Source of the DNA: an uncultured Bacteroidales bacterium
GTDB taxonomy: Bacteria > Bacteroidota > Bacteroidia > Bacteroidales > FEN-979
Length of the DNA: 64,000 nt
Assembly: GCA_903837605.1 (NCBI GenBank)
Contig: CAILVF010000053.1
Coordinates: 1-64,000, forward strand
Reading direction: 5' to 3'
Shown piece after piece: positions 1 to 64,000 of the stretch (the stretch's first letter is position 1; each line of letters opens with the position of its first letter). Below the pieces are notes generated by a model. The model was not told where the DNA came from. It saw only the letters and a program-made list of their open reading frames with translations, and did not search any database. Position numbers and translations under genes: made by a program.

Positions 1-20
1 AATTATTAATTAGTAAATAT

Positions 21-3000
21 TCAGTCATTGATTACCTTCACAAGGGCACCCCATTTACGGTCAATCTCAAAGAAATGTTTCATATAGTAATTTCCGAAAA
101 GGAAATGGGCCTTTATGACTTTGATCCCGTATGCCGACATGCTGACAAAAAAATTGGCGATCATGGCCGAAGCAACCCCTTTCCCCTGTAATGATGAAGT
201 TACAACGATCCCGTCAAACAGGGCGGTCGTCTCATCCAGGTAATGCCAGGTAAGCCCGCCGATGATCTTTCCATGGGGATCGGCAACAACATGCTGGTGA
301 TCATGTTTACTGATCTCTTTTGGATAATTTTCCCGGAAGAACATCTGGTATAATTGCCCGATCTCCCTGGGTTCGCCCGGCTCATATTGCACGTAATGTT
401 TTCCTTCGCCGTCGTGGATATCGAAACGAACCAGTACATGTTCTTTTGAGCGTTCACCTATTTTCAGCAGGTCAATATGCTGGTCGGTTTGCAATCTCGG
501 AAATACCATGTGGCTGAAAATATTTTTATCTTCTTCTGCCGATAACGATGATTGCAGGTCCGACAGCTCGATAAGCTGAATAGGCAAAGTTTCCTGCTCT
601 TCCTGCATTTTTTCAAGAAGCTTGTCAAACGAGACTTTGACACCCTCGTCGGAATCCATGAAGTAGGTATGCCTGTAAAAATGATACCTGATCAGGTCGG
701 GCCATGAATTCAGCCTGAACAGATCCATAAGCTCGGTGATTGTTTGTTCCTTGGCTGCCGAGGTAGTAAGCGGATTGATACGGTACCAGTCAATATACTG
801 GTCTATAGCTGAGTATAACGACAGCGGCAGGTGAAAGCGTTTGATGTTTTCGGCAAGGTACTTATTCAGGTGGTCCTTCAGGCTGGTCTGATCATGGCAG
901 ACTACTTTATGTTTTTTTAATTCAAGACTGAGTTTAACCAGGAATTCAATTGCTTCTTCCTTGCCCAGGGCTTCAATGCATGCGTCAAAAATCCAGTTGA
1001 TTTCTATCTGCTTTTTAACCCAGGGATACAAAGCGGTGGTTTTGCAATAGTAGTCCTGTACAATCGGGATAACCAGGGAAAGCGGGCCTTTGTACTCCGA
1101 CCAGCCTGTAAGGGTAAGTATGACAGCCGATTCACGGAAATCCATTTCAGGTACAGAAATATTGGTGAGGGTAATTGCACCGGGAACAATCTGATACCCG
1201 CTATGGTGCCAGGCTTTAAACACCGTAGCCAGGGAACGGATGAACACTTTTTTCCATGCGTTCGGTTTTACGTAACCGGAAGAGCGGTGGATTTCGGCAA
1301 ACTCCCTTATCTTATCCCATGCGGTAAGCCCTCCTATGTATTGTGTGCTGAGGAGTCCCAGGTTGGGCCTGCTGCTTCCAAGCAGGGAAGCAACAGCGGC
1401 CCCGTAAGGAAAGCCTGCGAGGGAAGCCTGCCAGTAAAATGTATCGGGGTTCGGCCTGAATTCGGGGTTGTTGCTGATCACGAAGTGCAGATCAAAATGT
1501 TTCCCTGCCTTTGTATTTACGCTGAGCCTGTAATGCTTGAATTCCTTATATGCCAGTAGCCTCAGCACCCATATTCCTCCCGGAGGAACGTCTTTCAGAT
1601 CAAAATCCCATTCATTAAAAGTCAGGATAATACTTTCTTCCAGGAACTTCGTTGTCCTGAAAATTTTTACAATCCTTTCTTTATCGGTTTCCTGAATGCC
1701 GTGTTCAAAAATGAGTTTCGATTTCCATGTTGATGCAGGATATTTCGGGCCTCTTCCTTCAATATGGTTTTCAAAGACCCGGGCCAGCTTGTAAAAATAT
1801 TCCTCTGCTTTTTTTGACAGGAAGGGGTCCTGTCGGTGAAGTATCCATCTCGATAATTCTGCCCTCACCGGTACGTAGAAATCAAGATGCTGGAGGGCAA
1901 AGTTGTAAAGCATCCTGAGAACATTTTCGAATTGCTGCCGCATTTTCACCGGCGCAGGCCAGGGGAAGTGGGTACGGTAGAAGTAAAGCCTTTGTTTAAG
2001 TGCATCAAGCCTGTGTTTCCCTATTTTGGATGAAGCAATGGCGCGGATCGACTGCTCATTTAAAAATGAAAGACCCGATTCGAGGAACATGGGAAGATTG
2101 GAAATTGTCTCAGGTTGGGGAGCATGGATCAGAATGGTGCGATAGGCCAGGCATCGGATCTCTTCCGAAGGATGAAATGCCAGGGCTTCAAGCCTCAGCC
2201 TCATCACTTCGGCAAGCCTGGGTTCCGAGTCACCGAAGATATCGCCTATCTTCCCGATTGCGCTTATTGAAGCAGATTCAGGGCCAAACAGGGCCTGGCA
2301 CAACAGCAGGTTGGCATTGGCAAGGAACTGGTCGCGGATATTCCGGGTGGCCCTGCATTCATAATTGCCGGTTAGCCCGGGTTCTGCAAGATATATGCCT
2401 TCGGCCATCCCTTTTACAGGTACGTCCCATCCCTCTTTAACAGGGCAGAAGGAGATCAGGGAAGGATTCCCGGTCCATAGCTTTGGGGAACGGGTGAACA
2501 GCCCCAGGTCAATTGTGTCGCCGCTCAGAGTATAGACCAGGTCACCAATAATCCAGCTCCCCGGCTTTCGTCTCCTGACGTTAAGAACCTGTTTCGTCCT
2601 TTTATTTACAAGCTTGTCCTTGCCAAAAACAATGTCCGTTTCAAGTATGCCCAGGTCCCTGTAAAACCACTTTGGAACAGAACAGGAAACAGCTCCTCTT
2701 TTAATCAGGACGACATTGCTCTGGTAGAGGGAATCTATCAGTTTCAGAAAGCCGTTCTCAATGGCTTTCCTGTTGAATGAACCTTTGGGTGTTAATTCCC
2801 CTTTTTCGGCGCTGAAATCCCTCTCGAGCAGGGCGAAATTCACCACCCTTTCATAAGGAGCCACATCCTTGTTTGCCGACATGACAATCTGGTGGAAATA
2901 CTCCCTGAGGTTATCGCCTTTACACGAAGTGAAGAGGGAGTCTGACTTGTCGGGTACAATGAGCAGAACATTATAAGGCCTGTTGTCCCCGACCACGAAA

Positions 3001-4652
3001 GTGCTCTTTATACCCGGTACATTATGAAATTTCTTTTCAATGACCTGGGGGGCGACTGTCTGTCCCCGGTTATTTTTGTATATATCCTTAACCCTGTCAA
3101 CGATCTCATGATATCCGTCCTCGTTGATGATGAAAACATCTCCTGTCTTAAGCCAGTAATCTTCTTTTTTTGAAACGGGATAGGGGATGATGCCTCCCGG
3201 CGGAGCATCTTCGAGATAGCGTGCGATATAATGCCCGCTAATCTCGAGCTCACGGTTCTCATTCAGCCTTGTAAAAACCCCGGGGAGAGGTGTGCCTACT
3301 TTAAAATCCTGGTAATGGAAGGGGGGAGTCATGGTGATACCGCCTGTTGCTTCTGTCATTCCAAAGCCGCTGCATAATGCGATACCGTTTTCGTTGAAGA
3401 ACCGGAACACCTGGGGGTCAAGGTAACCTGCAGCGCTAAGCCCCCATTTCAGGCGGTTGCCGGTCACATCCTCGATGGCCCTGGCTCTTAATTCGGCACT
3501 CTCAATGCCGTTGATCCTTTCCTGGCATTTCTCAAATAACTCCTGCCAGCGAAGAGGTATGCTGATAAACCCGCTGGGGTTGACCTTGGGAAATAAGGAA
3601 AAAAGCGTGTCTGCTGAGTTGTTCCCGGCAAAAACATAGGTGCCGTGCCAGTAAATCGCCCCGCACATCTCGAGAAAACGTCCGAATGTATGGAACAGGG
3701 GCAGGTAGCAAAGGAAAGTCTCATCTCCCACCTGCGGAAGGGCTGCAGCACGGGCAAAGCGCTTGGATACAATATTATAAACCGAGAATGAAACTCCTTT
3801 GGGCAAACCGGTGCTTCCCGAGGTGAACATGGTTGTTGCAACTTCATTGGTTGGTTTCAGCGGCCTGGCTGACAGAAGGTTCTCAATCTCAGAACGGGAG
3901 ATCTTTTTACATTCCTCCTGGAGGTATTTGTTGGCAGATCCCTTCTTTGAGCCCGGGCTCATGGTATAGATACGGAAAGGCCGGGCGGTCATCTGGCATA
4001 CTTTTTCGAGAACCGAAACTCTCTGAGGCGTATCGGCAACGGCAATATTGACCGAAAGTTTGTCAAACAAAGGGGCCAGTATCTCAGCGCCAAAATGGGT
4101 GCTGAACGGTGAAACGAAAATCCCGGAACAAAGGCGGGAAAGATCCACACAGGCTCCTTCAACGCAATTCTCGGTGTATAGTGCAATCCTTGGCTCCTCT
4201 TCCACGGCCATGCAAAAAACGGCGGCAATCTCCCTGAGGTGGCGGTATATCTGCTCATAAGTCCAATCCACCGTGGGCGAAACCGACATGTCCCTGAAAA
4301 GGACCTGACGCGGGTGTTCGTTTACCCTTTGTGCTAATAAGTCATTCAGCGAATACTGTGTCCTTTGCAGTATAGTGAATACCGTTTCTGCCCAACGGTC
4401 TCTTTGCCCCTGATCAAGGTTACGCAGGAAGCCTGGCCTGCCGGTCAAGTCAAGGAAATCCATCCAGGATTCCCTGCCGGGTAAATCGGCCGCGGGTTTC
4501 CTATGGGAAATGCCTGGTTTGGGTTTGCGTTTTGCTGTCGCCTGGTCCCATGTTGAAACGGCTGCTTCTGCCTCAGCCAGAATTTTAGATGCCAAAGCCT
4601 GCTTTTGCTTGTCTTTCGCATTCTTCCAGGAACCAAGTACTTCAGCCAGCAT
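21..4652 (-). CDS. Giant AMP-binding (acyl-CoA synthetase-like) / unknown middle / GNAT fusion protein
   Basis: 1543 residues. The N-terminal ~640 residues are an adenylate-forming acyl-CoA synthetase domain: the P-loop motif TSGSTGLPKG lies at 277-286, GFGMTEATGG at about 430, and LKTGD plus the hinge region at about 505-545. The last ~130 residues look like a GNAT N-acetyltransferase, with an acetyl-CoA loop QGKGVASA at about 1489-1496. The ~750 residues between (about 650-1400) match no family I recognise; parts are helical and repeat-like. No signal peptide, so cytosolic. Expected chemistry is acyl-adenylate or acyl-CoA formation plus acyl transfer to an amine, but the substrate is unknown. 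A normal ligase is 500-650 residues, so this is an unusually large fusion. It is divergent from aconitase, and a -7 element TAAATTTG (4691-4698, minus strand) lies about 40 nt before the ATG. Confidence 0.85.
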   Translation of the reverse strand: MLAEVLGSWKNAKDKQKQALASKILAEAEAAVSTWDQATAKRKPKPGISHRKPAADLPGRESWMDFLDLTGRPGFLRNLDQGQRDRWAETVFTILQRTQYSLNDLLAQRVNEHPRQVLFRDMSVSPTVDWTYEQIYRHLREIAAVFCMAVEEEPRIALYTENCVEGACVDLSRLCSGIFVSPFSTHFGAEILAPLFDKLSVNIAVADTPQRVSVLEKVCQMTARPFRIYTMSPGSKKGSANKYLQEECKKISRSEIENLLSARPLKPTNEVATTMFTSGSTGLPKGVSFSVYNIVSKRFARAAALPQVGDETFLCYLPLFHTFGRFLEMCGAIYWHGTYVFAGNNSADTLFSLFPKVNPSGFISIPLRWQELFEKCQERINGIESAELRARAIEDVTGNRLKWGLSAAGYLDPQVFRFFNENGIALCSGFGMTEATGGITMTPPFHYQDFKVGTPLPGVFTRLNENRELEISGHYIARYLEDAPPGGIIPYPVSKKEDYWLKTGDVFIINEDGYHEIVDRVKDIYKNNRGQTVAPQVIEKKFHNVPGIKSTFVVGDNRPYNVLLIVPDKSDSLFTSCKGDNLREYFHQIVMSANKDVAPYERVVNFALLERDFSAEKGELTPKGSFNRKAIENGFLKLIDSLYQSNVVLIKRGAVSCSVPKWFYRDLGILETDIVFGKDKLVNKRTKQVLNVRRRKPGSWIIGDLVYTLSGDTIDLGLFTRSPKLWTGNPSLISFCPVKEGWDVPVKGMAEGIYLAEPGLTGNYECRATRNIRDQFLANANLLLCQALFGPESASISAIGKIGDIFGDSEPRLAEVMRLRLEALAFHPSEEIRCLAYRTILIHAPQPETISNLPMFLESGLSFLNEQSIRAIASSKIGKHRLDALKQRLYFYRTHFPWPAPVKMRQQFENVLRMLYNFALQHLDFYVPVRAELSRWILHRQDPFLSKKAEEYFYKLARVFENHIEGRGPKYPASTWKSKLIFEHGIQETDKERIVKIFRTTKFLEESIILTFNEWDFDLKDVPPGGIWVLRLLAYKEFKHYRLSVNTKAGKHFDLHFVISNNPEFRPNPDTFYWQASLAGFPYGAAVASLLGSSRPNLGLLSTQYIGGLTAWDKIREFAEIHRSSGYVKPNAWKKVFIRSLATVFKAWHHSGYQIVPGAITLTNISVPEMDFRESAVILTLTGWSEYKGPLSLVIPIVQDYYCKTTALYPWVKKQIEINWIFDACIEALGKEEAIEFLVKLSLELKKHKVVCHDQTSLKDHLNKYLAENIKRFHLPLSLYSAIDQYIDWYRINPLTTSAAKEQTITELMDLFRLNSWPDLIRYHFYRHTYFMDSDEGVKVSFDKLLEKMQEEQETLPIQLIELSDLQSSLSAEEDKNIFSHMVFPRLQTDQHIDLLKIGERSKEHVLVRFDIHDGEGKHYVQYEPGEPREIGQLYQMFFRENYPKEISKHDHQHVVADPHGKIIGGLTWHYLDETTALFDGIVVTSSLQGKGVASAMIANFFVSMSAYGIKVIKAHFLFGNYYMKHFFEIDRKWGALVKVIND

Positions 4653-4690
4653 TATTTTAAATTTAAATCAGAATGATTAAAGGAAACATG

Positions 4691-4698
4691 CAAATTTA
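4691..4698 (-). promoter_or_regulatory. Bacteroidota -7 element (TAAATTTG) for the AMP-binding/GNAT gene
   Basis: Read on the minus strand this is TAAATTTG, a full match to the Bacteroidota -7 consensus TAnnTTTG. It lies 38 nt upstream of the ATG at 4652. I see no clear TTG -33 box at 19-21 nt, so the call rests on the -7 element and its position. Confidence 0.4.
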
Positions 4699-4712
4699 TT
4701 GATTCAAATTGT

Positions 4713-4720
4713 TAATTTTG
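4713..4720 (+). promoter_or_regulatory. Bacteroidota -7 element (TAATTTTG) for aconitase
   Basis: TAATTTTG matches TAnnTTTG and ends 26 nt before the aconitase ATG, which implies a short leader. The -33 box is not recognisable. Confidence 0.45.
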
Positions 4721-4746
4721 AATTCGAATAAAAGATATTTTTTTAC

Positions 4747-7005
4747 ATGTTGCTCAAATTAGAAAACATAGAGGCTATCTATAAGAAAATCAGCGTTTCT
4801 GCAGAAAAAGCCAGGAAGATATTTAACCGGCCGTTAACGCTTACCGAGAAGCTGTTATACGGGCATTTGTTTGATGCGGTTCCTGATAAGCCCTATGATA
4901 AGGGGAAGGATTATGTGAATTTCCTTATCGACAGGGTGGCGATGCAGGATGCCACGGCTCAGATGGCCTTACTCCAGTTCATGACCGCAGGAAGGACCGC
5001 ATCGGCAGTTCCGGCGACCGTGCATTGCGATCATCTTATTCTTGCAAAGGAAGGTGTAAGTTCCGATCTTACATCAGCGCTTTCGCAGAATGCCGAAGTG
5101 TACAATTTCCTGCAATCAGTTTCGGCTAAATACGGTATAGGATTTTGGAAACCCGGGGCGGGCATCATCCATCAGGTGGTGTTTGAAAATTACGCTTTCC
5201 CGGGCCAGATGATGATAGGAACAGATTCACATACCCCGAACGCAGGCGGCCTGGGGATGCTTGCTATTGGCGTTGGAGGCGCCGATGCAGTGGACGTGAT
5301 GTCGGGAATTCCGCTCGAGCTTAAAATGCCGAAGATCATGGGAATTGAGCTTACCGGCAAACTCAGCGGATGGGTATCGGCAAAAGATGTTATCCTGCTG
5401 ATCTCCGGCATGCTAACGGTAAAGGGAGGTACAGGGTTCATTATCGAGTATTTCGGCGAAGGGGCCGAGTCCCTTTCCTGCACAGGAAAAGGGACGATCT
5501 GCAATATGGGCGCCGAAGTTGGTGCAACCTGTTCGGTTTTTCCATATGATGCCAGCATGAAGCGGTACCTGGAATCGACAGGACGCAAAGTCGTTGCCGA
5601 CAAAGCCGACCAGTACGCATCCTGTCTAAGGGCTGATCCTGAAGTGGCAGCAGATCCCTCAAAATATTACGACCAGGTCATCAGGATCAACCTTTCGGAG
5701 CTTGAGCCTTATGTGAACGGACCGTTTACCCCCGACCTCGCTAACCCGGTCTCGGCACTGGCGGCTTTTCTCAAAGAGAATAATTATCCCGACACACTTG
5801 AGGTCGGGCTTATAGGTTCCTGCACCAACTCTTCTTACGAAGACCTTTCCAGGGCCGCTTTCATTGCCCGCCAGGCAAAAGCTAAAAAACTGAATGTAAA
5901 ATCAGGCTTTATCATCACGCCGGGCTCGGAACAGATCAGGTTTACAGCCGAAAGAGATGGCATTCTTGAAGCCTTTGACGAAATCGGAGGGGTCATCATG
6001 GCCAATGCCTGCGGTCCCTGTATAGGCCAGTGGTCAAGGAAAATGGATGATCCCGAGAGGAAAAACTCCATTGTGACCTCTTTTAACAGGAATTTCGCCA
6101 AACGCAACGACGGCAATGCAGGTACGCATGCTTTCGTGGCATCCCCCGAGATGGTTACTGCCATGGCCCTTGCCGGCAGGCTATCATTCAATCCGGCAAA
6201 AGATACCATTATAAATTCTGATGGCGTTGCGGTTATGCTCGACGAGCCTCATGGCTTCGAACTGCCCCCAAAGGGTTTCGATGTTAAAGATCCTGGTTTC
6301 CTGGCTCCTCCCGACGACAGCGCCGGCATAGTTGTTAAGGTGGACCCCGGCTCCGGCAGGCTGCAGCTCCTCGAGCCTTTCAAAGCATGGGATGGGAAGG
6401 ATATCAATGGTATGCGCCTTCTTATCAAGGCTAAAGGCAAGTGCACCACCGACCATATTTCTATGGCAGGGCCCTGGCTGAAATACCGCGGGCACCTCGA
6501 TAAGATCTCCGATAATCTCCTGATGGGTGCAGTCAATATATTCAACGGCAAAACCAATTCGGTCAGGAACGGGGTTACCGGTGAATATGCCGAAGTGTCA
6601 AAAACAGCAAGGTATTATAAAGCCAATGCCATCCCCTCACTGGTAATCGGCGATGAGAATTACGGAGAAGGGTCTTCACGTGAACATGCTGCGATGGAAC
6701 CCAGGTACCTGGGAGTGAGAGCCGTCCTTGTAAGGTCTTTCGCAAGGATCCACGAGACCAACCTGAAAAAGCAGGGGATGCTGGCGCTTACCTTCGCCAA
6801 TCCCTCTGATTATGATAAAATTCTCGAAGACGATGTATTTGACATCATCGGCCTTGAGACTTTTACACCCGGCAAACCGCTGAAACTGAAAATACACCAT
6901 GCCGGTGGCAGTGCGGAGGAAATACTTCTTAACCATACCTACAGCGACCTCCAGATCAAATGGTTCAAGGCAGGAAGCGCCCTGAACTCTATGAAAGAAA
7001 AGTAA
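4747..7005 (+). CDS. acn: Aconitate hydratase, mitochondrial type
   Basis: Converts citrate to isocitrate via cis-aconitate in the TCA cycle, using a [4Fe-4S] cluster in the cytosol. At 752 residues it has the length of the mitochondrial-type aconitase rather than the ~890-residue AcnA or the AcnB type. The three cluster cysteines are visible: C359 in [11 protein letters not shown], and C422 and C425 in [11 protein letters not shown]. This spacing is the same as in mitochondrial aconitase. [14 protein letters not shown] marks the first aconitase domain and [14 protein letters not shown] (about 640) the swivelling domain. Citrate synthase follows after 30 nt, so these two TCA genes are probably co-transcribed, although citrate synthase also has its own -7 element. 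Confidence 0.97.
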
Positions 7006-7013
7006 TAATTTTG
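7006..7013 (+). promoter_or_regulatory. Putative internal -7 element (TAATTTTG) for citrate synthase
   Basis: TAATTTTG starts directly after the TAA stop of aconitase and ends 22 nt before the citrate synthase ATG. It matches TAnnTTTG. No clear -33 box is seen, so this is a weak call for a secondary promoter inside the acn-gltA unit. Confidence 0.3.
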
Positions 7014-7035
7014 AATTTATAACAAGCAGATTCAT

Positions 7036-8385
7036 ATGGATATACAGAAATTTATAGCAGAGCATGCCCCTGAGACCCAGGCTTCATGCACTATTGATGA
7101 GCAGCTCTTCAAACAGTTTGATGTGAAACGCGGCCTGCGTAACGCCGACCATACCGGTGTGCTTGTCGGGCTTACCAGGGTCGGCAGCGTAGTGGGATAT
7201 GAAAAAATTGACGGCAAACTCGAAGCCATTAACGGTAAGCTTATCTACCGCGGGATAGATATAAACGATCTCGTTCATGGAACACAAACCGAGAAACGGC
7301 CCGGTTTCGACGAAACCGTATTCCTCCTGCTTTTCGGAAGGCTCCCTAAAGCCGCGGAACTGAAAACTTTCAGTGAAGGGCTGGCCGAACAGAGGGCCCT
7401 GCCCGAAAATTTCAACCGTGACATGATCCTCACCATGAAGGGCAAGGACATAATGAATATGATGGCCCGTTCGATCCTCGCCCTTTACACACTTGACGAG
7501 CAGGCCGACGATACTGAGATCCAGAATATCATAAGGCAGTCGATAAGCCTGATCGCGAAGTTCCCTACCATTGCCGTGTATTCTTATCATGCCATGCGCC
7601 ACCTGATTTATTACGATACCTTGAGCGTAAGGTACCCCGATAAAAAACTTGGCACAGCCGAGAATTTCCTGTATATGCTCAAGGGAAATGACTACACCCC
7701 CCTTGAAGCCGAACTCCTCGACCTCTGCCTGGTGCTGCATGCCGAACACGGAGGCGGTAACAATTCAACCTTCACCACCCGGGTCGTCAGTTCAAGCGGC
7801 ACCGATACCTACTCGGCTATTGTTGCAGCTATCGGCTCCCTTAAAGGACCCCTGCACGGAGGCGCGAACATCGAGGTCATCCACATGATGAACAATATCA
7901 AAGCCAATATCAAGAATTGGGGCAATGATGATGAAGTTACCGATTACCTCCGCAAGATCCTGAAGAAAGAAGCCTATGACAAAAGCGGAAAGATCTATGG
8001 TTTCGGGCATGCCGTATACACAGTTTCAGATCCCCGCGCCATCCTTCTAAAAGAAAAAGCCAGGCTTTTGTCAAAGGAAAAAGGACGCGAAAAGGAAATG
8101 GCGCTCTATGAAGCGATAGAGCGAATAGGACCTGAGATCTATTATGAGTTCAAGGGAACCAGGGATAAACTTATCTCCCCGAATGTCGACTTTTACAGCG
8201 GTTTCGTTTATGAATGCATCAAAATACCCAAGGAACTGTACACCCCGTTGTTTGCAATTTCCCGGATCTCAGGATGGTGCTCTCACCGGCTTGAAGAGCT
8301 CATCAGCGGCCGCAGGATCATCCGCCCTGCATACAAAGCAGTTGAGCCCAGTAACAGCTACATCCCCCTTACCGAGAGAGATTAG
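7036..8385 (+). CDS. gltA: Citrate synthase
   Basis: Condenses acetyl-CoA with oxaloacetate to give citrate, the entry step of the TCA cycle; the next enzyme, aconitase, is encoded just upstream. 449 residues. The catalytic triad of the family is visible: H274 in LHGGAN, H325 in GFGHAVY, and D385 in NVDFYSG. Residues 1-60 form an N-terminal extension of the kind seen in the citrate/2-methylcitrate synthases of anaerobes and Bacteroidota, so activity on propionyl-CoA cannot be excluded. The last 17 nt overlap the end of the convergent SDR gene. Confidence 0.95.
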   Translation: MDIQKFIAEHAPETQASCTIDEQLFKQFDVKRGLRNADHTGVLVGLTRVGSVVGYEKIDGKLEAINGKLIYRGIDINDLVHGTQTEKRPGFDETVFLLLFGRLPKAAELKTFSEGLAEQRALPENFNRDMILTMKGKDIMNMMARSILALYTLDEQADDTEIQNIIRQSISLIAKFPTIAVYSYHAMRHLIYYDTLSVRYPDKKLGTAENFLYMLKGNDYTPLEAELLDLCLVLHAEHGGGNNSTFTTRVVSSSGTDTYSAIVAAIGSLKGPLHGGANIEVIHMMNNIKANIKNWGNDDEVTDYLRKILKKEAYDKSGKIYGFGHAVYTVSDPRAILLKEKARLLSKEKGREKEMALYEAIERIGPEIYYEFKGTRDKLISPNVDFYSGFVYECIKIPKELYTPLFAISRISGWCSHRLEELISGRRIIRPAYKAVEPSNSYIPLTERD

Positions 8386-9154
8386 GGTAAATACTGCGCA
8401 TCGTCCTGTTCACGAAGTAAGAGGAAAGTGAAGCAGGCAGCATCACAGAGAGGATGAAATAATTTAGGCGGTTTGTCCATCCGTGGATGCAAACCGCTTT
8501 TTTTCCGCACATCCTGATGGCATACCCGGCAACCTTATCCGGGTCAGCCATGCTCACAGGGCCACCTGGCTTGCTTTCCAGGAATTTAGGCGTGTTGATT
8601 ATTCCGGAGCAGCAAACGCTTATCCCGATATCAAATGGTTTGAATTCGTAATACAAGGAACGTGCAAGGGATATCAGAAATGCCTTGCTGGCTGCATAGG
8701 GAGTCACATAGACAGGTGACAGCAACCCGGCCAGGGATGACATTAGCAGTATTTTTCCCGGTTTTTTTGTATCCCTGAGATACCCGGCAAAAGCATGTAC
8801 AAGTAGTATCGTTGTGCGGTTGTTCACATCAATGAACCTTTCGAGGTTCCCCGAATCATATTCCAGAAAAGGTTTAACCTCCGACATGGCCGCACAATAC
8901 ACCAGCATCCTGCATCCTGTTTCCTGTATCAGGCCCATGCATATTTTCCAGGCATCCTCACCGGCCAGGTCAATGCAGGATAATAAGGTTTTAACCCGGT
9001 ATTTCTTTTCGACCTTTTCAGCGGTCTTCTTCAGCGCTTCCGGCTGCCGGTCAATAAGGACCAGGTTAAACCCTTGTGCAGCAAGGAGTGTGGTAAATGA
9101 CTCTCCCAAACCATCAGCCGATCCTGCGATCATGGCCCATTGCCCTTCTTTCAT
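8369..9154 (-). CDS. Short-chain dehydrogenase/reductase (SDR)
   Basis: NAD(P)-dependent oxidoreductase of the classical SDR type, cytosolic. The nucleotide motif AGSADGLGESF is at the N-terminus, and the catalytic Ser and YxxxK are visible in LLMSSLAGLL and TPYAASKAFL. The start at 9154 (MKEGQWAM) is preferred over the ATG nine codons upstream, because AGGAAA sits about 7 nt before it; the protein is then 261 residues. It faces the DUF1214/sulfotransferase genes across a short divergent region, and its 3' end overlaps the convergent citrate synthase gene by 17 nt. The substrate is unknown; a lipid or secondary alcohol is plausible from the neighbours. Confidence 0.9.
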   Translation of the reverse strand: MKEGQWAMIAGSADGLGESFTTLLAAQGFNLVLIDRQPEALKKTAEKVEKKYRVKTLLSCIDLAGEDAWKICMGLIQETGCRMLVYCAAMSEVKPFLEYDSGNLERFIDVNNRTTILLVHAFAGYLRDTKKPGKILLMSSLAGLLSPVYVTPYAASKAFLISLARSLYYEFKPFDIGISVCCSGIINTPKFLESKPGGPVSMADPDKVAGYAIRMCGKKAVCIHGWTNRLNYFILSVMLPASLSSYFVNRTMRSIYPNLSR

Positions 9155-9171
9155 GATATTTCCTAAATTTG
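9140..9171 (+). promoter_or_regulatory. Putative promoter (TTG-N21-TAAATTTG) of the DUF1214 gene
   Basis: TTG at 9140-9142 is followed after 21 nt by TAAATTTG at 9164-9171. Both element and spacing fit the Bacteroidota -33/-7 promoter. It reads toward the ATG at 9202 and overlaps the start of the divergent SDR gene. Confidence 0.4.
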
Positions 9172-9201
9172 CGGCCTGCAATAATACTTAAATTCCCGGG
9201 A

Positions 9202-10485
9202 ATGTCTAAGTTGCTTTTTTTCTTCCTCCGCTTAATGAAGGCCTGGCAATCCTTTATTTTAAAGATTAAAGGTAAGACTGCGGATGATATCCACCATGAA
9301 CGTATCGTTTCGGGTAAGGCATGGGATGAATTCTGCGATAACCTTAAAGCCGCCGGGGCCGCCCTGAAAATGCCGGGTACTCCAAAGGATGCTTTCAACC
9401 AGGCCGAAGGCTTGCGTTACCTGAGCCGCCTCACCAGGGGAGGACTTGAAGCCTTCATGGAATACAACGACCCTTCGTTTCCTGTCCTCAGGCGCACCGC
9501 CCATGAAACAATCAAACTGGGAGCCGATAACCCCGATAATTACTACTTCAATGCCCAGATCAGCGGAGAATATGAATACCGTCTTAAGGGAAAACGGAAT
9601 ACCGTCCATTACTTCGGGCTGTTCACCCAGAACGGGAACTACGGGACGACAGGCGGAATGGCGCCCTGTGCAGTCCTCGACCATAATGAAATTCAATATG
9701 AGCCTGACGGCAGTTTTGAAGTCATCCTCAGCAGGGAAAAGAAAGGAAAGAACTGGCTTAAAGTAGAAAAGACGACAAGTATGCTGATGGTGAGGCAGAC
9801 CTTCCTTGACCGTTTCGCCGAAACTCCCGCGGAAGTTTGCATTGAAAACCTTGACGGACGGACAAGTCCGGGAAATATTACCCCGGCTATGGTGGATGAA
9901 GGGCTTAAAACCGCATCCATGTTCGTGGGGGGCGCAGCCCTGATGTTTTCCAGCTGGGCCAAAGGATTTAAGGAACACGCGAACAAACTGCCCCTGTTTG
10001 ACCCGAAGAAATCAAACGATGCAGGAGGCGACGCCTCTATAATTTATTATCACAGCTATTGGAAACTGGCTGCTGACGAGTCTTTGCTTATCGAAGTAAA
10101 GCCGCCTGCCTGCGACTCCTGGAACTTCCAGCTGAACAACTACTGGATGGAGTCGCTTGACTACAGGTATTTCACGATTTGTATAAACAAAGCTTCGGCT
10201 AAATATGAGCCTGACGGCTCTGTGAAGGTGGTTGTGGCACATTCAGATCCGGGTGTGCCAAACTGGATCAATACATGCGGGCATTCCGAAGGCACCATGC
10301 TATGGAGATGGTACCGCCTTGCCCCCGGCTCGGAAGCAATTGAACCTGCATGCAGGGTGATCAAGGCAGGGAGCGGGGATCAGGAAACAGGGACTAGGAA
10401 ACTGGGAGCGGGGATCAGGGAGCAGGGAGCAGGGAGCAGGGAGCAGGGAGCGGGGAGCGGGGAGCAGGGAATCCGCAGTCAATAA
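9202..10485 (+). CDS. DUF1214 domain protein with a repeat-derived C-terminal tail
   Basis: 427 residues from the ATG at 9202; a TTG 11 codons upstream is possible but overlaps the -7 element. The body belongs to the DUF1214 group: a GNYGTTGGMAP segment in the middle and DPGVPNWINTCGHSEGT near the C-terminus. The biochemical function of this family is not established. There is no convincing signal peptide, only a hydrophobic N-terminal stretch of about ten residues. From about residue 389 the sequence becomes a low-complexity tail rich in G, E, Q, R and S, encoded by GGGAGCA-type heptamer repeats, and is probably not part of the fold. A sulfotransferase follows after 18 nt, and the two are likely one operon. 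Confidence 0.8.
   Translation: MSKLLFFFLRLMKAWQSFILKIKGKTADDIHHERIVSGKAWDEFCDNLKAAGAALKMPGTPKDAFNQAEGLRYLSRLTRGGLEAFMEYNDPSFPVLRRTAHETIKLGADNPDNYYFNAQISGEYEYRLKGKRNTVHYFGLFTQNGNYGTTGGMAPCAVLDHNEIQYEPDGSFEVILSREKKGKNWLKVEKTTSMLMVRQTFLDRFAETPAEVCIENLDGRTSPGNITPAMVDEGLKTASMFVGGAALMFSSWAKGFKEHANKLPLFDPKKSNDAGGDASIIYYHSYWKLAADESLLIEVKPPACDSWNFQLNNYWMESLDYRYFTICINKASAKYEPDGSVKVVVAHSDPGVPNWINTCGHSEGTMLWRWYRLAPGSEAIEPACRVIKAGSGDQETGTRKLGAGIREQGAGSREQGAGSGEQGIRSQ
10367..10471 (+). repeat. GGGAGCA-type heptamer repeats in the 3' end of the DUF1214 gene
   Basis: A run of heptamers of the form GGGAGCA, GGGAGCG and GGGATCA, degenerate at the start and nearly perfect in the middle. It encodes the last ~38 residues of the DUF1214 protein. 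The same kind of 7-nt unit, read as ATCCCGC or GGATCCC, occurs twice inside purL. Confidence 0.85.
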
Positions 10486-10503
10486 AAGAAATGAAACGAA
10501 ATA

Positions 10504-11757
10504 ATGAACAATAAAAATTTCTCAAAAAGGCCGCTATTATTCAGGGGCATAAACTCTGCATGGAAGGGGACCTATTTTCTCGGGACAAAAATTAAACTTG
10601 ACAAGGACGACCTGATCAGCAAAGCGAAAAAGCAAACCGGCCTGAATGACCTTGGCAGGGAGTTTTCGGATGAGCCGGTTGAACGCATGCTCAAATCCAT
10701 CAATGAGGAAGCGAACCTTCATCCTGCAGGGCGGTTTATTACCAGGGAAAGACTGGCCAGTCTTATCAGCATCAGGCTGAGGGCAGAATATTTTTTTAAG
10801 AAGCACCCCGGAATACTTGAACAGGAGTTATACCCGGCCTGGATCATCGTAGGCCTTCAAAGGACAGGGACCACCAAACTTCACCGCCTGCTTGCGGTTG
10901 ATCCGAACCACAGGGTTATCCCCAGCTGGGAAGTTATCAATCCGATGCCGTTAAACCTTGACTATATGCCTTCGGGGGGTCATGAAGACCCGAAGAGGCT
11001 TAAGGTGGCCCGTACTTCAGTTAAGGCAGTGGAGCTCATGTCGCCGGGCTTCTTTGCTATCCATCCCATAGATGCCAGCCAGCCTGAAGAGGATATCTTG
11101 ATGCTGGATGTAAGTTTCCTCAGTACCACTACGGAGGCCATGATGAATGTCCCTTCTTATGCTGCCTGGCTTGAAACAACCGACCAGTCGCCTGCATATG
11201 AATATGCCGTTAAACTCCTGAAGTTCCTGCAATGGGCAAAACCGGCAAAGCGGTGGGTCCTGAAAACTCCCCACCATCTTGAGTTCCCTCATCTCATCAC
11301 GAAATATTTCAATGATGTGAAGTTTATCTGGCCCCACCGGAACATATACGAATCGGTTCCATCGTATTTAAGCATGCTCACTTATAATTACATGATGTTC
11401 AGTGATGATGTGGATGAACGGAAGATCGCGGCCCACTGGGTCAGGAAAACCGGTTACATGCTTGAACAGGCGCTGGATTTCAGGCTGAAAGGAAATAACG
11501 GGGACAAGTTTCTCGATATTTATTACAAGGATCTCATCGGTGATTCAATGAAGGAGATGGGCAGGATCTATTCCATGGACGGGGGATTAAACCCGGCCCT
11601 GGTTGAGAGTTTCAGGCAACATGAGCTGGACCACCCTCACCGCAAGCATGGTATTCACCAGTACTCCCTTGGCGATTTTGGTCTTACCGAAGCCGACATT
11701 GACCGTCATACTTCGCATTACCAGGATTTTATGAAAGAGCATTATGGAAGAAAATAA
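10504..11757 (+). CDS. PAPS-dependent sulfotransferase family protein
   Basis: Expected to move a sulfuryl group from 3'-phosphoadenylyl sulfate to a hydroxyl of a small molecule, in the cytosol. 417 residues. The 5'-phosphosulfate loop is visible as GLQRTGTTKLHRLL (about 118-131), and the 3'-phosphate site as WPHRNIYESVPSY (about 279-291) after WVLKTPHHLEF. This is the Sulfotransfer_3 type common in actinobacteria and marine bacteria. It is 18 nt after the DUF1214 gene and overlaps the following SDR gene by 14 nt, so the three are translationally linked. The acceptor is unknown; a sterol-like or lipid alcohol would fit the SDR neighbours. Confidence 0.88.
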   Translation: MNNKNFSKRPLLFRGINSAWKGTYFLGTKIKLDKDDLISKAKKQTGLNDLGREFSDEPVERMLKSINEEANLHPAGRFITRERLASLISIRLRAEYFFKKHPGILEQELYPAWIIVGLQRTGTTKLHRLLAVDPNHRVIPSWEVINPMPLNLDYMPSGGHEDPKRLKVARTSVKAVELMSPGFFAIHPIDASQPEEDILMLDVSFLSTTTEAMMNVPSYAAWLETTDQSPAYEYAVKLLKFLQWAKPAKRWVLKTPHHLEFPHLITKYFNDVKFIWPHRNIYESVPSYLSMLTYNYMMFSDDVDERKIAAHWVRKTGYMLEQALDFRLKGNNGDKFLDIYYKDLIGDSMKEMGRIYSMDGGLNPALVESFRQHELDHPHRKHGIHQYSLGDFGLTEADIDRHTSHYQDFMKEHYGRK

Positions 11758-12844
11758 GCAGGAGAAATATAAAGACCCTTTCAGGGCGACGCTTACAGGC
11801 ATCATGGACCTGTTTAAAAAGCAGGTAGCTGTCGGGACCATCAGTGATACCGACAGGCTTGACGGTAAGACCGTGGTTGTTGACGGGGCCAGTTCGGGCC
11901 TGGGTTTTGCCATTGCTGTTGAAGTTGCCAAACGGGGAGCGAAAACTATCATGGCCTGCAGGAGCGGAATTCCGGCAAAAGGGGAGGAGGTCAAAAAACT
12001 CAGCGGGAACCAGGATGTTCACATGCTGAAGGTTGATTTCTCGGATGCCGTAAGCATTGAAAAGCTCGTGTCGGAATTAAAAGAAAAATTCTCACCTATA
12101 GATATCCTGATCTGCAATGCAGGTGTGGTACCGAACAAAGCAAGGAAAACACCCCAGGGGTTTGAAGAGATGTTCATGGTGAATTATTTCTCTAAGTTCC
12201 TTTACGTTACAGCCCTGATCGAAAACGGAAGCTTCGGCAGGATCGGATTTGAGGCCAGGGCGGTAAGGCCCAAGGCCGGTGATGCGCCCACAACTGTTAT
12301 ATCAAAGAACACTGATAAGGAAGCCCTCCCTGCCAACCCGGGCATAGTTTCAGAAAATAAAGGAGCAGCCATTCCGAGGATCATTTTCGTTTCCTCCGAA
12401 TCACACAGGAACCCGGCCGCCATAAAATGGGATGATTTCGGGAAGTTCACACCTTACGGTATCAAGCAGTCTATGGAGCATTACGGCCAGAATAAACTCC
12501 TGCTGACAACTTTTGCCGTGGAATTGTCAAGAAGGCTCAACACAAATGGCCATACTGCAGCTTCGGTGTTTGCCTTATGCCCAGGTCCTGTCAATTCAAA
12601 CATCGCCAGGGAAACGCCAAAAGTGTTCCAGCCACTGCTGAAAGTGGTCTTCAGGTTATTTTTCAAGTCGCCCAAAGATGCTGCAGCCCCGGTTATTTAT
12701 TTTTCCGTATCAAAGGATGTGGAAGGGAAAGCTTTTGATTACCTTTTTCTTATGAATCGCAAAGACGTGGATTTCAAAGCAATGGATCCGGCCAACGGAT
12801 TAAAATTATGGGAAATGTCATCCGCGCTCAGGAAAAATTTGTAA
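11744..12844 (+). CDS. SDR oxidoreductase, protochlorophyllide-reductase/retinol-dehydrogenase-like
   Basis: 366 residues, longer than a classical SDR (~250). Nucleotide motif GASSGLGFAIAVEVA, structural motif LICNAGVVP, catalytic Ser in FVSSESHRN, and YxxxK in HYGQNKLL. An extra ~45-residue segment sits between NAG and the active-site Ser, as in the light-dependent protochlorophyllide reductase/retinol dehydrogenase branch. The start overlaps the sulfotransferase end by 14 nt (ATGGAAGAAAATAAG), so the two are translationally coupled. Substrate unknown; it probably acts on the same compound as the sulfotransferase. Confidence 0.88.
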   Translation: MEENKQEKYKDPFRATLTGIMDLFKKQVAVGTISDTDRLDGKTVVVDGASSGLGFAIAVEVAKRGAKTIMACRSGIPAKGEEVKKLSGNQDVHMLKVDFSDAVSIEKLVSELKEKFSPIDILICNAGVVPNKARKTPQGFEEMFMVNYFSKFLYVTALIENGSFGRIGFEARAVRPKAGDAPTTVISKNTDKEALPANPGIVSENKGAAIPRIIFVSSESHRNPAAIKWDDFGKFTPYGIKQSMEHYGQNKLLLTTFAVELSRRLNTNGHTAASVFALCPGPVNSNIARETPKVFQPLLKVVFRLFFKSPKDAAAPVIYFSVSKDVEGKAFDYLFLMNRKDVDFKAMDPANGLKLWEMSSALRKNL

Positions 12845-12849
12845 TTTTG
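12842..12849 (+). promoter_or_regulatory. Putative -7 element (TAATTTTG) overlapping the SDR stop codon
   Basis: The TAA stop of the SDR gene is the first three bases of a TAATTTTG match to TAnnTTTG, 57 nt before the ATG of the small secreted protein. No strong -33 box. Confidence 0.3.
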
Positions 12850-12906
12850 TACTTTAATTGAAGTTTGAACGTTTATTAAATGTTAAATCATAAAACAGAA
12901 CAATCG

Positions 12907-13161
12907 ATGAAAAAAGTAACATTATTTGTTGGAATGATTGCCATGGCAGCATTCTTATCAACCTCAGTTTTAGCTCAGGATAAAACCCAGGATAAAACCA
13001 AGGAAACCAAGCCTGCAACAACCCAGACAGCTCCCGCAAAGACGGATGCCAAGGCTCCTGCTTCGAAGGAAGCTTGCAAGCCCGGTTGCACAATGCATAA
13101 AGAAGGTGGCAAATGCTGCGATAAAGACAAGAAAACAACAGCAACTCCTGAAAAGAAGTAA
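12907..13161 (+). CDS. Small secreted Lys/Thr/Ala-rich protein with a Cys cluster
   Basis: 84 residues from the ATG at 12907 (MKKVTLFVGMIAMA); an in-frame ATG nine codons upstream lacks signal-peptide character. Residues 1-23 form a signal peptide ending near VLAQD. The mature part is a disordered Lys/Thr/Pro/Ala-rich linker followed by CKPGCTMHKEGGKCCDK, which contains four Cys and a His that could bind metal or form disulfides. No family recognised. The gene ends 20 nt before a strong bidirectional terminator. A periplasmic or envelope location is inferred. Confidence 0.7.
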   Translation: MKKVTLFVGMIAMAAFLSTSVLAQDKTQDKTKETKPATTQTAPAKTDAKAPASKEACKPGCTMHKEGGKCCDKDKKTTATPEKK

Positions 13162-13179
13162 GGTGTCATATCTTTTAAT

Positions 13180-13213
13180 AAAAAAGCCCCGTCAATTCAG
13201 CGGGGCTTTTTTT
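13180..13213. terminator. Bidirectional rho-independent terminator
   Basis: A 12-bp perfect stem (AAAAAAGCCCCG / CGGGGCTTTTTT) with a 9-nt loop, an A-tract on the left and a T-tract on the right. It lies between two convergent genes (small secreted protein and OB-fold lipoprotein) and can serve both. Confidence 0.9.
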
Positions 13214-13229
13214 ATGGTTTGACCGGAGG

Positions 13230-13715
13230 TTATTTCTTCAAACCGGCATCTTCCAGGATGAGTTCATAAAAGTACCCTGCGCCAAAATCCTTGTCGAGAG
13301 TTACTTTCCCTTCAAAGATTACTGTTTCTCCAACTTTTACCATGTCCTGGGTGGTTATTGTAAGATCGAAGTTTTCCCCTTCCTTGCTGCCGTCCTGGAG
13401 ATGAACCCAGTTCTTGTCCATGATACCGGGTGAAAATTTCACAACCTCTCCCCGGATCTTTACGGTTTTTCCTTCAAAGTTCTTCCGTCCTTTATACAGT
13501 TCTGCAATCGTCACACCCCCGGCAAGCTTGGGAACGGAGATCCCTTTATGCTCAACAGCAGGCATTTTGCCTGCAGTTCCTGCCTGGTGCATCTGGCCCA
13601 TCTGCTGGTCGGAGGGCACCTGGTTATCGGTTTTTTTGTCGCTGCCGCTCTTGCATGAGAACAGGAAGCATGTCGTCAATATCGCCAGCCCGAGGCCTGT
13701 AATTCGTATTTTCAT
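13230..13715 (-). CDS. OB-fold lipoprotein
   Basis: 161 residues. Lipoprotein signal with lipobox LFSC and C21 as the predicted lipidated residue. After a ~45-residue linker, residues 75-160 form a compact domain of the 'nucleotide/DNA-binding' OB-fold kind found in periplasmic Bacteroidota proteins: GKTVKIRGEVVKF, NWVHLQDG, then GETVIFEGKV. Ligand unknown; despite the usual database name, nucleic acid binding is not supported by its location. It is convergent with the small Cys protein across a shared terminator. Confidence 0.75.
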   Translation of the reverse strand: MKIRITGLGLAILTTCFLFSCKSGSDKKTDNQVPSDQQMGQMHQAGTAGKMPAVEHKGISVPKLAGGVTIAELYKGRKNFEGKTVKIRGEVVKFSPGIMDKNWVHLQDGSKEGENFDLTITTQDMVKVGETVIFEGKVTLDKDFGAGYFYELILEDAGLKK

Positions 13716-13722
13716 ATCTTTG
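13715..13722 (+). promoter_or_regulatory. -7 element (TATCTTTG) for the flavoprotein gene
   Basis: TATCTTTG matches TAnnTTTG and ends 47 nt before the ATG at 13770. It lies at the start of the divergent lipoprotein gene. Confidence 0.4.
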
Positions 13723-13742
13723 AATGATTATATTTAAGTGCA

Positions 13743-13750
13743 CAAAGCTA
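13743..13750 (-). promoter_or_regulatory. -7 element (TAGCTTTG) for the OB-fold lipoprotein gene
   Basis: The minus strand reads TAGCTTTG, a match to TAnnTTTG, 27 nt upstream of the lipoprotein ATG. Together with the plus-strand element at 13715 it forms a face-to-face divergent promoter region. Confidence 0.4.
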
Positions 13751-13769
13751 ATAATTTACCCGGTTTTTA

Positions 13770-15041
13770 ATGCACAGAAAATTCGATGTACTTATCGTAG
13801 GTGCAGGCCCGGCAGGTGCTTCGGCAGCACTTTGCCTCAGGAATTCCGGGCTCAGTGCAGCGCTTATTGACAAAGCCGTTTTTCCCCGTGAGAAGATTTG
13901 CGGCGACGGCTTGACCCTAGACGTGATTAATCAGCTTTCACTGATTTCAGGGGAACTTGCCGCTTCGTTCGGGAACTTTACTGCCAAATTACCCTGTTAC
14001 AGTGCCGAAATATTCTCCCCTGATTACAGGCAGATAAGCATAGAAGTGAGGCCAAAGCAGGAGCAGAGACCGATGTATACCTGTCGCCGGTCCGATTTCG
14101 ATAATTTTCTCCTTGACCAGGTAAGAAAGTGTGGCAATGTCAGCGTTTTTGAGAATACCCATCCGCAGAAACTTATTATTATTGAAGACAGGATACTGCT
14201 GGAATGCGGCGAAGATACCTTTGAAGGCCGCATTATTGCCGGAGCCGATGGGGTAAATTCCTTTGTTGCAAGAGAACTGGGAGTAGAACGGATTACGAGG
14301 GAACAGCAGTGTGTGGCCATGAGGACCTATTATACAGGCTTAAAACCTTTGCGCGAAGGCAGTCATATCGAGATGTACCTGCCCGTGGAAATACTCCCCG
14401 GTTATTTATGGATATTTCATCTTGGCGACGGCACTTCGAATGTGGGCGTTGGCATGCCTGCCACACTAATTAATAAAAAGGGGATAACCCTGAAACAGTG
14501 TTTTGAAGGATTGCTGATGTCTGAACCCCTTAAAAGCCGGCTTACCGGTGCTGTGCGTACAGAAGCGGTGAAGGGGTATACCATCCCCTATGGAGGACGC
14601 AGGGGTCCCATATCCGGCCACAGGTTCCTTTTAGCGGGAGATGCGGCAGCCCTGGTTGATCCTATAACCGGCGAAGGAGTGGGAAATGCGATCAGGAGCG
14701 GAAGGGTTGCTGCTGAGCATATCATTAATTGTTTCAGGGCGGATGATTTTTCGGCGGGATTCAACAAAGCATACGATGACGAGATTTACCGCAGGATGAT
14801 GCCCGAGTTTAAGTTTCATAATAAATTTCGGTCCCTTTTACACCACCCCTCACTCCTGAATTATATTATTGGTACGGCCTCAGATTACCCCCCGGTCGAA
14901 CGCTCCCTTCAAAAGCTTATCTGGAACCTGAAGGTCAATAAATTGGGGCCAAGGATCCGTTTGGTCTTTAGCTTAATTTATATGTTCACGCTCCAGGGAT
15001 TATTTGCATCATTAACCCGGCCGAAAAGAAAAAGAGCGTAA
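13770..15041 (+). CDS. Geranylgeranyl-reductase-family FAD-dependent oxidoreductase
   Basis: 423 residues. FAD-binding Rossmann motif GAGPAGASAALCLRNSG at about 10-26, then FPREKICGDGLT, which is typical of the geranylgeranyl reductase/halogenase-like group, and the second FAD motif LLAGDAAALVDPITGEGVG at about 289-307. Members reduce double bonds of isoprenoid chains or act as monooxygenases. The C-terminus holds a hydrophobic stretch that may touch the membrane. A class I isoprenoid-synthase-like gene starts 10 nt downstream, which supports a role in making or modifying an isoprenoid. The product is not predictable from sequence. Confidence 0.85.
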   Translation: MHRKFDVLIVGAGPAGASAALCLRNSGLSAALIDKAVFPREKICGDGLTLDVINQLSLISGELAASFGNFTAKLPCYSAEIFSPDYRQISIEVRPKQEQRPMYTCRRSDFDNFLLDQVRKCGNVSVFENTHPQKLIIIEDRILLECGEDTFEGRIIAGADGVNSFVARELGVERITREQQCVAMRTYYTGLKPLREGSHIEMYLPVEILPGYLWIFHLGDGTSNVGVGMPATLINKKGITLKQCFEGLLMSEPLKSRLTGAVRTEAVKGYTIPYGGRRGPISGHRFLLAGDAAALVDPITGEGVGNAIRSGRVAAEHIINCFRADDFSAGFNKAYDDEIYRRMMPEFKFHNKFRSLLHHPSLLNYIIGTASDYPPVERSLQKLIWNLKVNKLGPRIRLVFSLIYMFTLQGLFASLTRPKRKRA

Positions 15042-15051
15042 TTTTATCCTG

Positions 15052-16041
15052 ATGTACATTGTTAGCTTAGCCAGGGCTGTCGTATTTGTCAGGAGGTTTT
15101 TCAAAACCCAGGAGGAATTCAATTCACGCTTTATTGATGAGTTTATTGAACCCTTTTGCAGAAAGTACAATACCCGCCCCGCCACGGCGGTCCTGCATAA
15201 AATCAAAAAATATTACTGCATCGGCGTCCCCGTTGTTTGTGCGGGGTTTGCCAGGATTTACGGGAGGGAGTTAACGCCAGAAGAGCGTGAAAATGCCACC
15301 CTGGGAGGGATAATCACGCCTCTCATCGATGACTTTACAGATAGAAATCAGCTTTCGCCAGGGCAGCTGAATACATTATTGTCCTTTTCATCCCGGGCAG
15401 AACCCCCGACTCTCGAGGAAGCAATAGTCAACGGAATCCTTGTAAAGTTGTATGAGAGGGTAAGCAGCAGGGAGGGAACGGTGGATGCCTTCAGGCGGAC
15501 TTTGCAGGCACAGCAGGAATCGGCAAGGCAAACCCTGAAAGGACTTCCGCAGTCAGATCTCCTGAAAATAACCATGGATAAAGGAGCCTGGTCGCTGATA
15601 TTATACCACTACCTGATAACCGAAGTGCCCACTCCGCAAACGATCGATATGATTTACCAGATGGGCGGGGTGCTGCAGATAGCCCAGGATATTTTTGATG
15701 TTTACAAGGATTTTCACGAAGGAGTGACCACCCTTGCAAACAGTTGCGGGGATTATAAGGAGTTTGAGAGATTTTACCTGGATGAATGCAGGAAGTTTTG
15801 TTTGCTGGCCAGGGCTTTACCATACCGGCGTGCCGACCTGGAATTCTTTATCGTATTTGCAGCCAACAGCATGGCCAGGGGTATCGTTGCTTTAAGGAAC
15901 CTGCAGAAGCTTCAGCGGAAAATGGGAGGAGGAGTTTTACCATTTAGTGAGATTGACAGGAGAAAGCTGATCTGCGATATGGAAAAGCCTGTTAATTTCC
16001 TGAAGATGAACTGGTATGGGTATGCAATAATGAACAAATAG
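15052..16041 (+). CDS. Class I isoprenoid-synthase-like protein
   Basis: 329 residues, predicted all-helical, no signal peptide. Two Asp-rich motifs resemble those of head-to-head prenyl synthases (squalene/phytoene synthase fold): LIDDFTD with D93, D94 and D97, and GGVLQIAQDIFDVYKDF with D213, D216 and D220 followed by HEG. The second lies in a context like the LQLTNILRDVxxD segment of phytoene synthases. Overall similarity is low, so the reaction is uncertain; prenyl diphosphate condensation or a terpene-cyclase-like reaction are both possible. It follows the geranylgeranyl-reductase-like gene by 10 nt, so the two probably act on one isoprenoid. The ATG at 15052 is the only good start. Confidence 0.65.
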   Translation: MYIVSLARAVVFVRRFFKTQEEFNSRFIDEFIEPFCRKYNTRPATAVLHKIKKYYCIGVPVVCAGFARIYGRELTPEERENATLGGIITPLIDDFTDRNQLSPGQLNTLLSFSSRAEPPTLEEAIVNGILVKLYERVSSREGTVDAFRRTLQAQQESARQTLKGLPQSDLLKITMDKGAWSLILYHYLITEVPTPQTIDMIYQMGGVLQIAQDIFDVYKDFHEGVTTLANSCGDYKEFERFYLDECRKFCLLARALPYRRADLEFFIVFAANSMARGIVALRNLQKLQRKMGGGVLPFSEIDRRKLICDMEKPVNFLKMNWYGYAIMNK

Positions 16042-16157
16042 GCGCATATCTCAATTCCACAGTAAGAACAGATTCGAAAGCGGCAGAAAGAATTCCGGGG
16101 AGAGGTGCGATTTATCAATACTTATTCACACTTTCTCATAATCAGTAATGCTATAAA

Positions 16158-16165
16158 TATCTTTG
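16158..16165 (+). promoter_or_regulatory. -7 element (TATCTTTG) for the 13-repeat secreted protein
   Basis: TATCTTTG matches TAnnTTTG, 59 nt before the ATG at 16225, in the 183-nt gap after the isoprenoid-synthase-like gene. The rest of that gap shows nothing recognisable. Confidence 0.4.
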
Positions 16166-16224
16166 TATTAAATCAATAATCCTATTCCGGGAAAATTACC
16201 TGGTTTAATATAAGTCAAGAGATT

Positions 16225-19200
16225 ATGAGAAAATTTTATCTATTGATCCTGTTTAGCATATTCATGCTTTCCGGGATTGGTCAAAATAGCACACTCACTC
16301 TTACATTTCTTGGTCAGGATGTATATACGCATTTGGATCTGCCTCTTGAAGTGGTCTATGTTAAAAACATTACACTGGGATGCGATACCATACTAAGGGG
16401 GAGTGCACCTTCATTGGTACTTTCGCCCCATTTAGGCATCGGGGATCTGGCAATGCCGGGTTCCGGGGCATTTCAGGTTTTGCCTCCTGTTCCAAACCCT
16501 TTTAACGGTACAACAAGCGTGGAGGTAATCCTGAATCACAGCGGTACCTTGAGCTTAAGTGTTTTTAACGTCCAGGGCAAAGTAATTTCCGAGTACAGAA
16601 GCGGGTTCCAGTCAGGGAAGCACAAATTTGAGATCAGGTCCTCGGCGACCAACCTGTTGTTGCTGAAGATCTCTGACGGGCAGACTCTTAAAACCATTAA
16701 ACTGATAAACAACAGTAACGGGAGTATTGAGAACAGTATCACTCATACCGGAACAGTACCTGAAGGAACAAACTTATCTTCTTCGGTCACCCTATTCAGG
16801 TTTCGTTTAGGCGATCAGTTACTTTTAAGGTCGTTAAAAACCAACTATTATGATACGACGATCACTGACAGCCCGTCAGGCGATACGTCCTATACTTTCA
16901 AACTCACCCCACTTACGTCAATTCCCGAGGTAATTACCCTCCCGGTCTCCGACATAAAAATAACCACTGTTACCGCTAACGGCGATGTAGCTTCCGACAG
17001 GGGGGCGGCTGTAACCGCCAGGGGTTTCTGCTGGAGCCTGCTTCCAAATCCGTCGGTCGCCGGCAGTCATACCACCAACGGTGCCGACACAGGGATCTTT
17101 GCCTGCACTATCAACGGCTTGATTTCAGATACTCAGTATTACCTGAGGGCATATGCTACCAATAAAGCTGGAACTGCTTATGGTGTGACCATGATCTTTT
17201 CAACAATCACATATCCGAAGGTTTCAACGGATACTGTGACAGGGATTACTCAAGACTCTGCCGGAGGCGGGGGCAATGTGAAATCTGACGGAGGTGCTGT
17301 TGTCACTGCAAGAGGAGTATGCTGGAGCACTGCTCATGGCCCGAAGATTTCCGACAATCATACTGTTGACAGTTCAGGTACAGGTAAGTTTACAAGCCAC
17401 ATCACAGGGTTGGAAAAGGGCACAGTGTATTATGTTGCAGCTTATGCTACAAACAACGGAGGCACGGCTTACGGGCAGGAACTTTCATTTAAAACCCTTG
17501 ATCTCCCGGCAGTCACAACCGTGCTTGTATACAACATAACACCGACTTCAGCAAAATGTGACGGCCATGTCATATCTGATGGAGGGGATTCACTGACTGT
17601 AAGAGGTATATGCTGGAGCCTTACGCCTCATCCCACAACCGCCGGAGCTCATACTGTCAACGGAACAGGTCTTGGATCATTTACAGGCGACCTTACCGGC
17701 TTAGTTGGCAATACAAGGTATTACGTAAGAGCATACGTTAGCAATACTGTTGGCACAACATATGGCAATGAGCTTGATTTCAAAACACCTACTTTTCCGG
17801 CGGTGACCACGGCGGAGGTCACAAGTGTGACGTCGAATTCTGCCGTTAGCGGCGGACAGGTAACATCCGACGGAGGGGCAGTGATCACGGCAAGGGGCGT
17901 TTGCTGGAGCACTTCCCCGGGTCCGACGATCAGCAATGCTCATACAACCGACGGTACGGGCCTTGGGAGTTTTGTGAGCAATTTAAGCGGGCTGAACTGG
18001 GGAACTCATTATTACATCAGGGCTTATGCTACCAACATCGCAGGTACGTCATACGGGGAGGAAAGGAACTTTACAACCCTTAATTTGCCGTCTGTCACTA
18101 CAGCGGCTGTGATCGATATAACCCTTACCACTGCAACCAGCGGCGGCAACGTTACTTCAGAAGGAGGTGCTCCTGTAACGGCCCGGGGTGTATGCTGGAG
18201 TACTTCTACGGGCCCAACTATTGCCGACAGTCATACTTCAAACGGCACAGGTGCCGGGTTATTCTACAGCAACCTTACCGGGCTTACCGCCGGGACCCTT
18301 TACTACATCAGGGCCTATGCAACCAACATTTACGGGACCGATTACGGGGATGAACTTACTTTTACAACCACTGATTTACCCACAGTAACTACCTCGGCGG
18401 TGACTGGTATAACGCAAACAGCAGCGACCAGCGGAGGTAATGTGACATCGTCGGGAGGATCGACCGTTACAGCAAGAGGTGTTTGCTGGGACACCTTACC
18501 TGCTCCCGTAGTAACCGGAAACCATACAACAAACGGAACGGGAACCGGGTCATTTGTAAGCAGCATAACCGGCCTGACCCAGGGCACACATTACTACGTG
18601 AGGGCGTATGCGACAAATGGTTTAGGAACAGCCTATGGAAACGAGCTTACGTTCACAACCAATACAATACCCACGGTAACAACAACCGCAATATCGGGTA
18701 TTCACCAGACTTCCGCCACCAGCGGAGGTAATGTGACTTCCGACGGAGGTTATACCGTGACAGCGAGGGGAATATGCTGGAGTACAACAACAGGGCCGAC
18801 AACTGCAGGCAGCCATACAACCGATGGCAGCGGAACAGGGACGTTCGTAAGCATTATCACAGGACTGGCCCCGGGCACTCTTTATTACGTCAGGGCTTAC
18901 GCTATAAACACCATGGGAACAGCTTACGGAAATGAACTTACATTCACAACACTCACCACACCTACGGTTACGACAGCCGCGCATTCAAATGTTACAAAAA
19001 CGACCGCGACAAGCGGAGGCAATGTCACTTCCAGCGGGGGAGCAGATGTTACCGCAAGGGGTGTGTGCTATGGAACAACCTCGAATCCTGTAATTGCGGG
19101 AAGCCATACAAGCGACGGAACCGGTACAGGAACCTTTGTAAGTTCGTTAACCGCCCTCACACCCGGCACTCAATATTTTGTAAGAGCTTATGCCACGAAC

Positions 19201-21318
19201 AGCGTTGGAACTGCATACGGGAACCAGGATACCTTAACCACCCTTAACCTCCCGGGGCTCAATACAACTTTAGTAACAAACATTACTCTCAGCACTGCAA
19301 GCAGCGGTGGCACCGTAATAACTGACGGCGGGAGCCCTGTGACTTCAAAAGGAGTATGCTGGAGTACCGTTGCAGCCCCGACGACTGCCGACAGCCATAC
19401 AACCGACGGTACCGGCACCGGGAACTATACAAGCAACGTCACCGGCCTTACCCCGGGAACCCTTTATCATATCAGGGCATATGCGATCAACAGTGTGGGC
19501 ACGGCCTACGGTGGTGAACTTACCTTTACGACATTCAACCTGCCATCAATTACCACGACAAGCCTTTCAAACATTGCACAGACCACTGCAGCAAGCGGCG
19601 GGACTATCACAGCGGATGGCGGATCACCGGTTACGGCAAGGGGGGTCTGCTGGAGCACATCTCCCGGACCTACAACAACAAGCAGTCATACAACCGACGG
19701 TTCAGGTACGGGGACGTTTGTCAGCGGCATCACCGGGCTGACAGGGGGCACACAATATTACGTGAGGTCATACGCAACAAATTATTACGGGACATCATAC
19801 GGGAATGAACTAACGTTTACCACCCTTAATTTAGCCGTGGTGACAACTGCAGCCGTAATAAATATCGGGGAGACCCTGGCAAGCAGCGGAGGTGAAGTGG
19901 TCTCCGACGGGGGAGATGCTGTAACCGCCAGGGGAGTTTGCTGGGGTACAACGCCTAATCCCACCACCTCGGGCGGTCATACAACCGATGGGACTGGTAC
20001 AGGCGCATTTGTAAGCAATCTGGCAGGGCTTACAGGAGGCACATTGTATTATGTCAGGGCTTATGCGACCAACTCTGTGGGAACAGCTTACGGAGCAGGC
20101 CAATCATTTACAACACTTAATCTCCCGTCAGTTACCACTTCAGCGGTTACAATCATTACGCAGACAAGCGCAACGCTGGGAGGTAATGTGACATCCGACG
20201 GGGGCTCTGCAGTTACTGCAAGAGGAGTCTGCTGGAGCACCACGCCAGGCCCTACAATTGCGAACAGTCATACCCTGGATGGGACAGGCACCGGGCCCTA
20301 CCCCAGCTACATCTCAGGGCTTACAGGAGGAACATTGTATTATGTCAGGGCCTATGCCACGAACAACATAGGGACAGCTTACGGCGTGGTGCTCACATTT
20401 ACGACCTTTTATGTGCCAACAGCAACAACATCCGCAGTAAGCAACATAGCCCAAACTACAGCCACCAGCGGAGGTATCGTTTCGTCGGATGGCGGGGTCC
20501 CTGTGACGGCAAGAGGCGTATGCTGGAGTACTGTCCCGAATCCCACACTTTCAAATAATTTTACCATCGACGGTGCAGGAACCGGTACGTTTGTCAGCAG
20601 TCTTACAGGACTGGTTGCCAATACCGTTTATTACATCAGGGCTTATGCGACAAATGCGATCGGGACATCATATGGCAATGAATTAAGTTTTACAACACTC
20701 TGGCCTACATGCCCAGGCGTTCCGACGGTTGTTTATGAAGGAAAAACTTATAATACTGTCCTGATTGGTTCCCAATGCTGGTTCAGGGAAAACCTGAATG
20801 TTGGCACAAAGATCAATGGTTCATCAGAACAAACCAATAATGGCATCAAGGAGAAATATTGCTACAATGACCTGGAATCAAACTGCACAACTTACGGCGG
20901 GCTTTATCAATGGGCAGAAATGATGCAGTATGTTACCGCAGAAGGAACCCAGGGTTTATGTCCGGCCGGCTGGCATTTGCCGTCCGAGGGCGAATATTCG
21001 GTTCTGTCAGCTTTCCTGGGAGGAAGCGGCGCGGCAGGAGGGCCAATGAAAGAAGCAGGAACCCCGCATTGGGCATCTCCCAACACAGGTGCAACAAATA
21101 CCAGCGGGTTTTCAGGCCTCCCCGGGGGAGTGCGTAATTATTCCAATGGTGCATTTTCAGATCTTTCAAACTCAGGAACGTTATGGTCTTCCACTTCCTT
21201 TACTTCGGGAGGTTTCTTCTTTATGAAAGAGTACCGTTTATTGAATTATGACACCTCCTTCCTGGAGTTTGACACTAACCTGGGCTATGGAGTTTCGGTA
21301 AGATGTATCAAAAACTAA
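16225..21318 (+). CDS. Giant secreted protein: sorting-like domain, 13 Fn3-like repeats, FISUMP domain
   Basis: 1697 residues. Signal peptide (1-20, MRKFYLLILFSIF onward). Residues 90-160 resemble a type IX sorting domain (PVPNPFNGTTSVEV, then LSVFNVQGKV), but at the N-terminal side rather than the C-terminus. Residues ~232-1493 are 13 tandem Fn3-like units, each with the signature VTARGVCWS, then HTTDGTGTG, then YYVRAYATN, then GTAYGNELTFTT. The C-terminal ~200 residues are a Fibrobacter-succinogenes-type major paralogous (FISUMP) domain: QCWFRENLNVG, then CPAGWHLPSEGEY, then SVRCIKN. Expected to be exported and extended on the cell surface; adhesion or sugar binding is a guess. It precedes two further secreted repeat proteins with related domains. 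Confidence 0.85.
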   Translation: MRKFYLLILFSIFMLSGIGQNSTLTLTFLGQDVYTHLDLPLEVVYVKNITLGCDTILRGSAPSLVLSPHLGIGDLAMPGSGAFQVLPPVPNPFNGTTSVEVILNHSGTLSLSVFNVQGKVISEYRSGFQSGKHKFEIRSSATNLLLLKISDGQTLKTIKLINNSNGSIENSITHTGTVPEGTNLSSSVTLFRFRLGDQLLLRSLKTNYYDTTITDSPSGDTSYTFKLTPLTSIPEVITLPVSDIKITTVTANGDVASDRGAAVTARGFCWSLLPNPSVAGSHTTNGADTGIFACTINGLISDTQYYLRAYATNKAGTAYGVTMIFSTITYPKVSTDTVTGITQDSAGGGGNVKSDGGAVVTARGVCWSTAHGPKISDNHTVDSSGTGKFTSHITGLEKGTVYYVAAYATNNGGTAYGQELSFKTLDLPAVTTVLVYNITPTSAKCDGHVISDGGDSLTVRGICWSLTPHPTTAGAHTVNGTGLGSFTGDLTGLVGNTRYYVRAYVSNTVGTTYGNELDFKTPTFPAVTTAEVTSVTSNSAVSGGQVTSDGGAVITARGVCWSTSPGPTISNAHTTDGTGLGSFVSNLSGLNWGTHYYIRAYATNIAGTSYGEERNFTTLNLPSVTTAAVIDITLTTATSGGNVTSEGGAPVTARGVCWSTSTGPTIADSHTSNGTGAGLFYSNLTGLTAGTLYYIRAYATNIYGTDYGDELTFTTTDLPTVTTSAVTGITQTAATSGGNVTSSGGSTVTARGVCWDTLPAPVVTGNHTTNGTGTGSFVSSITGLTQGTHYYVRAYATNGLGTAYGNELTFTTNTIPTVTTTAISGIHQTSATSGGNVTSDGGYTVTARGICWSTTTGPTTAGSHTTDGSGTGTFVSIITGLAPGTLYYVRAYAINTMGTAYGNELTFTTLTTPTVTTAAHSNVTKTTATSGGNVTSSGGADVTARGVCYGTTSNPVIAGSHTSDGTGTGTFVSSLTALTPGTQYFVRAYATNSVGTAYGNQDTLTTLNLPGLNTTLVTNITLSTASSGGTVITDGGSPVTSKGVCWSTVAAPTTADSHTTDGTGTGNYTSNVTGLTPGTLYHIRAYAINSVGTAYGGELTFTTFNLPSITTTSLSNIAQTTAASGGTITADGGSPVTARGVCWSTSPGPTTTSSHTTDGSGTGTFVSGITGLTGGTQYYVRSYATNYYGTSYGNELTFTTLNLAVVTTAAVINIGETLASSGGEVVSDGGDAVTARGVCWGTTPNPTTSGGHTTDGTGTGAFVSNLAGLTGGTLYYVRAYATNSVGTAYGAGQSFTTLNLPSVTTSAVTIITQTSATLGGNVTSDGGSAVTARGVCWSTTPGPTIANSHTLDGTGTGPYPSYISGLTGGTLYYVRAYATNNIGTAYGVVLTFTTFYVPTATTSAVSNIAQTTATSGGIVSSDGGVPVTARGVCWSTVPNPTLSNNFTIDGAGTGTFVSSLTGLVANTVYYIRAYATNAIGTSYGNELSFTTLWPTCPGVPTVVYEGKTYNTVLIGSQCWFRENLNVGTKINGSSEQTNNGIKEKYCYNDLESNCTTYGGLYQWAEMMQYVTAEGTQGLCPAGWHLPSEGEYSVLSAFLGGSGAAGGPMKEAGTPHWASPNTGATNTSGFSGLPGGVRNYSNGAFSDLSNSGTLWSSTSFTSGGFFFMKEYRLLNYDTSFLEFDTNLGYGVSVRCIKN
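16921..20699 (+). repeat. 13 tandem Fn3-like coding repeats with an exact 291-nt period
   Basis: The conserved TGC codon of the CW motif occurs at 17029, 17320, 17611, 17902, 18193, 18484, 18775, 19066, 19357, 19648, 19939, 20230 and 20521. All 12 intervals are exactly 291 nt (97 codons), without a single indel. The units differ at many positions, mostly in linkers, so these are old duplications held to a fixed length. Confidence 0.95.
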
Positions 21319-21328
21319 TTTTGCACAG

Positions 21329-21359
21329 TTTGTTTTTTAATTTTTCAGTTGTAATTTAG
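21329..21359 (+). promoter_or_regulatory. Promoter (TTTG-N19-TAATTTAG) of the four-unit repeat protein
   Basis: TTTG at 21329-21332 is followed after 19 nt by TAATTTAG at 21352-21359, a near-perfect Bacteroidota promoter (one mismatch in the -7 element). The ATG lies 32 nt downstream. A second -7-like element, TAATTTTG, overlaps the stop codon of the preceding gene at 21316-21323. Confidence 0.55.
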
Positions 21360-21390
21360 CAGAAACAAGTCTGATAACAAACAAAGCATT

Positions 21391-24300
21391 ATGAAAAACC
21401 TGTACTTCCTGATTATTTTTTGCGGGATGACGATCTCATTTGCAAACGCACAATCGGTCTTTTCGGTCAGCGGCAACTTCAACTATCTGAATACGCCTTC
21501 CACACCAATGGATATGATGAAGGTAGTTCTCCAGCAGGGAACCCTGAGAGTCGATTCTGTTACTACCGATGCGAGCGGATATTATCTGTTCCCTGCAGTT
21601 GCTAATGGCACATACAAGGTGCTCATCTCTACAACTAAGCCCTGGAGCAGCGTCAATGCCACGGATGCCGCCAAGGTGCAAAGGCATTTTGCCGCGGTTG
21701 AAATCATGACTGATCCTGTTAAACTGCTGGCCGCCGACGTGAACCTCAGCAACTCAATCAATGGCACCGATGCTGCCAAGATCAAACGAAGGGTTGCGGC
21801 ATTGGATTTTTATTTCGACCGTGGCGACTGGACTATTGCTAAGCCTGTTTCGGGCCAGGATACCATTATTGTCTGCGGAGGCAATGTTATTCAGAATTTC
21901 AATGTCCTCTGCGTGGGAGATGTAAATGGCAGTAATGTTCCTTCTCCAACTTTGGAGCCACCCGTTATAACAACAGCAGCTGTCACAAATATTTTAGCTA
22001 CCACTGCCACTTGCGGGGGCAGGGTCTTTTCAAACGGGGGGGCTGCAGTCACAGACCGTGGTGTATGCTGGGGCAGGATTACCGGCCCTTTAGTCGAAGG
22101 AAATCATACTTCGGACGGAGCAGGTACGGGAAGCTTTATAAGCAACATTACGGGTTTAATCCCGGGGTATTTATACTATATTAGAGCCTATGCTACCAAC
22201 AGCATGGGGACATCCTACGGACCCCAGTTTACTTTTACCACGCTTTGGGACTGCGGCTCCACAATCACTATAAACCATGTGGCGGGAGCATTAGCCCCGG
22301 TGAGTAAAACAGTCACATACGGCAGTGTTACAAACATCCCCGGTGAGACTTCAAAATGCTGGATTACGTCTAACCTTGGAGCCGACCACCAGGCGGCAGC
22401 GGTCAGCGATGCGACTGAAGCCTCTGCAGGCTGGTACTGGCAATTTAACCGCCAGCAGGGGTATAAAATAGCTGATGATGGTACCACCAGAACACCCAAT
22501 TCTGCCTGGATCACTCTTATCAATGAAAATATGGACTGGCAGGCAGCCAATGACCCTTGTTCGATCGAACTTGGCAGTAACTGGCGTATTCCAACCCTTA
22601 CCGAATGGACCAATGTGGATGCAGCTGGCGGCTGGACCACATGGACCGGTCCCTGGAGCTCAGGCTTGAAATTACATGCTTCCGGGGTCCTTTGGAATGG
22701 CGATGGCACTTTGGCCAATCGCGGTATAGAAGGTGACTTCTGGAGCAGTACACAGAGTTTAACCGACGCAGGCAATGACTTCTGGATCAGCAGTGGTGTT
22801 AGCCAGATTGACGGCAATTTCATGAAAGCATTCGCCACTGCGATCCGCTGCCTCAGGGCCATTACTTTACCAACAGTGACGACCATTGACCTGACGAACA
22901 TCTTCTCAACCACCGCCGCAAGCGGTGGAAATGTCATGTCAGACGGAGGGATGACTGTTACAGCACGTGGTGTTTGCTGGGGCATTGCCCCGGGCCCGAC
23001 AACCGCGGGAACTCATACTTCGAATGGAACGGGCTTAGGAAGTTTTTCAAGTAGTTTGACTGGTTTAACTTCAGGGAAAATATATTATGTAAGAGCCTAT
23101 GCCACCAACAGCGCCGGAACATCTTATGGGAACGAGCTTAGTTTTACCACCCAATGGGATTGTAGTTCCAGCCTGACTGTAAATCATGTTGCGGGTGCAG
23201 TAGCCCCGGTCAGTAAAACTGTCACATACGGCAGCGTTACGAATATCCCCGGTGAGCCTTCAAAATGTTGGATTACCTCTAACCTTGGCGCCGACCACCA
23301 GGCGACTGCGGTCAGCGATGCCACCGAAGCTTCGGCAGGCTGGTACTGGCAGTTTAACCGCCAGCAGGGATACAAGATTGCCGATGATGGCACTACCAGA
23401 ACTCCCAATTCTGCCTGGATATCGTCTATCATTGAAAACTTTGACTGGCAGGCAGCTAATGATCCCTGTTCTATTGAACTTGGCAGCAACTGGCATATTC
23501 CAACCTACACCGAATGGAACAATGTGAAGAATGGCTGGACCAACTGGGCCTCCCCCTGGTCTTCAGGGCTTAAAATGCATGCTGCCGGGGCCCTCTCGTA
23601 TAGCAATGGTTCCCTGATCAGCCGCGGATCAGAAGGCGATTACTGGAGCAGTACACAAAACCCCAATGCCTCTGCCTATGACCTGTATTTCGACAATGTC
23701 ACCTGTCAGATTGACCCTTTTTGGGCTAAGGCATGGGCTGCCTCGATCCGCTGCCTCAGAGCCCTCGCTTTACCAATAGTAACAACTACTGCGGTTACCA
23801 CCATAGGAACAATCACTGCTACCAGCGGAGGAGTAATAACTTCAGATGGAAATGCAATAGTTTCGGCAAGGGGAGTTTGCTGGGGCACTTCCCCAGGCCC
23901 GACAACCGCCGGAAGTCACACTTCTGACGGAGGGGGACTTGGAAGCTTTGTAAGCAGCCTTACAGGTTTATCCGGGGGGACTTTATACTACATAAGAGCC
24001 TATGCAACCAACAGCGTTGGAACATCCTACGGAAACGAGTTTAGTTTTATTCCGCTTTGGTATTGCGGCTCTGCCATCACTGTCAATCACGTTGCAGGAG
24101 CTGTAGCCCCGGTGAGTAAAACAGTCACATACGGCAGTGTTACGAATATCCCCGGTGAGCTTTCAAAATGCTGGATAACCAGCAACCTTGGAGCTGACCA
24201 CCAGGCCAGCACGGTCAGCGACGCCACCGAAGCCTCTGCAGGATGGTACTGGCAGTTTAACTGCAAGCAGGGGTATAAAATGGCTGATGATGGTGTCACC

Positions 24301-25584
24301 CGAACACCCAATACTGCATGGATCACTTATATCGATGAAAACATGGACTGGCAGCCTGCCAACGACCCTTGCACGATTGAACTTGGCGGCAGCTGGCGCA
24401 TTCCAACCAGCACCGAATGGAACAATGTGAAGGCCGGTGGCAGCTGGACCACCTGGACCGGTCCCTGGAGCTCAGGCTTGAAAATGCATGCTGCCGGGTA
24501 CATCAGAGGCTACACCGGTTTATTGATAGCACGCAGCACGGAAGGCGATTTCTGGAGCAGTAACCAGAATCTCACTCCCTATGCAAGTGGCCTGTATTTC
24601 AATGTTGCCACCTGTCAGATGGATGACTTTTTTCTTAAGGCAGACGCTACTTCGATTCGCTGCCTCAGGGCCATTAATTCCCCGACTGTAACGACCACCA
24701 GCGTAACAAACCTTACTCTGACCACTGCCACCGGCGGGGGGAATGTACTTTCCGACGGGGGTGCCCTGGTGACAGCCAGGGGAGTTTGCTGGAGCCGGAA
24801 CCCGGGTCCCACAATTGCCGGAAGTCATACTACAGACGGAAGTGGTACGGGAAGCTTTACCAGCAGCCTTTCAGGTATGATCGGGGGTTGTTTGTATTAT
24901 GTAAGAGCCTATGCGACCAACAGCATGGGAACATCTTACGGACCCGAGCTTAGTTTTACCACACTATGGACCTGTGGCTCCTCCCTCACAATTAACCATG
25001 TGGCGGGTACCTTAGCCCCGGTGAGTAAAACGGTCACATACGGCAGCGTTACAAATATCCCGGGTGAGACTTCTAAATGCTGGATTACATCCAACCTTGG
25101 AGCCACCCACCAGGCAACTGCGGTCAACGACGCCACCGAAGCATCGGGAGGCTGGTACTGGCAGTTTAACCGCATGCAGGGTTATAAACTTGCTGATGAT
25201 GGCACCACCCGAACACCCGGTTCTGTCTGGATCTCTTCTATCTTTCAAGACTCTGACTGGCAGTCAGCCAATGACCCATGTTCGATCGAGCTTGGCAGCA
25301 ACTGGCACGTTCCAACCTCTTCCGAGTGGAACAATGTGAATGCCGCTGGAGGCTGGACTACCTGGACCGGTCCGTGGAACTCCGGGCTAAAGCTTCATGC
25401 TGCCGGGACCCTTTGGAATAACACTGGTTTACTAACCAGTCGCGGTACAGAAGGTGACTACTGGAGTAGTACACAGAATAATGCTATTTATAGCACCGAC
25501 TTCTGGTTCGACGGTTCCAATAGCACCCTTGACGGGGGTTTCAATAAAGCATATGCCACTTCGATCCGTTGCATCAGGAACTAA
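21391..25584 (+). CDS. Giant secreted protein: dockerin-like module plus four Fn3/FISUMP composite units
   Basis: 1397 residues. Signal peptide 1-20. Residues ~24-185 are a module with a carboxypeptidase-regulatory-like beta-sandwich (DASGYYLFPAVANGTYKV), two dockerin-like calcium loops (SSVNATDAAKVQRHF and ADVNLSNSINGTDAAKIKRR) and a closing CVGDVNGSN. Then come four copies of a ~302-residue unit: one Fn3-like repeat of the VTARGVCWG type plus one FISUMP/DUF1566-like lectin-fold domain (SKCWITSNLGADHQ, then EASAGWYWQFN, then CSIELGSNWRIPT, then GDFWSSTQ, then IRCLRA). No C-terminal sorting domain is visible. The dockerin-like module is closely related to one in the next gene. Likely extracellular or surface-bound; function unknown. 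Confidence 0.85.
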   Translation: MKNLYFLIIFCGMTISFANAQSVFSVSGNFNYLNTPSTPMDMMKVVLQQGTLRVDSVTTDASGYYLFPAVANGTYKVLISTTKPWSSVNATDAAKVQRHFAAVEIMTDPVKLLAADVNLSNSINGTDAAKIKRRVAALDFYFDRGDWTIAKPVSGQDTIIVCGGNVIQNFNVLCVGDVNGSNVPSPTLEPPVITTAAVTNILATTATCGGRVFSNGGAAVTDRGVCWGRITGPLVEGNHTSDGAGTGSFISNITGLIPGYLYYIRAYATNSMGTSYGPQFTFTTLWDCGSTITINHVAGALAPVSKTVTYGSVTNIPGETSKCWITSNLGADHQAAAVSDATEASAGWYWQFNRQQGYKIADDGTTRTPNSAWITLINENMDWQAANDPCSIELGSNWRIPTLTEWTNVDAAGGWTTWTGPWSSGLKLHASGVLWNGDGTLANRGIEGDFWSSTQSLTDAGNDFWISSGVSQIDGNFMKAFATAIRCLRAITLPTVTTIDLTNIFSTTAASGGNVMSDGGMTVTARGVCWGIAPGPTTAGTHTSNGTGLGSFSSSLTGLTSGKIYYVRAYATNSAGTSYGNELSFTTQWDCSSSLTVNHVAGAVAPVSKTVTYGSVTNIPGEPSKCWITSNLGADHQATAVSDATEASAGWYWQFNRQQGYKIADDGTTRTPNSAWISSIIENFDWQAANDPCSIELGSNWHIPTYTEWNNVKNGWTNWASPWSSGLKMHAAGALSYSNGSLISRGSEGDYWSSTQNPNASAYDLYFDNVTCQIDPFWAKAWAASIRCLRALALPIVTTTAVTTIGTITATSGGVITSDGNAIVSARGVCWGTSPGPTTAGSHTSDGGGLGSFVSSLTGLSGGTLYYIRAYATNSVGTSYGNEFSFIPLWYCGSAITVNHVAGAVAPVSKTVTYGSVTNIPGELSKCWITSNLGADHQASTVSDATEASAGWYWQFNCKQGYKMADDGVTRTPNTAWITYIDENMDWQPANDPCTIELGGSWRIPTSTEWNNVKAGGSWTTWTGPWSSGLKMHAAGYIRGYTGLLIARSTEGDFWSSNQNLTPYASGLYFNVATCQMDDFFLKADATSIRCLRAINSPTVTTTSVTNLTLTTATGGGNVLSDGGALVTARGVCWSRNPGPTIAGSHTTDGSGTGSFTSSLSGMIGGCLYYVRAYATNSMGTSYGPELSFTTLWTCGSSLTINHVAGTLAPVSKTVTYGSVTNIPGETSKCWITSNLGATHQATAVNDATEASGGWYWQFNRMQGYKLADDGTTRTPGSVWISSIFQDSDWQSANDPCSIELGSNWHVPTSSEWNNVNAAGGWTTWTGPWNSGLKLHAAGTLWNNTGLLTSRGTEGDYWSSTQNNAIYSTDFWFDGSNSTLDGGFNKAYATSIRCIRN
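21961..25584 (+). repeat. Four tandem composite coding units of ~906 nt
   Basis: The block TGAGTAAAAC..ACATACGG (or its one-base variant) recurs at 22301, 23210, 24113 and 25022, giving spacings of 909, 903 and 909 nt. Long stretches are nearly identical at the nucleotide level across copies, unlike the older 291-nt repeats of the neighbouring gene, so these copies are recent or homogenised. Confidence 0.92.
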
Positions 25585-25586
25585 TC

Positions 25587-25621
25587 AAAAGAGGGTTTCA
25601 GAATTTCTGAAACCCTCTTTT
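25587..25621 (+). terminator. Strong rho-independent terminator after the four-unit repeat gene
   Basis: A perfect 15-bp inverted repeat (AAAAGAGGGTTTCAG / CTGAAACCCTCTTTT) with a 5-nt loop, followed by GATTTTT. It begins two bases after the stop codon and can act in both directions. Confidence 0.88.
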
Positions 25622-25629
25622 GATTTTTG

Positions 25630-25702
25630 CGGGGCGAGAAGACCCGAACTTCTGATTTGAAAACCTTCAGGCTGCCTGATCTCAATAAACTACTATGTCC
25701 CC
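25630..25702 (-). pseudogene. tRNA-like remnant (decayed tRNA or duplicated tRNA 3' end)
   Basis: On the minus strand this 73-nt stretch begins GGGGACATAG and ends with a good T-arm (AGAAG TTCGGGT CTTCT) and CGCCCCG. Its first 26 plus-strand bases match the 3' end of the intact tRNA-Pro at 30072-30145 with two differences. The acceptor stem does not pair fully, no anticodon stem folds, and the T-loop base expected to be A58 is G. It is therefore not a working tRNA. It lies just after a terminator hairpin, the same arrangement as at the intact tRNA. Confidence 0.5.
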
Positions 25703-25718
25703 TCGATACAGAAGGGGC

Positions 25719-25749
25719 TTGACATTCAGCATTTATTTTATTATATTAG
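25719..25749 (+). promoter_or_regulatory. Putative promoter (TTGAC-N18-TATATTAG) of the PKD/cohesin-like gene
   Basis: TTGAC at 25719-25723 and TATATTAG at 25742-25749, a one-mismatch -7 element, lie about 60 nt before the ATG at 25808. Confidence 0.4.
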
Positions 25750-25807
25750 CAAAAAATGCAATCGTGATTTCATTCTGGTAATAACCTTCCCTCCAATAAT
25801 TCCTGGT

Positions 25808-28800
25808 ATGAAAAAGATTATACTTCTTTTCGTCTCCCTGATAATTTCATTGGTGACCTTTTCTCAGACTGGCCCGCCTCCAAAGCCCAGTTACATCATT
25901 GGCCCTTCACAAATATGCGTTCCTTCCGAGGTAGAACCTTCTTATTCGGTCGACCCGATAAGCAGTGCTACATCTTTTGTCTGGATCCTCCCACCTGATG
26001 CCGTTATAACCAGCGGGTTTGGAACCAGACTCATCAAAGTGGCTTATCCCTACCCCCGAAAATCAGGATGTTTAATAGTATATGCATTAAATTCTTACGG
26101 GGGATCGTTTTTAAGGGATCTTTATATTGACAGCTATAATAAACCGGTCCCTGCGATGAGCGGACCTGCAAATGTAAGTGTGGGATCAACAGGCAATATT
26201 TATACTACCGATGCCGGGATGAGCGGTTACACCTGGACAGTTTCTTCGGGAGGGATTATCACTTCAGGAGGAGGGACATGGAACAATTCAGTTACCGTTA
26301 CCTGGACAACCCAGGGCACGCAGTCCGTATCGGTTAATTATACTGATGGCAATGGCTGTAGTGCAAATCCTGTCCCTGTTTATTATGTTACCGTTAATCC
26401 GGTTCAAGTTGGAAATGTTAGCAACAATCTGTATACTCCTCAACAATCTGACAATTCATCCCTGGACCTTTCAGGGGGATGTTCACCCAATTCAAACAGC
26501 TCTTCAATGCCTCCTGGTGATCCCCAAATCCTCACTGGGATTGCTGAAATCTGCGTGCCATCCACCGGAGTTGGTTATGCAGTTGATGAATGTTACGGCG
26601 CAACATCCTATGCCTGGTATGTTCCGCCGGGTGCTGTGATAACTTCAGGTGAGGGAACCCGTTCTATCAAAGTGGATTTTCCTCCGGGCGCACTTACTGG
26701 AAGTGTATTTGTTTATGGGGTTAACGATGCAGGAGGAGGAAGGTACAAAGCGATGTATGTAACCTGTTACAATCGTCCAACCATTACAGTTTCGGGTCCG
26801 GATATTGTTTGTGCCGGATCAGCAGGCAACACATATACTACCCAGTCAGGAATGAGTTCTTATACCTGGTCGGTTTCTTCAGGAGGGGTTATCACTTCAG
26901 GAGGAGGGTCGTGGAACAATTCAGTTACCGTTACCTGGACAAGCCAGGGCACAAAGTCAGTATCGGTTAATTATACTGATGGCAATGGCTGTTGTGCCCA
27001 AAGCCCTGCTGTCTTCAATGTAACGGTAAATCCGATTGTCACCCCGGGGATAACCATAGCTGCTTCAGCTAATCCATCCTGCACGGGCAGCACCGTTACA
27101 TACACTGCTTCTCCGGTTAACGGTGGACCTGCTCCTTCCTATCAGTGGAAAGTTAACGGGATCAATTCCGGAACCAACAATGCAAGCTTTTCCTTTATTC
27201 CGGCGCAAAATGACCTGGTAAGTTGTATAATGACAACCAGTCTGCCGTGCGCTACAATCAATACTGCAACATCCAATCAGATAAACATGTCGGTTAAAAC
27301 CGTGCCAACAGTAAACGCCGGCCCCGATCAGAATATCTGCGCCGGAAACAACCTTCAGCTCAGCGGAAGAGGGTTAAGTAACCCCACTTTGAATACTTGT
27401 ACATCAGCTTGCAGCATGCCGCCGACCTGTACTTCCGGTTCAGGAAATGCGACCTATGAATATATAACCAATGTAACCCTGAATGGTGCCAATCAGTCCA
27501 GCGGAGCCACTACTTATTCAAATTACACGGGATATACCCTCGCAACCCTGAAAAAGGACTCTGTATATACCATATCCGGAATGATCAATGCATTAGGAGG
27601 GGAAAATCTTTATGCATTTTTCGATTGGAACCGGAATGGAGTTTTCGACACCCCGGAAACTGAAGTCATCGGTGAATATGCAGGCTCCGGGTTGATTTCT
27701 TTTAGTCATACTTTCTCTGTCCCTTCCACTGCAGTTCTGGGTGAGTTAAAGATGCGCATCACTGTTAAATACGGTTCCGCCCCTGAACCATGTGAACCGT
27801 ACTCCTATGGTGAGACTGAAGACTACCGCATCGAAGTTCAATCGATCACAGGAGAGCCGGTAACTTTCTCGTGGACAGGGCCCGGCGGTTTTTCTTCTGC
27901 TTTGCAGAACCCTTTGATCTCAAATGTAACTGGTTCTAATGGAGGTTATTATATTCTCACGACAACCAATGCTGCAGGCTGCTCGTTGCACGACAGCATG
28001 TATGCCGGCATACAACCACCTCCCGTTCCGGTGATCACCGGACCAACCAATTCATGTGCATTTTCTTATGAATCATACAGCACCGCGGCAGGAATGAACA
28101 ATTATGTATGGGGTATTTCCGACAGTTCATATATCATTTCAGGCAACGGAACAAATACTGTCCAGGTTCTCTGGGGAAGGGCCGGTTCAAGATTCGTGAC
28201 CCTGGAAAGTACCAATGCGGCCGGCTGTGTCTCGGCTGTTCCAACGAAATATAATGTTGTCGTGAACCCCGTGCCATCGCCCACCCTCATCGGAGATGAC
28301 ACCATTTGCATAGGTGCCGGCACAAGTGTCTATTCTACTGACGCAGGCATGGCAGATTACTCATGGACCCTCCCCTGGGGTGGCAGCATAATAAGCGGAA
28401 GCGGCACGAATACTATAACCGTGGGGTGGACAGCTTCCGGGTATCATACGATCGGTGTTACATGCACCAACGCCTACGGATGTTCGGGCAATACCTCAAA
28501 GCAGGTGATAGCGCAGGATGTTCCCGGTTCGGCAATGACCATCTGGGGTACCGATACTGTAAGTCCCGGACAGACCAATGTTTCTTACATGACTCCCTAC
28601 ATTATGAATGCCACGGATTATATATGGACAATTCCACCAGGAGCCTCAATTGTTTTTGGCGACCATACCAACATGATCAGGGTAGATTTTTCACTTGCCG
28701 CTCAATCGGGGAACATCACAGTAATTGGTGTCAACAGCTGCGGAACCGGTACTGCAGGTCCTTCTTTCCCTGTCACAGTTAGCAATGTATATAAAAGCAT

Positions 28801-29992
28801 CAGTGGATTGTTTACATACGAGAATCTGCAAACTACACCACTCGATTCGCTTTTGGTCTTTCTCCTTCAGAACAACAGCAAGGTGGACTCGGTACGCACC
28901 AATCTTTCGGGGCAATACATATTTTCATCAAAAGCCCCGGGAACTTATAGAATCAACGCAACCAGCCGTAAGCCATTGAGCGGTGTCAACGGAACCGACG
29001 CACTCAAGATTCAACTCCATTTTATTCATTCGTATGAACTTAGTACTCCGATATGCCTGTTGGCCGCCGATGTTAATAATTCGAATTTTATCAACGGCAC
29101 CGACGCAATCAAGGTGAAACGGCGTTTTGCAGAACTGGATACTTTTTTCGACAGGGGTGACTGGGTCTTTTGTAAGCCGACAGGAGGTGATACAGTTATC
29201 CTGGGGTCAACCGACATAGTTCAGGATTTTCAGGGCTTATGCGTCGGAGATGTCAACGGATCCAATATCCCGGGAACGGGGGTTAAAACAAACCGAATGC
29301 TAAGCCTGGACCAATACGGCTATATCGAAGCCATGCCAGGCGATGAAATTGAGATCCCTGTATTTGTAAACCAAACAATAGACATCGGAGCTATCTCCCT
29401 GGTGGTAGGATATCCTGAACAGCTGATGCAAGTAAAAGAGATCCGTTTCCAACCGGGAATACCATTATATACGTTTAAAAACGGAATGATCCGCCTGGTA
29501 TGGTCTGAAATCCAACCATTGATGCTCAAGATAAATGAACCTGTAATGACTCTTGTAGTTAAACTCTCTGATCAATTCGGGATGAACGACAGAATCGCCC
29601 TTTCGCTTAAACCTGAATCGGAAGTCGCAGATTCATGGGGTGCTGTATATGACAACTTGATTCTGAAGGCTCCTGTAGTAATTCATAAGAAAGCAGATGC
29701 CATCGTGGACTCCCGGTTACAAGTATCACAGTTTCTGGTTTATCCGAATCCATGCGATGAACAACTCTTTGTGGATTATCTGATCCCTGAATCCGGAAAA
29801 ATCATTATCAGGATGATCAATATGCTGGGACAATCAATTGATATTATGACAGCGATGCAGTCTCCCGGAAAACATCATACTTCTCTTGACCTGTCAGGTT
29901 TTAACCAGGGTGTTTATTATCTTGAATTTGAATACAGCAATGAGCAAGGCAAAACCGTGATTTGCCGAAAAGTGTTGGTGACCCATATGTAG
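25808..29992 (+). CDS. Secreted PKD-like / GEVED / dockerin-like / cohesin-like protein with T9SS sorting domain
   Basis: 1394 residues. Signal peptide 1-20. Several PKD-like Ig domains fill residues ~30-560 and ~690-990 (e.g. NIYTTDAGMSGYTWTVSSGG and VSVNYTDGNGC, duplicated). A GEVED-type domain lies at about 545-680 (FFDWNRNGVFDTPETEVIG, then YGETEDYRIEV). Residues ~996-1160 repeat the beta-sandwich plus dockerin-like module of the preceding gene (SGVNGTDALKIQLHF, ADVNNSNFINGTDAIKVKRR, CVGDVNGSN). Residues ~1170-1300 look cohesin-like (PGDEIEIPVFVNQTIDIGAI, then SLVVGYPEQLMQV). The last ~85 residues are a type A sorting domain of the type IX secretion system (VYPNPCDEQLFVDY, then INMLGQSI). 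Expected to be exported through T9SS and anchored at the surface, perhaps as a scaffold. Confidence 0.85.
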   Translation: MKKIILLFVSLIISLVTFSQTGPPPKPSYIIGPSQICVPSEVEPSYSVDPISSATSFVWILPPDAVITSGFGTRLIKVAYPYPRKSGCLIVYALNSYGGSFLRDLYIDSYNKPVPAMSGPANVSVGSTGNIYTTDAGMSGYTWTVSSGGIITSGGGTWNNSVTVTWTTQGTQSVSVNYTDGNGCSANPVPVYYVTVNPVQVGNVSNNLYTPQQSDNSSLDLSGGCSPNSNSSSMPPGDPQILTGIAEICVPSTGVGYAVDECYGATSYAWYVPPGAVITSGEGTRSIKVDFPPGALTGSVFVYGVNDAGGGRYKAMYVTCYNRPTITVSGPDIVCAGSAGNTYTTQSGMSSYTWSVSSGGVITSGGGSWNNSVTVTWTSQGTKSVSVNYTDGNGCCAQSPAVFNVTVNPIVTPGITIAASANPSCTGSTVTYTASPVNGGPAPSYQWKVNGINSGTNNASFSFIPAQNDLVSCIMTTSLPCATINTATSNQINMSVKTVPTVNAGPDQNICAGNNLQLSGRGLSNPTLNTCTSACSMPPTCTSGSGNATYEYITNVTLNGANQSSGATTYSNYTGYTLATLKKDSVYTISGMINALGGENLYAFFDWNRNGVFDTPETEVIGEYAGSGLISFSHTFSVPSTAVLGELKMRITVKYGSAPEPCEPYSYGETEDYRIEVQSITGEPVTFSWTGPGGFSSALQNPLISNVTGSNGGYYILTTTNAAGCSLHDSMYAGIQPPPVPVITGPTNSCAFSYESYSTAAGMNNYVWGISDSSYIISGNGTNTVQVLWGRAGSRFVTLESTNAAGCVSAVPTKYNVVVNPVPSPTLIGDDTICIGAGTSVYSTDAGMADYSWTLPWGGSIISGSGTNTITVGWTASGYHTIGVTCTNAYGCSGNTSKQVIAQDVPGSAMTIWGTDTVSPGQTNVSYMTPYIMNATDYIWTIPPGASIVFGDHTNMIRVDFSLAAQSGNITVIGVNSCGTGTAGPSFPVTVSNVYKSISGLFTYENLQTTPLDSLLVFLLQNNSKVDSVRTNLSGQYIFSSKAPGTYRINATSRKPLSGVNGTDALKIQLHFIHSYELSTPICLLAADVNNSNFINGTDAIKVKRRFAELDTFFDRGDWVFCKPTGGDTVILGSTDIVQDFQGLCVGDVNGSNIPGTGVKTNRMLSLDQYGYIEAMPGDEIEIPVFVNQTIDIGAISLVVGYPEQLMQVKEIRFQPGIPLYTFKNGMIRLVWSEIQPLMLKINEPVMTLVVKLSDQFGMNDRIALSLKPESEVADSWGAVYDNLILKAPVVIHKKADAIVDSRLQVSQFLVYPNPCDEQLFVDYLIPESGKIIIRMINMLGQSIDIMTAMQSPGKHHTSLDLSGFNQGVYYLEFEYSNEQGKTVICRKVLVTHM

Positions 29993-30026
29993 CCTGGCTC
30001 GCCCAAATGAATTTGAAAAGCAGTAA

Positions 30027-30070
30027 AAACAGAAAAGCCTTTTCGTTGAAACGAAAAGGCTTTTCTGTTT
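30027..30070. terminator. Bidirectional terminator hairpin next to tRNA-Pro
   Basis: A perfect 20-bp inverted repeat (AAACAGAAAAGCCTTTTCGT and its complement) with a 4-nt loop. It follows the PKD/cohesin-like gene on the plus strand and sits 1 nt beyond the 3' end of tRNA-Pro on the minus strand, where T-rich sequence follows. Confidence 0.88.
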
Positions 30071-30071
30071 G

Positions 30072-30145
30072 TCGGGGCGAGAAGACTCGAACTTCCGACC
30101 CCTTGCACCCCATGCAAGTACGCTAGCCAACTGCGCCACGCCCCG
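30072..30145 (-). tRNA. tRNA-Pro (anticodon GGG)
   Basis: 74 nt on the minus strand. Acceptor CGGGGCG/CGCCCCG, D-stem GCGC/GCGT, anticodon arm CTTGC-ATGGGGT-GCAAG with anticodon GGG, T-arm GGAAG-TTCGAGT-CTTCT, discriminator A. C at position 1 and the ATGGGGT loop are both typical of bacterial tRNA-Pro(GGG). CCA is not encoded. A well-formed promoter lies just upstream. Confidence 0.95.
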
Positions 30146-30164
30146 ATATCCCGAATTGGGAGTG

Positions 30165-30194
30165 CAAAGATAGAAAGAATATTCAATATTTCAA
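30165..30194 (-). promoter_or_regulatory. Promoter (TTG-N19-TATCTTTG) of tRNA-Pro
   Basis: On the minus strand TTG (30194-30192) is followed after 19 nt by TATCTTTG (30172-30165), a full match to the Bacteroidota promoter. It ends 19 nt before the tRNA 5' end. Confidence 0.6.
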
Positions 30195-30256
30195 GGGTAA
30201 TTTTGGGCAATACATTCCCAGCCCGGCATCAACCTGCACAGAGGATGCAATCCCCC

Positions 30257-31333
30257 TTAATGGTCAATGCCATACCGCGATAATATCCCTCCCCATGCGT
30301 CGCTGTCAATCACATTCAGAAGTGCAGGGTTGATGCGGTCGATCAGGTCCTTATTGCTCTTGGCGGCCATGAAAGAAAAATACTGAAGGTTTAATCCGCT
30401 GGGAATGATCACAATCTTGCCCTTCAGGTTATACCTTTCGACAAGGTACTGCATTATAGCCTGGTCATAAACAAATGCATCGGTGAGCCCTGAAGACACA
30501 GCTGTAAGACCTTCCCAGGGCGACAGGAAGGAAGAGTATGGGATGTTATGCCTGCTCAGGGTTTCGGCATACCCCGTTTTATATACCGCTCCCACTTTGC
30601 AATGGCTCAGGTCGCCGGGATTCTTTATCTGGGACTGAAGTCGCGTGACTGTAAGCTCAGAGGAGATCATTCCAGATGCAATAAAGAACATTCCGATCGC
30701 GAAAAACATCCACACCATAGCCAGGGCTCTGCCAAGGCCGGTTCTGGGAATCATATCACCGTAACCTACGGTGGTCATGGTAACAAAAGCCCACCAGATG
30801 CCATCTGTCACACCCATTATCCCGGGCCGGAATTGCTTCGGATTCGCCTTTCGTTCGGCAAGCCAGAGAAAAATCGCAAAGATTGTTGCAATAAGCAGGA
30901 TTGCCATTAAGGAACGCATGATCTTCCATGAAAATATATTTTTAAACAGCTGGAAATATGGAGATTGTTTCTCGATGCGGGTCGCAATCCCCATATTGGA
31001 AATATAGAAAGGAATGGTCATCCTGAACTTCCCCAAACGCTCGCTTGTTGCGGTCAGCGGAAGGATAGTGAGGTCGATTACCCCTTTGCTCAGATCCTGC
31101 AAAAGAGTGTCACGTGAACGGTAAACCTTGTATTCATATGACAGTTTCAGGGAGTCGCTGATCAGCCTCCACAGATCAACGGAAACCCCCGAAAAATTGC
31201 CCTTTTCGTTAATAATATAGGGAGGGGCATAAGTAATGCCGATTTTGAGCTTTTGTTCTCCCTGGTATCCTGATGCCAGGGTTAAAGACAGGAAAACCGG
31301 GAAAAGTAACAGGATCAGTATGGATCGTTTCAT
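30257..31333 (-). CDS. GluR0-like ligand-gated potassium channel
   Basis: 358 residues from MKRSILILLL; an in-frame ATG 22 codons upstream falls in non-signal sequence. Order of parts: signal peptide (1-20), first lobe of a periplasmic solute-binding domain (KIGITYAPPYIINEKGNFSGVSVD, ~30-130), a membrane helix (~145-165), a pore loop with the K+ selectivity filter TTVGYGD at about 185, a second membrane helix, then the second binding lobe (~235-355, e.g. LTDAFVYDQAIMQYLVE). This is the layout of prokaryotic ionotropic glutamate receptors, in which a split amino-acid-binding domain gates a K+ pore in the inner membrane. The ligand is unknown. The gene stands alone between tRNA-Pro and a simple repeat. 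Confidence 0.88.
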   Translation of the reverse strand: MKRSILILLLFPVFLSLTLASGYQGEQKLKIGITYAPPYIINEKGNFSGVSVDLWRLISDSLKLSYEYKVYRSRDTLLQDLSKGVIDLTILPLTATSERLGKFRMTIPFYISNMGIATRIEKQSPYFQLFKNIFSWKIMRSLMAILLIATIFAIFLWLAERKANPKQFRPGIMGVTDGIWWAFVTMTTVGYGDMIPRTGLGRALAMVWMFFAIGMFFIASGMISSELTVTRLQSQIKNPGDLSHCKVGAVYKTGYAETLSRHNIPYSSFLSPWEGLTAVSSGLTDAFVYDQAIMQYLVERYNLKGKIVIIPSGLNLQYFSFMAAKSNKDLIDRINPALLNVIDSDAWGGILSRYGIDH

Positions 31334-31391
31334 TGCAGTAATGGATTGAACAGTAAAAATAGAGATTTCCAATTTAAATCTGCAGTGGAAC

Positions 31392-31454
31392 TTCACCATT
31401 CACCATTTACCAGTCACTATTCACCGTTCACCTTTCACCAGTCACTATTCACTG
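31392..31454. repeat. Degenerate TTCACC/TCACTATTCAC simple repeat
   Basis: A run of 7-9-nt units such as TTCACCA, TTCACCG and TCACTATTCAC in the gap between the GluR0-like gene and trxB. Related runs lie at 42271-42302 and 63268-63336 (the latter as GTGACTG on the plus strand). Confidence 0.75.
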
Positions 31455-31462
31455 ATTTTCCC

Positions 31463-31470
31463 TACCTTTG
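31463..31470 (+). promoter_or_regulatory. -7 element (TACCTTTG) of trxB
   Basis: TACCTTTG matches TAnnTTTG and ends 23 nt before the trxB ATG. It lies directly after the simple repeat, which occupies the place of any -33 box. Confidence 0.42.
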
Positions 31471-31493
31471 CTGAAGTAAAAACTATCAGGATC

Positions 31494-32429
31494 ATGAGCG
31501 AAAATGTTGAACATATAAGGTGCCTGATCATAGGATCAGGGCCTGCAGGATATACAGCAGCCATTTATGCGGCAAGAGCCGATCTGAAGCCGGTAATTTA
31601 CCAGGGAATGCAGCCGGGCGGACAGCTTACAATAACCACCGAAGTTGAAAACTTTCCCGGTTATCCTAAGGGAATTACCGGCCCTGAAATGATGGAAGAA
31701 TTCAAACAACAGGCCGAGAGATTCGGAACCCAGATCAGGTTTGGAGTTGTGACTTCGGTTGATTTTCAAAACCATCCTTTTACAGTGACTGCGGATGACG
31801 GAAAAACGGTCAAGGCAGAAACTGTAATTATTGCTACCGGTGCATCGGCCAAATGGCTGGGGATAGAGTCTGAAAAGAAATTCATGGGCATGGGCGTTTC
31901 CGGCTGTGCAACCTGCGATGGTTTCTTTTATCGCGGGAAAGATGTTGCCATTGTAGGAGGGGGAGATACGGCAGCTGAAGAAGCAACCTATCTTGCCAAA
32001 CTTTGTAAAAAAGTATACATGATCCACCGCCGCGACGAATTACGCGCATCCAAAGCCATGCAAAATAAAGTTTTCAATACGCCGAACATTGAAATGATCT
32101 GGAACAGCATACCTGATGAAGTATTGGGAGACGAAAGCGGGGTTACCGGGGTCCGCGTACGCAATATAAAATCGGGAGAATCCCGTGATATCACTGTTCA
32201 CGGCTTGTTTGTCGCCATAGGCCATAAGCCCAATACAGAGATCTTCCAGGGACAACTCGAGCTGGATGATATGAGCTATATCAAGACAGTGCCCGGCTCA
32301 ACCAGGACCAGCGTGGAAGGTGTTTTTGCCGCCGGCGACGTTCAGGACCATCACTACCGCCAGGCCATTACCGCTGCCGGAACCGGCTGCATGGCGGCTA
32401 TCGAAGCAGAAAGGTTTTTAACTTCATGA
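31494..32429 (+). CDS. trxB: Thioredoxin-disulfide reductase
   Basis: NADPH-dependent flavoenzyme that reduces oxidised thioredoxin in the cytosol. 311 residues, the usual length. FAD motif GSGPAGYTAAIYAARA at about 14-29, redox-active CATC in SGCATCDGFFYRG at about 140, NADPH motif GGGDTAAEEA, and the C-terminal FAD-contact motif VFAAGDVQDHHYRQAITAAG. The next gene, purL, starts 105 nt downstream; no functional link is evident. Confidence 0.96.
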   Translation: MSENVEHIRCLIIGSGPAGYTAAIYAARADLKPVIYQGMQPGGQLTITTEVENFPGYPKGITGPEMMEEFKQQAERFGTQIRFGVVTSVDFQNHPFTVTADDGKTVKAETVIIATGASAKWLGIESEKKFMGMGVSGCATCDGFFYRGKDVAIVGGGDTAAEEATYLAKLCKKVYMIHRRDELRASKAMQNKVFNTPNIEMIWNSIPDEVLGDESGVTGVRVRNIKSGESRDITVHGLFVAIGHKPNTEIFQGQLELDDMSYIKTVPGSTRTSVEGVFAAGDVQDHHYRQAITAAGTGCMAAIEAERFLTS

Positions 32430-32534
32430 TATATCCGGCGAAGCATTTCACACAAACCGCCCCGGGTGCAGCGCAGCCAACCCAGGCGGCGGTGTGAAGA
32501 TGCCAGTGTCAAAACGATCTAAAGAAAAGCAAAC
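32430..32534 (+). other. GC-rich imperfect inverted repeat between trxB and purL
   Basis: TTTCACAC at the left and GTGTGAAG at the right frame two GC-rich arms (ACCGCCCCGGG and CCCAGGCGGCG) that can pair imperfectly around a ~16-nt loop. No T-tract follows, so it is not a classical terminator, and I do not recognise a known riboswitch. It may form structure in the purL leader. Confidence 0.35.
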
Positions 32535-35500
32535 ATGCTGACCTTTTTCAGAAACATCGACAAATATTACGCAGTGGAACACCAGGATCCACTGTCGGCA
32601 ACAGATACGGAAAGACTGGTTTGGCTGTTCGGCGATGCAGAATGCATCGCCGAACCTGCTTTACAGGGAACTTTTGTAGGGCCGCGCAAGGAAATGATCA
32701 CACCCTGGAGCACCAATGCCGTCGAGATAACACAGAATATGGGGATCAGGGGGATCAGCAGGATAGAAGAGTTTCTCCATGATCCCGCATCCCGCATCCC
32801 GCATCCCGACTACGACCCCATGCTCCAGAATATATACCAGGGCCTGAACCAGGAAAGCTTCCATATACTCCATGAACCGGAACCTGTAATTTATATAGAC
32901 GATCTTGAATCATACAATACCGCCCAGGGACTTGCGCTTAGCAGCGAAGAAATAGATTACCTGGCCGGCCTGAGCAAAAAAATCGGCCGCAAGCTTACCG
33001 ACAGCGAGGTCTTTGGTTTTTCCCAGGTCAACTCAGAGCACTGCCGCCATAAGATATTTAACGGCCTGTTTATTATTGACGGCAATGAGATGACCGAGTC
33101 GCTTTTTGCCCTGATTAAAAAGACATCCAAAGAAAATCCCAATTTCCTTGTTTCCGCCTATAAAGACAATGTAGCTTTCATCACCGGGCCGAAGATTGAA
33201 CAGTTCGCACCAGGCAATCCGCAGAAAGCCGACTTCTTTTTTATCCGTGATATTGATTCGGTAATCTCCCTGAAGGCCGAAACCCATAATTTCCCTACGA
33301 CTGTTGAACCTTTTAACGGTGCAGCCACGGGCAGCGGGGGAGAGATCCGCGACCGCATGGCCGGCGGAAAAGGCAGCATCCCCATGGCAGGAACTGCCGT
33401 TTACATGACTTCCTATCCCAGGCTGGAAGGAGGAAGGGAATGGGAAAAGGCATTTCCGGCCCGGAAATGGCTGTATAAAAACCCTGAAGATCTCCTTATC
33501 AAAGCTTCCAACGGGGCAAGCGATTTTGGGAATAAATTCGGCCAGCCTCTTATCTGCGGCTCGCTTCTCACATTTGAACATGCTGAAAATAACAAGGTTT
33601 TCGGGTATGACAAGGTGATCATGCTTGCAGGCGGCATTGGTTATGGGAAAAAGGAAGACAGCCTGAAAGACGAACCTGAAGGCGGTGAAATCATCGTCAT
33701 ACTGGGTGGCGACAACTACCGTATCGGCATGGGAGGAGGCGCAGTGTCCTCGGTAGCCACAGGCGAATACGGGAATGCCATTGAGCTGAACGCGGTCCAG
33801 CGTTCGAATCCCGAAATGCAGAAAAGGGTCTTCAATGCCATACGCGCCATGGTAGAAATGGAGAAGAACCCTGTAGTTTCAATCCACGACCACGGAGCAG
33901 GCGGGCACCTGAATTCAATATCCGAACTGGTTGAAGCCACTGGGGGAGAGATCCATATCGATGCCCTCCCTATAGGCGATCCTACCCTTAGCGACAGGGA
34001 GATCATTAGCAATGAATCCCAGGAGAGAATGGGACTGCTGATAAAGGATGAAGATATTTCACTGCTTGAGCAGGTTGCCCAACGTGAAAGGGCCCCGATA
34101 TATCATGCAGGAAAAGCTACCGGTGACCACCAGCTTGTCTTTGAAGACCGCCGTAACGGAAGCCATCCCATCGACCTCAATGTGGATGATTTCTTCGGCA
34201 AACCCCCGAAGACGATCATGAGAGACAGCACGGATGCAAACAGCAAATACGCTAAGGTCCCTGCACCGGTTCCCGGTTCCCGGATCCCGGATCCCGATTT
34301 GCAGAAGCTGCTCGAACAGCTTCTGCAAATCGAAGCCGTCGCCTGCAAGGACTGGCTGACCAACAAGGTTGACCGGGCAGTCTCGGGAAAAATTGCGATG
34401 CAGCAAACCTGCGGCCCTATTCAGCTTCCGCTGAACAACCTCGGAGTGGTCGCCCTGGATTACAGGGGCGAAAAAGGTATTGCCACTTCTTTTGGCCATG
34501 CCCCTGCCGCCGGGCTTATCGATCCTGCCGCCGGGTCCAGGCTTTCGATTGCCAAAGCATTGACAAACCTGATGTGGGCTCCCCTTACATTTGGTTTGAA
34601 AGGCGTTTCGCTCAGCGCCAACTGGATGTGGCCTTGTAAAAACGCAGGAGAAGATGCAAGGCTCTATAAGGCTGTCCAAGCGGTCAGCGAATTTGCCATC
34701 AACCTTGGCATTAACATCCCCACTGGGAAAGACAGCCTTTCAATGACCCAAAAATATCCCGGCGGGGAAATAGTGTATTCTCCAGGCACCGTAATAATTT
34801 CAGCTGTAGCCGAAGTTTCCGAAGTGCGCAAAGCGGTGAGCCCGCTTATTTCGACAAGAGAAGGAACGGTTCTGTTATACATAAACCTGACTGCGGATGA
34901 GTATTCCCTGGGCGGCAGCAGCTTTGCCCAGACTGTAAACAGGCTCGGCGACTCTGCACCGGATATCAAAAACCCGGGTGCTTTTGCTGCTGCCTTTACC
35001 GTCATCCAGGGTTGGATCAATGCCGGCAGGATACTTGCCGGTCATGATATTGCTGCCGGCGGACTTATAACAACCCTGCTCGAAATGGCTTTCCCGCATA
35101 CAAGTCTTGGCCTGGAGATTGATCTGGACGATACAGGGGAAGAAGACCTGGTCAAATTGCTGTTTTCGGAAAATCCCGGGATTGTGATCCAGGTAAATGG
35201 AAGCGACGTTTCAGCCATGCAATCCGAAATTGAAACATCCACAGGCCTGAAGGCTCGCACTATCGGCCGCCCGTCGGATGAACGCAGAATGATCATCCGC
35301 CATCATAAACAATCCTGGTCCTTCGATATAGACCATTACAGGGATATATGGTTTAAAACTTCATACCTGCTCGACCGCAGGCAATGCGGCGAGAAACTGG
35401 CACTTGAACGTTATACCAATTACAGGAACCAGCCGTTGAAATTCAGGTTCTCCGAAACGTTCACAGGCAAAGCCAAACAGTACGGCATAGACATGGAACG

Positions 35501-36272
35501 CCGCAAACCCGGCGGTGTCAGGACTGCGATCATCAGGGAACAGGGAGTGAACCGTGACCGTGATATGGCCTGGGCCATGTATATGGCTGGCATGGATGTT
35601 AAGGATATCCATATGACCGACCTCATTTCGGGCCGGGAAACCCTGGAAGATGTGAACATGATCGCGTTCGTCGGAGGATTCAGCAATTCAGATGTTCTCG
35701 GATCGGCAAAAGGATGGGCGGGCTCCTTCCTTTACAATGAAAAAGCGAGGAAAGCCCTGGATAATTTCTTCTCCAGAAAAGACACGCTCAGCCTGGGGGT
35801 ATGCAACGGCTGCCAGCTGCTAGTGGAACTTGGGCTCATCTATCCCGAACACGAGCTTCATCCCAAGATGTCGTGGAACGATTCGCATAAATATGAATGT
35901 GCATTCATCAACCTCAGTGTTCAGGAGAACCATTCGGTGATGCTGCATTCCCTGGCGGGGGAAAGGCTTGGCGTATGGACCGCCCACGGCGAAGGAAAGT
36001 TCAACTTTCCCCTGGCCGAGGAGAATTATCATATCCCGGCAAAATTCAGCTATCACGGCTATCCTGCAAACCCCAATGGCTCACAGTATGATGCAGCCTG
36101 TATTTCCTCTATTGACGGCCGGCACCTGGCGATAATGCCGCATATTGAAGATGCCGTGCTGCCATGGCAGTGGGCGTATTACCCTGAAGACCGTAAGGCG
36201 GATGAGGTTGCTCCATGGATCGAAGCGTTTGTGAATGCGAGGAAGTGGATAGAAGAGAAAACCGCGAAGTAG
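32535..36272 (+). CDS. purL: Phosphoribosylformylglycinamidine synthase, single-chain type
   Basis: Fourth step of purine synthesis: FGAR, glutamine and ATP give FGAM. 1245 residues, the large single-chain form. Recognisable parts: N-terminal domain (1-150), linker with SQVNSEHCRHKIFNG (~165-180), AIRS-like ATP domains (AETHNFPTTVEPFNGAATGSGGE at ~250, and VSIHDHGAGG), and a C-terminal class I glutaminase (IAFVGGFSNSDVLGSAKGWA, then nucleophile Cys in LGVCNGCQLL near residue 1093, then WTAHGEGKF). Two proline-rich insertions, SRIPHP near residue 88 and GSRIPDP near 580, are encoded by heptamer repeats and are not part of the family consensus. Reading frame is intact. Confidence 0.96.
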   Translation: MLTFFRNIDKYYAVEHQDPLSATDTERLVWLFGDAECIAEPALQGTFVGPRKEMITPWSTNAVEITQNMGIRGISRIEEFLHDPASRIPHPDYDPMLQNIYQGLNQESFHILHEPEPVIYIDDLESYNTAQGLALSSEEIDYLAGLSKKIGRKLTDSEVFGFSQVNSEHCRHKIFNGLFIIDGNEMTESLFALIKKTSKENPNFLVSAYKDNVAFITGPKIEQFAPGNPQKADFFFIRDIDSVISLKAETHNFPTTVEPFNGAATGSGGEIRDRMAGGKGSIPMAGTAVYMTSYPRLEGGREWEKAFPARKWLYKNPEDLLIKASNGASDFGNKFGQPLICGSLLTFEHAENNKVFGYDKVIMLAGGIGYGKKEDSLKDEPEGGEIIVILGGDNYRIGMGGGAVSSVATGEYGNAIELNAVQRSNPEMQKRVFNAIRAMVEMEKNPVVSIHDHGAGGHLNSISELVEATGGEIHIDALPIGDPTLSDREIISNESQERMGLLIKDEDISLLEQVAQRERAPIYHAGKATGDHQLVFEDRRNGSHPIDLNVDDFFGKPPKTIMRDSTDANSKYAKVPAPVPGSRIPDPDLQKLLEQLLQIEAVACKDWLTNKVDRAVSGKIAMQQTCGPIQLPLNNLGVVALDYRGEKGIATSFGHAPAAGLIDPAAGSRLSIAKALTNLMWAPLTFGLKGVSLSANWMWPCKNAGEDARLYKAVQAVSEFAINLGINIPTGKDSLSMTQKYPGGEIVYSPGTVIISAVAEVSEVRKAVSPLISTREGTVLLYINLTADEYSLGGSSFAQTVNRLGDSAPDIKNPGAFAAAFTVIQGWINAGRILAGHDIAAGGLITTLLEMAFPHTSLGLEIDLDDTGEEDLVKLLFSENPGIVIQVNGSDVSAMQSEIETSTGLKARTIGRPSDERRMIIRHHKQSWSFDIDHYRDIWFKTSYLLDRRQCGEKLALERYTNYRNQPLKFRFSETFTGKAKQYGIDMERRKPGGVRTAIIREQGVNRDRDMAWAMYMAGMDVKDIHMTDLISGRETLEDVNMIAFVGGFSNSDVLGSAKGWAGSFLYNEKARKALDNFFSRKDTLSLGVCNGCQLLVELGLIYPEHELHPKMSWNDSHKYECAFINLSVQENHSVMLHSLAGERLGVWTAHGEGKFNFPLAEENYHIPAKFSYHGYPANPNGSQYDAACISSIDGRHLAIMPHIEDAVLPWQWAYYPEDRKADEVAPWIEAFVNARKWIEEKTAK
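32782..32809 (+). repeat. In-frame heptamer repeat (ATCCCGC x4) inside purL
   Basis: Four head-to-tail 7-nt units (ATCCCGC three times, then ATCCCGA). They encode a short Pro-rich insertion in the N-terminal domain of PurL. Twenty-eight nucleotides is not a multiple of three, so the flanks must compensate to keep the frame. Confidence 0.85.
34268..34295 (+). repeat. In-frame heptamer repeat (GGTTCCC x2, GGATCCC x2) inside purL
   Basis: Four 7-nt units, two GGTTCCC and two GGATCCC, encode the PGSRIPDP insertion between PurL domains. The run abuts a perfect inverted repeat at 34296-34331. Confidence 0.85.
34296..34331 (+). repeat. Perfect 15-bp inverted repeat inside purL
   Basis: GATTTGCAGAAGCTG, a 6-nt loop CTCGAA, then the exact complement CAGCTTCTGCAAATC. 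It encodes the leucine-rich segment QKLLEQLLQI and directly follows the GGATCCC heptamers. It could form a hairpin in DNA or mRNA. Confidence 0.85.
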
Positions 36273-36354
36273 GGTTCGCTCGCAACCTTACATCGCGGCT
36301 GCGGTTTGCTGCGCTGCACCTGATGCCGCTTGTGAAAAATGCTCGCTCATTCAT

Positions 36355-36386
36355 ATCCAGCTATCCAGTCATCCAGCTATCCGGCC
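36355..36386. repeat. Octamer repeat (ATCCAGCT-type x4) between purL and the GH94 gene
   Basis: Four 8-nt units ATCCAGCT, ATCCAGTC, ATCCAGCT and ATCCGGCC in the 122-nt gap between two convergent genes. A related TATCCAGT unit lies, inverted, at 42217-42236. A small stem (GTAGGGTT/AACCTTAC, 36270-36292) overlaps the purL stop and may help end transcription. Confidence 0.7.
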
Positions 36387-36394
36387 ATATTTCT

Positions 36395-39300
36395 CTAAAG
36401 CGCTACCTCCACTACATTCTCCTTCTCATCGAGCATTTCCAGGAAATCAGAGGCAATAATCACCGCCCCACCCTGGCGGTACTTGTTTTCTTCATAGCTG
36501 AAGCGAACGGGCTTATCGTTAATTGAAACAGTTTTAGGCCCGAAGCAGCCTTCCTTTACTACATACCTGAATGTAACGGCATGACCCATGATATCCATTG
36601 AGGCACACAAACCATCCATGGAAAGCGGGATCACGGGATCTATAATTATTTTTCCTGATTCAACTCTCAGTCCCAGCAAGCGGGAAACAACCAGGGCGAT
36701 ATAGATACCAGGCCCGCTCGAATATACACGCCATCCGCCCTTAAGGGTAATTTTACCGGTTTTTATTTCATCGTACCGTTCATCGGCTTCATAACGGTTC
36801 CTGAATGTGACATCCGAACTGCTGTAATAACAATTTGCCTGACGGATATCCCCGCAGGGCACAATATCCCTGTATGCAACAGGGTTAGCCTGGCGGAGGG
36901 CTTTTACAAAAGCATCGGCCCTGCCGGCACGGGCCTGTACTTCGGCGTACCGTATATGTTCATGAACATACATGATGCCGATTTCCCTACCGAAAAAGGT
37001 GCTGCTTTCGGCTCTCTGGAAAAGGGTCTGAATGCCCCCTTTATATTTAATGGGACGGTTCATCAAACGTGCCCCGTCAGGACCCTTCAGATGCTGTTCA
37101 ATAAGATCCAGGTGATGCCGGGCCTGTTCTTTGGTAAAAATCTCACTGATAATGCCCCGGTCCATAGGCAGGATACTGTATTGTATATTGGTTTTATTAT
37201 CAGAGGGATGAAGCAGCAGGCTCATGCTGCCATCTTCTTCAAGCAGTCCGTAACCACCAACCACCCCATCCCTGATCAGGAATCTGTTAAAATCTGTTTT
37301 GATCCGTTCACAGATATCTTTTAATTCTTTTGCTTTTACAGTATTGCCGGTCAGCTCATACACCAGCCGGTATTGATTAAAGGCCTGGTAATTCATTTCA
37401 ACAGTCCAGCTGGAGATCATTCGACCAGCCAGTTCCCTGCTTACCGGCTGAAGGGAATCATTCCAGTCACCACCGCCAAAGGGCACCAGGGCAGTACCCG
37501 GGAGAAAGGAATTTACGATCATCCCGATAAGCCTGTCGATATGTTCGCTGAGAGGCGTTTTCTCGGCATTTTTATCACCATGTTCGTTATAATAAGGCAG
37601 GATCTCACCGAGTATCCCTAAATCGCCTGTAACTTTAATATAGTTACTGAGTGCAATGACACACCAGTAAAAAACATCTCCATGGGAGCTGTCGGCCCTT
37701 ATGTTTGAATAGCTGTCGAACATCCACCATTGGGGCCATCCGCCATCGGGATTCTGATTTGAGAAAATAATCTTCAACACCTGTTTGGCCTCGGTATATT
37801 TTTCCATGCATAACAACAGGTCAAAAGGTCCCTGGGCTATGTCGCGGGTACCCCAGGCCGCCCCGCTGAATTGCTCCAGGCCGTAAGGTGTCAGGAAATG
37901 AGTCAACGCATTCATGCCAAACCAGGGAAGGATTTCCTTAATGGCTGCAATATCTTCCTGGTTCCCTTTGATTGAAAGATGCAAGGATAAGTCCTGCCAC
38001 ACCCTCTCGGCATCCTGGCAATCGGCTAGACACTGCTCATCGGCATCTTCAATATGTACTTCTTTGGCGGTGGAGTTAACCTCTCCGATAAAACTCATAC
38101 AGAAATCTGATGTTGCCTTCACCCTGACGACAAACATATTGTCACCCCTGCTTTTATTATCGCTGTAAAGGGCTTCATCCCCGCAAGCCAGGTAATCAGA
38201 ATTGATACTATTAACTATCATCCTGAATTGTGCCTGTGGAAATTTAGTAGTGATCATGCTGCCCAGCTTTGGCCTGGCCACATATTCACCGATTATTTTA
38301 CCGGGGATGACAGTCCATCCGTTCAAATGATCAAAATGGTGGGTTATTAAAAGGTCCACTTCGCCTCCGCTGAGCACTTTAAAGTCCATGTTCACCTGGG
38401 GGGCTGTTTTGGAAGTCCAGCTCCGGACCTGGAAACAATGATCCCCATGTTTATAGATCCACCGGCAATGATTCAGGCCGATCTCGAAAGCAGAAGGGAG
38501 CCCAAGCAGGTATTTCAGGCCGCCAATCTCAACAAAGACCCTTTGCCCTGTTTCTGTATCAAGGTTAAATGCAGTGGTGCAAACCGAAAGCAGAATATTG
38601 AAATTAGTATTTCCCTGGGTAAGGTGAGAATTAAAAACACCGCCGGCAAAGGATGTTGTTGATACAATGTTTTCATCGGGGATGAAGCCTGCCATGGCTT
38701 GCATGATATGGGCATGTGGACGGTCGGCAAGCAGTTCTTTGGAACGAAGCACCACATGGTTGCTTTGGCCTGAGAAGAATGAAAGAAGCCGTCCATTCTC
38801 CATTTCAGCCTGCCTTCTTTCACTCCCGAAAAATCCATTTAGATCATCCCCGTTCAGGTCATCCACGGGTAAAAAATCCGAGGTATTGAAAACATTCTTA
38901 TCGGAGGTAAGCATTTCATTCGGATTATACAATGAAACCTCATCGCCGAATTCAGCAATAAGGCCGGGCAGGCGGTTCAGATCATGATCTGATGTTGCCT
39001 CAGGGTGATCAGGTAAATAACTTGCAACAAAAACACTTTTATGATGGTCGCCGGCTGCAAGGTTAAATGGTGTTTCCTGTATGGCAAGAACAGAGGATTC
39101 GCCTGCATATTCGCCGCAAAGTTTATCGGCAAGCAGGCCTTCAGGGATCCCTGTTTCACGGTACGTTTTACCATAAAACTGCATGCCGTCGACACTTGCG
39201 GATGTTGCCGTGTTTTTACATGCCATCATCAGCCATGGATTGCCGGCAGTTTCTTTCATATTCTGGCGGCAGCATATTACTGAACCATGGTTTTTATCTT

Positions 39301-39739
39301 CAAGAATACGCCTTTCAAGGTATTGGCTTACATACTGTTCGTTGATCAATCCGTCGGTTATTGGCTTTAAACCCACATCCTGTAAACAGATCAGGTCAAG
39401 TTCAACAGGGCTTCCAGAAGTGTTGGTAATATCAATGCCCCATTGCCAGCTGAGACTTTTATCTGAAAGCTGCAAAACACATGTATAATCAAGTCCGGCC
39501 CAATGCCCCCTGGCAATGAATGAACCTTCACTGATAAGAAAACGGCTGTTGCTTTCAGGACCCAGCAGAGCCTTGTATCCAATGGGTTTTGACCTCTTTC
39601 TCAGGTAAATGTTAGCCCCTGATTTTAAGAAAGCTGTTGCGGATTTCAGGCTTATCCTGACAGGATCAGCTTCAATACTCTTCAGGGAACCATTTTCCAG
39701 GAAATTAAAGGAAAGCCCGGTTTTATTTTTAATATTCAT
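36395..39739 (-). CDS. GH94 glycoside phosphorylase, probable 1,2-beta-oligoglucan phosphorylase
   Basis: 1114 residues from MNIKNKTG; an ATG six codons upstream is also possible. GH94 inverting phosphorylase: a beta-sandwich N-terminal half and an (alpha/alpha)6 barrel with GLEQFSGAAWGTRDIAQG, NPDGGWPQWWMFD and the general-acid Asp D758 in GGGDWND. No signal peptide, so cytosolic. Cellobiose and chitobiose phosphorylases are ~800 residues; this ~1110-residue length and the weak N-terminal part fit the 1,2-beta-oligoglucan phosphorylase branch. That branch converts beta-1,2-glucooligosaccharides and phosphate to alpha-glucose 1-phosphate. The GH144, GH3 and GH35 genes in the same locus support this. 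Another beta-glucan specificity cannot be excluded. Confidence 0.82.
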   Translation of the reverse strand: MNIKNKTGLSFNFLENGSLKSIEADPVRISLKSATAFLKSGANIYLRKRSKPIGYKALLGPESNSRFLISEGSFIARGHWAGLDYTCVLQLSDKSLSWQWGIDITNTSGSPVELDLICLQDVGLKPITDGLINEQYVSQYLERRILEDKNHGSVICCRQNMKETAGNPWLMMACKNTATSASVDGMQFYGKTYRETGIPEGLLADKLCGEYAGESSVLAIQETPFNLAAGDHHKSVFVASYLPDHPEATSDHDLNRLPGLIAEFGDEVSLYNPNEMLTSDKNVFNTSDFLPVDDLNGDDLNGFFGSERRQAEMENGRLLSFFSGQSNHVVLRSKELLADRPHAHIMQAMAGFIPDENIVSTTSFAGGVFNSHLTQGNTNFNILLSVCTTAFNLDTETGQRVFVEIGGLKYLLGLPSAFEIGLNHCRWIYKHGDHCFQVRSWTSKTAPQVNMDFKVLSGGEVDLLITHHFDHLNGWTVIPGKIIGEYVARPKLGSMITTKFPQAQFRMIVNSINSDYLACGDEALYSDNKSRGDNMFVVRVKATSDFCMSFIGEVNSTAKEVHIEDADEQCLADCQDAERVWQDLSLHLSIKGNQEDIAAIKEILPWFGMNALTHFLTPYGLEQFSGAAWGTRDIAQGPFDLLLCMEKYTEAKQVLKIIFSNQNPDGGWPQWWMFDSYSNIRADSSHGDVFYWCVIALSNYIKVTGDLGILGEILPYYNEHGDKNAEKTPLSEHIDRLIGMIVNSFLPGTALVPFGGGDWNDSLQPVSRELAGRMISSWTVEMNYQAFNQYRLVYELTGNTVKAKELKDICERIKTDFNRFLIRDGVVGGYGLLEEDGSMSLLLHPSDNKTNIQYSILPMDRGIISEIFTKEQARHHLDLIEQHLKGPDGARLMNRPIKYKGGIQTLFQRAESSTFFGREIGIMYVHEHIRYAEVQARAGRADAFVKALRQANPVAYRDIVPCGDIRQANCYYSSSDVTFRNRYEADERYDEIKTGKITLKGGWRVYSSGPGIYIALVVSRLLGLRVESGKIIIDPVIPLSMDGLCASMDIMGHAVTFRYVVKEGCFGPKTVSINDKPVRFSYEENKYRQGGAVIIASDFLEMLDEKENVVEVAL

Positions 39740-39781
39740 TGTTCTTTTTACCGGCATGTTGATAGTATTGAAACGGGAAAT

Positions 39782-42214
39782 TCAGCTTATGACTATGTTC
39801 AGGATCATCTCGGTCTTGTGCTTATGATTATATATGAACGCGATACGTTTCTCATCACGGACAACTTTGACAGTCTTACCGCGTAATGTTGCCGATATTA
39901 TTTTATTAACATTCTCCCCTTCAAAAACGATCTCCCCGGCCAGGTCACGATCGCCGTAAAGCATAATTTCAATCTGTCCAAAATTTTCTTCAATGCCGAG
40001 GATGTCGGAGGTGCAATGCAGGATCTTTAATCCCTCGGAAACTTCCAGGCATAGCGGGCTTAAAACGGAATACAGGGCCGGCCATGTGATCTCACCCCGG
40101 GAGTAGGGGATTGTAACAGCTTCACCATTTTGGGGATGAGTATAGGTAACTTTGCCTGTATATTCTTCATTGTAATAATTGCCTATGAAAAGAACCCCGG
40201 AGCCATTTACGGTAAATCTTTCTCTTACCGCGATATTATCGTTGCCTGTCCATGCCTGCCTGAGCTTTGCAGCTGATCTCCCGAGAATGGCTTCATAGAC
40301 GGGTTTCTGGCCTTCGGTGTCGAATCCAATCCAGGTTCCCAGATGGATCACAGATCCTCTGCCGAGAATTTTGATGAACCCGCAGGCGGAACCGGGGATG
40401 GTCCGGGCAATAATTTCGGCACCGGCAAGCGATTCTTCCGAGTAAATTATCTGCGGATTAGCGCACTTGATATCTTTATATTCAAAGACATCGATCAGCG
40501 GTGAGTCAATGGTTTCTTTACCGGAAGGGGATACCGAAAGTGCATCGCGAATGATGGTGCATGGTTCCTGTGTCATCTCACGATCGGGCAGGCAGGGGAA
40601 AATAACGGTGTTGCCGCCTGCTTTGGTATAATCAACAAGGGTCTGCTGGTCATCTGCATTCATTTCGTCGGTGCAGAAGGCCCAAACCTGTTTGTATTCA
40701 CCCAGTTCATCCGCAGAAGCCTTACAAAGATCAACCATGTTATAATCGATGTTAAGCACCTGCAATACTTTCAGCAATCCGTCGAAATATGCGGGTCTGC
40801 GGATGGCAGAAGGCGTAAACTGAAGCTCACATCCGCCTTCAAGCGGTCTTTCAAGCTCGGTAGCATAATACGGAGGATAAAAAAGGACACATACCCCGGC
40901 TTTACGTTTTGCATTAACGATAAGGCTTTCCGAGGTTTTAACCAGTTTATTCATCCGCCTGACGAGGGGGAACGCACTGCCGCGCTCACCTTCGGCATTG
41001 AGAGGGGTGAACCAGTAAAAAGTTTCCCCGGAATAACCTTTGCGGAACGGGTTGCGTCCCTGGGAGAACATGTAGTAATTCCATCCGGTGAGGCCGTTGG
41101 CAACGCTTGCTTTGTAGAAGAGCTCCATTTCACGCGGATTTGGCACCACGTGATACTCCCGCGAACCGCATTGGAATTCGGCGGCAAACAAAGGCTTGCT
41201 CCCCTGCATTGCAGCAGTGATATCATTTATGATACGGTCGTCATGCAAATTGCGGTATGACATGAATTCAGGAATATGATCCACCCCGAAAACAATCTCG
41301 CTTTTCTCTCTGAACAGATCTTCATACATTGTTATGTTGACGGGGAATTCATAACCGTTACCATAGATCCATCCGGGAAGATTGTGATACAGGGGGACTG
41401 TCACACCTCTTTCACGGGCCATGGCAGTCAGCATCCTGAGGTAGTCGCCATAATAAGTTCTCCAGAAACAATGCCATTCATAATCACGGCCGCGGTCACC
41501 CTTTGATGAATAGGGCAGTTTGCCGTCGGGGGGAAGCTCAACATCAGCGAAGTTCTTATATCCGGTCCCCCACAAATGGTTTATCTCTGCAATGCCGGTG
41601 AATTTCCGTGATAAATATGAAATGAAGCGTTCTTTCACTGCGTTTCCATAATCGGCCTGCTTTGCAAGCCATGAAAATACACCGATCTCATTACAGACCT
41701 GCATCATGATGATCGGACCGCCTGCCGAAAGTTCACGTTCAGCTATGAAGGGCATGATCTGGTCATACCAAAGGGCTATTTTTTCCAGGTATTTCTTATT
41801 AAACAGGCTTACTCCGTCGCTTGGGAAAATTTCGCCTTTGCTGTTGCGCATCTTGACTTCATCGCGATATTGCCCCAGGAACCAGTCGGGCAGCCCGGCT
41901 CCCCGGAATTCCGCAAGGATAAACGGTCCCGGTTTTACAATACAGTTCAAATTGTGAGCCTGGCATAGCTGAAGCCAGCCTTTGAGATCACGTTCGGGAC
42001 ATGTTGAGCCTTCAAAATCAAACACAGACTCTTCAGGTTCGTGCCAGGCCCATGGAACATAGGTGCTCACTGTTGTTAACCCGGCCTCTTTGGCTTCGTC
42101 GAGGTGCTTGTCCCATAAGTCACGTTTGATCCTGAAGTAATGTATCTCCCCCGAATTGAGAAATACCTTTTTGTTATCGAGATAAAAATTGTTTTCTTTA
42201 ATGCTGAAGTTCAT
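39782..42214 (-). CDS. GH35-family glycosidase/glycosyltransferase, cytosolic
   Basis: 810 residues. TIM-barrel start GEIHYFRIKRDLWDKHLDEA with GLTTVSTYVPWAWHEP; acid/base E176 in MQVCNEIG and nucleophile E346 in FAAEFQCG. C-terminal beta domains follow. No signal peptide, whereas GH35 beta-galactosidases of polysaccharide loci are often exported. A GH35 of Ignavibacterium is known (as I recall) to act on beta-1,2-glucosidic linkages as a glucosyltransferase; in this locus, next to a long GH94, the same role in the cytosol is likely. A beta-galactosidase remains the alternative. The GH94 gene starts 42 nt downstream, in the same operon. Confidence 0.78.
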   Translation of the reverse strand: MNFSIKENNFYLDNKKVFLNSGEIHYFRIKRDLWDKHLDEAKEAGLTTVSTYVPWAWHEPEESVFDFEGSTCPERDLKGWLQLCQAHNLNCIVKPGPFILAEFRGAGLPDWFLGQYRDEVKMRNSKGEIFPSDGVSLFNKKYLEKIALWYDQIMPFIAERELSAGGPIIMMQVCNEIGVFSWLAKQADYGNAVKERFISYLSRKFTGIAEINHLWGTGYKNFADVELPPDGKLPYSSKGDRGRDYEWHCFWRTYYGDYLRMLTAMARERGVTVPLYHNLPGWIYGNGYEFPVNITMYEDLFREKSEIVFGVDHIPEFMSYRNLHDDRIINDITAAMQGSKPLFAAEFQCGSREYHVVPNPREMELFYKASVANGLTGWNYYMFSQGRNPFRKGYSGETFYWFTPLNAEGERGSAFPLVRRMNKLVKTSESLIVNAKRKAGVCVLFYPPYYATELERPLEGGCELQFTPSAIRRPAYFDGLLKVLQVLNIDYNMVDLCKASADELGEYKQVWAFCTDEMNADDQQTLVDYTKAGGNTVIFPCLPDREMTQEPCTIIRDALSVSPSGKETIDSPLIDVFEYKDIKCANPQIIYSEESLAGAEIIARTIPGSACGFIKILGRGSVIHLGTWIGFDTEGQKPVYEAILGRSAAKLRQAWTGNDNIAVRERFTVNGSGVLFIGNYYNEEYTGKVTYTHPQNGEAVTIPYSRGEITWPALYSVLSPLCLEVSEGLKILHCTSDILGIEENFGQIEIMLYGDRDLAGEIVFEGENVNKIISATLRGKTVKVVRDEKRIAFIYNHKHKTEMILNIVIS

Positions 42215-42302
42215 TGGTCACTGGATAACTGGATGCAGGATATTGGTCACGATTTTCTTCACGATCATTAACGTTCACTGTTCACTATTCACTGTTCAGT
42301 GC
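42215..42302. repeat. Simple repeats (ACTGGAT units; TTCACTG/TTCACTAT units) between GH35 and MFS genes
   Basis: The gap holds CACTGGATAACTGGATGCAGG and, at 42271-42302, GTTCACTGTTCACTATTCAC-type units. The second run enters the 3' end of the MFS gene and supplies its last codons (LNSE and stop). Confidence 0.7.
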
Positions 42303-44342
42303 TCTTTTTTTAAGAAGGTCCTTAATTTCATGGCTTCGTTTTTCTGTGAGGGAGTAGCGAAGGACAAAGAAAATAGAAAAAATGCTTAATAGCAAAGGCA
42401 ACCCGATCTCAACAACCCTCATCATTAAAAGCGTATAAGGTGTTTGCTGGGTGAGTGGCATGATGCTGCTTTCGATTGAGCCGAGCTCTTTTTCCAGAGA
42501 ATCGGGTGATGATTTCGTGTTCAGGTTTAAAAGGCGGTTATTCACCCCTGTTACCTCCTCCATAAGCTTATTATAATGTGCTTTGCTGTTCTTTGTTCCC
42601 AGGGATTTATCTTCCAGCCGCGACATAAGCTCAAATGAGTTGATCCTTGCTTTTACGATCTTCGTCTGTAGTGTAAGCGGGATTGCTTCTTTGATGAGGC
42701 TGTCAAGCCTGGAGGATTGGGCGCCGGCCCCTGGTTTTTCAAAACTCAATTGCAGCTGTTCCAGCGAACCAATGGTTGCTTTTGTAGTGGAGATGGCGTT
42801 GAGCAATTCATTTTTCTTCTGGTTCGGATATTCATGCAGATTCACGTTCGTCTCATCCTGGTTTTTAAGTGATTCTTTTCCCAGGTAAGTGAGATATTCT
42901 TTTGACTCATTGAGAGCTTCAGAGTTCCGGGTTTTAGTGTTTTCAAGCCACTCCTGATTTGCGCTGGTTATTCCATGGTAGCCTTTCCAGAACTGAACGG
43001 TGCTGCGCATCTCACGTACACTTCCCTGTATTTTATCGACTTTCGTAACCTGGGTTTCGTCAAACATGGTAAATACGATCAACACACCAGTTACAAAGCT
43101 GGCCAGGGCGGATCCCATTTTGATGAACCACCAGAATACCGAGTAATAGCTTCCCTCTGAACGATACCCGGTCTTTAATTCATCTTCATCACAGATATCG
43201 CCCACCATGGAAGATCCAAGTGTGAAGAAAAACAGCATTCCTGCAGAAAGAAGAACCGTGGGGATGATGATCAGGTAGGGATGTGTTGGGTTATAGCATA
43301 TAATTTTAGATAGTTGTGCAAGGCACATGAGTAAAATAGCAATGGTCAGCGTATTTCTTTTACCCAGTTTCGGGCTGATCCAGTTGAGGGGAAATACTGC
43401 CAGCACCCCGGTGATAGCCCAGATCATCCCATTGATCGCGAGCAGGTAAGCTCCGGCAACCTTATCTCCCCCGAAAACATAAAAAATAGGGATATATGAC
43501 CCTATCAGCTGGACGAAATTAAAGCCCATAGCCAGCGTGAAGATCGTCAGCGTCAGCATGATAAAGTTCCTGTTGGTGGCTGTATGCTTCATGTCTTGCC
43601 AAAAGGGTGTTTTTTCATGCTTTGCAGCTTTTACAAATCCCGGTTCACGTAATTTGAAAAACCACCAGACTGAAAGCGGGATGAGGAAAGCAGCGATCAT
43701 CAGGGAAACATAACGCATGCCATCGGCTTCATTTCCTCCGGGACCTTTGAAAATTTCCATGCTGGCGAGGGCAAAAAGCCAGGGTGTGCCCATGGCAAAA
43801 AGATTGCCCACGAAACTCTTGGCGCTGAACAGCCGGGTACGTTCGTGGTAATCGGTGGTCATCTCCATGCCAAGGGCGCCGTGAGGGATCTCGAAAAGAT
43901 TAACGGCAGTAAAAAACAGGAGAAGGGAAAAAAGAATATAGCAGAGCTGAAACCACTGAAAACCCGTATCCGAAGGGAACCATGTTCGCACCATATCCCC
44001 TTTTGGGATCCACCAGATGACTACAAAAAAAACTGCAACCAGTATTCCGCCAATCAGCAAATAGGGTCGCCGGCGTCCCCAGCGGGTCCTGGTATTATCA
44101 GAAAGATGGCCAATAAAAGGATCAGATAGGGCATCCCATAAACGTGGAACAATGAGGATGGCTCCAAGCCAAAACGCACTCAGCCCAAGACTTATATTGC
44201 CCATCAGTCCCACGAGTATCCCCGCTATATTGAAGAGGGCGATGGGAATTATTCCCCCGGCGCCATAAGCGGCTAACTGAGAAAAGGGAATCTGATGTTC
44301 CGGCTTTGCTCCCTGGTCCTTTACTGTTTCCTGTTCCATCAT
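42285..44342 (-). CDS. MFS sugar transporter (GPH type) with a ~200-residue periplasmic insert
   Basis: 685 residues; family members are about 450-500. GPH/MFS_2 signatures: WDALSDPFIGHLSDNTRTRWGRRRPYLL near residue 60-85 and LFEIPHGALGMEMTTDYHERTRL near 165. About 11 membrane helices are followed by a hydrophilic, helical, coiled-coil-like region at roughly 425-630, then a last helix (LPLLLSIFSIFFVLRYSL) and a basic cytosolic tail. By MFS topology the insert lies in the periplasm. The expected job is to carry oligosaccharides released in the periplasm into the cytosol, where GH35 and GH94 act. The last four residues come from a simple repeat. Confidence 0.87.
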   Translation of the reverse strand: MMEQETVKDQGAKPEHQIPFSQLAAYGAGGIIPIALFNIAGILVGLMGNISLGLSAFWLGAILIVPRLWDALSDPFIGHLSDNTRTRWGRRRPYLLIGGILVAVFFVVIWWIPKGDMVRTWFPSDTGFQWFQLCYILFSLLLFFTAVNLFEIPHGALGMEMTTDYHERTRLFSAKSFVGNLFAMGTPWLFALASMEIFKGPGGNEADGMRYVSLMIAAFLIPLSVWWFFKLREPGFVKAAKHEKTPFWQDMKHTATNRNFIMLTLTIFTLAMGFNFVQLIGSYIPIFYVFGGDKVAGAYLLAINGMIWAITGVLAVFPLNWISPKLGKRNTLTIAILLMCLAQLSKIICYNPTHPYLIIIPTVLLSAGMLFFFTLGSSMVGDICDEDELKTGYRSEGSYYSVFWWFIKMGSALASFVTGVLIVFTMFDETQVTKVDKIQGSVREMRSTVQFWKGYHGITSANQEWLENTKTRNSEALNESKEYLTYLGKESLKNQDETNVNLHEYPNQKKNELLNAISTTKATIGSLEQLQLSFEKPGAGAQSSRLDSLIKEAIPLTLQTKIVKARINSFELMSRLEDKSLGTKNSKAHYNKLMEEVTGVNNRLLNLNTKSSPDSLEKELGSIESSIMPLTQQTPYTLLMMRVVEIGLPLLLSIFSIFFVLRYSLTEKRSHEIKDLLKKRALNSE

Positions 44343-44386
44343 AGATATACCTTCAGGTTAATGTACTTCAATACAGTACTTCACAT

Positions 44387-47300
44387 TTAATAATAAATCA
44401 CCACCTCTGCCGGACAGGTTTTTACTGAAATCTCCTTCCCGGTAAAACCGGTTTGCCCTTTACCGTTCACTGTCACTCTGAGAGGCAGTTTCGAAGAGTT
44501 AAAGTTTTTGATCCTGATTCCGTTGGGAGGAAGTTTCAGGTCACCTGAAATTGAAAAGATGTATTTGTCTTTGTCTTTTTTAATTGAATAGGAAATTTCC
44601 CCGTAATAAGTCGGGAGATGTTCTACCGACATTCCCGCCGGCGAATCGATCCAATCCTGGTAAAGGGCAGAGGCTAAAACAAGAGATTGGTCATACTCGT
44701 TCTCATAAACAAACATAGCCCTTATTGCGTTAATAAAATCGCTGCCGACCCATGTATGGGGCATGTCGCCGATATACTTTGGAGCGCGGTAGTCTTTCCA
44801 AACGACTTCCGCCCAGTCATGCCATCCCTGAGGGCGCTGGTCATGCAGGAAAAATGATATTAACTCATGGGCTCTTTCAGGTTGATCCAGGAGTATAAAT
44901 GAACCGATCAAACGGTTTTCATAAGGAGTGTAATTAATCCAGTCAGTCTTTCCGTCCCAGCGGTTTTTAAAGAATTCAAAATACTTATCAAACGTGTTAT
45001 AAACCTGGGGCTTTGGTAAGTTTATCAATTCATTGCATGGTGTTAAGGCAATCGTGGTTGAAGTGGCATCAAAATCACCGAGCTCGGCACAACCTGGGAT
45101 ATAATTTATTTTCTTTGATTTCATTGCAAGCTGCAAGGAGTTGTAAAGGTTCTCCTTAAATGAATCACGCACTTTTGAAATTCTTTCATAGGATTCCTTC
45201 TCGCCAAGGATCTTCTGGATCTCGGCAGCATCCTTCAATCCTTTCATGGTAAAGAAATCATCCCAATAAGAGTGCATCGGTTTTGCCGAATAACCTTCGT
45301 GGCTGATCGATTCGGTTACTAGTCCGTAGCAGGCCCGCACACTGTCGCTGCCGTTTTTAAAGTGGTCAGTTGATTGTTCCGCGATCAGGGATTCGATATA
45401 CTCTACAGCCTTAAGTACATTTTTATTCTTTGACCTGAGAAAAACCGTATCCTTTGTAAAGTTGAAATATTCGCGGATCAGGTAGATCATTTCCCCGTGG
45501 CTGTCGTTTTCGGGAACCGGATCGGGTCCCCTGAAATCAACAACGCAGGGGACTTTCCCGTTCCCGAACTGGTGTGATGTGAACCATTCAATAAAATCTC
45601 TGACTTCAGTTACGATACCTGACTTCAGAAGTGCTGATGAGGTCAGGGCTCCGTCGCGAATCCAGCTCCGTTCGTAGGAACGAGAACCGGGCTGAATACC
45701 TGCTTTGTCCCTGTTGACCAGGATGTATGCGAGATTTGACCTGTATGTGTTTATTATCCCGCTTGCCGACTCAGGCAGGGTAAACTTTATATGCCCCGTT
45801 TTCGTTTTCCAGAATTCAGTGGCTTTATCAGATTCCTTTGCGATATAATCATTGTTAAGTCCCTGGTCACCGGTTTTTCTGCCATAAAACGGAACAACCA
45901 AAAAGAAACGGATATGTTCACCGGGATTTAAGTGCAATGTATATTTCAGTACGCCGCTGGCCAGCCTGTTCTGATCTGCAGCAGATTTATACCCGGGGAA
46001 CTTACCTTTATGTAAAAGATCGACGATATTCCCATTGTCAAAGCTGAACGCACCAAAAGAATTATACTTTTTCTGAGGCAGTATAACTTTATCATCAACA
46101 GCTATCACTCCGCTGCCTTCTTCCTTGATGGAATGTATTTTCCCCGACCCTCCGGTAAGATTCAGAAACTGGTAATAAGGATTGACCTGGTATGGGCGGA
46201 TCAGCAGATAAAATTCAAAATCTTTTGGCCGGGCCGACAGGTTTGTAAAGGAATAGCTGATATCAAGCCTCGAATCCTTGTTTGCCTCCCCGCTTGCCGT
46301 TACACCGGTTACGAATTGAAGATCGGGAAGCTGCCAGCTCACAGATGGCACAAAATTAAAGTCACCCTTATCCCCGGGAGTCCCCATTGACTGAGATGAT
46401 TTAACGTTGCTCCAGTTATAAAGAGAATCCCCTGATTTTATCATCGGCTCAATCGAAAACAGTGCTTTATCAACTTCAACCATTCCATCTTCATTGATCA
46501 GCGCTTCCTTCACATCATTGTTAACGCCGGTAATTGTCCAGTAAGAAGCCTGTTCTGAGAAGTACCTCGGATAATTTCCCGGCGGGGAATTTTTAGCGGC
46601 ATAAATTAAAAAATCATTCGGGCTCATGGAGTTTTTAATGTCCAGAAATTTCACTTCATTGATACCGAAGCCTTTTTCGGAATTACTTGTTAAAAGATTT
46701 AGTTTAAGAAATTTTGCTTCTGCTTCGGGCAGCCTTATAAAACTAACATCACCCTGATTTGATTTAACAGAATAGACTTTTTCCCATTTTTGGCCGTCAT
46801 CCGATAAAAAAACATCAAAATCCTTGGCGTATTTATTTTTCAGCCAATTGATTTGTAAACCCCCGAATTCCCTGCGTGTTTTAAAGTCAAAACCAACAAC
46901 CTGGTCTTTTATGCCTGTGCTTTCCCAGCGGGTCTCATTTGAACGATCGGCAATATGCTCTGGCGTATGGTCAGCTAAAGATGAGGACGCTGTAATTACA
47001 GGCAAGGGGTAGGATTGAGTTTCGGGCGGAAGAGGCTCAAACTTCAGATCATCAATCCAGATTGTGCCTTTGCCGCCAACAAAAGATGAAATAGTAAATT
47101 CAATCCTGTCAATCCGTTTTAAATTCTGGTCCGAAGCCGGTCCCCAGGCAAAACGGATATGTCTTTTTTTTATCCTTACCTTTTTCCATTCTTTTGAAAA
47201 ATCATAATTGTGGTTGTTAACCCACCAAACATTATTACCCGTACTGTCAATAAATTTTATCTCAAAATTATTGGCAGGGGATTCGGCTTTATAATAAAAG

Positions 47301-47572
47301 GTAAATTCATAGTTGTCGGGCAGATCTATGGGGAACAATTTTTGTATTCCACCGTATCCGGTTCCATTGGTGAATTCATAATCAAAACGGATTGCGGTGC
47401 CTGTCAATCCTTTTTCATTGGATAATTTAAGATTCACCCCGTCGGATCTGATGAAAGTCCAGCCGTTCTTATTTTCAAATGCGTCAAGTGTTGATATCTG
47501 GGCGGAAGTGATGAAAGTTGCAAAAACCGAGAGGAATAGCAAAAATAACCTCTTCCGGATATGATTTTTCAT
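44387..47572 (-). CDS. Exported multidomain protein with an unassigned (alpha/alpha)6-type catalytic-like domain
   Basis: 1061 residues. Signal peptide 1-24 (FATFITSAQ). Residues ~30-180 resemble a CBM11/complex-I-intermediate type jelly roll (GTIWIDDLKF), ~190-320 an F5/8-type C (discoidin) carbohydrate-binding domain (FDVFLSDDGQKWEKVY), ~330-600 a further beta-rich region, and ~600-970 a helical barrel with SRSYERSWIRDGALTSSALL, YLIREYFNF, SYWDDFFTMKG, TPYENRLIGSF and GWHDWAEVVWKDY. The barrel part recalls GH15/GH63/GH37-like inverting enzymes but I cannot place it in a family. D in WIRDGA and E in WAEVVW are candidate acids. Located in a beta-1,2-glucan-like locus, probably periplasmic. 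It starts 13 nt after the GH144-type gene. Confidence 0.75.
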   Translation of the reverse strand: MKNHIRKRLFLLFLSVFATFITSAQISTLDAFENKNGWTFIRSDGVNLKLSNEKGLTGTAIRFDYEFTNGTGYGGIQKLFPIDLPDNYEFTFYYKAESPANNFEIKFIDSTGNNVWWVNNHNYDFSKEWKKVRIKKRHIRFAWGPASDQNLKRIDRIEFTISSFVGGKGTIWIDDLKFEPLPPETQSYPLPVITASSSLADHTPEHIADRSNETRWESTGIKDQVVGFDFKTRREFGGLQINWLKNKYAKDFDVFLSDDGQKWEKVYSVKSNQGDVSFIRLPEAEAKFLKLNLLTSNSEKGFGINEVKFLDIKNSMSPNDFLIYAAKNSPPGNYPRYFSEQASYWTITGVNNDVKEALINEDGMVEVDKALFSIEPMIKSGDSLYNWSNVKSSQSMGTPGDKGDFNFVPSVSWQLPDLQFVTGVTASGEANKDSRLDISYSFTNLSARPKDFEFYLLIRPYQVNPYYQFLNLTGGSGKIHSIKEEGSGVIAVDDKVILPQKKYNSFGAFSFDNGNIVDLLHKGKFPGYKSAADQNRLASGVLKYTLHLNPGEHIRFFLVVPFYGRKTGDQGLNNDYIAKESDKATEFWKTKTGHIKFTLPESASGIINTYRSNLAYILVNRDKAGIQPGSRSYERSWIRDGALTSSALLKSGIVTEVRDFIEWFTSHQFGNGKVPCVVDFRGPDPVPENDSHGEMIYLIREYFNFTKDTVFLRSKNKNVLKAVEYIESLIAEQSTDHFKNGSDSVRACYGLVTESISHEGYSAKPMHSYWDDFFTMKGLKDAAEIQKILGEKESYERISKVRDSFKENLYNSLQLAMKSKKINYIPGCAELGDFDATSTTIALTPCNELINLPKPQVYNTFDKYFEFFKNRWDGKTDWINYTPYENRLIGSFILLDQPERAHELISFFLHDQRPQGWHDWAEVVWKDYRAPKYIGDMPHTWVGSDFINAIRAMFVYENEYDQSLVLASALYQDWIDSPAGMSVEHLPTYYGEISYSIKKDKDKYIFSISGDLKLPPNGIRIKNFNSSKLPLRVTVNGKGQTGFTGKEISVKTCPAEVVIYY

Positions 47573-47585
47573 AACAGGGTAAATT

Positions 47586-48971
47586 TTATTTCAAATATTC
47601 AAAGCCAAGTTTGTTCAAGCCTTTTTGGATAATAGTATCCTTCATCACATTATTCCATACCAGGCCCGTTCTGAAGTTTTCTATCATGATAAGCATCGGG
47701 CCTTCATCTATCCCCAGAAAATCATCGTCTACCCATTTTGCAGTCGGGTTGAATGCATCATAATAACCGTATTTCCCCCATAATTCAGCGCCATACTTTT
47801 TATTCATGGATTTAATGGCAGGGAACACTATTTCAGGAGCAAAAGGCAATGATGAAAGGGAAGCGTAGGGGGCTATGGTTCCATCGTCAAAATAATTATA
47901 CCCCGGCCCGCTGGTTCCCCTTCCTGCATAACCCAGGAATTTTTTATCACCAAAATTGTATTTGTCGGGAGGGCCGTCACTTGCAGTAACTCCCCAGCAA
48001 AGCGAATCATAACCAATCCATCCTTTCGGGTTTTCAGTTGCATACTTTCGCTGAACATAGGTTGCACGGCGGGAGTTTTCGAAATAATCGATTCCTTTTT
48101 CCTTCATGTACTTATCAACCAAACCACGGCAATCTATAAATGCCTGTGAAAACTGGTGGCCGAACAAGGGAGGAAAAGCAACATGCGATAATCCTTTATA
48201 TGGAGTGTACCACTTATAGGTTTTCAACCAGGAAGCATAGCATTGTTCTGCATTGTTCATACCGCTGCCTGCTGCCAGAATATACAGGAACAGGGCCTCA
48301 TTATAACCGCTCCAGCCAAAATCCTCCAAACCTTTTTCGGGGGTCCAGGCCATGGAAATAGCAGAAGCATATTGACTTGAAGCGGGCAATACCATAAAAT
48401 TCCAGTCAATCCTGTGAAGTAAAATTGCTGAGATAGAGCGGATCTGTTTTTCAATATCATTATCCTTGTTATAATAGTTCCTGGCAAAGATGATACCCAT
48501 CATCAGCAGGCCTGTATCTACTGAAGAAAGTTCACAATTCCATTTACGTGTTCCGGTATCCATTGTGAGAAAATGATAATAGAATCCTTTATACCCGGTC
48601 ACATTTGAACCGGTACTTTGAACGGAATTTAAAAAGAACTTAAGAATTTTCAGCGTAATCTCAGCCGCTTGTCCGCGACTGATCCAGTTCCTTTCGGCAC
48701 CAATTGCAAAAGAGGGAATCCCAAACCCGGTTGCTGCTATACTACAGGGGGAAGTGCTGGTAGTGCGGTCCTTGACAATTCCTTTCTCGGGATGGTATTC
48801 ATGTAAAAAAAAGAGAAAAGTTTTGTGCTGTATGGAGTCGAGCATTTTCTCGTCGCCGGCTGTCGTCGGAAACTTAACTTTCCCATGAGATGTGAAAACG
48901 GTATTCTGAGCCTGTGCGGCAACCAGTGTCAGTGTAAAAAATAAAAACACTAGAGAGTTTCTGATCTTCAT
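47586..48971 (-). CDS. GH144-type (glucoamylase-like PF10091) enzyme, periplasmic
   Basis: 461 residues from MKIRNSLVFLFF. This start is chosen over an ATG 34 codons upstream because a signal peptide follows it (ending near AQAQN) and AAGGAAC precedes it. (alpha/alpha)6 barrel with the conserved runs ATGFGIPSFAIGAERNWISR, GWSGYNEALFLYILAAGS, GYDSLCWGVTASDGP, PYASLSSLPFAPEIVFPA and IDEGPMLIMIENFRTGLVW. The family includes endo-beta-1,2-glucanases and a sophorose-releasing exo-enzyme. No lipobox, so soluble in the periplasm. A second copy with Ig domains and a lipid anchor lies 2.4 kb upstream in the operon. Confidence 0.82.
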   Translation of the reverse strand: MKIRNSLVFLFFTLTLVAAQAQNTVFTSHGKVKFPTTAGDEKMLDSIQHKTFLFFLHEYHPEKGIVKDRTTSTSPCSIAATGFGIPSFAIGAERNWISRGQAAEITLKILKFFLNSVQSTGSNVTGYKGFYYHFLTMDTGTRKWNCELSSVDTGLLMMGIIFARNYYNKDNDIEKQIRSISAILLHRIDWNFMVLPASSQYASAISMAWTPEKGLEDFGWSGYNEALFLYILAAGSGMNNAEQCYASWLKTYKWYTPYKGLSHVAFPPLFGHQFSQAFIDCRGLVDKYMKEKGIDYFENSRRATYVQRKYATENPKGWIGYDSLCWGVTASDGPPDKYNFGDKKFLGYAGRGTSGPGYNYFDDGTIAPYASLSSLPFAPEIVFPAIKSMNKKYGAELWGKYGYYDAFNPTAKWVDDDFLGIDEGPMLIMIENFRTGLVWNNVMKDTIIQKGLNKLGFEYLK

Positions 48972-49099
48972 ATGGTTCCTTATTTTAATGTTTACCTGAG
49001 TTTCAATAATTTTGTCTGCACAGCGGCAGGGAATCTGCTGAAACATTATTCCTCTAGCAGCGAAGGCCTTCAACGAACAGATTCAGAGGAGGTCGTCTC

Positions 49100-51343
49100 T
49101 CAGAGTTTAAATGAGGCAGAAATAACGTCTGCAGAACTCCCTCCAATAAATGCATTGAATTCACCGGGTTCCCAGTATTTCATGAGGTCGGGATGATAGA
49201 ATGAAAGATCTTCCCGGCTGATGGTGAACGAAACATTCACAGATTCCCCTTTTTTGATCATTAGCTTCTTAAAACCTTTAAGTTCTTTGAGAGGTCTTGT
49301 AATACTGCCGACTTTGTCCTGGATGTACAGTTGAACAATTTCTTCACCGTCGCGTCCACCTGAGTTAGTGACCTTTGCCGAAATTGTAATACTGTTGCCT
49401 TTAACACCTGCCTGGATGCCTGAGTATGTGAATTTTGTATAACTCAGGCCAAATCCGAAGGGATAAAGAGGCGTATTGGGGCAATCGAGGTACCTGGAAA
49501 CATATTTTTCATCGGGGCGGTCGGGACTGTAAGGCCTTCCGGTATTTTTCACATTGTAATAAACCGGGATCTGGCCGGTATTCCTTGGAAAGCTCATGGT
49601 GATCTTTCCTGAGGGATTCACATCGCCTGAAATTACATCGGTAATCCCGTTCCCCGCCTGTGTCCCTCCGAACCAGGTTTCAAGGATAGCCGGTGCGATC
49701 CGGTTCAGCCTGCTGATTGCCAGGGGACGGCCATTGAAAAGCACTACCGCTGTTGGTTTACCTGCTTTTATGACTGCTTCTGCAAGGGTGTATTGCATGC
49801 CCGGAAGGTCGATATTCGTGCGGGAAGCTGCCTCACCGCTCATCTCGCCGCTTTCACCCAGTGCAAGGATCACGAAATCTGCTTCCCTGGCTGCCTTTAC
49901 TGCAGCATCAATGCCGCTGACTGAGCTGTCGTTCAGGTTGCAGCCTTTCTCAAAAATAATCCTCGTTTGTTTGCCATACCTGTTCCTGAACCCTTCGAGC
50001 AGGCTCACTGCCTGCTCCCATTTCCCCGCTGAATACCAGTTACCCAGCATATCTTTCCTGGAATCTGCAAGGGGGCCTATCACGGCAATGCTTTTTACAC
50101 CAGGGGATACAGGGAGTGTGCTGTTGCTATTTTTAAGAAGGACGCAACTTTCGGCTACCAGCTTCCTTGCGAAGTCCTGGCTTGCCTTAGTCATGATCTC
50201 GGTTTGTTCGCGTTGTTTATTGCAAAAACGATAAGGGTCGATAAATAAGCCAAGCCGGACCTTTGCAGTCAGAATACGGCGAACAGCTTCGTCAATGGAT
50301 GCTTGTGTTACCTTGTTTTCTTTCAGCAGTTCTTCAAGGTGATTCAGGTAAGCGCTTCCCTGCATATCCATATCAACACCGGCATTCAATGCTAGACCGG
50401 CAGCAGCTTTCACATCGGCAGCCACGCCGTGGGCAACCATTTCATTTATCGAGGTCCAGTCGGTGACCACAAACCCCCTGAAACCCCACTCTTTTCTAAG
50501 AAGGTCGGTAAGCAGCCAGTGATTGGCTGTTGAAGGTACTCCGTTGATCTCATTGAAAGAGGTCATTACAGAAGCTACACCTGCATCCACAGCGGCTTTA
50601 TAGGGAGGAAGGTAGTTTTCATAAAGGGAGACAGGTGAGATGTCGACCACGTTATAATCGCGGCCTGCGGTAGCTGCACCATAGGCTGCAAAATGTTTTA
50701 CACAAGCCAGAATATGCTTCCCATCCTTATAATTCTCACCCTGAAGACCCCTTACACTGGCTTTGGCTATAAGGCATCCAAGCCATGTATCTTCTCCTGC
50801 TCCTTCAGCAACCCTTCCCCAGCGCGGATCGCGTGCAATATCCACCATAGGGGCATAGGTCCAGTTGATCCCTTCGGCCGAGGCTTCCATGGCGGCAATC
50901 TGCTGGGCATTTTCTATAGCGGCAAGATCCCAGCTCGCAGCCTGGCCGAGAGGGATTGGGAAAATGGTGCGATGACCGTGGATTACATCATTACCGAATA
51001 ACAGGGGTATCCCGAGACGAGACCCGTTTACAGCAAGTTTCTGAAGCTCCCTCACTTTATCCACAGTGTAAAAGTTGAGGACCGCACCGGCTTTTCCGGT
51101 TTTAATCAGTTGTTCATAATCGGCATTCATAGCAGGACCGGTTGAGTTCCAGGCCGATGCCAACAGAGTCAGTTGTCCGATCTTTTCATCAAGGGTCATC
51201 CTTGAGATTAATGTCTCAACCATGATGCTATCTGCCGGAGAAAGTCTTATATCATTAGGCTCCTGGGCAATTGCAACCTGGATCAGCAGGTTAAGGATGA
51301 ATATATGAAGGCAGGATTTCAGAAATCCGGGATGAAAATGCAT
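49100..51343 (-). CDS. GH3 beta-glucosidase
   Basis: 747 residues. Signal peptide 1-26 (LIQVAIAQE). BglX-like layout: TIM barrel with RMTLDEKIGQL, FGNDVIHGHRT, DPRWGRVAEGAGEDTWL and KHFAAYGA; nucleophile D295 in FVVTDWTS; alpha/beta sandwich with NSNSTLPVSPGVKSIAVIGP and GESGEMSGEAASRTNIDLPG; C-terminal Fn3-like domain. It removes glucose from beta-glucosides in the periplasm. A Bacteroides GH3 of a related locus prefers sophorose-type beta-1,2-glucooligosaccharides, which fits here. Located between the two GH144-type genes, same operon. Confidence 0.93.
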   Translation of the reverse strand: MHFHPGFLKSCLHIFILNLLIQVAIAQEPNDIRLSPADSIMVETLISRMTLDEKIGQLTLLASAWNSTGPAMNADYEQLIKTGKAGAVLNFYTVDKVRELQKLAVNGSRLGIPLLFGNDVIHGHRTIFPIPLGQAASWDLAAIENAQQIAAMEASAEGINWTYAPMVDIARDPRWGRVAEGAGEDTWLGCLIAKASVRGLQGENYKDGKHILACVKHFAAYGAATAGRDYNVVDISPVSLYENYLPPYKAAVDAGVASVMTSFNEINGVPSTANHWLLTDLLRKEWGFRGFVVTDWTSINEMVAHGVAADVKAAAGLALNAGVDMDMQGSAYLNHLEELLKENKVTQASIDEAVRRILTAKVRLGLFIDPYRFCNKQREQTEIMTKASQDFARKLVAESCVLLKNSNSTLPVSPGVKSIAVIGPLADSRKDMLGNWYSAGKWEQAVSLLEGFRNRYGKQTRIIFEKGCNLNDSSVSGIDAAVKAAREADFVILALGESGEMSGEAASRTNIDLPGMQYTLAEAVIKAGKPTAVVLFNGRPLAISRLNRIAPAILETWFGGTQAGNGITDVISGDVNPSGKITMSFPRNTGQIPVYYNVKNTGRPYSPDRPDEKYVSRYLDCPNTPLYPFGFGLSYTKFTYSGIQAGVKGNSITISAKVTNSGGRDGEEIVQLYIQDKVGSITRPLKELKGFKKLMIKKGESVNVSFTISREDLSFYHPDLMKYWEPGEFNAFIGGSSADVISASFKL

Positions 51344-51376
51344 GAGGTTTAATATTTAATAGACAGGGATTACTAA

Positions 51377-53359
51377 TTAATATGTAAAACCAAGTTTTGT
51401 CAGTGATGCCTTTACTTCAGGGCTGCTCATACACAGGTTCCAGGGTAGCTGGGAGCGGTAATTCTCTATCATACAAATGATGGGCCCTTCGTCGATAGCA
51501 AGATATGAATCGGCCCACCAGCCTGTCGTTATATCAAAAGCATCGTAAAATCCATAGGTTCCCCATAATCTGTCACCAAGGATATAATAAAAATGCCTGA
51601 TAGCGTTCATTGACTGGACCGGTGTATAGGGCAGGGCCGAAACAGCCGCAGTTGGGGTTATGACTCCCAGGTCATTGGTTGGCGATTGGGCATTGTATCC
51701 CCATGGATTGTCACTGGCCGTAAGTCCCCAGCAATGGGAGCTGTACCCAAGAAAATGCTGAGGGTTGGCAACACAATATGAGTAATTGATCATCGACTGG
51801 TTCACATTCTGTATGCGGTAGCTGGCGTATTCATCGTTTAGATTCCGAGGGTCAATCCCAAGAAAAGAATAATGTGTGAAGAACAATGGGCCGCCGTAAT
51901 CTTCACCCAGCGGGAGGATATAACCGTAAAAACTGTTCCCGTTTTTTATTGTGCCGTTCTGAGCATAGCCCTGTTGATAAACTGCAGCACTCACAGGATG
52001 TGTTGGTGAAGCTCCGGCCATGATATAGGTGACAAGGGTCTCATTATACCCCCTTATCTGCATGTTCATAGCCCAGCCGTAATCAGGAGACCAGTGCCAG
52101 TAAAGCACATTCTGTCCCCTGGTATACCAGTCGTATTCCACTCCGTTAACCAGGGTGGTGATCCGGTTGATAAGCGATTTCTCACTAACATTTGTAGAAT
52201 CAAGATACTGGCGCATGGTATACAAACCTTCCGCCATATAAGAAGTCTCAACAAGATCCCCTCCGTCGTCCTGTTCAGTAAACGGTACAACTTTCCCGGT
52301 ACTGCCATTAAGCCAGTGAGGCCATGCGCCGTGGAAGCGGTCGCAGGTTTCGAGGAAGGTCAGGATCTTGGCCAGGCGGGCAAGCCCCTGGTCCCTGGTA
52401 ATGAAATTCCTGTGCATCCCAACTACCAGGGCTATGATACCGAACCCGGAACCGCCTGTGGTAACTATATCTCCCGAAGTATTCCTTTCCCTTGCCATGC
52501 CACAGGAAGGATGCGCAAAATCATAAAAATACCTGAAGGTTTGCTGCTGTACCAGGGTTAACAGATCTTCATCAGGGATTATTGGAAATTTAGGGGTTGA
52601 ATCAAGCCTGGTGTAAAAAGAGTTTGAAAAGCCGTCAAATATAAATCCACTCTTTGACTTCAGGTTTGATGAAATTGCGAATGCATATCTTTTGATGTCG
52701 GTAAGCTTACTGCCGTTTGAAATGGTGAGGCTTTTGCGGTCGCTTGAAAGGTTAAATCCCAGAGGAAGGCCTCCTGAAAGATAAAATTCCGATTTGTAAT
52801 TTGATGAATCAAGGGCCTCTGAAAACCGGACCTGGATATTAACCGTGTTAAAGTCAATATTGTATGGAACAGCCGGACCCATGAAATTAATCCCGTTCAG
52901 GCTGATTGATTCAAGTCTCATTTTACCGTTGACGGTCGTAAAACTGTAGCTCACCCCGGGAAATGTCTCAGCCTGCGCTCCTTTAATTCCGGAACTAAGT
53001 TGCAGGGTATATTGGTTTGCATGTTCCAGCGGAACTTTAGGCAATAGCCTGACGGAAGTGAAATTATTCGAAAAAGTGATGTTGCAGGCAACCAGCGACT
53101 GGTCGCTTTTCTTCAGGCTGACGCCGGTCCTTACAGTGCCGGTGTCAATCATCTCATTAAAAGAGATAATGACAGCACTGTCAACAGGGAGACCTGTATT
53201 CGGAGTATCAACACTCAGGTAAACTTGGCCGATTCTTGTATAAGCAAGATGTAACGCCCCGGGAGTTAATACATCTGAAGATTTTTTACAGGAATCGAGT
53301 GTTAAAATAAACGTTAACAGGCATAAAACTACAAACCATTGTGATTTCATCAGCGGCAT
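51377..53359 (-). CDS. GH144-type lipoprotein with two Ig-like domains
   Basis: 660 residues from MPLMKSQW; ATGs at 53392 and 53350 are alternatives. Lipobox with C24 in LTLDSCKKSS, so probably on the cell surface. Residues ~35-140 and ~145-250 are Big_5/SbsA-like Ig domains (PVDSAVIISFNEMIDTG, and FNTVNIQVRFSEALDS). Residues ~265-655 form a GH144-type barrel: GSGFGIIALVVGMHRNFITR, GYNETLVTYIMAGAS, HCWGLTASDNPWGYN, PTAAVSALPYTPVQSM and IDEGPIICMIENYRSQLPW. Likely the surface endo-beta-1,2-glucanase that makes oligosaccharides for SusCD import. It follows the LamG lipoprotein gene after a hairpin. Confidence 0.84.
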   Translation of the reverse strand: MPLMKSQWFVVLCLLTFILTLDSCKKSSDVLTPGALHLAYTRIGQVYLSVDTPNTGLPVDSAVIISFNEMIDTGTVRTGVSLKKSDQSLVACNITFSNNFTSVRLLPKVPLEHANQYTLQLSSGIKGAQAETFPGVSYSFTTVNGKMRLESISLNGINFMGPAVPYNIDFNTVNIQVRFSEALDSSNYKSEFYLSGGLPLGFNLSSDRKSLTISNGSKLTDIKRYAFAISSNLKSKSGFIFDGFSNSFYTRLDSTPKFPIIPDEDLLTLVQQQTFRYFYDFAHPSCGMARERNTSGDIVTTGGSGFGIIALVVGMHRNFITRDQGLARLAKILTFLETCDRFHGAWPHWLNGSTGKVVPFTEQDDGGDLVETSYMAEGLYTMRQYLDSTNVSEKSLINRITTLVNGVEYDWYTRGQNVLYWHWSPDYGWAMNMQIRGYNETLVTYIMAGASPTHPVSAAVYQQGYAQNGTIKNGNSFYGYILPLGEDYGGPLFFTHYSFLGIDPRNLNDEYASYRIQNVNQSMINYSYCVANPQHFLGYSSHCWGLTASDNPWGYNAQSPTNDLGVITPTAAVSALPYTPVQSMNAIRHFYYILGDRLWGTYGFYDAFDITTGWWADSYLAIDEGPIICMIENYRSQLPWNLCMSSPEVKASLTKLGFTY

Positions 53360-53369
53360 TTTAAGAAAA

Positions 53370-53403
53370 CAGAGAGGGTTAAGGAAAACCATAACCCTCT
53401 CTG
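53370..53403 (-). terminator. Intra-operon hairpin terminator/attenuator
   Basis: A perfect 12-bp inverted repeat (CAGAGAGGGTTA/TAACCCTCTCTG) with a 10-nt loop, followed on the minus strand by TTTTCTTAA. It lies between the LamG lipoprotein and the surface GH144 gene. It may reduce read-through from the susCD part into the enzyme part. Confidence 0.6.
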
Positions 53404-53422
53404 CGAAAGATGTCAGAGAATA

Positions 53423-54658
53423 TTATGGTTTCTCTGAATTGTACATCATCTGAATTTCCTGGTCGGTCAGCGATTTATGCCAGAACCTGACATTGTCGAG
53501 AAGGCCCTTGAAATGGTTATTTGCAGGGTCGTCATAATTTGCCCATGCATCAGCAATTGTGGGATTCTCTTTATCCTGGATAAAACCAAAAACAAAGGTA
53601 TTATTCCCGGCAGCGCCGTTGTAAACAAGTCCCTGTGCTTCTGTCATCGGAGCATCATAAAGGTTGAAATCCTGCTCTTTCATCTTTTCTCCATTGAAAT
53701 ACATGGTTGCTATCTTGGTTGAAGCGGTGAAACGGCAAACAACATTCACCCATTTATTAGCAATGAGAAATTTCACCCCACCTGAATTGGTCAGGTCTTT
53801 ACAGAAAGTCCAGCCTTTCCATCCACCGTTATCTTTGGTTTTTCCATCGCCCGGGAACCAGAGGTCCTGTGAAGCGGAAGAAGTATTGGTTTTATATTGG
53901 GCGGCTAATTTACACCATGTATAATCGCCGGCAATTTCAAACTGGAAACCGTACCAGCCTGCAAGTCCCATAACAAACTGGCCATGCTTGGTTGAGTCGG
54001 CTTTTACCCAGAAAGCCAGTGTGAAATCCTGGGAATGCTCCAGGGAGTCACCTTTAGGTATTTCAATAAGAGTGGTTGCTCCGTCGAATTTGGCGGCCAT
54101 CCCTGCTGCGGGTGAGAATGAAGTGGCATAAGTAAGCCCGATCACGCCGCCAACCTTTGGGTTGTAATTATTCAGCACGTCGGAGGCGGTATTTTCAAAT
54201 GTGTAATATGCGACCATTCCATCGGGGATAAATGACCCGATCGTTGTGAAGGTCCTTACGAAAGCTGCCAGTCCCTGACCATCGGTTGAAGTGATTTTAG
54301 AAGTGAAGCCGAGTGTGTACAAAGATCCGTTGGCAAGTCCGGTAACCGGGACGATAGTAATAGTATTTCCTGAAACTGTGGCGGTTACGCTGATAACTGC
54401 TCCGTCATAGCTCCTGGTAAGAGTGATTGCGTTAGTCACACTTGCCGCGCTGACACCAACTGTAAATGTGGCGACAATCGTCGGGTTTACAGGAATATTA
54501 GAAGGCGAGGTGGCTCCATTCATATCGATGGTGCCGCACATCAGGGACGAAAGTCCGAATGCAGTGGTACTGTCACTGCTTTTCTTACAGCTGATGCCAC
54601 CAATGAGCATTACCAGTGCAAGAAGAACAACATTTAATGTTACAATCTGTTTTCTCAT
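53423..54658 (-). CDS. LamG-domain surface lipoprotein (probable surface glycan-binding protein)
   Basis: 411 residues. Lipobox IGGISC with C24. Residues ~40-140 are a Big_5-type Ig domain (NIPVNPTIVATFTVGVSAAS, then TITIVPVTGLANG) and ~150-400 a LamG/concanavalin-like jelly roll (MVAYYTFENTASDVLNN, FTLAFWVKADSTKHGQ, FKGLLDNVRFWHKSLTDQE). No catalytic residues evident. Placed directly after susD, where loci of this type carry surface glycan-binding proteins; it probably holds the polysaccharide at the cell surface. Confidence 0.8.
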   Translation of the reverse strand: MRKQIVTLNVVLLALVMLIGGISCKKSSDSTTAFGLSSLMCGTIDMNGATSPSNIPVNPTIVATFTVGVSAASVTNAITLTRSYDGAVISVTATVSGNTITIVPVTGLANGSLYTLGFTSKITSTDGQGLAAFVRTFTTIGSFIPDGMVAYYTFENTASDVLNNYNPKVGGVIGLTYATSFSPAAGMAAKFDGATTLIEIPKGDSLEHSQDFTLAFWVKADSTKHGQFVMGLAGWYGFQFEIAGDYTWCKLAAQYKTNTSSASQDLWFPGDGKTKDNGGWKGWTFCKDLTNSGGVKFLIANKWVNVVCRFTASTKIATMYFNGEKMKEQDFNLYDAPMTEAQGLVYNGAAGNNTFVFGFIQDKENPTIADAWANYDDPANNHFKGLLDNVRFWHKSLTDQEIQMMYNSEKP

Positions 54659-54697
54659 AATAATTGATTTTTTAGATGAAAAATATAAAAGAAGATG

Positions 54698-56191
54698 TTA
54701 ATAACCTGGATTCTGTGTTAATGATCCTTGTGAAATATCAATCTCGCTCTGAGGTACAGGAAGGTGTTCGTGAGTTCCTGTGATAAAGCCCAGGGGACCA
54801 AGTACGGAAGGGGCACGCCCGGTTCTTACGAGGTCCCAGAATCTCCATCCTTCCATTGCAAGTTCGTGCCTTCGTTCATTAAAGATAATATCACGGAGTT
54901 CCGACTGGTTTGTTGTTGTGATATCAGGAAGGAGGCCGCTCTGTCCCTGGCGGGCCCTGGCCCTGATCATATTAAGATAGACAAGGGCTTCGGCCGGTTT
55001 GTTGTTTTCATTGAGGGCTTCGGCCTCCATTAAAAGCACATCGGCATACCTGATCAGCCTGCGGTGATGGCCCCATTGGGTTTGTGTATTGTCCCCTGGC
55101 ACCCACACTTTACGGTTGTAGCACTGGACTTCGATAATATTGCCTGCAGAATCTTTCGTAACAGCTGGTGTGGTTCCGTCCCCTAAAATAACGATACCGT
55201 CAATAGTGTCTTTCAGGTTTATGACAGTACCTTTCAGGCGGGGATCTCCGCTTTCAAAAGAATTTGTCAGGGAGGGAGTCGGTCGGTTAAAACCCCATCC
55301 GCGATTAGGTGTTCCCCTCACTCCCTGGGTGTTTGCATACTGGTCGCCGCCGACTTCAGTTCCTTCAAACTGCAGGGCTCCAACCTCAAAAACTGATTCC
55401 TTCCCATTATTACCATTAACCCCGTTGGCGTCGATGTAATTTGCCTCAAGCTGGTATTGGTTGGAGGCAATGACCTTCAAGGCATATTCTTCGGCCTTTA
55501 CGTAATTCTTCATGAAAAGGTAAACCCTGGCCAATAAAGCCTGGGCTGCTCCCTGTGTTGCCCTTCCCATGTCGGAACCTGTATAACCACCGCGGAGCGG
55601 CAGGTGGCTTTCGGCAAACTCCAGGTCGGTGATGACCAGGTTAAAGGTTTCTGCTTCAGTGGATCTTCCAAGTTTAAGAGGAGGATTGGTAGTGGTGACA
55701 ATAGGTACACCTCCCCAGGCACGAACCATGTCGAAATAAAATAAGCCCCTGAGGAAATGGGCCTCGGCCAGGTAACGTGTTTGCAAAGCAGTGTCCATTG
55801 CGATGAGCGGAACTTTCTCAAGTACGACATTGGCGCGTTTAATGCCAACATACAATTGGTTCCACCACCTGTCGAGGCCGTCCTGGGTGGTTGTTATCTT
55901 GAATGTATCATAAGGGCCTACCGTGGCAACCTGGTCTGCTGGATTAGAACCTTTCCGTGCATCATCCGACATTATGTCAAGGATAGGATAACCTCCCGAA
56001 TGATAATACCATTCACGTGTTGTAGTATAAATGGCGTTTGTTGCAAGCAATGCATCTGATGCGGATACCGGGAATGATTCCTGGGTCATGGTTCCCTGAG
56101 GGTCTTTCTGCAGAAATTTCTTACATCCGGGGGTGATAAAGAGGCCCGAAATGAAAAGAAAGAAGACAATTGTTTTTATCGTGGGTTTCAT
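54698..56191 (-). CDS. SusD-like outer membrane lipoprotein
   Basis: 497 residues. Lipobox with C23 in LFITPGCKKF. RagB/SusD signatures: WWNQLYVGIKRANVVLEKVP, HFLRGLFYFDMVRAWGGVPI (~145-165), VYLNMIRARARQGQ and HELAMEGWRFWDLVRTG (~435-452). SusD proteins bind the glycan and act as the lid of the SusC pore. It starts 5 nt after susC, so the two are strictly coupled. Confidence 0.95.
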   Translation of the reverse strand: MKPTIKTIVFFLFISGLFITPGCKKFLQKDPQGTMTQESFPVSASDALLATNAIYTTTREWYYHSGGYPILDIMSDDARKGSNPADQVATVGPYDTFKITTTQDGLDRWWNQLYVGIKRANVVLEKVPLIAMDTALQTRYLAEAHFLRGLFYFDMVRAWGGVPIVTTTNPPLKLGRSTEAETFNLVITDLEFAESHLPLRGGYTGSDMGRATQGAAQALLARVYLFMKNYVKAEEYALKVIASNQYQLEANYIDANGVNGNNGKESVFEVGALQFEGTEVGGDQYANTQGVRGTPNRGWGFNRPTPSLTNSFESGDPRLKGTVINLKDTIDGIVILGDGTTPAVTKDSAGNIIEVQCYNRKVWVPGDNTQTQWGHHRRLIRYADVLLMEAEALNENNKPAEALVYLNMIRARARQGQSGLLPDITTTNQSELRDIIFNERRHELAMEGWRFWDLVRTGRAPSVLGPLGFITGTHEHLPVPQSEIDISQGSLTQNPGY

Positions 56192-56196
56192 AATCT

Positions 56197-59100
56197 TTAC
56201 ATTGTAATGTTAATACCAAATGCATACAAAGCAGTTACGGGATATCCGCCGTAATCAATTCCATTCGAAAGCACATCATTGCTGCCGATTTCAGGAGAGT
56301 AACCTGTGAACTTTGTTAATGTGTAAAGGTTGTCCACTTTTAAGTAGAAACGCAGCTTTTGCATATAAATTTTACTGCTGAGTCTTTGGGGAAGGGTATA
56401 CCCCAGGATCACATTTCGTATTCTTATGAAGGAGCCATCCTGGATAAAGCGGTCGGATGGTGTGTAATTATAACCTCCATAGGATGCACGTGGTTCTTTA
56501 TTACTGGTGCCGGGTCCATACCAGGCGCTGAGCACACTGGCTTCAAAGTTATAAGGATCAGGCCTTACAGCATCCTTGCCGTTGAAAATTTTATTGCCTG
56601 TCTGCCCCTGGATGTTAACCGAGAAATCAAAACCCTTGAACTCCAGGTCAAAATTAAATCCAAAGATAAATTTAGGAATAGGGGAGCCGATGTATGTGCG
56701 GTCCAGACCGTTGATAACCCCGTCATGGTTAACATCAACAAACCTGAGGTCGCCGACCCCTGCCTGCGGATCATGCGGATAGGCATTGAGTTCAGCCTGG
56801 GACTGGAATACCCCATCGGTCTTGTAACCGTAAAAAGCCCCGATTGGCAAACCAACTTTGCTTTGAGTTACGGCAACGCCATTTCCAAGGTAGCCTCCCA
56901 TTAAAACAGAATCAACTCCACTGTTGCCTCCGATTTTTAATACTTCGTTATGAATAGTGGTTCCAATGAAACTGACTCCGTATTTCAGCTGGCCGGCTTT
57001 ATCCTTCCAGCCCACGTTGAATTCGAAACCCCTGTTGAGAACAGAAGCTGCGTTAAACCTGACTTTCTGGCCAGGGCCATTGCCAAAATACCCGGGTGTT
57101 GACAACTCTACAAGGATGTCATTTGTTGTTTTATTGTAAAAGTCAAATTCCCCGGTCAGGCGATTGTTGAAAAAGCCTGTTTCAAGACCAGCATCAAACT
57201 GGGATGATACTTCCCATTTCAGGTTAGGGTTTCCGCTTACCCCGTAAGATGCTGCCGGGTAAGCTGTTGCATTTGATCCGAAGACCGCAACCATGCTGTT
57301 GTCGACTCTTGAATAACGGTCGTAATACTGAATTTTGTCATTACCGATCTGTCCCCAGCTTCCACGGATTTTAAGATTGGAAATGAAGCTGACCTTCTTC
57401 ATGAACTTCTCCTGTGAGATATTCCAGCCTGCAGCTACCGAAGGAAAGTTTGACCAGCGGTTCTGTTCGCTGAATTTGGACGATCCGTCCCTTCTGAAGG
57501 TTAATGTTGCAATATACCGCTTGTCATAGGTATAATTCACGCGGCCCAGCAGGGAGACCATCGAATAATAAGCATCCGGATCAACGCCATTGCCGATAGA
57601 ATTGATTGTGTTTACATTATTTGAAGGGTCGTATACATAGGCGGGGTTGATATACCAGAAATTGGGGCTGTCGCGGATGATGTTCCTTCCATAAAGGTTA
57701 ACCCCCTCAGAAGTAGTATTCTGCATGGTATAACCCACGACAACATTAAGAGAATGCTTATTGAAATCATGAAAATAGGTGAGCGTATTTTCCCAGAGCC
57801 ATGTAATATTATCACTCCAGTCTTTCGAGAGCCCGCTCATGAGGTTTTGCTGCTGGGAAGGAGAACCATTGGGCTCATAAACTGTGAATTTTGGTGTAAA
57901 GCTTTCTCCTTTATAATAGCCTCCGTCAACTCCGAAGCTTGATTTCAGCACGAAGGATTTCAGGAAGGTAATCTCGGCAAACATATTTCCGATTCCCCTG
58001 ACACCTTTACGGTAGTTGTTTGAATACTCCAGGTTGGCGAGGGGGTTTCCAACACCGTCAATTGCCGCGTAATTTCCATTGGCATAATATGGCTCGATAG
58101 TCGGAATTGCCCGGTAAGCCTGGTAAGTTACATCCGGTGCAATTTGCTGGGAGAATGGAGTAAGTGTAATATTTGTACCGAATTTCAGGAAAGAAGTCAG
58201 ATTAAAAGTATTATTGAATTTCACTGTAAAACGCTGGTAGTTTGATTTATCGATAATACCATCCTGATTGTAATATCCCAATCCTAAATAATATTGAACG
58301 TTTTTGGATGCCCCTGAAGCCGATACCTGGAAATTATAAACAGGAGCAATATGGAAGATCTGTTTTTGCCAGTCGGTATTCGGTACAGCGTCCACATTAT
58401 TATATGAGCCCGGATTTATCTGGTTTGCAACAACTGCAAAATCACGGCCGCTAAGCAGCTTTATATCCTTTACAACACTCTGCATTCCATATTCCCCCGT
58501 TACACTAAAGGTAGTTTTCCCTTCTATAGCAGTCCCGGTTTTGGTTGTGACCATGATTACCCCGTTAGCTCCCCGGGATCCGTAAATGGCCGTAGCGGAA
58601 GCGTCTTTAAGAACTTCCATGGATTTTATATCGGCCGAATTAAGAAATGAGATGTCGTCGAGGATCACTCCGTCAACAACATATATGGGGGAGGAGTTAT
58701 TAAAGGTCCCCACACCCCTGATCCTAACAACCGGAACTTCTCCGGGTGTCCCTGAAGTACTCATTACCTGCACCCCTGAAACTTTTCCCTGTAGGCTTTG
58801 CACGGGGTCAATGGCAGTGATCTTCATGATATCATCCGACTTAACAGTACCTACAGATCCTGTGAGGTCACTTTTCCGCATGGTACCGTACCCAACAACC
58901 ACAACTTCCTGCAAAGAAATCTTTGAGGGTTCCAGCACTACATCGATAGTTTTTTCTGTATTAATTTCCACTTCCTGGGGTGAATAGCCCACAAATGAAA
59001 ATATCAATACAGCTTTGCCTGTCTTGACCTGGATGCTGTATTTTCCGTCAATATCGGTAACGGTTCCCGTGGAGCCGTCTTTTACCCTCACTGTTGTACC

Positions 59101-59253
59101 GGGGAGTGTTTCCCTTGTGTCGGAAGTCCTGACAGTACCGGTTACAGTTCTGACCTGGGAAAAGGCCGAAGTCGCAATGACCACCAGTAAAAATGAAGTA
59201 ATCATTACCTGTTTTTGGATTGCATCGAAAAATGGCGTAAATGATTTAATCAT
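56197..59253 (-). CDS. SusC-like TonB-dependent transporter
   Basis: 1018 residues. Signal peptide (to about residue 33), carboxypeptidase-regulatory-like domain (VTGTVRTSDTRETLPGTTVR, ~37-110), plug domain (SDLTGSVGTVKSDD, VVRIRGVGTFNNSSPIYVVDG, SMEVLKDASATAIYGSRGAN), then a 22-strand barrel ending in a short aromatic strand (YAFGINITM). It carries oligosaccharides across the outer membrane with SusD. First structural gene of the locus; the 292-nt region upstream carries its putative promoter and separates it from the regulator gene. Confidence 0.96.
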   Translation of the reverse strand: MIKSFTPFFDAIQKQVMITSFLLVVIATSAFSQVRTVTGTVRTSDTRETLPGTTVRVKDGSTGTVTDIDGKYSIQVKTGKAVLIFSFVGYSPQEVEINTEKTIDVVLEPSKISLQEVVVVGYGTMRKSDLTGSVGTVKSDDIMKITAIDPVQSLQGKVSGVQVMSTSGTPGEVPVVRIRGVGTFNNSSPIYVVDGVILDDISFLNSADIKSMEVLKDASATAIYGSRGANGVIMVTTKTGTAIEGKTTFSVTGEYGMQSVVKDIKLLSGRDFAVVANQINPGSYNNVDAVPNTDWQKQIFHIAPVYNFQVSASGASKNVQYYLGLGYYNQDGIIDKSNYQRFTVKFNNTFNLTSFLKFGTNITLTPFSQQIAPDVTYQAYRAIPTIEPYYANGNYAAIDGVGNPLANLEYSNNYRKGVRGIGNMFAEITFLKSFVLKSSFGVDGGYYKGESFTPKFTVYEPNGSPSQQQNLMSGLSKDWSDNITWLWENTLTYFHDFNKHSLNVVVGYTMQNTTSEGVNLYGRNIIRDSPNFWYINPAYVYDPSNNVNTINSIGNGVDPDAYYSMVSLLGRVNYTYDKRYIATLTFRRDGSSKFSEQNRWSNFPSVAAGWNISQEKFMKKVSFISNLKIRGSWGQIGNDKIQYYDRYSRVDNSMVAVFGSNATAYPAASYGVSGNPNLKWEVSSQFDAGLETGFFNNRLTGEFDFYNKTTNDILVELSTPGYFGNGPGQKVRFNAASVLNRGFEFNVGWKDKAGQLKYGVSFIGTTIHNEVLKIGGNSGVDSVLMGGYLGNGVAVTQSKVGLPIGAFYGYKTDGVFQSQAELNAYPHDPQAGVGDLRFVDVNHDGVINGLDRTYIGSPIPKFIFGFNFDLEFKGFDFSVNIQGQTGNKIFNGKDAVRPDPYNFEASVLSAWYGPGTSNKEPRASYGGYNYTPSDRFIQDGSFIRIRNVILGYTLPQRLSSKIYMQKLRFYLKVDNLYTLTKFTGYSPEIGSNDVLSNGIDYGGYPVTALYAFGINITM

Positions 59254-59437
59254 AAGCAGTTGCTTGAATTGTTAATATTAAGGACATGAGAGTTATACAG
59301 ATAAATCAATGTAAATCAAACAATTAGGAGAATTTATTATTTCTTCAGCCAATATACAAAGGAGTTTAACTAAATGTACATCCCTGTCTTCCGCACTATT
59401 ACATCATCAGAATGAAGAGTGAAGCATACCACTACGT

Positions 59438-59445
59438 CAAATATA
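59438..59445 (-). promoter_or_regulatory. Putative -7 element (TATATTTG) of the susCD operon
   Basis: The minus strand reads TATATTTG, a match to TAnnTTTG, in the 292-nt gap before susC, giving a leader of about 180 nt. No -33 box at the usual distance. The gap otherwise shows AT-rich sequence and no clear operator. Confidence 0.33.
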
Positions 59446-59545
59446 CTTCATTTAATAAAACAACATGATAATAGTCTGATATATAGAATTAATTATTTTA
59501 TTAAATCATTCACAAATAAATTCTGTTGAAGTGGTAAAATAAATA

Positions 59546-62404
59546 TTAAAACTGCATAATAAATTCCACGAGGTTACTATCGGAGGTGAGACCAAGTCTT
59601 TTCCGGATCCTGTATCTGCGAGTTTCCACACCCCTGAAGCTGATGTTTAGCAAAGGTGCGATTTCTTTAGAGGAAAGATTAAGTTTAAGGTAAGCGCAGA
59701 GTTTTAAATCACTCTGAGTAAGGTCGGGATATGATATCTTTAAACGTTTAAAGAAGTCCTGGTGTGCCTGGTCAAATAATTCCTCAAATATTTTCCAGTC
59801 CTGATTGGTAGTCATATTCTTACTGATCAGTGAATGGATATGAGTAAAAATGTGTGACGGAAATTGATTTCCCATCAGCTTTTTCTGCTGATCAACTTCT
59901 TTCCTGATCTCAATTAGAAGTTCATTCTTTTTAATGATCGACATTGTTGAGTCGGCAAGCTGCATTGTTTTATGCTGGATCTCAGCCTGAAGTTTCTCAT
60001 TCTGTAGTTTGATAATTTCCTTTTCCGATTGTTGTCTTTCTTCAATAGCCCTGTTCTCCGCCTGTGAACGCAACTTTTCCTGACGGCGAATAAACCTTCT
60101 CCGGAAAAGGAGGGTGCTTAATAAAAATGCAAGAATTATAAGCAAAGCGTACAGCAAATAAGCTGACGTACTTTCATACCAGGCCGGGAAAATCTTAAAA
60201 CGTAAAATAATTGGTTTTGTGAACATCCCGCGTTCATCAAGTGACCTTACCATAAAACTGTAATCACCTTTTGGAAGACGGGTATAGCCAATAACTGCAT
60301 TTTCAGTAAGAGGGCTCCACTCATTATCTATGGATGAAAGCCTGTATTGGTATAAATTGCGAATATTATTGCTGTTTATATAGGTGTAATGGATTGATAC
60401 AGAATTCCATGTATGAGGAATAATAAATGGAGAACTGTCGGGAATCAACCGCTTCTTTTCACCCTTTGAATCAAGACAGAAAACATCCCTGAATATTAAT
60501 TCCGCCCTTCCCGTTTTTGCTGATAACAATCGTTTCATGTTCAGGATTGCAAACCCGTTATCAAGACAAACCAGGCTGAGTTGCTTATCCATGCGGATTA
60601 TGTTTTCATATCCCTCCATCATATGAATTCCATAGGAAGGAAGGTAAACATGCACAAGCATATTCGCCTTTCCGTTCCTGATCTCGAACAGCGCAATATC
60701 ATCTTTTTTAATAAACCAGTACCTGTTATCGAGCATGTCAACTATCCGCTTTGATGATTCAAATCCTGATAGCTGGCTGTTCAGTACCGAATAAGGCATG
60801 ATTTTGTTATTCAGATCATCCCAGGTGTATAAAAGTTTTCCGGTGGTGAAGACAATCCTGTTTTCAACCTTGAATACATGAATATTGAAATCAGAAGGGA
60901 GTCCGTCGGCCTTGCCAAATAGACGTAAATCTGTAACACTGTCAAGAGCCCGTGAAAGCCTGAGCTTATATAAGCCTTTTACAGAATGACCAATCCATAT
61001 ATTCCCAAGGTGGTCAGTTTCCAGAAAACTTGATGGCTCCTGGTATCCGTTGACCTGAAGCTGGTATGCCCATTCATTGCCTTTCTTATTGTAAATGACC
61101 AGGGGAGAATAGGTGCTCTGAATAAGATGTTCTCCATCTTCTCCTCTGAATTTCCGAAGGGTATAGCCTCCGCTGACTGCTGAAATCTTTGTCAGGCTAT
61201 TTCCTTTTACCAGGTACGTGCCGGCAGTATGTCCGCAAATCAGGTTCTCATCAAAAACCTCTAGATCCCAAACCTGTCCCTGCGAGTTCCTGACAATGCC
61301 TTTAAACCTGAAATCTGATATTGCAGGATCATACGGATAAGTAAAAATACCCCTGTTCGTCCCAACGTAGAGGATATCACCATAAAGTGCCGCAGTATAC
61401 ACTGCCCCAAGCTGCTCAAGTTTTTCCTGGTATATGCTGACCCCGGGGTCAATGGAAATCCGGTCAATCCCATTGTCAAGGCCCGCCCATATGGCTCCGT
61501 TGGCATCCGTGCAAAGTGAAAGGACCGTATTGTTCTGGAGGTGATTTTCAGTATTCAGATGGGCTATTAAATTGCCTTCAAAATCAAGAATAAAGATTCC
61601 TCTTACTATCGTTCCAACCACTATGTAATTCTTTGTTGTGATCGCATTATTGATCTGGAACTCCCTGAACAATCCCGAAGCGGCTACATTCCATGGCCTG
61701 ATGGTTTTTCCGTCGAACTGAAAGAACCCATGAGATGTGGTGCCGATCAGAAATGACCCTCCGGGAAGGGGTAGTATCGTTTTTACCTCTGTCTTTGTCA
61801 GAATCCCTGCAGAATCAACAGGTTTAAGTTTTTCATCAATGATTTCATAAAGCATACCCGCGACAGATTGAACAAAAAGCCGGTCATGAGCCTTAAGAAG
61901 AAAAATGATCGTACCCGGAACAGGAATGGAATGAATACTGTGATAGTCATAAACAAGCAGGGATGTGAAACTCTGAAAGTATATCTTCCCTTTATGCGAT
62001 ACTATTTTCCATATCTCATCATTATGCAAATTGAGGTTTTTCAATAAGGGTTTAAGGGAATGGTAGAATAATTCTCCCTTCTCGTCTTTTTCCCAGTATC
62101 CGCAATCTTCAAATGAACCGGTATATATCCGGCCGTCGGGAGAAGCATAAACCGAACGTAATACGGTCTGGTCCGGATTTTTATATAAACTCCAGTCGGT
62201 CCCGTCAAAATTCAGCAGGCCATCATTATTTGCTGCATAAATGAATCCCCTGGCATCAGATTCAATAGACCAGTTTTGATTTCCGGCATTGTAATCCTGT
62301 TTGTTATAATGAGTCACCAGGAATGAAGTTTGCCCGTGACAAAAAGAAGTTAAAGCGATAAACACCAGGGTTGATATATAATATTCTATAGAATGGTACT
62401 TCAT
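59546..62404 (-). CDS. Periplasmic-sensor transcription regulator (beta-propeller, Y_Y_Y, TM, LuxR-type HTH)
   Basis: 952 residues. Signal peptide 1-24, then a ~630-residue beta-propeller sensor with two-component-propeller type repeats (WSIESDARGFIYAANNDGLL, DANGAIWAGLDNGIDRIS, DHLGNIWIGHSVKGLYKL), a Y_Y_Y domain (NLYQYRLSSIDNEWSPLTEN, ~680-740), one membrane helix (YLLYALLIILAFLLSTLLF, ~757-776), a coiled coil (~785-850) and a GerE/LuxR-type HTH at the C-terminus (LTQSDLKLCAYLKLNLSSKEIAPLL, with GVETRRYRIRKRLGL). No kinase or receiver domain. It probably senses the imported glycan in the periplasm and turns on susCD directly from the membrane. Encoded just upstream of susC on the same strand. 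Confidence 0.87.
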   Translation of the reverse strand: MKYHSIEYYISTLVFIALTSFCHGQTSFLVTHYNKQDYNAGNQNWSIESDARGFIYAANNDGLLNFDGTDWSLYKNPDQTVLRSVYASPDGRIYTGSFEDCGYWEKDEKGELFYHSLKPLLKNLNLHNDEIWKIVSHKGKIYFQSFTSLLVYDYHSIHSIPVPGTIIFLLKAHDRLFVQSVAGMLYEIIDEKLKPVDSAGILTKTEVKTILPLPGGSFLIGTTSHGFFQFDGKTIRPWNVAASGLFREFQINNAITTKNYIVVGTIVRGIFILDFEGNLIAHLNTENHLQNNTVLSLCTDANGAIWAGLDNGIDRISIDPGVSIYQEKLEQLGAVYTAALYGDILYVGTNRGIFTYPYDPAISDFRFKGIVRNSQGQVWDLEVFDENLICGHTAGTYLVKGNSLTKISAVSGGYTLRKFRGEDGEHLIQSTYSPLVIYNKKGNEWAYQLQVNGYQEPSSFLETDHLGNIWIGHSVKGLYKLRLSRALDSVTDLRLFGKADGLPSDFNIHVFKVENRIVFTTGKLLYTWDDLNNKIMPYSVLNSQLSGFESSKRIVDMLDNRYWFIKKDDIALFEIRNGKANMLVHVYLPSYGIHMMEGYENIIRMDKQLSLVCLDNGFAILNMKRLLSAKTGRAELIFRDVFCLDSKGEKKRLIPDSSPFIIPHTWNSVSIHYTYINSNNIRNLYQYRLSSIDNEWSPLTENAVIGYTRLPKGDYSFMVRSLDERGMFTKPIILRFKIFPAWYESTSAYLLYALLIILAFLLSTLLFRRRFIRRQEKLRSQAENRAIEERQQSEKEIIKLQNEKLQAEIQHKTMQLADSTMSIIKKNELLIEIRKEVDQQKKLMGNQFPSHIFTHIHSLISKNMTTNQDWKIFEELFDQAHQDFFKRLKISYPDLTQSDLKLCAYLKLNLSSKEIAPLLNISFRGVETRRYRIRKRLGLTSDSNLVEFIMQF

Positions 62405-62448
62405 CGGATGTACAGCTCAAAACGGAAGTCTAAAATACTAAAAATTCA

Positions 62449-62456
62449 TAACTTTG
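62449..62456 (+). promoter_or_regulatory. -7 element (TAACTTTG) of the SDR gene
   Basis: TAACTTTG matches TAnnTTTG and ends 45 nt before the SDR ATG, in the divergent gap with the regulator gene. Confidence 0.42.
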
Positions 62457-62501
62457 ACGGATTCCATTTAACCATCACCTTATCAAAATCTGATTCTGAA
62501 T

Positions 62502-63260
62502 ATGAAGAAGGTCATACTAGTTACCGGCGCCACATCCGGCTTTGGAAAAGCCATCGCAATTAAATTTGCCAAAAACGGCGCCAACCTGATAATAACCGGA
62601 AGGAGACAAGAACGTTTGCTTGACCTGAAATTGAAACTTGAAAATGAATATCAGGCAGAGATCCTCCCGTTATGTTTTGATGTAAGAAATGCCCGTGAGG
62701 TTGAGAACAACATACTGGCCCTGCCCCAAAATTGGAAAGCCATTGATGTGCTTGTTAATAACGCCGGCCTTGCCGCCGGAATGCATCCCATCCATGAAGG
62801 AGTTCTTGATGACTGGGAGCGGATGATCGACACCAATATGAAAGGCCTTCTCTACATGACAAGGTTTGTGGCCCCCCTGATGGTAGCCCGCAAGAAAGGG
62901 CATATTATCAATATAGGTTCAGTTGCAGGGAAGGAAGTTTACCCGAATGGTAATGTTTACTGCGGATCAAAGTTTGGGGTGGACGCTATAACAAAGGCGA
63001 CACGGATTGACCTGGTCCAATACAATATTAAAGTTACCCAGGTTGCACCAGGTGCGGCAAACACCGAGTTCTCACTGGTCAGGTTCAACGGAGACCAGGA
63101 AAGGGCCGATAATATGTATAAGGGATTCAAACCATTGTTGGCAGAAGATATAGCTGAAACGGTTTATTATGTCACTACCTTACCCGATCATGTGAATATA
63201 AACGACCTAGTATTGATGCCCACGGCTCAGGCTTCATCGATGCATTTTTATAAGGTATAG
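62502..63260 (+). CDS. Short-chain dehydrogenase/reductase, YdfG-like
   Basis: 252 residues, classical SDR length, cytosolic. GATSGFGKAIAIKFAKNGA at the N-terminus, VLVNNAGLAAG near residue 85, catalytic Ser in NIGSVAGKEVYP and YxxxK in GNVYCGSKFGV. The closest known branch is YdfG, an NADP-dependent 3-hydroxy acid/serine dehydrogenase that also reduces malonic semialdehyde. It is divergent from the locus regulator and not obviously part of the glucan system. Confidence 0.92.
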   Translation: MKKVILVTGATSGFGKAIAIKFAKNGANLIITGRRQERLLDLKLKLENEYQAEILPLCFDVRNAREVENNILALPQNWKAIDVLVNNAGLAAGMHPIHEGVLDDWERMIDTNMKGLLYMTRFVAPLMVARKKGHIINIGSVAGKEVYPNGNVYCGSKFGVDAITKATRIDLVQYNIKVTQVAPGAANTEFSLVRFNGDQERADNMYKGFKPLLAEDIAETVYYVTTLPDHVNINDLVLMPTAQASSMHFYKV

Positions 63261-63267
63261 AAGAACG

Positions 63268-63336
63268 GTGACTAAAGACAAGTGAACAGTGATTAGTGAC
63301 TGGTGACCGGTGACTTATGACTGGTGACAAATCACA
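63268..63336. repeat. GTGACTG/GTGAACAG-type simple repeat
   Basis: A run of 7-9-nt units (GTGACTAAAGACAA, GTGAACA, GTGATTA, GTGACTG, GTGACCG, GTGACTTAT, GACTGGTGAC) in the gap between the SDR and acyl-CoA synthetase genes. Related to the runs at 31392-31454 and 42271-42302. Confidence 0.75.
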
Positions 63337-63433
63337 GTTCAAGGCTGCTGATATATAATCCGTAATAATATGTAAGCAAATTTCACTAACATTGCAACTC
63401 AAACTCAGGATTCTAACATAAACTTTACCGACG

Positions 63434-64000
63434 ATGGAAGTAATCCGCATTTTTGACCTTCTCCCTTATTACGAGCAGAAATACAAACCCAAGGACGATG
63501 TTATCGCCTCAAAGGAGAATGGGCAATGGGTCAAATACAGCATCAGGCAATACAGGGAAATGGCCGATAACATAAGTAGCGGCTTCCTGGCGTTGGGGGT
63601 TAAGCCGGGAGACAAGATTGCCCAGATAAGCTCGAACCGGGTTGAATGGAATATCCTGGACATGGCTATTTTACAGGTGGGTGCCATCCATGTACCGATT
63701 TACCCTACGATCAGCGAATCAGATTATGAATACATCCTGAACCATGCAGAAGTCAAATATGTATTTGTTTCGGGAGTAGAACTACTGAGGAAGATCCAGC
63801 ATATTCTTCCAAAGGTGCCTTCCCTCCAGGATATATACACATACAGGGACAACGATGGATTGAAACATCTCAGCGAACTGGTTGAGTTGGGAAAAGCCAG
63901 CCAGGGGAAGGATCTTCTTGAAAAACGTAAAGCAGAGGTTTTGCCTGACGATACGGCAACAATTATTTATACTTCAGGAACGACAGGCAACCCAAAAGGT
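63434..64000 (+). CDS. Long-chain acyl-CoA synthetase (N-terminal part, runs off the window)
   Basis: The first 189 codons are present, starting at ATG 63434 (MEVIRIFDLLPYYEQ) and open to the window edge. AMP-binding adenylate-forming enzyme: NISSGFLALGVKPGDKIAQI, then GAIHVPIYPTISESDYEYIL, and the P-loop motif IIYTSGTTGNPKG as the final residues in view. It is the FAA1/FadD15-like type that activates fatty acids with ATP and CoA. A complete protein would be about 590-600 residues. It is distinct from the AMP-binding fusion at the left end. Confidence 0.9.
   Translation, partial: MEVIRIFDLLPYYEQKYKPKDDVIASKENGQWVKYSIRQYREMADNISSGFLALGVKPGDKIAQISSNRVEWNILDMAILQVGAIHVPIYPTISESDYEYILNHAEVKYVFVSGVELLRKIQHILPKVPSLQDIYTYRDNDGLKHLSELVELGKASQGKDLLEKRKAEVLPDDTATIIYTSGTTGNPKG

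Follow-up and report, generated by a model that had tools for sequence, protein, structure and literature searches.

A GH15-like protein in a β-1,2-glucan utilisation locus of an uncultured Bacteroidales bacterium and its possible role in removing α-1,6-linked glucose

The window, a 64,000-nucleotide stretch of DNA from an uncultured Bacteroidales bacterium, encodes a GH15-like protein on the minus strand, together with the following neighbors.

36395..39757, minus strand: GH94 of the 1,2-β-oligoglucan phosphorylase (SOGP) type (SOGP Pfam domains; LpSOGP 5h3z, E 3.4e-170)
39782..42214, minus strand: GH35 of the β-1,2-glucosyltransferase type (IaSGT 7vkw, E 1.7e-150)
42285..44342, minus strand: GPH-type MFS sugar symporter (PF13347, 1.6e-66)
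44387..47572, minus strand: GH15-like protein, whole gene (open reading frame with ATG start, stop codon included; 1061 residues)
47586..49073, minus strand: GH144 (PF10091, 2.6e-72; XCC2207 8xul, E 4.4e-108)
49100..51343, minus strand: GH3 β-glucosidase (PF00933/PF01915; NF011678 BglX above cut-off)
51377..53392, minus strand: second GH144, with Big_5 domains (PF10091, 2.8e-67)
53423..54658, minus strand: Laminin_G_3/Big_5 protein (Pfam; lipobox by eye)
54698..59253, minus strand: SusD-like (54698-56191) and SusC-like (56197-59253) pair (Pfam)

GH144, SOGP-type GH94 and an importer occur together here, and these sequence matches identify the locus as one for β-1,2-glucan utilisation. The first-pass annotation had placed the gene in such a setting, which the IaSGT-type GH35 also supports. 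No signal peptide was recognized by eye in the GH94. The Laminin_G_3/Big_5 protein is a probable surface glycan-binding lipoprotein.

The GH15-like protein itself is divided as follows.

47501..47572, minus strand: probable signal peptide, residues ~1-24 (sequence judged by eye; helix 2-23 in the model)
47033..47500, minus strand: CBM11-like jelly roll, residues ~25-180 (profile match to 1v0a)
46625..47008, minus strand: F5/8 type C (discoidin, CBM32-like) domain, residues ~189-316 (PF00754; CBM32 chains in the PDB)
45854..46552, minus strand: β-supersandwich, residues ~341-573 (models and fold comparison)
44693..45784, minus strand: (α/α)6 barrel, residues ~597-960 (models; GH15 profile comparison)
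44390..44650, minus strand: C-terminal β domain, residues ~975-1061 (DSSP of models)

The protein is probably exported, the signal peptide being judged by eye. With a 17-member family profile, residues 26-178 match the CBM11 of endoglucanase H (1v0a) with an E value of 1.3e-5, and the Pfam scan places PF00754 at residues 193-303 (E 4e-14). The AlphaFold2 model has a mean pLDDT of 88.5 over the full length and 90.4 for residues 318-1061, and its predicted barrel contains 12 main helices between residues ~601 and 954. The earlier description of a 1061-residue protein with a jelly roll, a discoidin domain and a helical barrel is thus upheld by the open reading frame, the 1v0a profile, PF00754 and the AlphaFold2 model; the β-supersandwich and the C-terminal β domain are additional to it. 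A C-terminal β domain is not known as a feature of GH15 enzymes, and it was counted against a GH15-type reading.

The barrel had at first been considered unassignable to a glycoside hydrolase family. This stands in so far as the barrel lacks any Pfam or NCBIfam match above the model's cut-off, but by profile comparison (hhalign, single comparisons) the barrel is nearest to GH15 among the eight GH families compared. The alignment with GH15 spans most of the barrel, covering 285 columns (residues 632-954) with a score of 87.5 and a Prob of 97.0, which is no proof of membership in GH15 because GH133, GH63 and GH37 reach 96-99 against each other. The Prob values for the other families are 94.2 (GH133), 84.6 (GH63), 81.6 (GH94), 16.8 (GH65), 11.5 (GH37), 0.9 (GH78) and 0.2 (GH144), and the remaining controls stay at or below 6.2 (7.9 with a longer catalytic profile). 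With GH15 as the query against the other families tested, the best value is 85.1 (GH133), below that between the barrel and GH15. The alignments of GH133 and GH63 end short of the general base region, and that of GH94 stops short of the region of Glu922. The profiles contained 10 rows for GH15, 7 for GH133, 12 for GH63 (one a 195-residue fragment), 14 for GH37, 16 for GH65, 9 for GH78 and 16-17 for each locus family. The rows were picked among the better matches, the longest open frame at each locus being assumed to be the matched frame, and the E values are those of single comparisons, not of a database search.

Family models give a different order in the relatives. The GH15-like protein has no match at E ≤1 to PF00723 (GH15; cut-off 22 bits), PF17389 (GH78; cut-off 24.5 bits), or PF17167 and PF06165 (GH94). 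Among 17 relatives examined with HMMER, PF17389 matches 12 (best 2.4e-7, with one, L014, above the cut-off), GDE_C matches 8 (best 2.6e-4) and PF00723 matches 7 weakly (best 7.7e-4), while PF17167 and PF06165 are absent from the relatives' families listed (25 of 27). The commoner and stronger matches to PF17389 were counted against a GH15-type reading. Against solved structures, the full-length sequence matched in the F5/8 type C region only, and the catalytic part gave no sequence match at E values up to 10. Profile searches of solved structures found weak matches to GH15 (5z3e, E 1.7), and in a second search 9ju0 (E 0.22) and 5z3e (E 0.27) were outranked by a rhamnosidase (0.042) and C-type lectins (0.043 and 0.081). 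Kinship with GH37, considered for the YWDxxF motif, was rejected, as the match is local (14 to 21 residues) and was judged to be chance or convergence.

With the full-length model, dextran dextrinase (GH15) is ranked first by both Foldseek and VIA, and the enzyme of Gluconobacter oxydans can be superimposed with a Z score of 28.4 (3.8 Å, 554 residues). The sandwich and barrel overlay with glucoamylase (Z 25.6, 3.8 Å) and glucodextranase (Z 25.2, 3.7 Å) over 547 residues each, and GH94 1,2-β-oligoglucan phosphorylase has a Z score of 24.6 over 573 residues. With the catalytic part alone, a fucosidase, GH65, GH78, GH95 and one GH94 entry outrank dextran dextrinase, and GH94 is first in Foldseek. 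Fold ranking was set aside as a means of assigning the family, and comparison of the predicted model does not pick among GH15, GH65, GH78, GH94 and GH95. The close folds include a GH65 α-1,2-glucosidase and PGGHG with kojibiose. No trehalase or endo-β-1,2-glucanase appears in the titles of the 50 fold matches listed.

The alignment with GH15 defines a candidate active site in the barrel.

45653..45679, minus strand: SYERSWIRD, residues 632-640, aligned with GH15; proposed subsite −1 motif (Y633, W637, R639, D640)
45290..45307, minus strand: ISHEGY, residues 756-761; E759 aligned with the GH15 acid, proposed general acid
45251..45274, minus strand: HSYWDDFF, residues 767-774; D771 invariant
44798..44815, minus strand: WAEVVW, residues 920-925; E922 aligned with the GH15 base, proposed general base
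44726..44773, minus strand: IGDMPHTWVGSDFINA, residues 934-949, aligned with the GH15 block LGNFPQAFSHIGYINA (hhalign)

Tyr633, Trp637, Arg639, Asp640, Glu759 and Glu922 are each invariant in 100 of 100 rows, as is Asp771, a proposed alternative catalytic or sugar-binding residue. The rows are the GH15-like protein and 99 relatives (L002 and the six weak relatives L023-L028 were left out); the relatives are not all independent because at least two are apparent duplicates, L092/L005 and L094/L006 looking like the same contigs from their equal lengths. The subsite −1 motif of GH15 consists of Tyr, Trp and Arg-Asp (PMC12446779), corresponding to the SYERSWIRD segment in the first inter-helix loop of the predicted barrel. 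Glu759 lies between helices 5 and 6, where the pLDDT is below 50 (residues 759-763), a point counted against the GH15-type reading, and Glu922 lies between helices 11 and 12. In the AlphaFold2 model the six proposed residues occupy the loops that follow helices 1, 5 and 11, those named for the GH15 dextran dextrinase (PMC12446779). The catalytic roles are predicted from the hhalign alignment of the GH15 acid and base with Glu759 and Glu922.

The motifs WIRDGA (637-642), SYWDDFF (768-774) and WAEVVW (920-925) singled out in the first-pass annotation are all present. Its suggestion of the Glu in WAEVVW as a catalytic residue agrees with the alignment of Glu922 with the GH15 base. The Asp in WIRDGA is a different matter, as Asp640 corresponds to the sugar-binding Asp of GH15 subsite −1, and Glu759 is proposed as the acid instead. 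The residue before Glu759 is His758 in 100 of 100 rows. Of the 10 GH15 rows, 8 have Trp at this place, where it is usual though no strict mark of the family (L129 and L132 lack the acid pattern searched for, and none of the four patterns is present in L132). The His suggests a different +1 site and was counted against a GH15-type reading.

Relatives of the protein are encoded in at least 566 of the 593 matched stretches listed in the genome-contig scan, so the protein is no chance reading frame. Among 395 genomes, GH144 is found in 20 of the 20 that have a strong homologue versus 112 of the 375 others (Fisher p 1e-10). GH144 is located within 700 nt upstream of the homologue in 66 of the 71 loci with room for it, and 12 of 12 further loci contain GH144. 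GH3 is present in 21 of 80 loci, which are biased to close relatives because they are the best 80 of at least 566, and GH2 or GH1 lies beside the homologue in the five distant loci scanned. The β-acting partners vary (GH3, GH35, GH2, GH1) and the GH15-like protein is constant, in loci chosen for holding a homologue. A strong homologue is absent from 112 of the 132 genomes with GH144, so linear β-1,2-glucan probably does not need the GH15-like protein.

GH15 enzymes hydrolyze α-glucosides, as a rule with inversion. Xanthomonas, Ralstonia and Cereibacter make β-1,2-glucans cyclized by an α-1,6 link, the α linkage that a review names for these glucans (PMC11842490). The α-1,6-cyclized glucan of the phototroph Cereibacter sphaeroides has a DP of 18 (PMC11842490). 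An exo β-glucosidase failed to hydrolyze the α-1,6-cyclized product of Xanthomonas (PMC11228985), and section 9 of the review has no α-acting enzyme among the degrading enzymes (PMC11842490). In the open-licence literature, the titles and abstract openings of the matches listed mention neither a GH15 enzyme linked to β-1,2-glucan nor a hydrolase for the α-1,6 link of these glucans.

We tentatively propose that the GH15-like protein is a probably exported, exo-acting α-glucosidase of the GH15 type. Tyr633, Trp637, Arg639 and Asp640 would hold a glucose at subsite −1, Glu759 would act as the general acid, and Glu922 would be the general base that acts on water, giving inversion. The GH144 enzymes would cut the α-1,6-cyclized β-1,2-glucans, which are periplasmic glucans of some Proteobacteria, and exo-acting β-enzymes would then shorten the fragments from their non-reducing ends as far as the single α-1,6-linked glucose, where they would stop. 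Removal of this glucose by the GH15-like protein would allow β-trimming to resume. The analysis shows the type of locus, the conserved association with GH144, the profile nearest to GH15 and the invariance of the residues; from these we infer the α specificity, the 1,6 linkage, inversion, the natural substrate, the location and the order of the steps. The protein probably represents the first member of a new family related to GH15; that such a family is dedicated to the α-1,6 link of these cyclized glucans is a possibility, and a doubtful one.

The first-pass annotation had expected a step beyond the known enzymes, such as opening of cyclic glucans or removal of substituents such as phosphoglycerol. 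A step beyond the β-acting enzymes is likely. Ring opening is unlikely, as the active site of dextran dextrinase, a solved structure of the GH15 type, is pocket-shaped (PMC12446779) and an endo cut in a ring would not be expected of such a site if the resemblance holds. Nothing found points to removal of phosphoglycerol or another substituent, with no esterase or phosphodiesterase domain among the Pfam and NCBIfam matches and a GH15-like barrel, and this suggestion was rejected. Removal of a terminal α-linked glucose would fit better than either. If the proposal is true, it would fill a gap in the known breakdown of one class of the periplasmic glucans that bacteria make. This conserved, unassigned enzyme tied to GH144 would be a concrete candidate for removing the α-1,6 link. 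It could also found a new CAZy family and serve as a genomic marker that separates users of α-linked β-1,2-glucans from users of linear or all-β glucans.

The linkage could differ from that proposed, the protein being a GH15-type α-glucosidase for other α-linked glucose (for example α-1,2, α-1,3 or α-1,4 caps) on β-1,2-glucans or related glycosides. This is somewhat unlikely, but it is consistent with the GH15-nearest profile, and the α-1,2-glucosidase and PGGHG/kojibiose structures among the close folds, as well as the altered +1 site suggested by His758, argue for it. The α-1,4-specific glucoamylases have one Trp in common in the helix 3-4 loop, where none of the 100 rows has a Trp. Instead, Trp878 is found in the helix 9-10 loop (99 of 100 rows) and Trp925 in the helix 11-12 loop (94 of 100 rows), which, judging from residue numbers, are the loops where the Trp residues of α-1,6-specific enzymes lie. 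These residues fit the α-1,6 pattern weakly, and α-1,6 is the α linkage named in the review (PMC11842490).

It is unlikely that the protein acts on β linkages in spite of its GH15-like sequence, as an exo-β-1,2-glucanase, sophorohydrolase or side-chain β-1,6-glucosidase. The Arg639-Asp640 pair is also present in the β-acting GH94 (Arg630 and Asp631 in LpSOGP) and therefore does not fix the anomer. The first rank of GH94 in Foldseek for the catalytic part, its Prob of 81.6 and the β-acting families of the neighboring enzymes are in keeping with such an activity. However, the loci already hold β-glucosidase families (GH3 in 21 of the best 80 of at least 566 loci, and GH2 or GH1 in the five distant ones scanned), most GH144 genomes lack a strong homologue, and Glu922 is aligned with the GH15 base.

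Retention and inversion in GH15 are not separable by sequence (PMC12446779), and a retaining transglucosylase that moves α-glucose, as does dextran dextrinase, would account for the leading rank of that enzyme with the full-length model and for an N-terminal CBM-like domain, which it likewise has (PMC12446779). It is nonetheless very unlikely here. The retaining cluster of GH15 is marked by two dyads, Gly-Glu and Phe-Tyr; all 100 rows have Ala921-Glu922 in place of the first, and the second was not found in the GH15-like protein's helix 9-10 loop. That the barrel is degenerate and the protein a non-catalytic carbohydrate binder or sensor, as the two binding-type domains might suggest, is highly improbable given that the residues proposed for catalysis and sugar binding do not vary among the 100 rows.

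The proposed α-glucosidase resembles the GH15 enzymes (bacterial glucoamylase, glucodextranase and the isomaltose glucohydrolase KfIG) in its barrel profile, its subsite −1 motif and the aligned acid and base. It differs from them in the His before the acid, in its C-terminal β, CBM11-like and F5/8 type C domains, and in its tie to GH144 loci. With dextran dextrinase, a retaining GH15 enzyme, it has the SYE...W.RD motif in common; the Ala-Glu in place of the Gly-Glu dyad, the other N-terminal domains and the 14% identity in the aligned part set the two apart. GH133 (amylo-α-1,6-glucosidase) and GH63 are the second and third nearest profiles to the barrel. The arrangement of supersandwich, barrel and C-terminal domain is also that of the GH94 1,2-β-oligoglucan phosphorylase, itself a neighbor in the locus, but the profile score of GH94 is lower. 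GH144 of clan GH-S is the genomic partner and likewise has an (α/α)6 barrel (PMC12102758), but it shows no profile relationship to that of the GH15-like protein.

The 1061-residue protein has a multidomain organization, as defined from Pfam, a 17-member family profile and two AlphaFold2 models (mean pLDDT 88.5 and 90.4):

44387-47572, minus strand: open reading frame of 1061 residues
residues 26-178: match to the CBM11 of endoglucanase H (17-member family profile, 1.3e-5)
residues 193-303: F5/8 type C domain (Pfam, E 4e-14)
residues about 341-573: beta-supersandwich (models)
residues about 601-954: (alpha/alpha)6 barrel with 12 main helices (models)
residues about 975-1061: C-terminal beta domain (models)

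This layout bears out the first-pass annotation, which had described a reading frame of this length with a jelly roll, a discoidin domain and a barrel. The barrel has no Pfam match at E up to 1. Only two NCBIfam models match the protein, both far below cut-off, an oligosaccharide amylase (TIGR01577; 1.8e-5, 23.5 bits against a cut-off of 820.7) and an archaeal trehalase. We take both models to be GH15-type.

The barrel was compared by hhalign with (alpha/alpha)6 family profiles, built from genomes of the same phylum, and with profiles of the locus families. GH15 is the nearest family (97.0, score 87.5, 285 columns, residues 632-954), followed by GH133 (94.2), GH63 (84.6) and GH94 (81.6). The values are low for GH65 (16.8), GH37 (11.5) and GH78 (0.9), and for the controls GPH (6.2), GH3 (0.4), GH144, GH35 and SusC-like (0.2 each) and SusD-like (0.1). 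With a longer catalytic profile GH15 is again at the top (96.5), and no control exceeds GH35 (7.9). Among the four families scoring above 80, GH15 alone aligns over the whole span that begins at the SYERSWIRD motif, takes in the acid and base loops and ends at IGDMPHTWVGSDFINA. With GH15 as the query, no other family compared exceeds 85.1; GH133, GH63 and GH37 score 96 to 99.7 against one another. The HMMER results count against the GH15 placement, as GH78 matches in 17 relatives (12/17, best 2.4e-7) are more common than those to GH133 (8/17, best 2.6e-4) or GH15 (7/17, best 7.7e-4), and one relative, L014, is above the GH78 model cut-off.

Six weaker relatives from the scan of 395 genomes (L023-L028; 22-28% identity, 758-849 residues) possibly form a second uncharacterised GH15-like group. 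W.RD is present in all five that were aligned, and the [YF]WD and PEA motifs in four; a Pfam scan of five gave a single match above cut-off, GDE_C in L025. Elsewhere in the genome, three consecutive barrel genes (G000:C19:17493-24774) are hit by GH63-type models, and one of the three by models of GDE_C and GH78 as well.

For the full model, dextran dextrinase is the top match by Foldseek (4.5e-17) and by VIA (Z 28.4, 3.8 Å, 554 residues), followed in VIA by isomaltose glucohydrolase (Z 27.0, 3.2 Å, 315 residues) and MmpH (Z 26.9, 3.7 Å, 318 residues). Next, at Z 26 to 26.5 and tied within 1, come entries of rhamnosidases, GH116 and GH65. For the catalytic part alone, fucosidase 8zbv (Z 26.4), PGGHG, rhamnosidases, one GH95 and one GH65 entry lead, with dextran dextrinase at Z 21.9 (3.8 Å, 557 residues); GH94 is the top Foldseek match. 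The modelled fold is common to many families and does not settle the choice between them.

The gene lies on the same strand as those for GH94, GH35, a GPH symporter, two GH144 enzymes (the second with Big_5 domains), GH3, a laminin-G protein and a SusD/SusC pair (Pfam for the second GH144, GH3, the laminin-G protein and the SusD/SusC pair), and this set identifies a beta-1,2-glucan utilisation locus. The closest solved relatives are 1,2-beta-oligoglucan phosphorylase for GH94 (3.4e-170), the Ignavibacterium beta-1,2-glucosyltransferase for GH35 (1.7e-150) and XCC2207 for the first GH144 (4.4e-108). The symporter is as follows:

42285-44342, minus strand: GPH symporter (Pfam)

By eye, it has a soluble stretch of ~200 residues (about 434-635) ahead of the last hydrophobic segment, outside its Pfam domain. 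A 952-residue protein with a Y_Y_Y domain (59546-62404) adjoins the SusC-like gene and is likely a regulator of the locus. Two very large proteins are encoded at 16225-25584, one with Fib_succ_major and Fn3-type matches and the other with a dockerin match.

Of the 395 genomes searched in the phylum, 22 carry a homologue at E 1e-10; the match is strong in 20, at E 1e-160 or below, and weak in the other two, G051 and G243. GH144 (E 1e-20) is present in all 20 genomes with a strong homologue, compared to 112 of the 375 others (Fisher p 1e-10, kinship ignored). Among the best 80 of at least 566 relatives, 75 loci have a GH144 match, and in the other five the gene starts within 830 bases of one end of the locus. 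Of the 71 loci with enough flank for a test, 66 have a same-strand GH144 no more than 700 nt upstream, and GH144 is also present in 12/12 further loci fetched. In the same 80 loci, whose flanks are often short, GH35 is found in 62, the GPH symporter in 60, SOGP-type GH94 in 48 and GH3 in 21. Ten proteins scanned from distant loci include four GH2, one GH1 and two GH94, and the partner enzymes thus differ between loci. The GH2 enzymes, within distant beta-1,2-glucan loci (L109, L114, L117, L120), are candidate beta-1,2-glucan-associated enzymes. A strong homologue is absent from 112 of the 132 genomes with GH144, and the protein is therefore probably not required for every beta-1,2-glucan.

The alpha-1,6-cyclised product of Xanthomonas resisted hydrolysis by an exo beta-glucosidase, and a figure legend names added treatment with the GH144 enzyme CpSGL (PMC11228985). 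Such glucans are also found in Ralstonia and Cereibacter, and section 9 of a review has no alpha-acting enzyme among the degrading ones (PMC11842490). By word search, the main text on the Ignavibacterium cluster does not mention GH15, discoidin or alpha-glucosidase (PMC8861115). We infer that trimming by beta-enzymes would arrive at the alpha-1,6-linked glucose, where an exo alpha-glucosidase would be required. The interpretation in the first-pass annotation holds in part: the additional step that it suggested, beyond the known beta-enzymes, is likely, and the barrel, which it left unassigned, is nearest to GH15 by profile. Removal of alpha-linked glucose by a GH15-related enzyme is the best-supported candidate role.

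The predicted active site was compared with those of GH15 enzymes. In PMC12446779, the subsite -1 and catalytic Glu residues are Y535, W540, R542, D543, E671 and E858 for dextran dextrinase, those of isomaltose glucohydrolase (KfIG) are likewise described, and a Trp in the helix 3-4 loop is common to alpha-1,4-specific glucoamylases. That Trp is missing in all 100 aligned sequences (the protein and 99 relatives). W878 (99/100) and W925 (94/100) are in the helix 9-10 and 11-12 loops, which may be the site of Trp in alpha-1,6-specific enzymes, a suggestive placement from residue numbers rather than superposition. By alignment, the counterparts of the six dextran dextrinase residues are Y633, W637, R639, D640, E759 and E922, invariant in 100/100, as are H758, D771, E885 and others. 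Because of this invariance, D771 may be an alternative catalytic residue. The acid loop is modelled poorly (pLDDT <50 in both models). In the AlphaFold2 model the six counterparts sit in loops after helices 1, 5 and 11, and the active-site residues of dextran dextrinase are in the corresponding loops.
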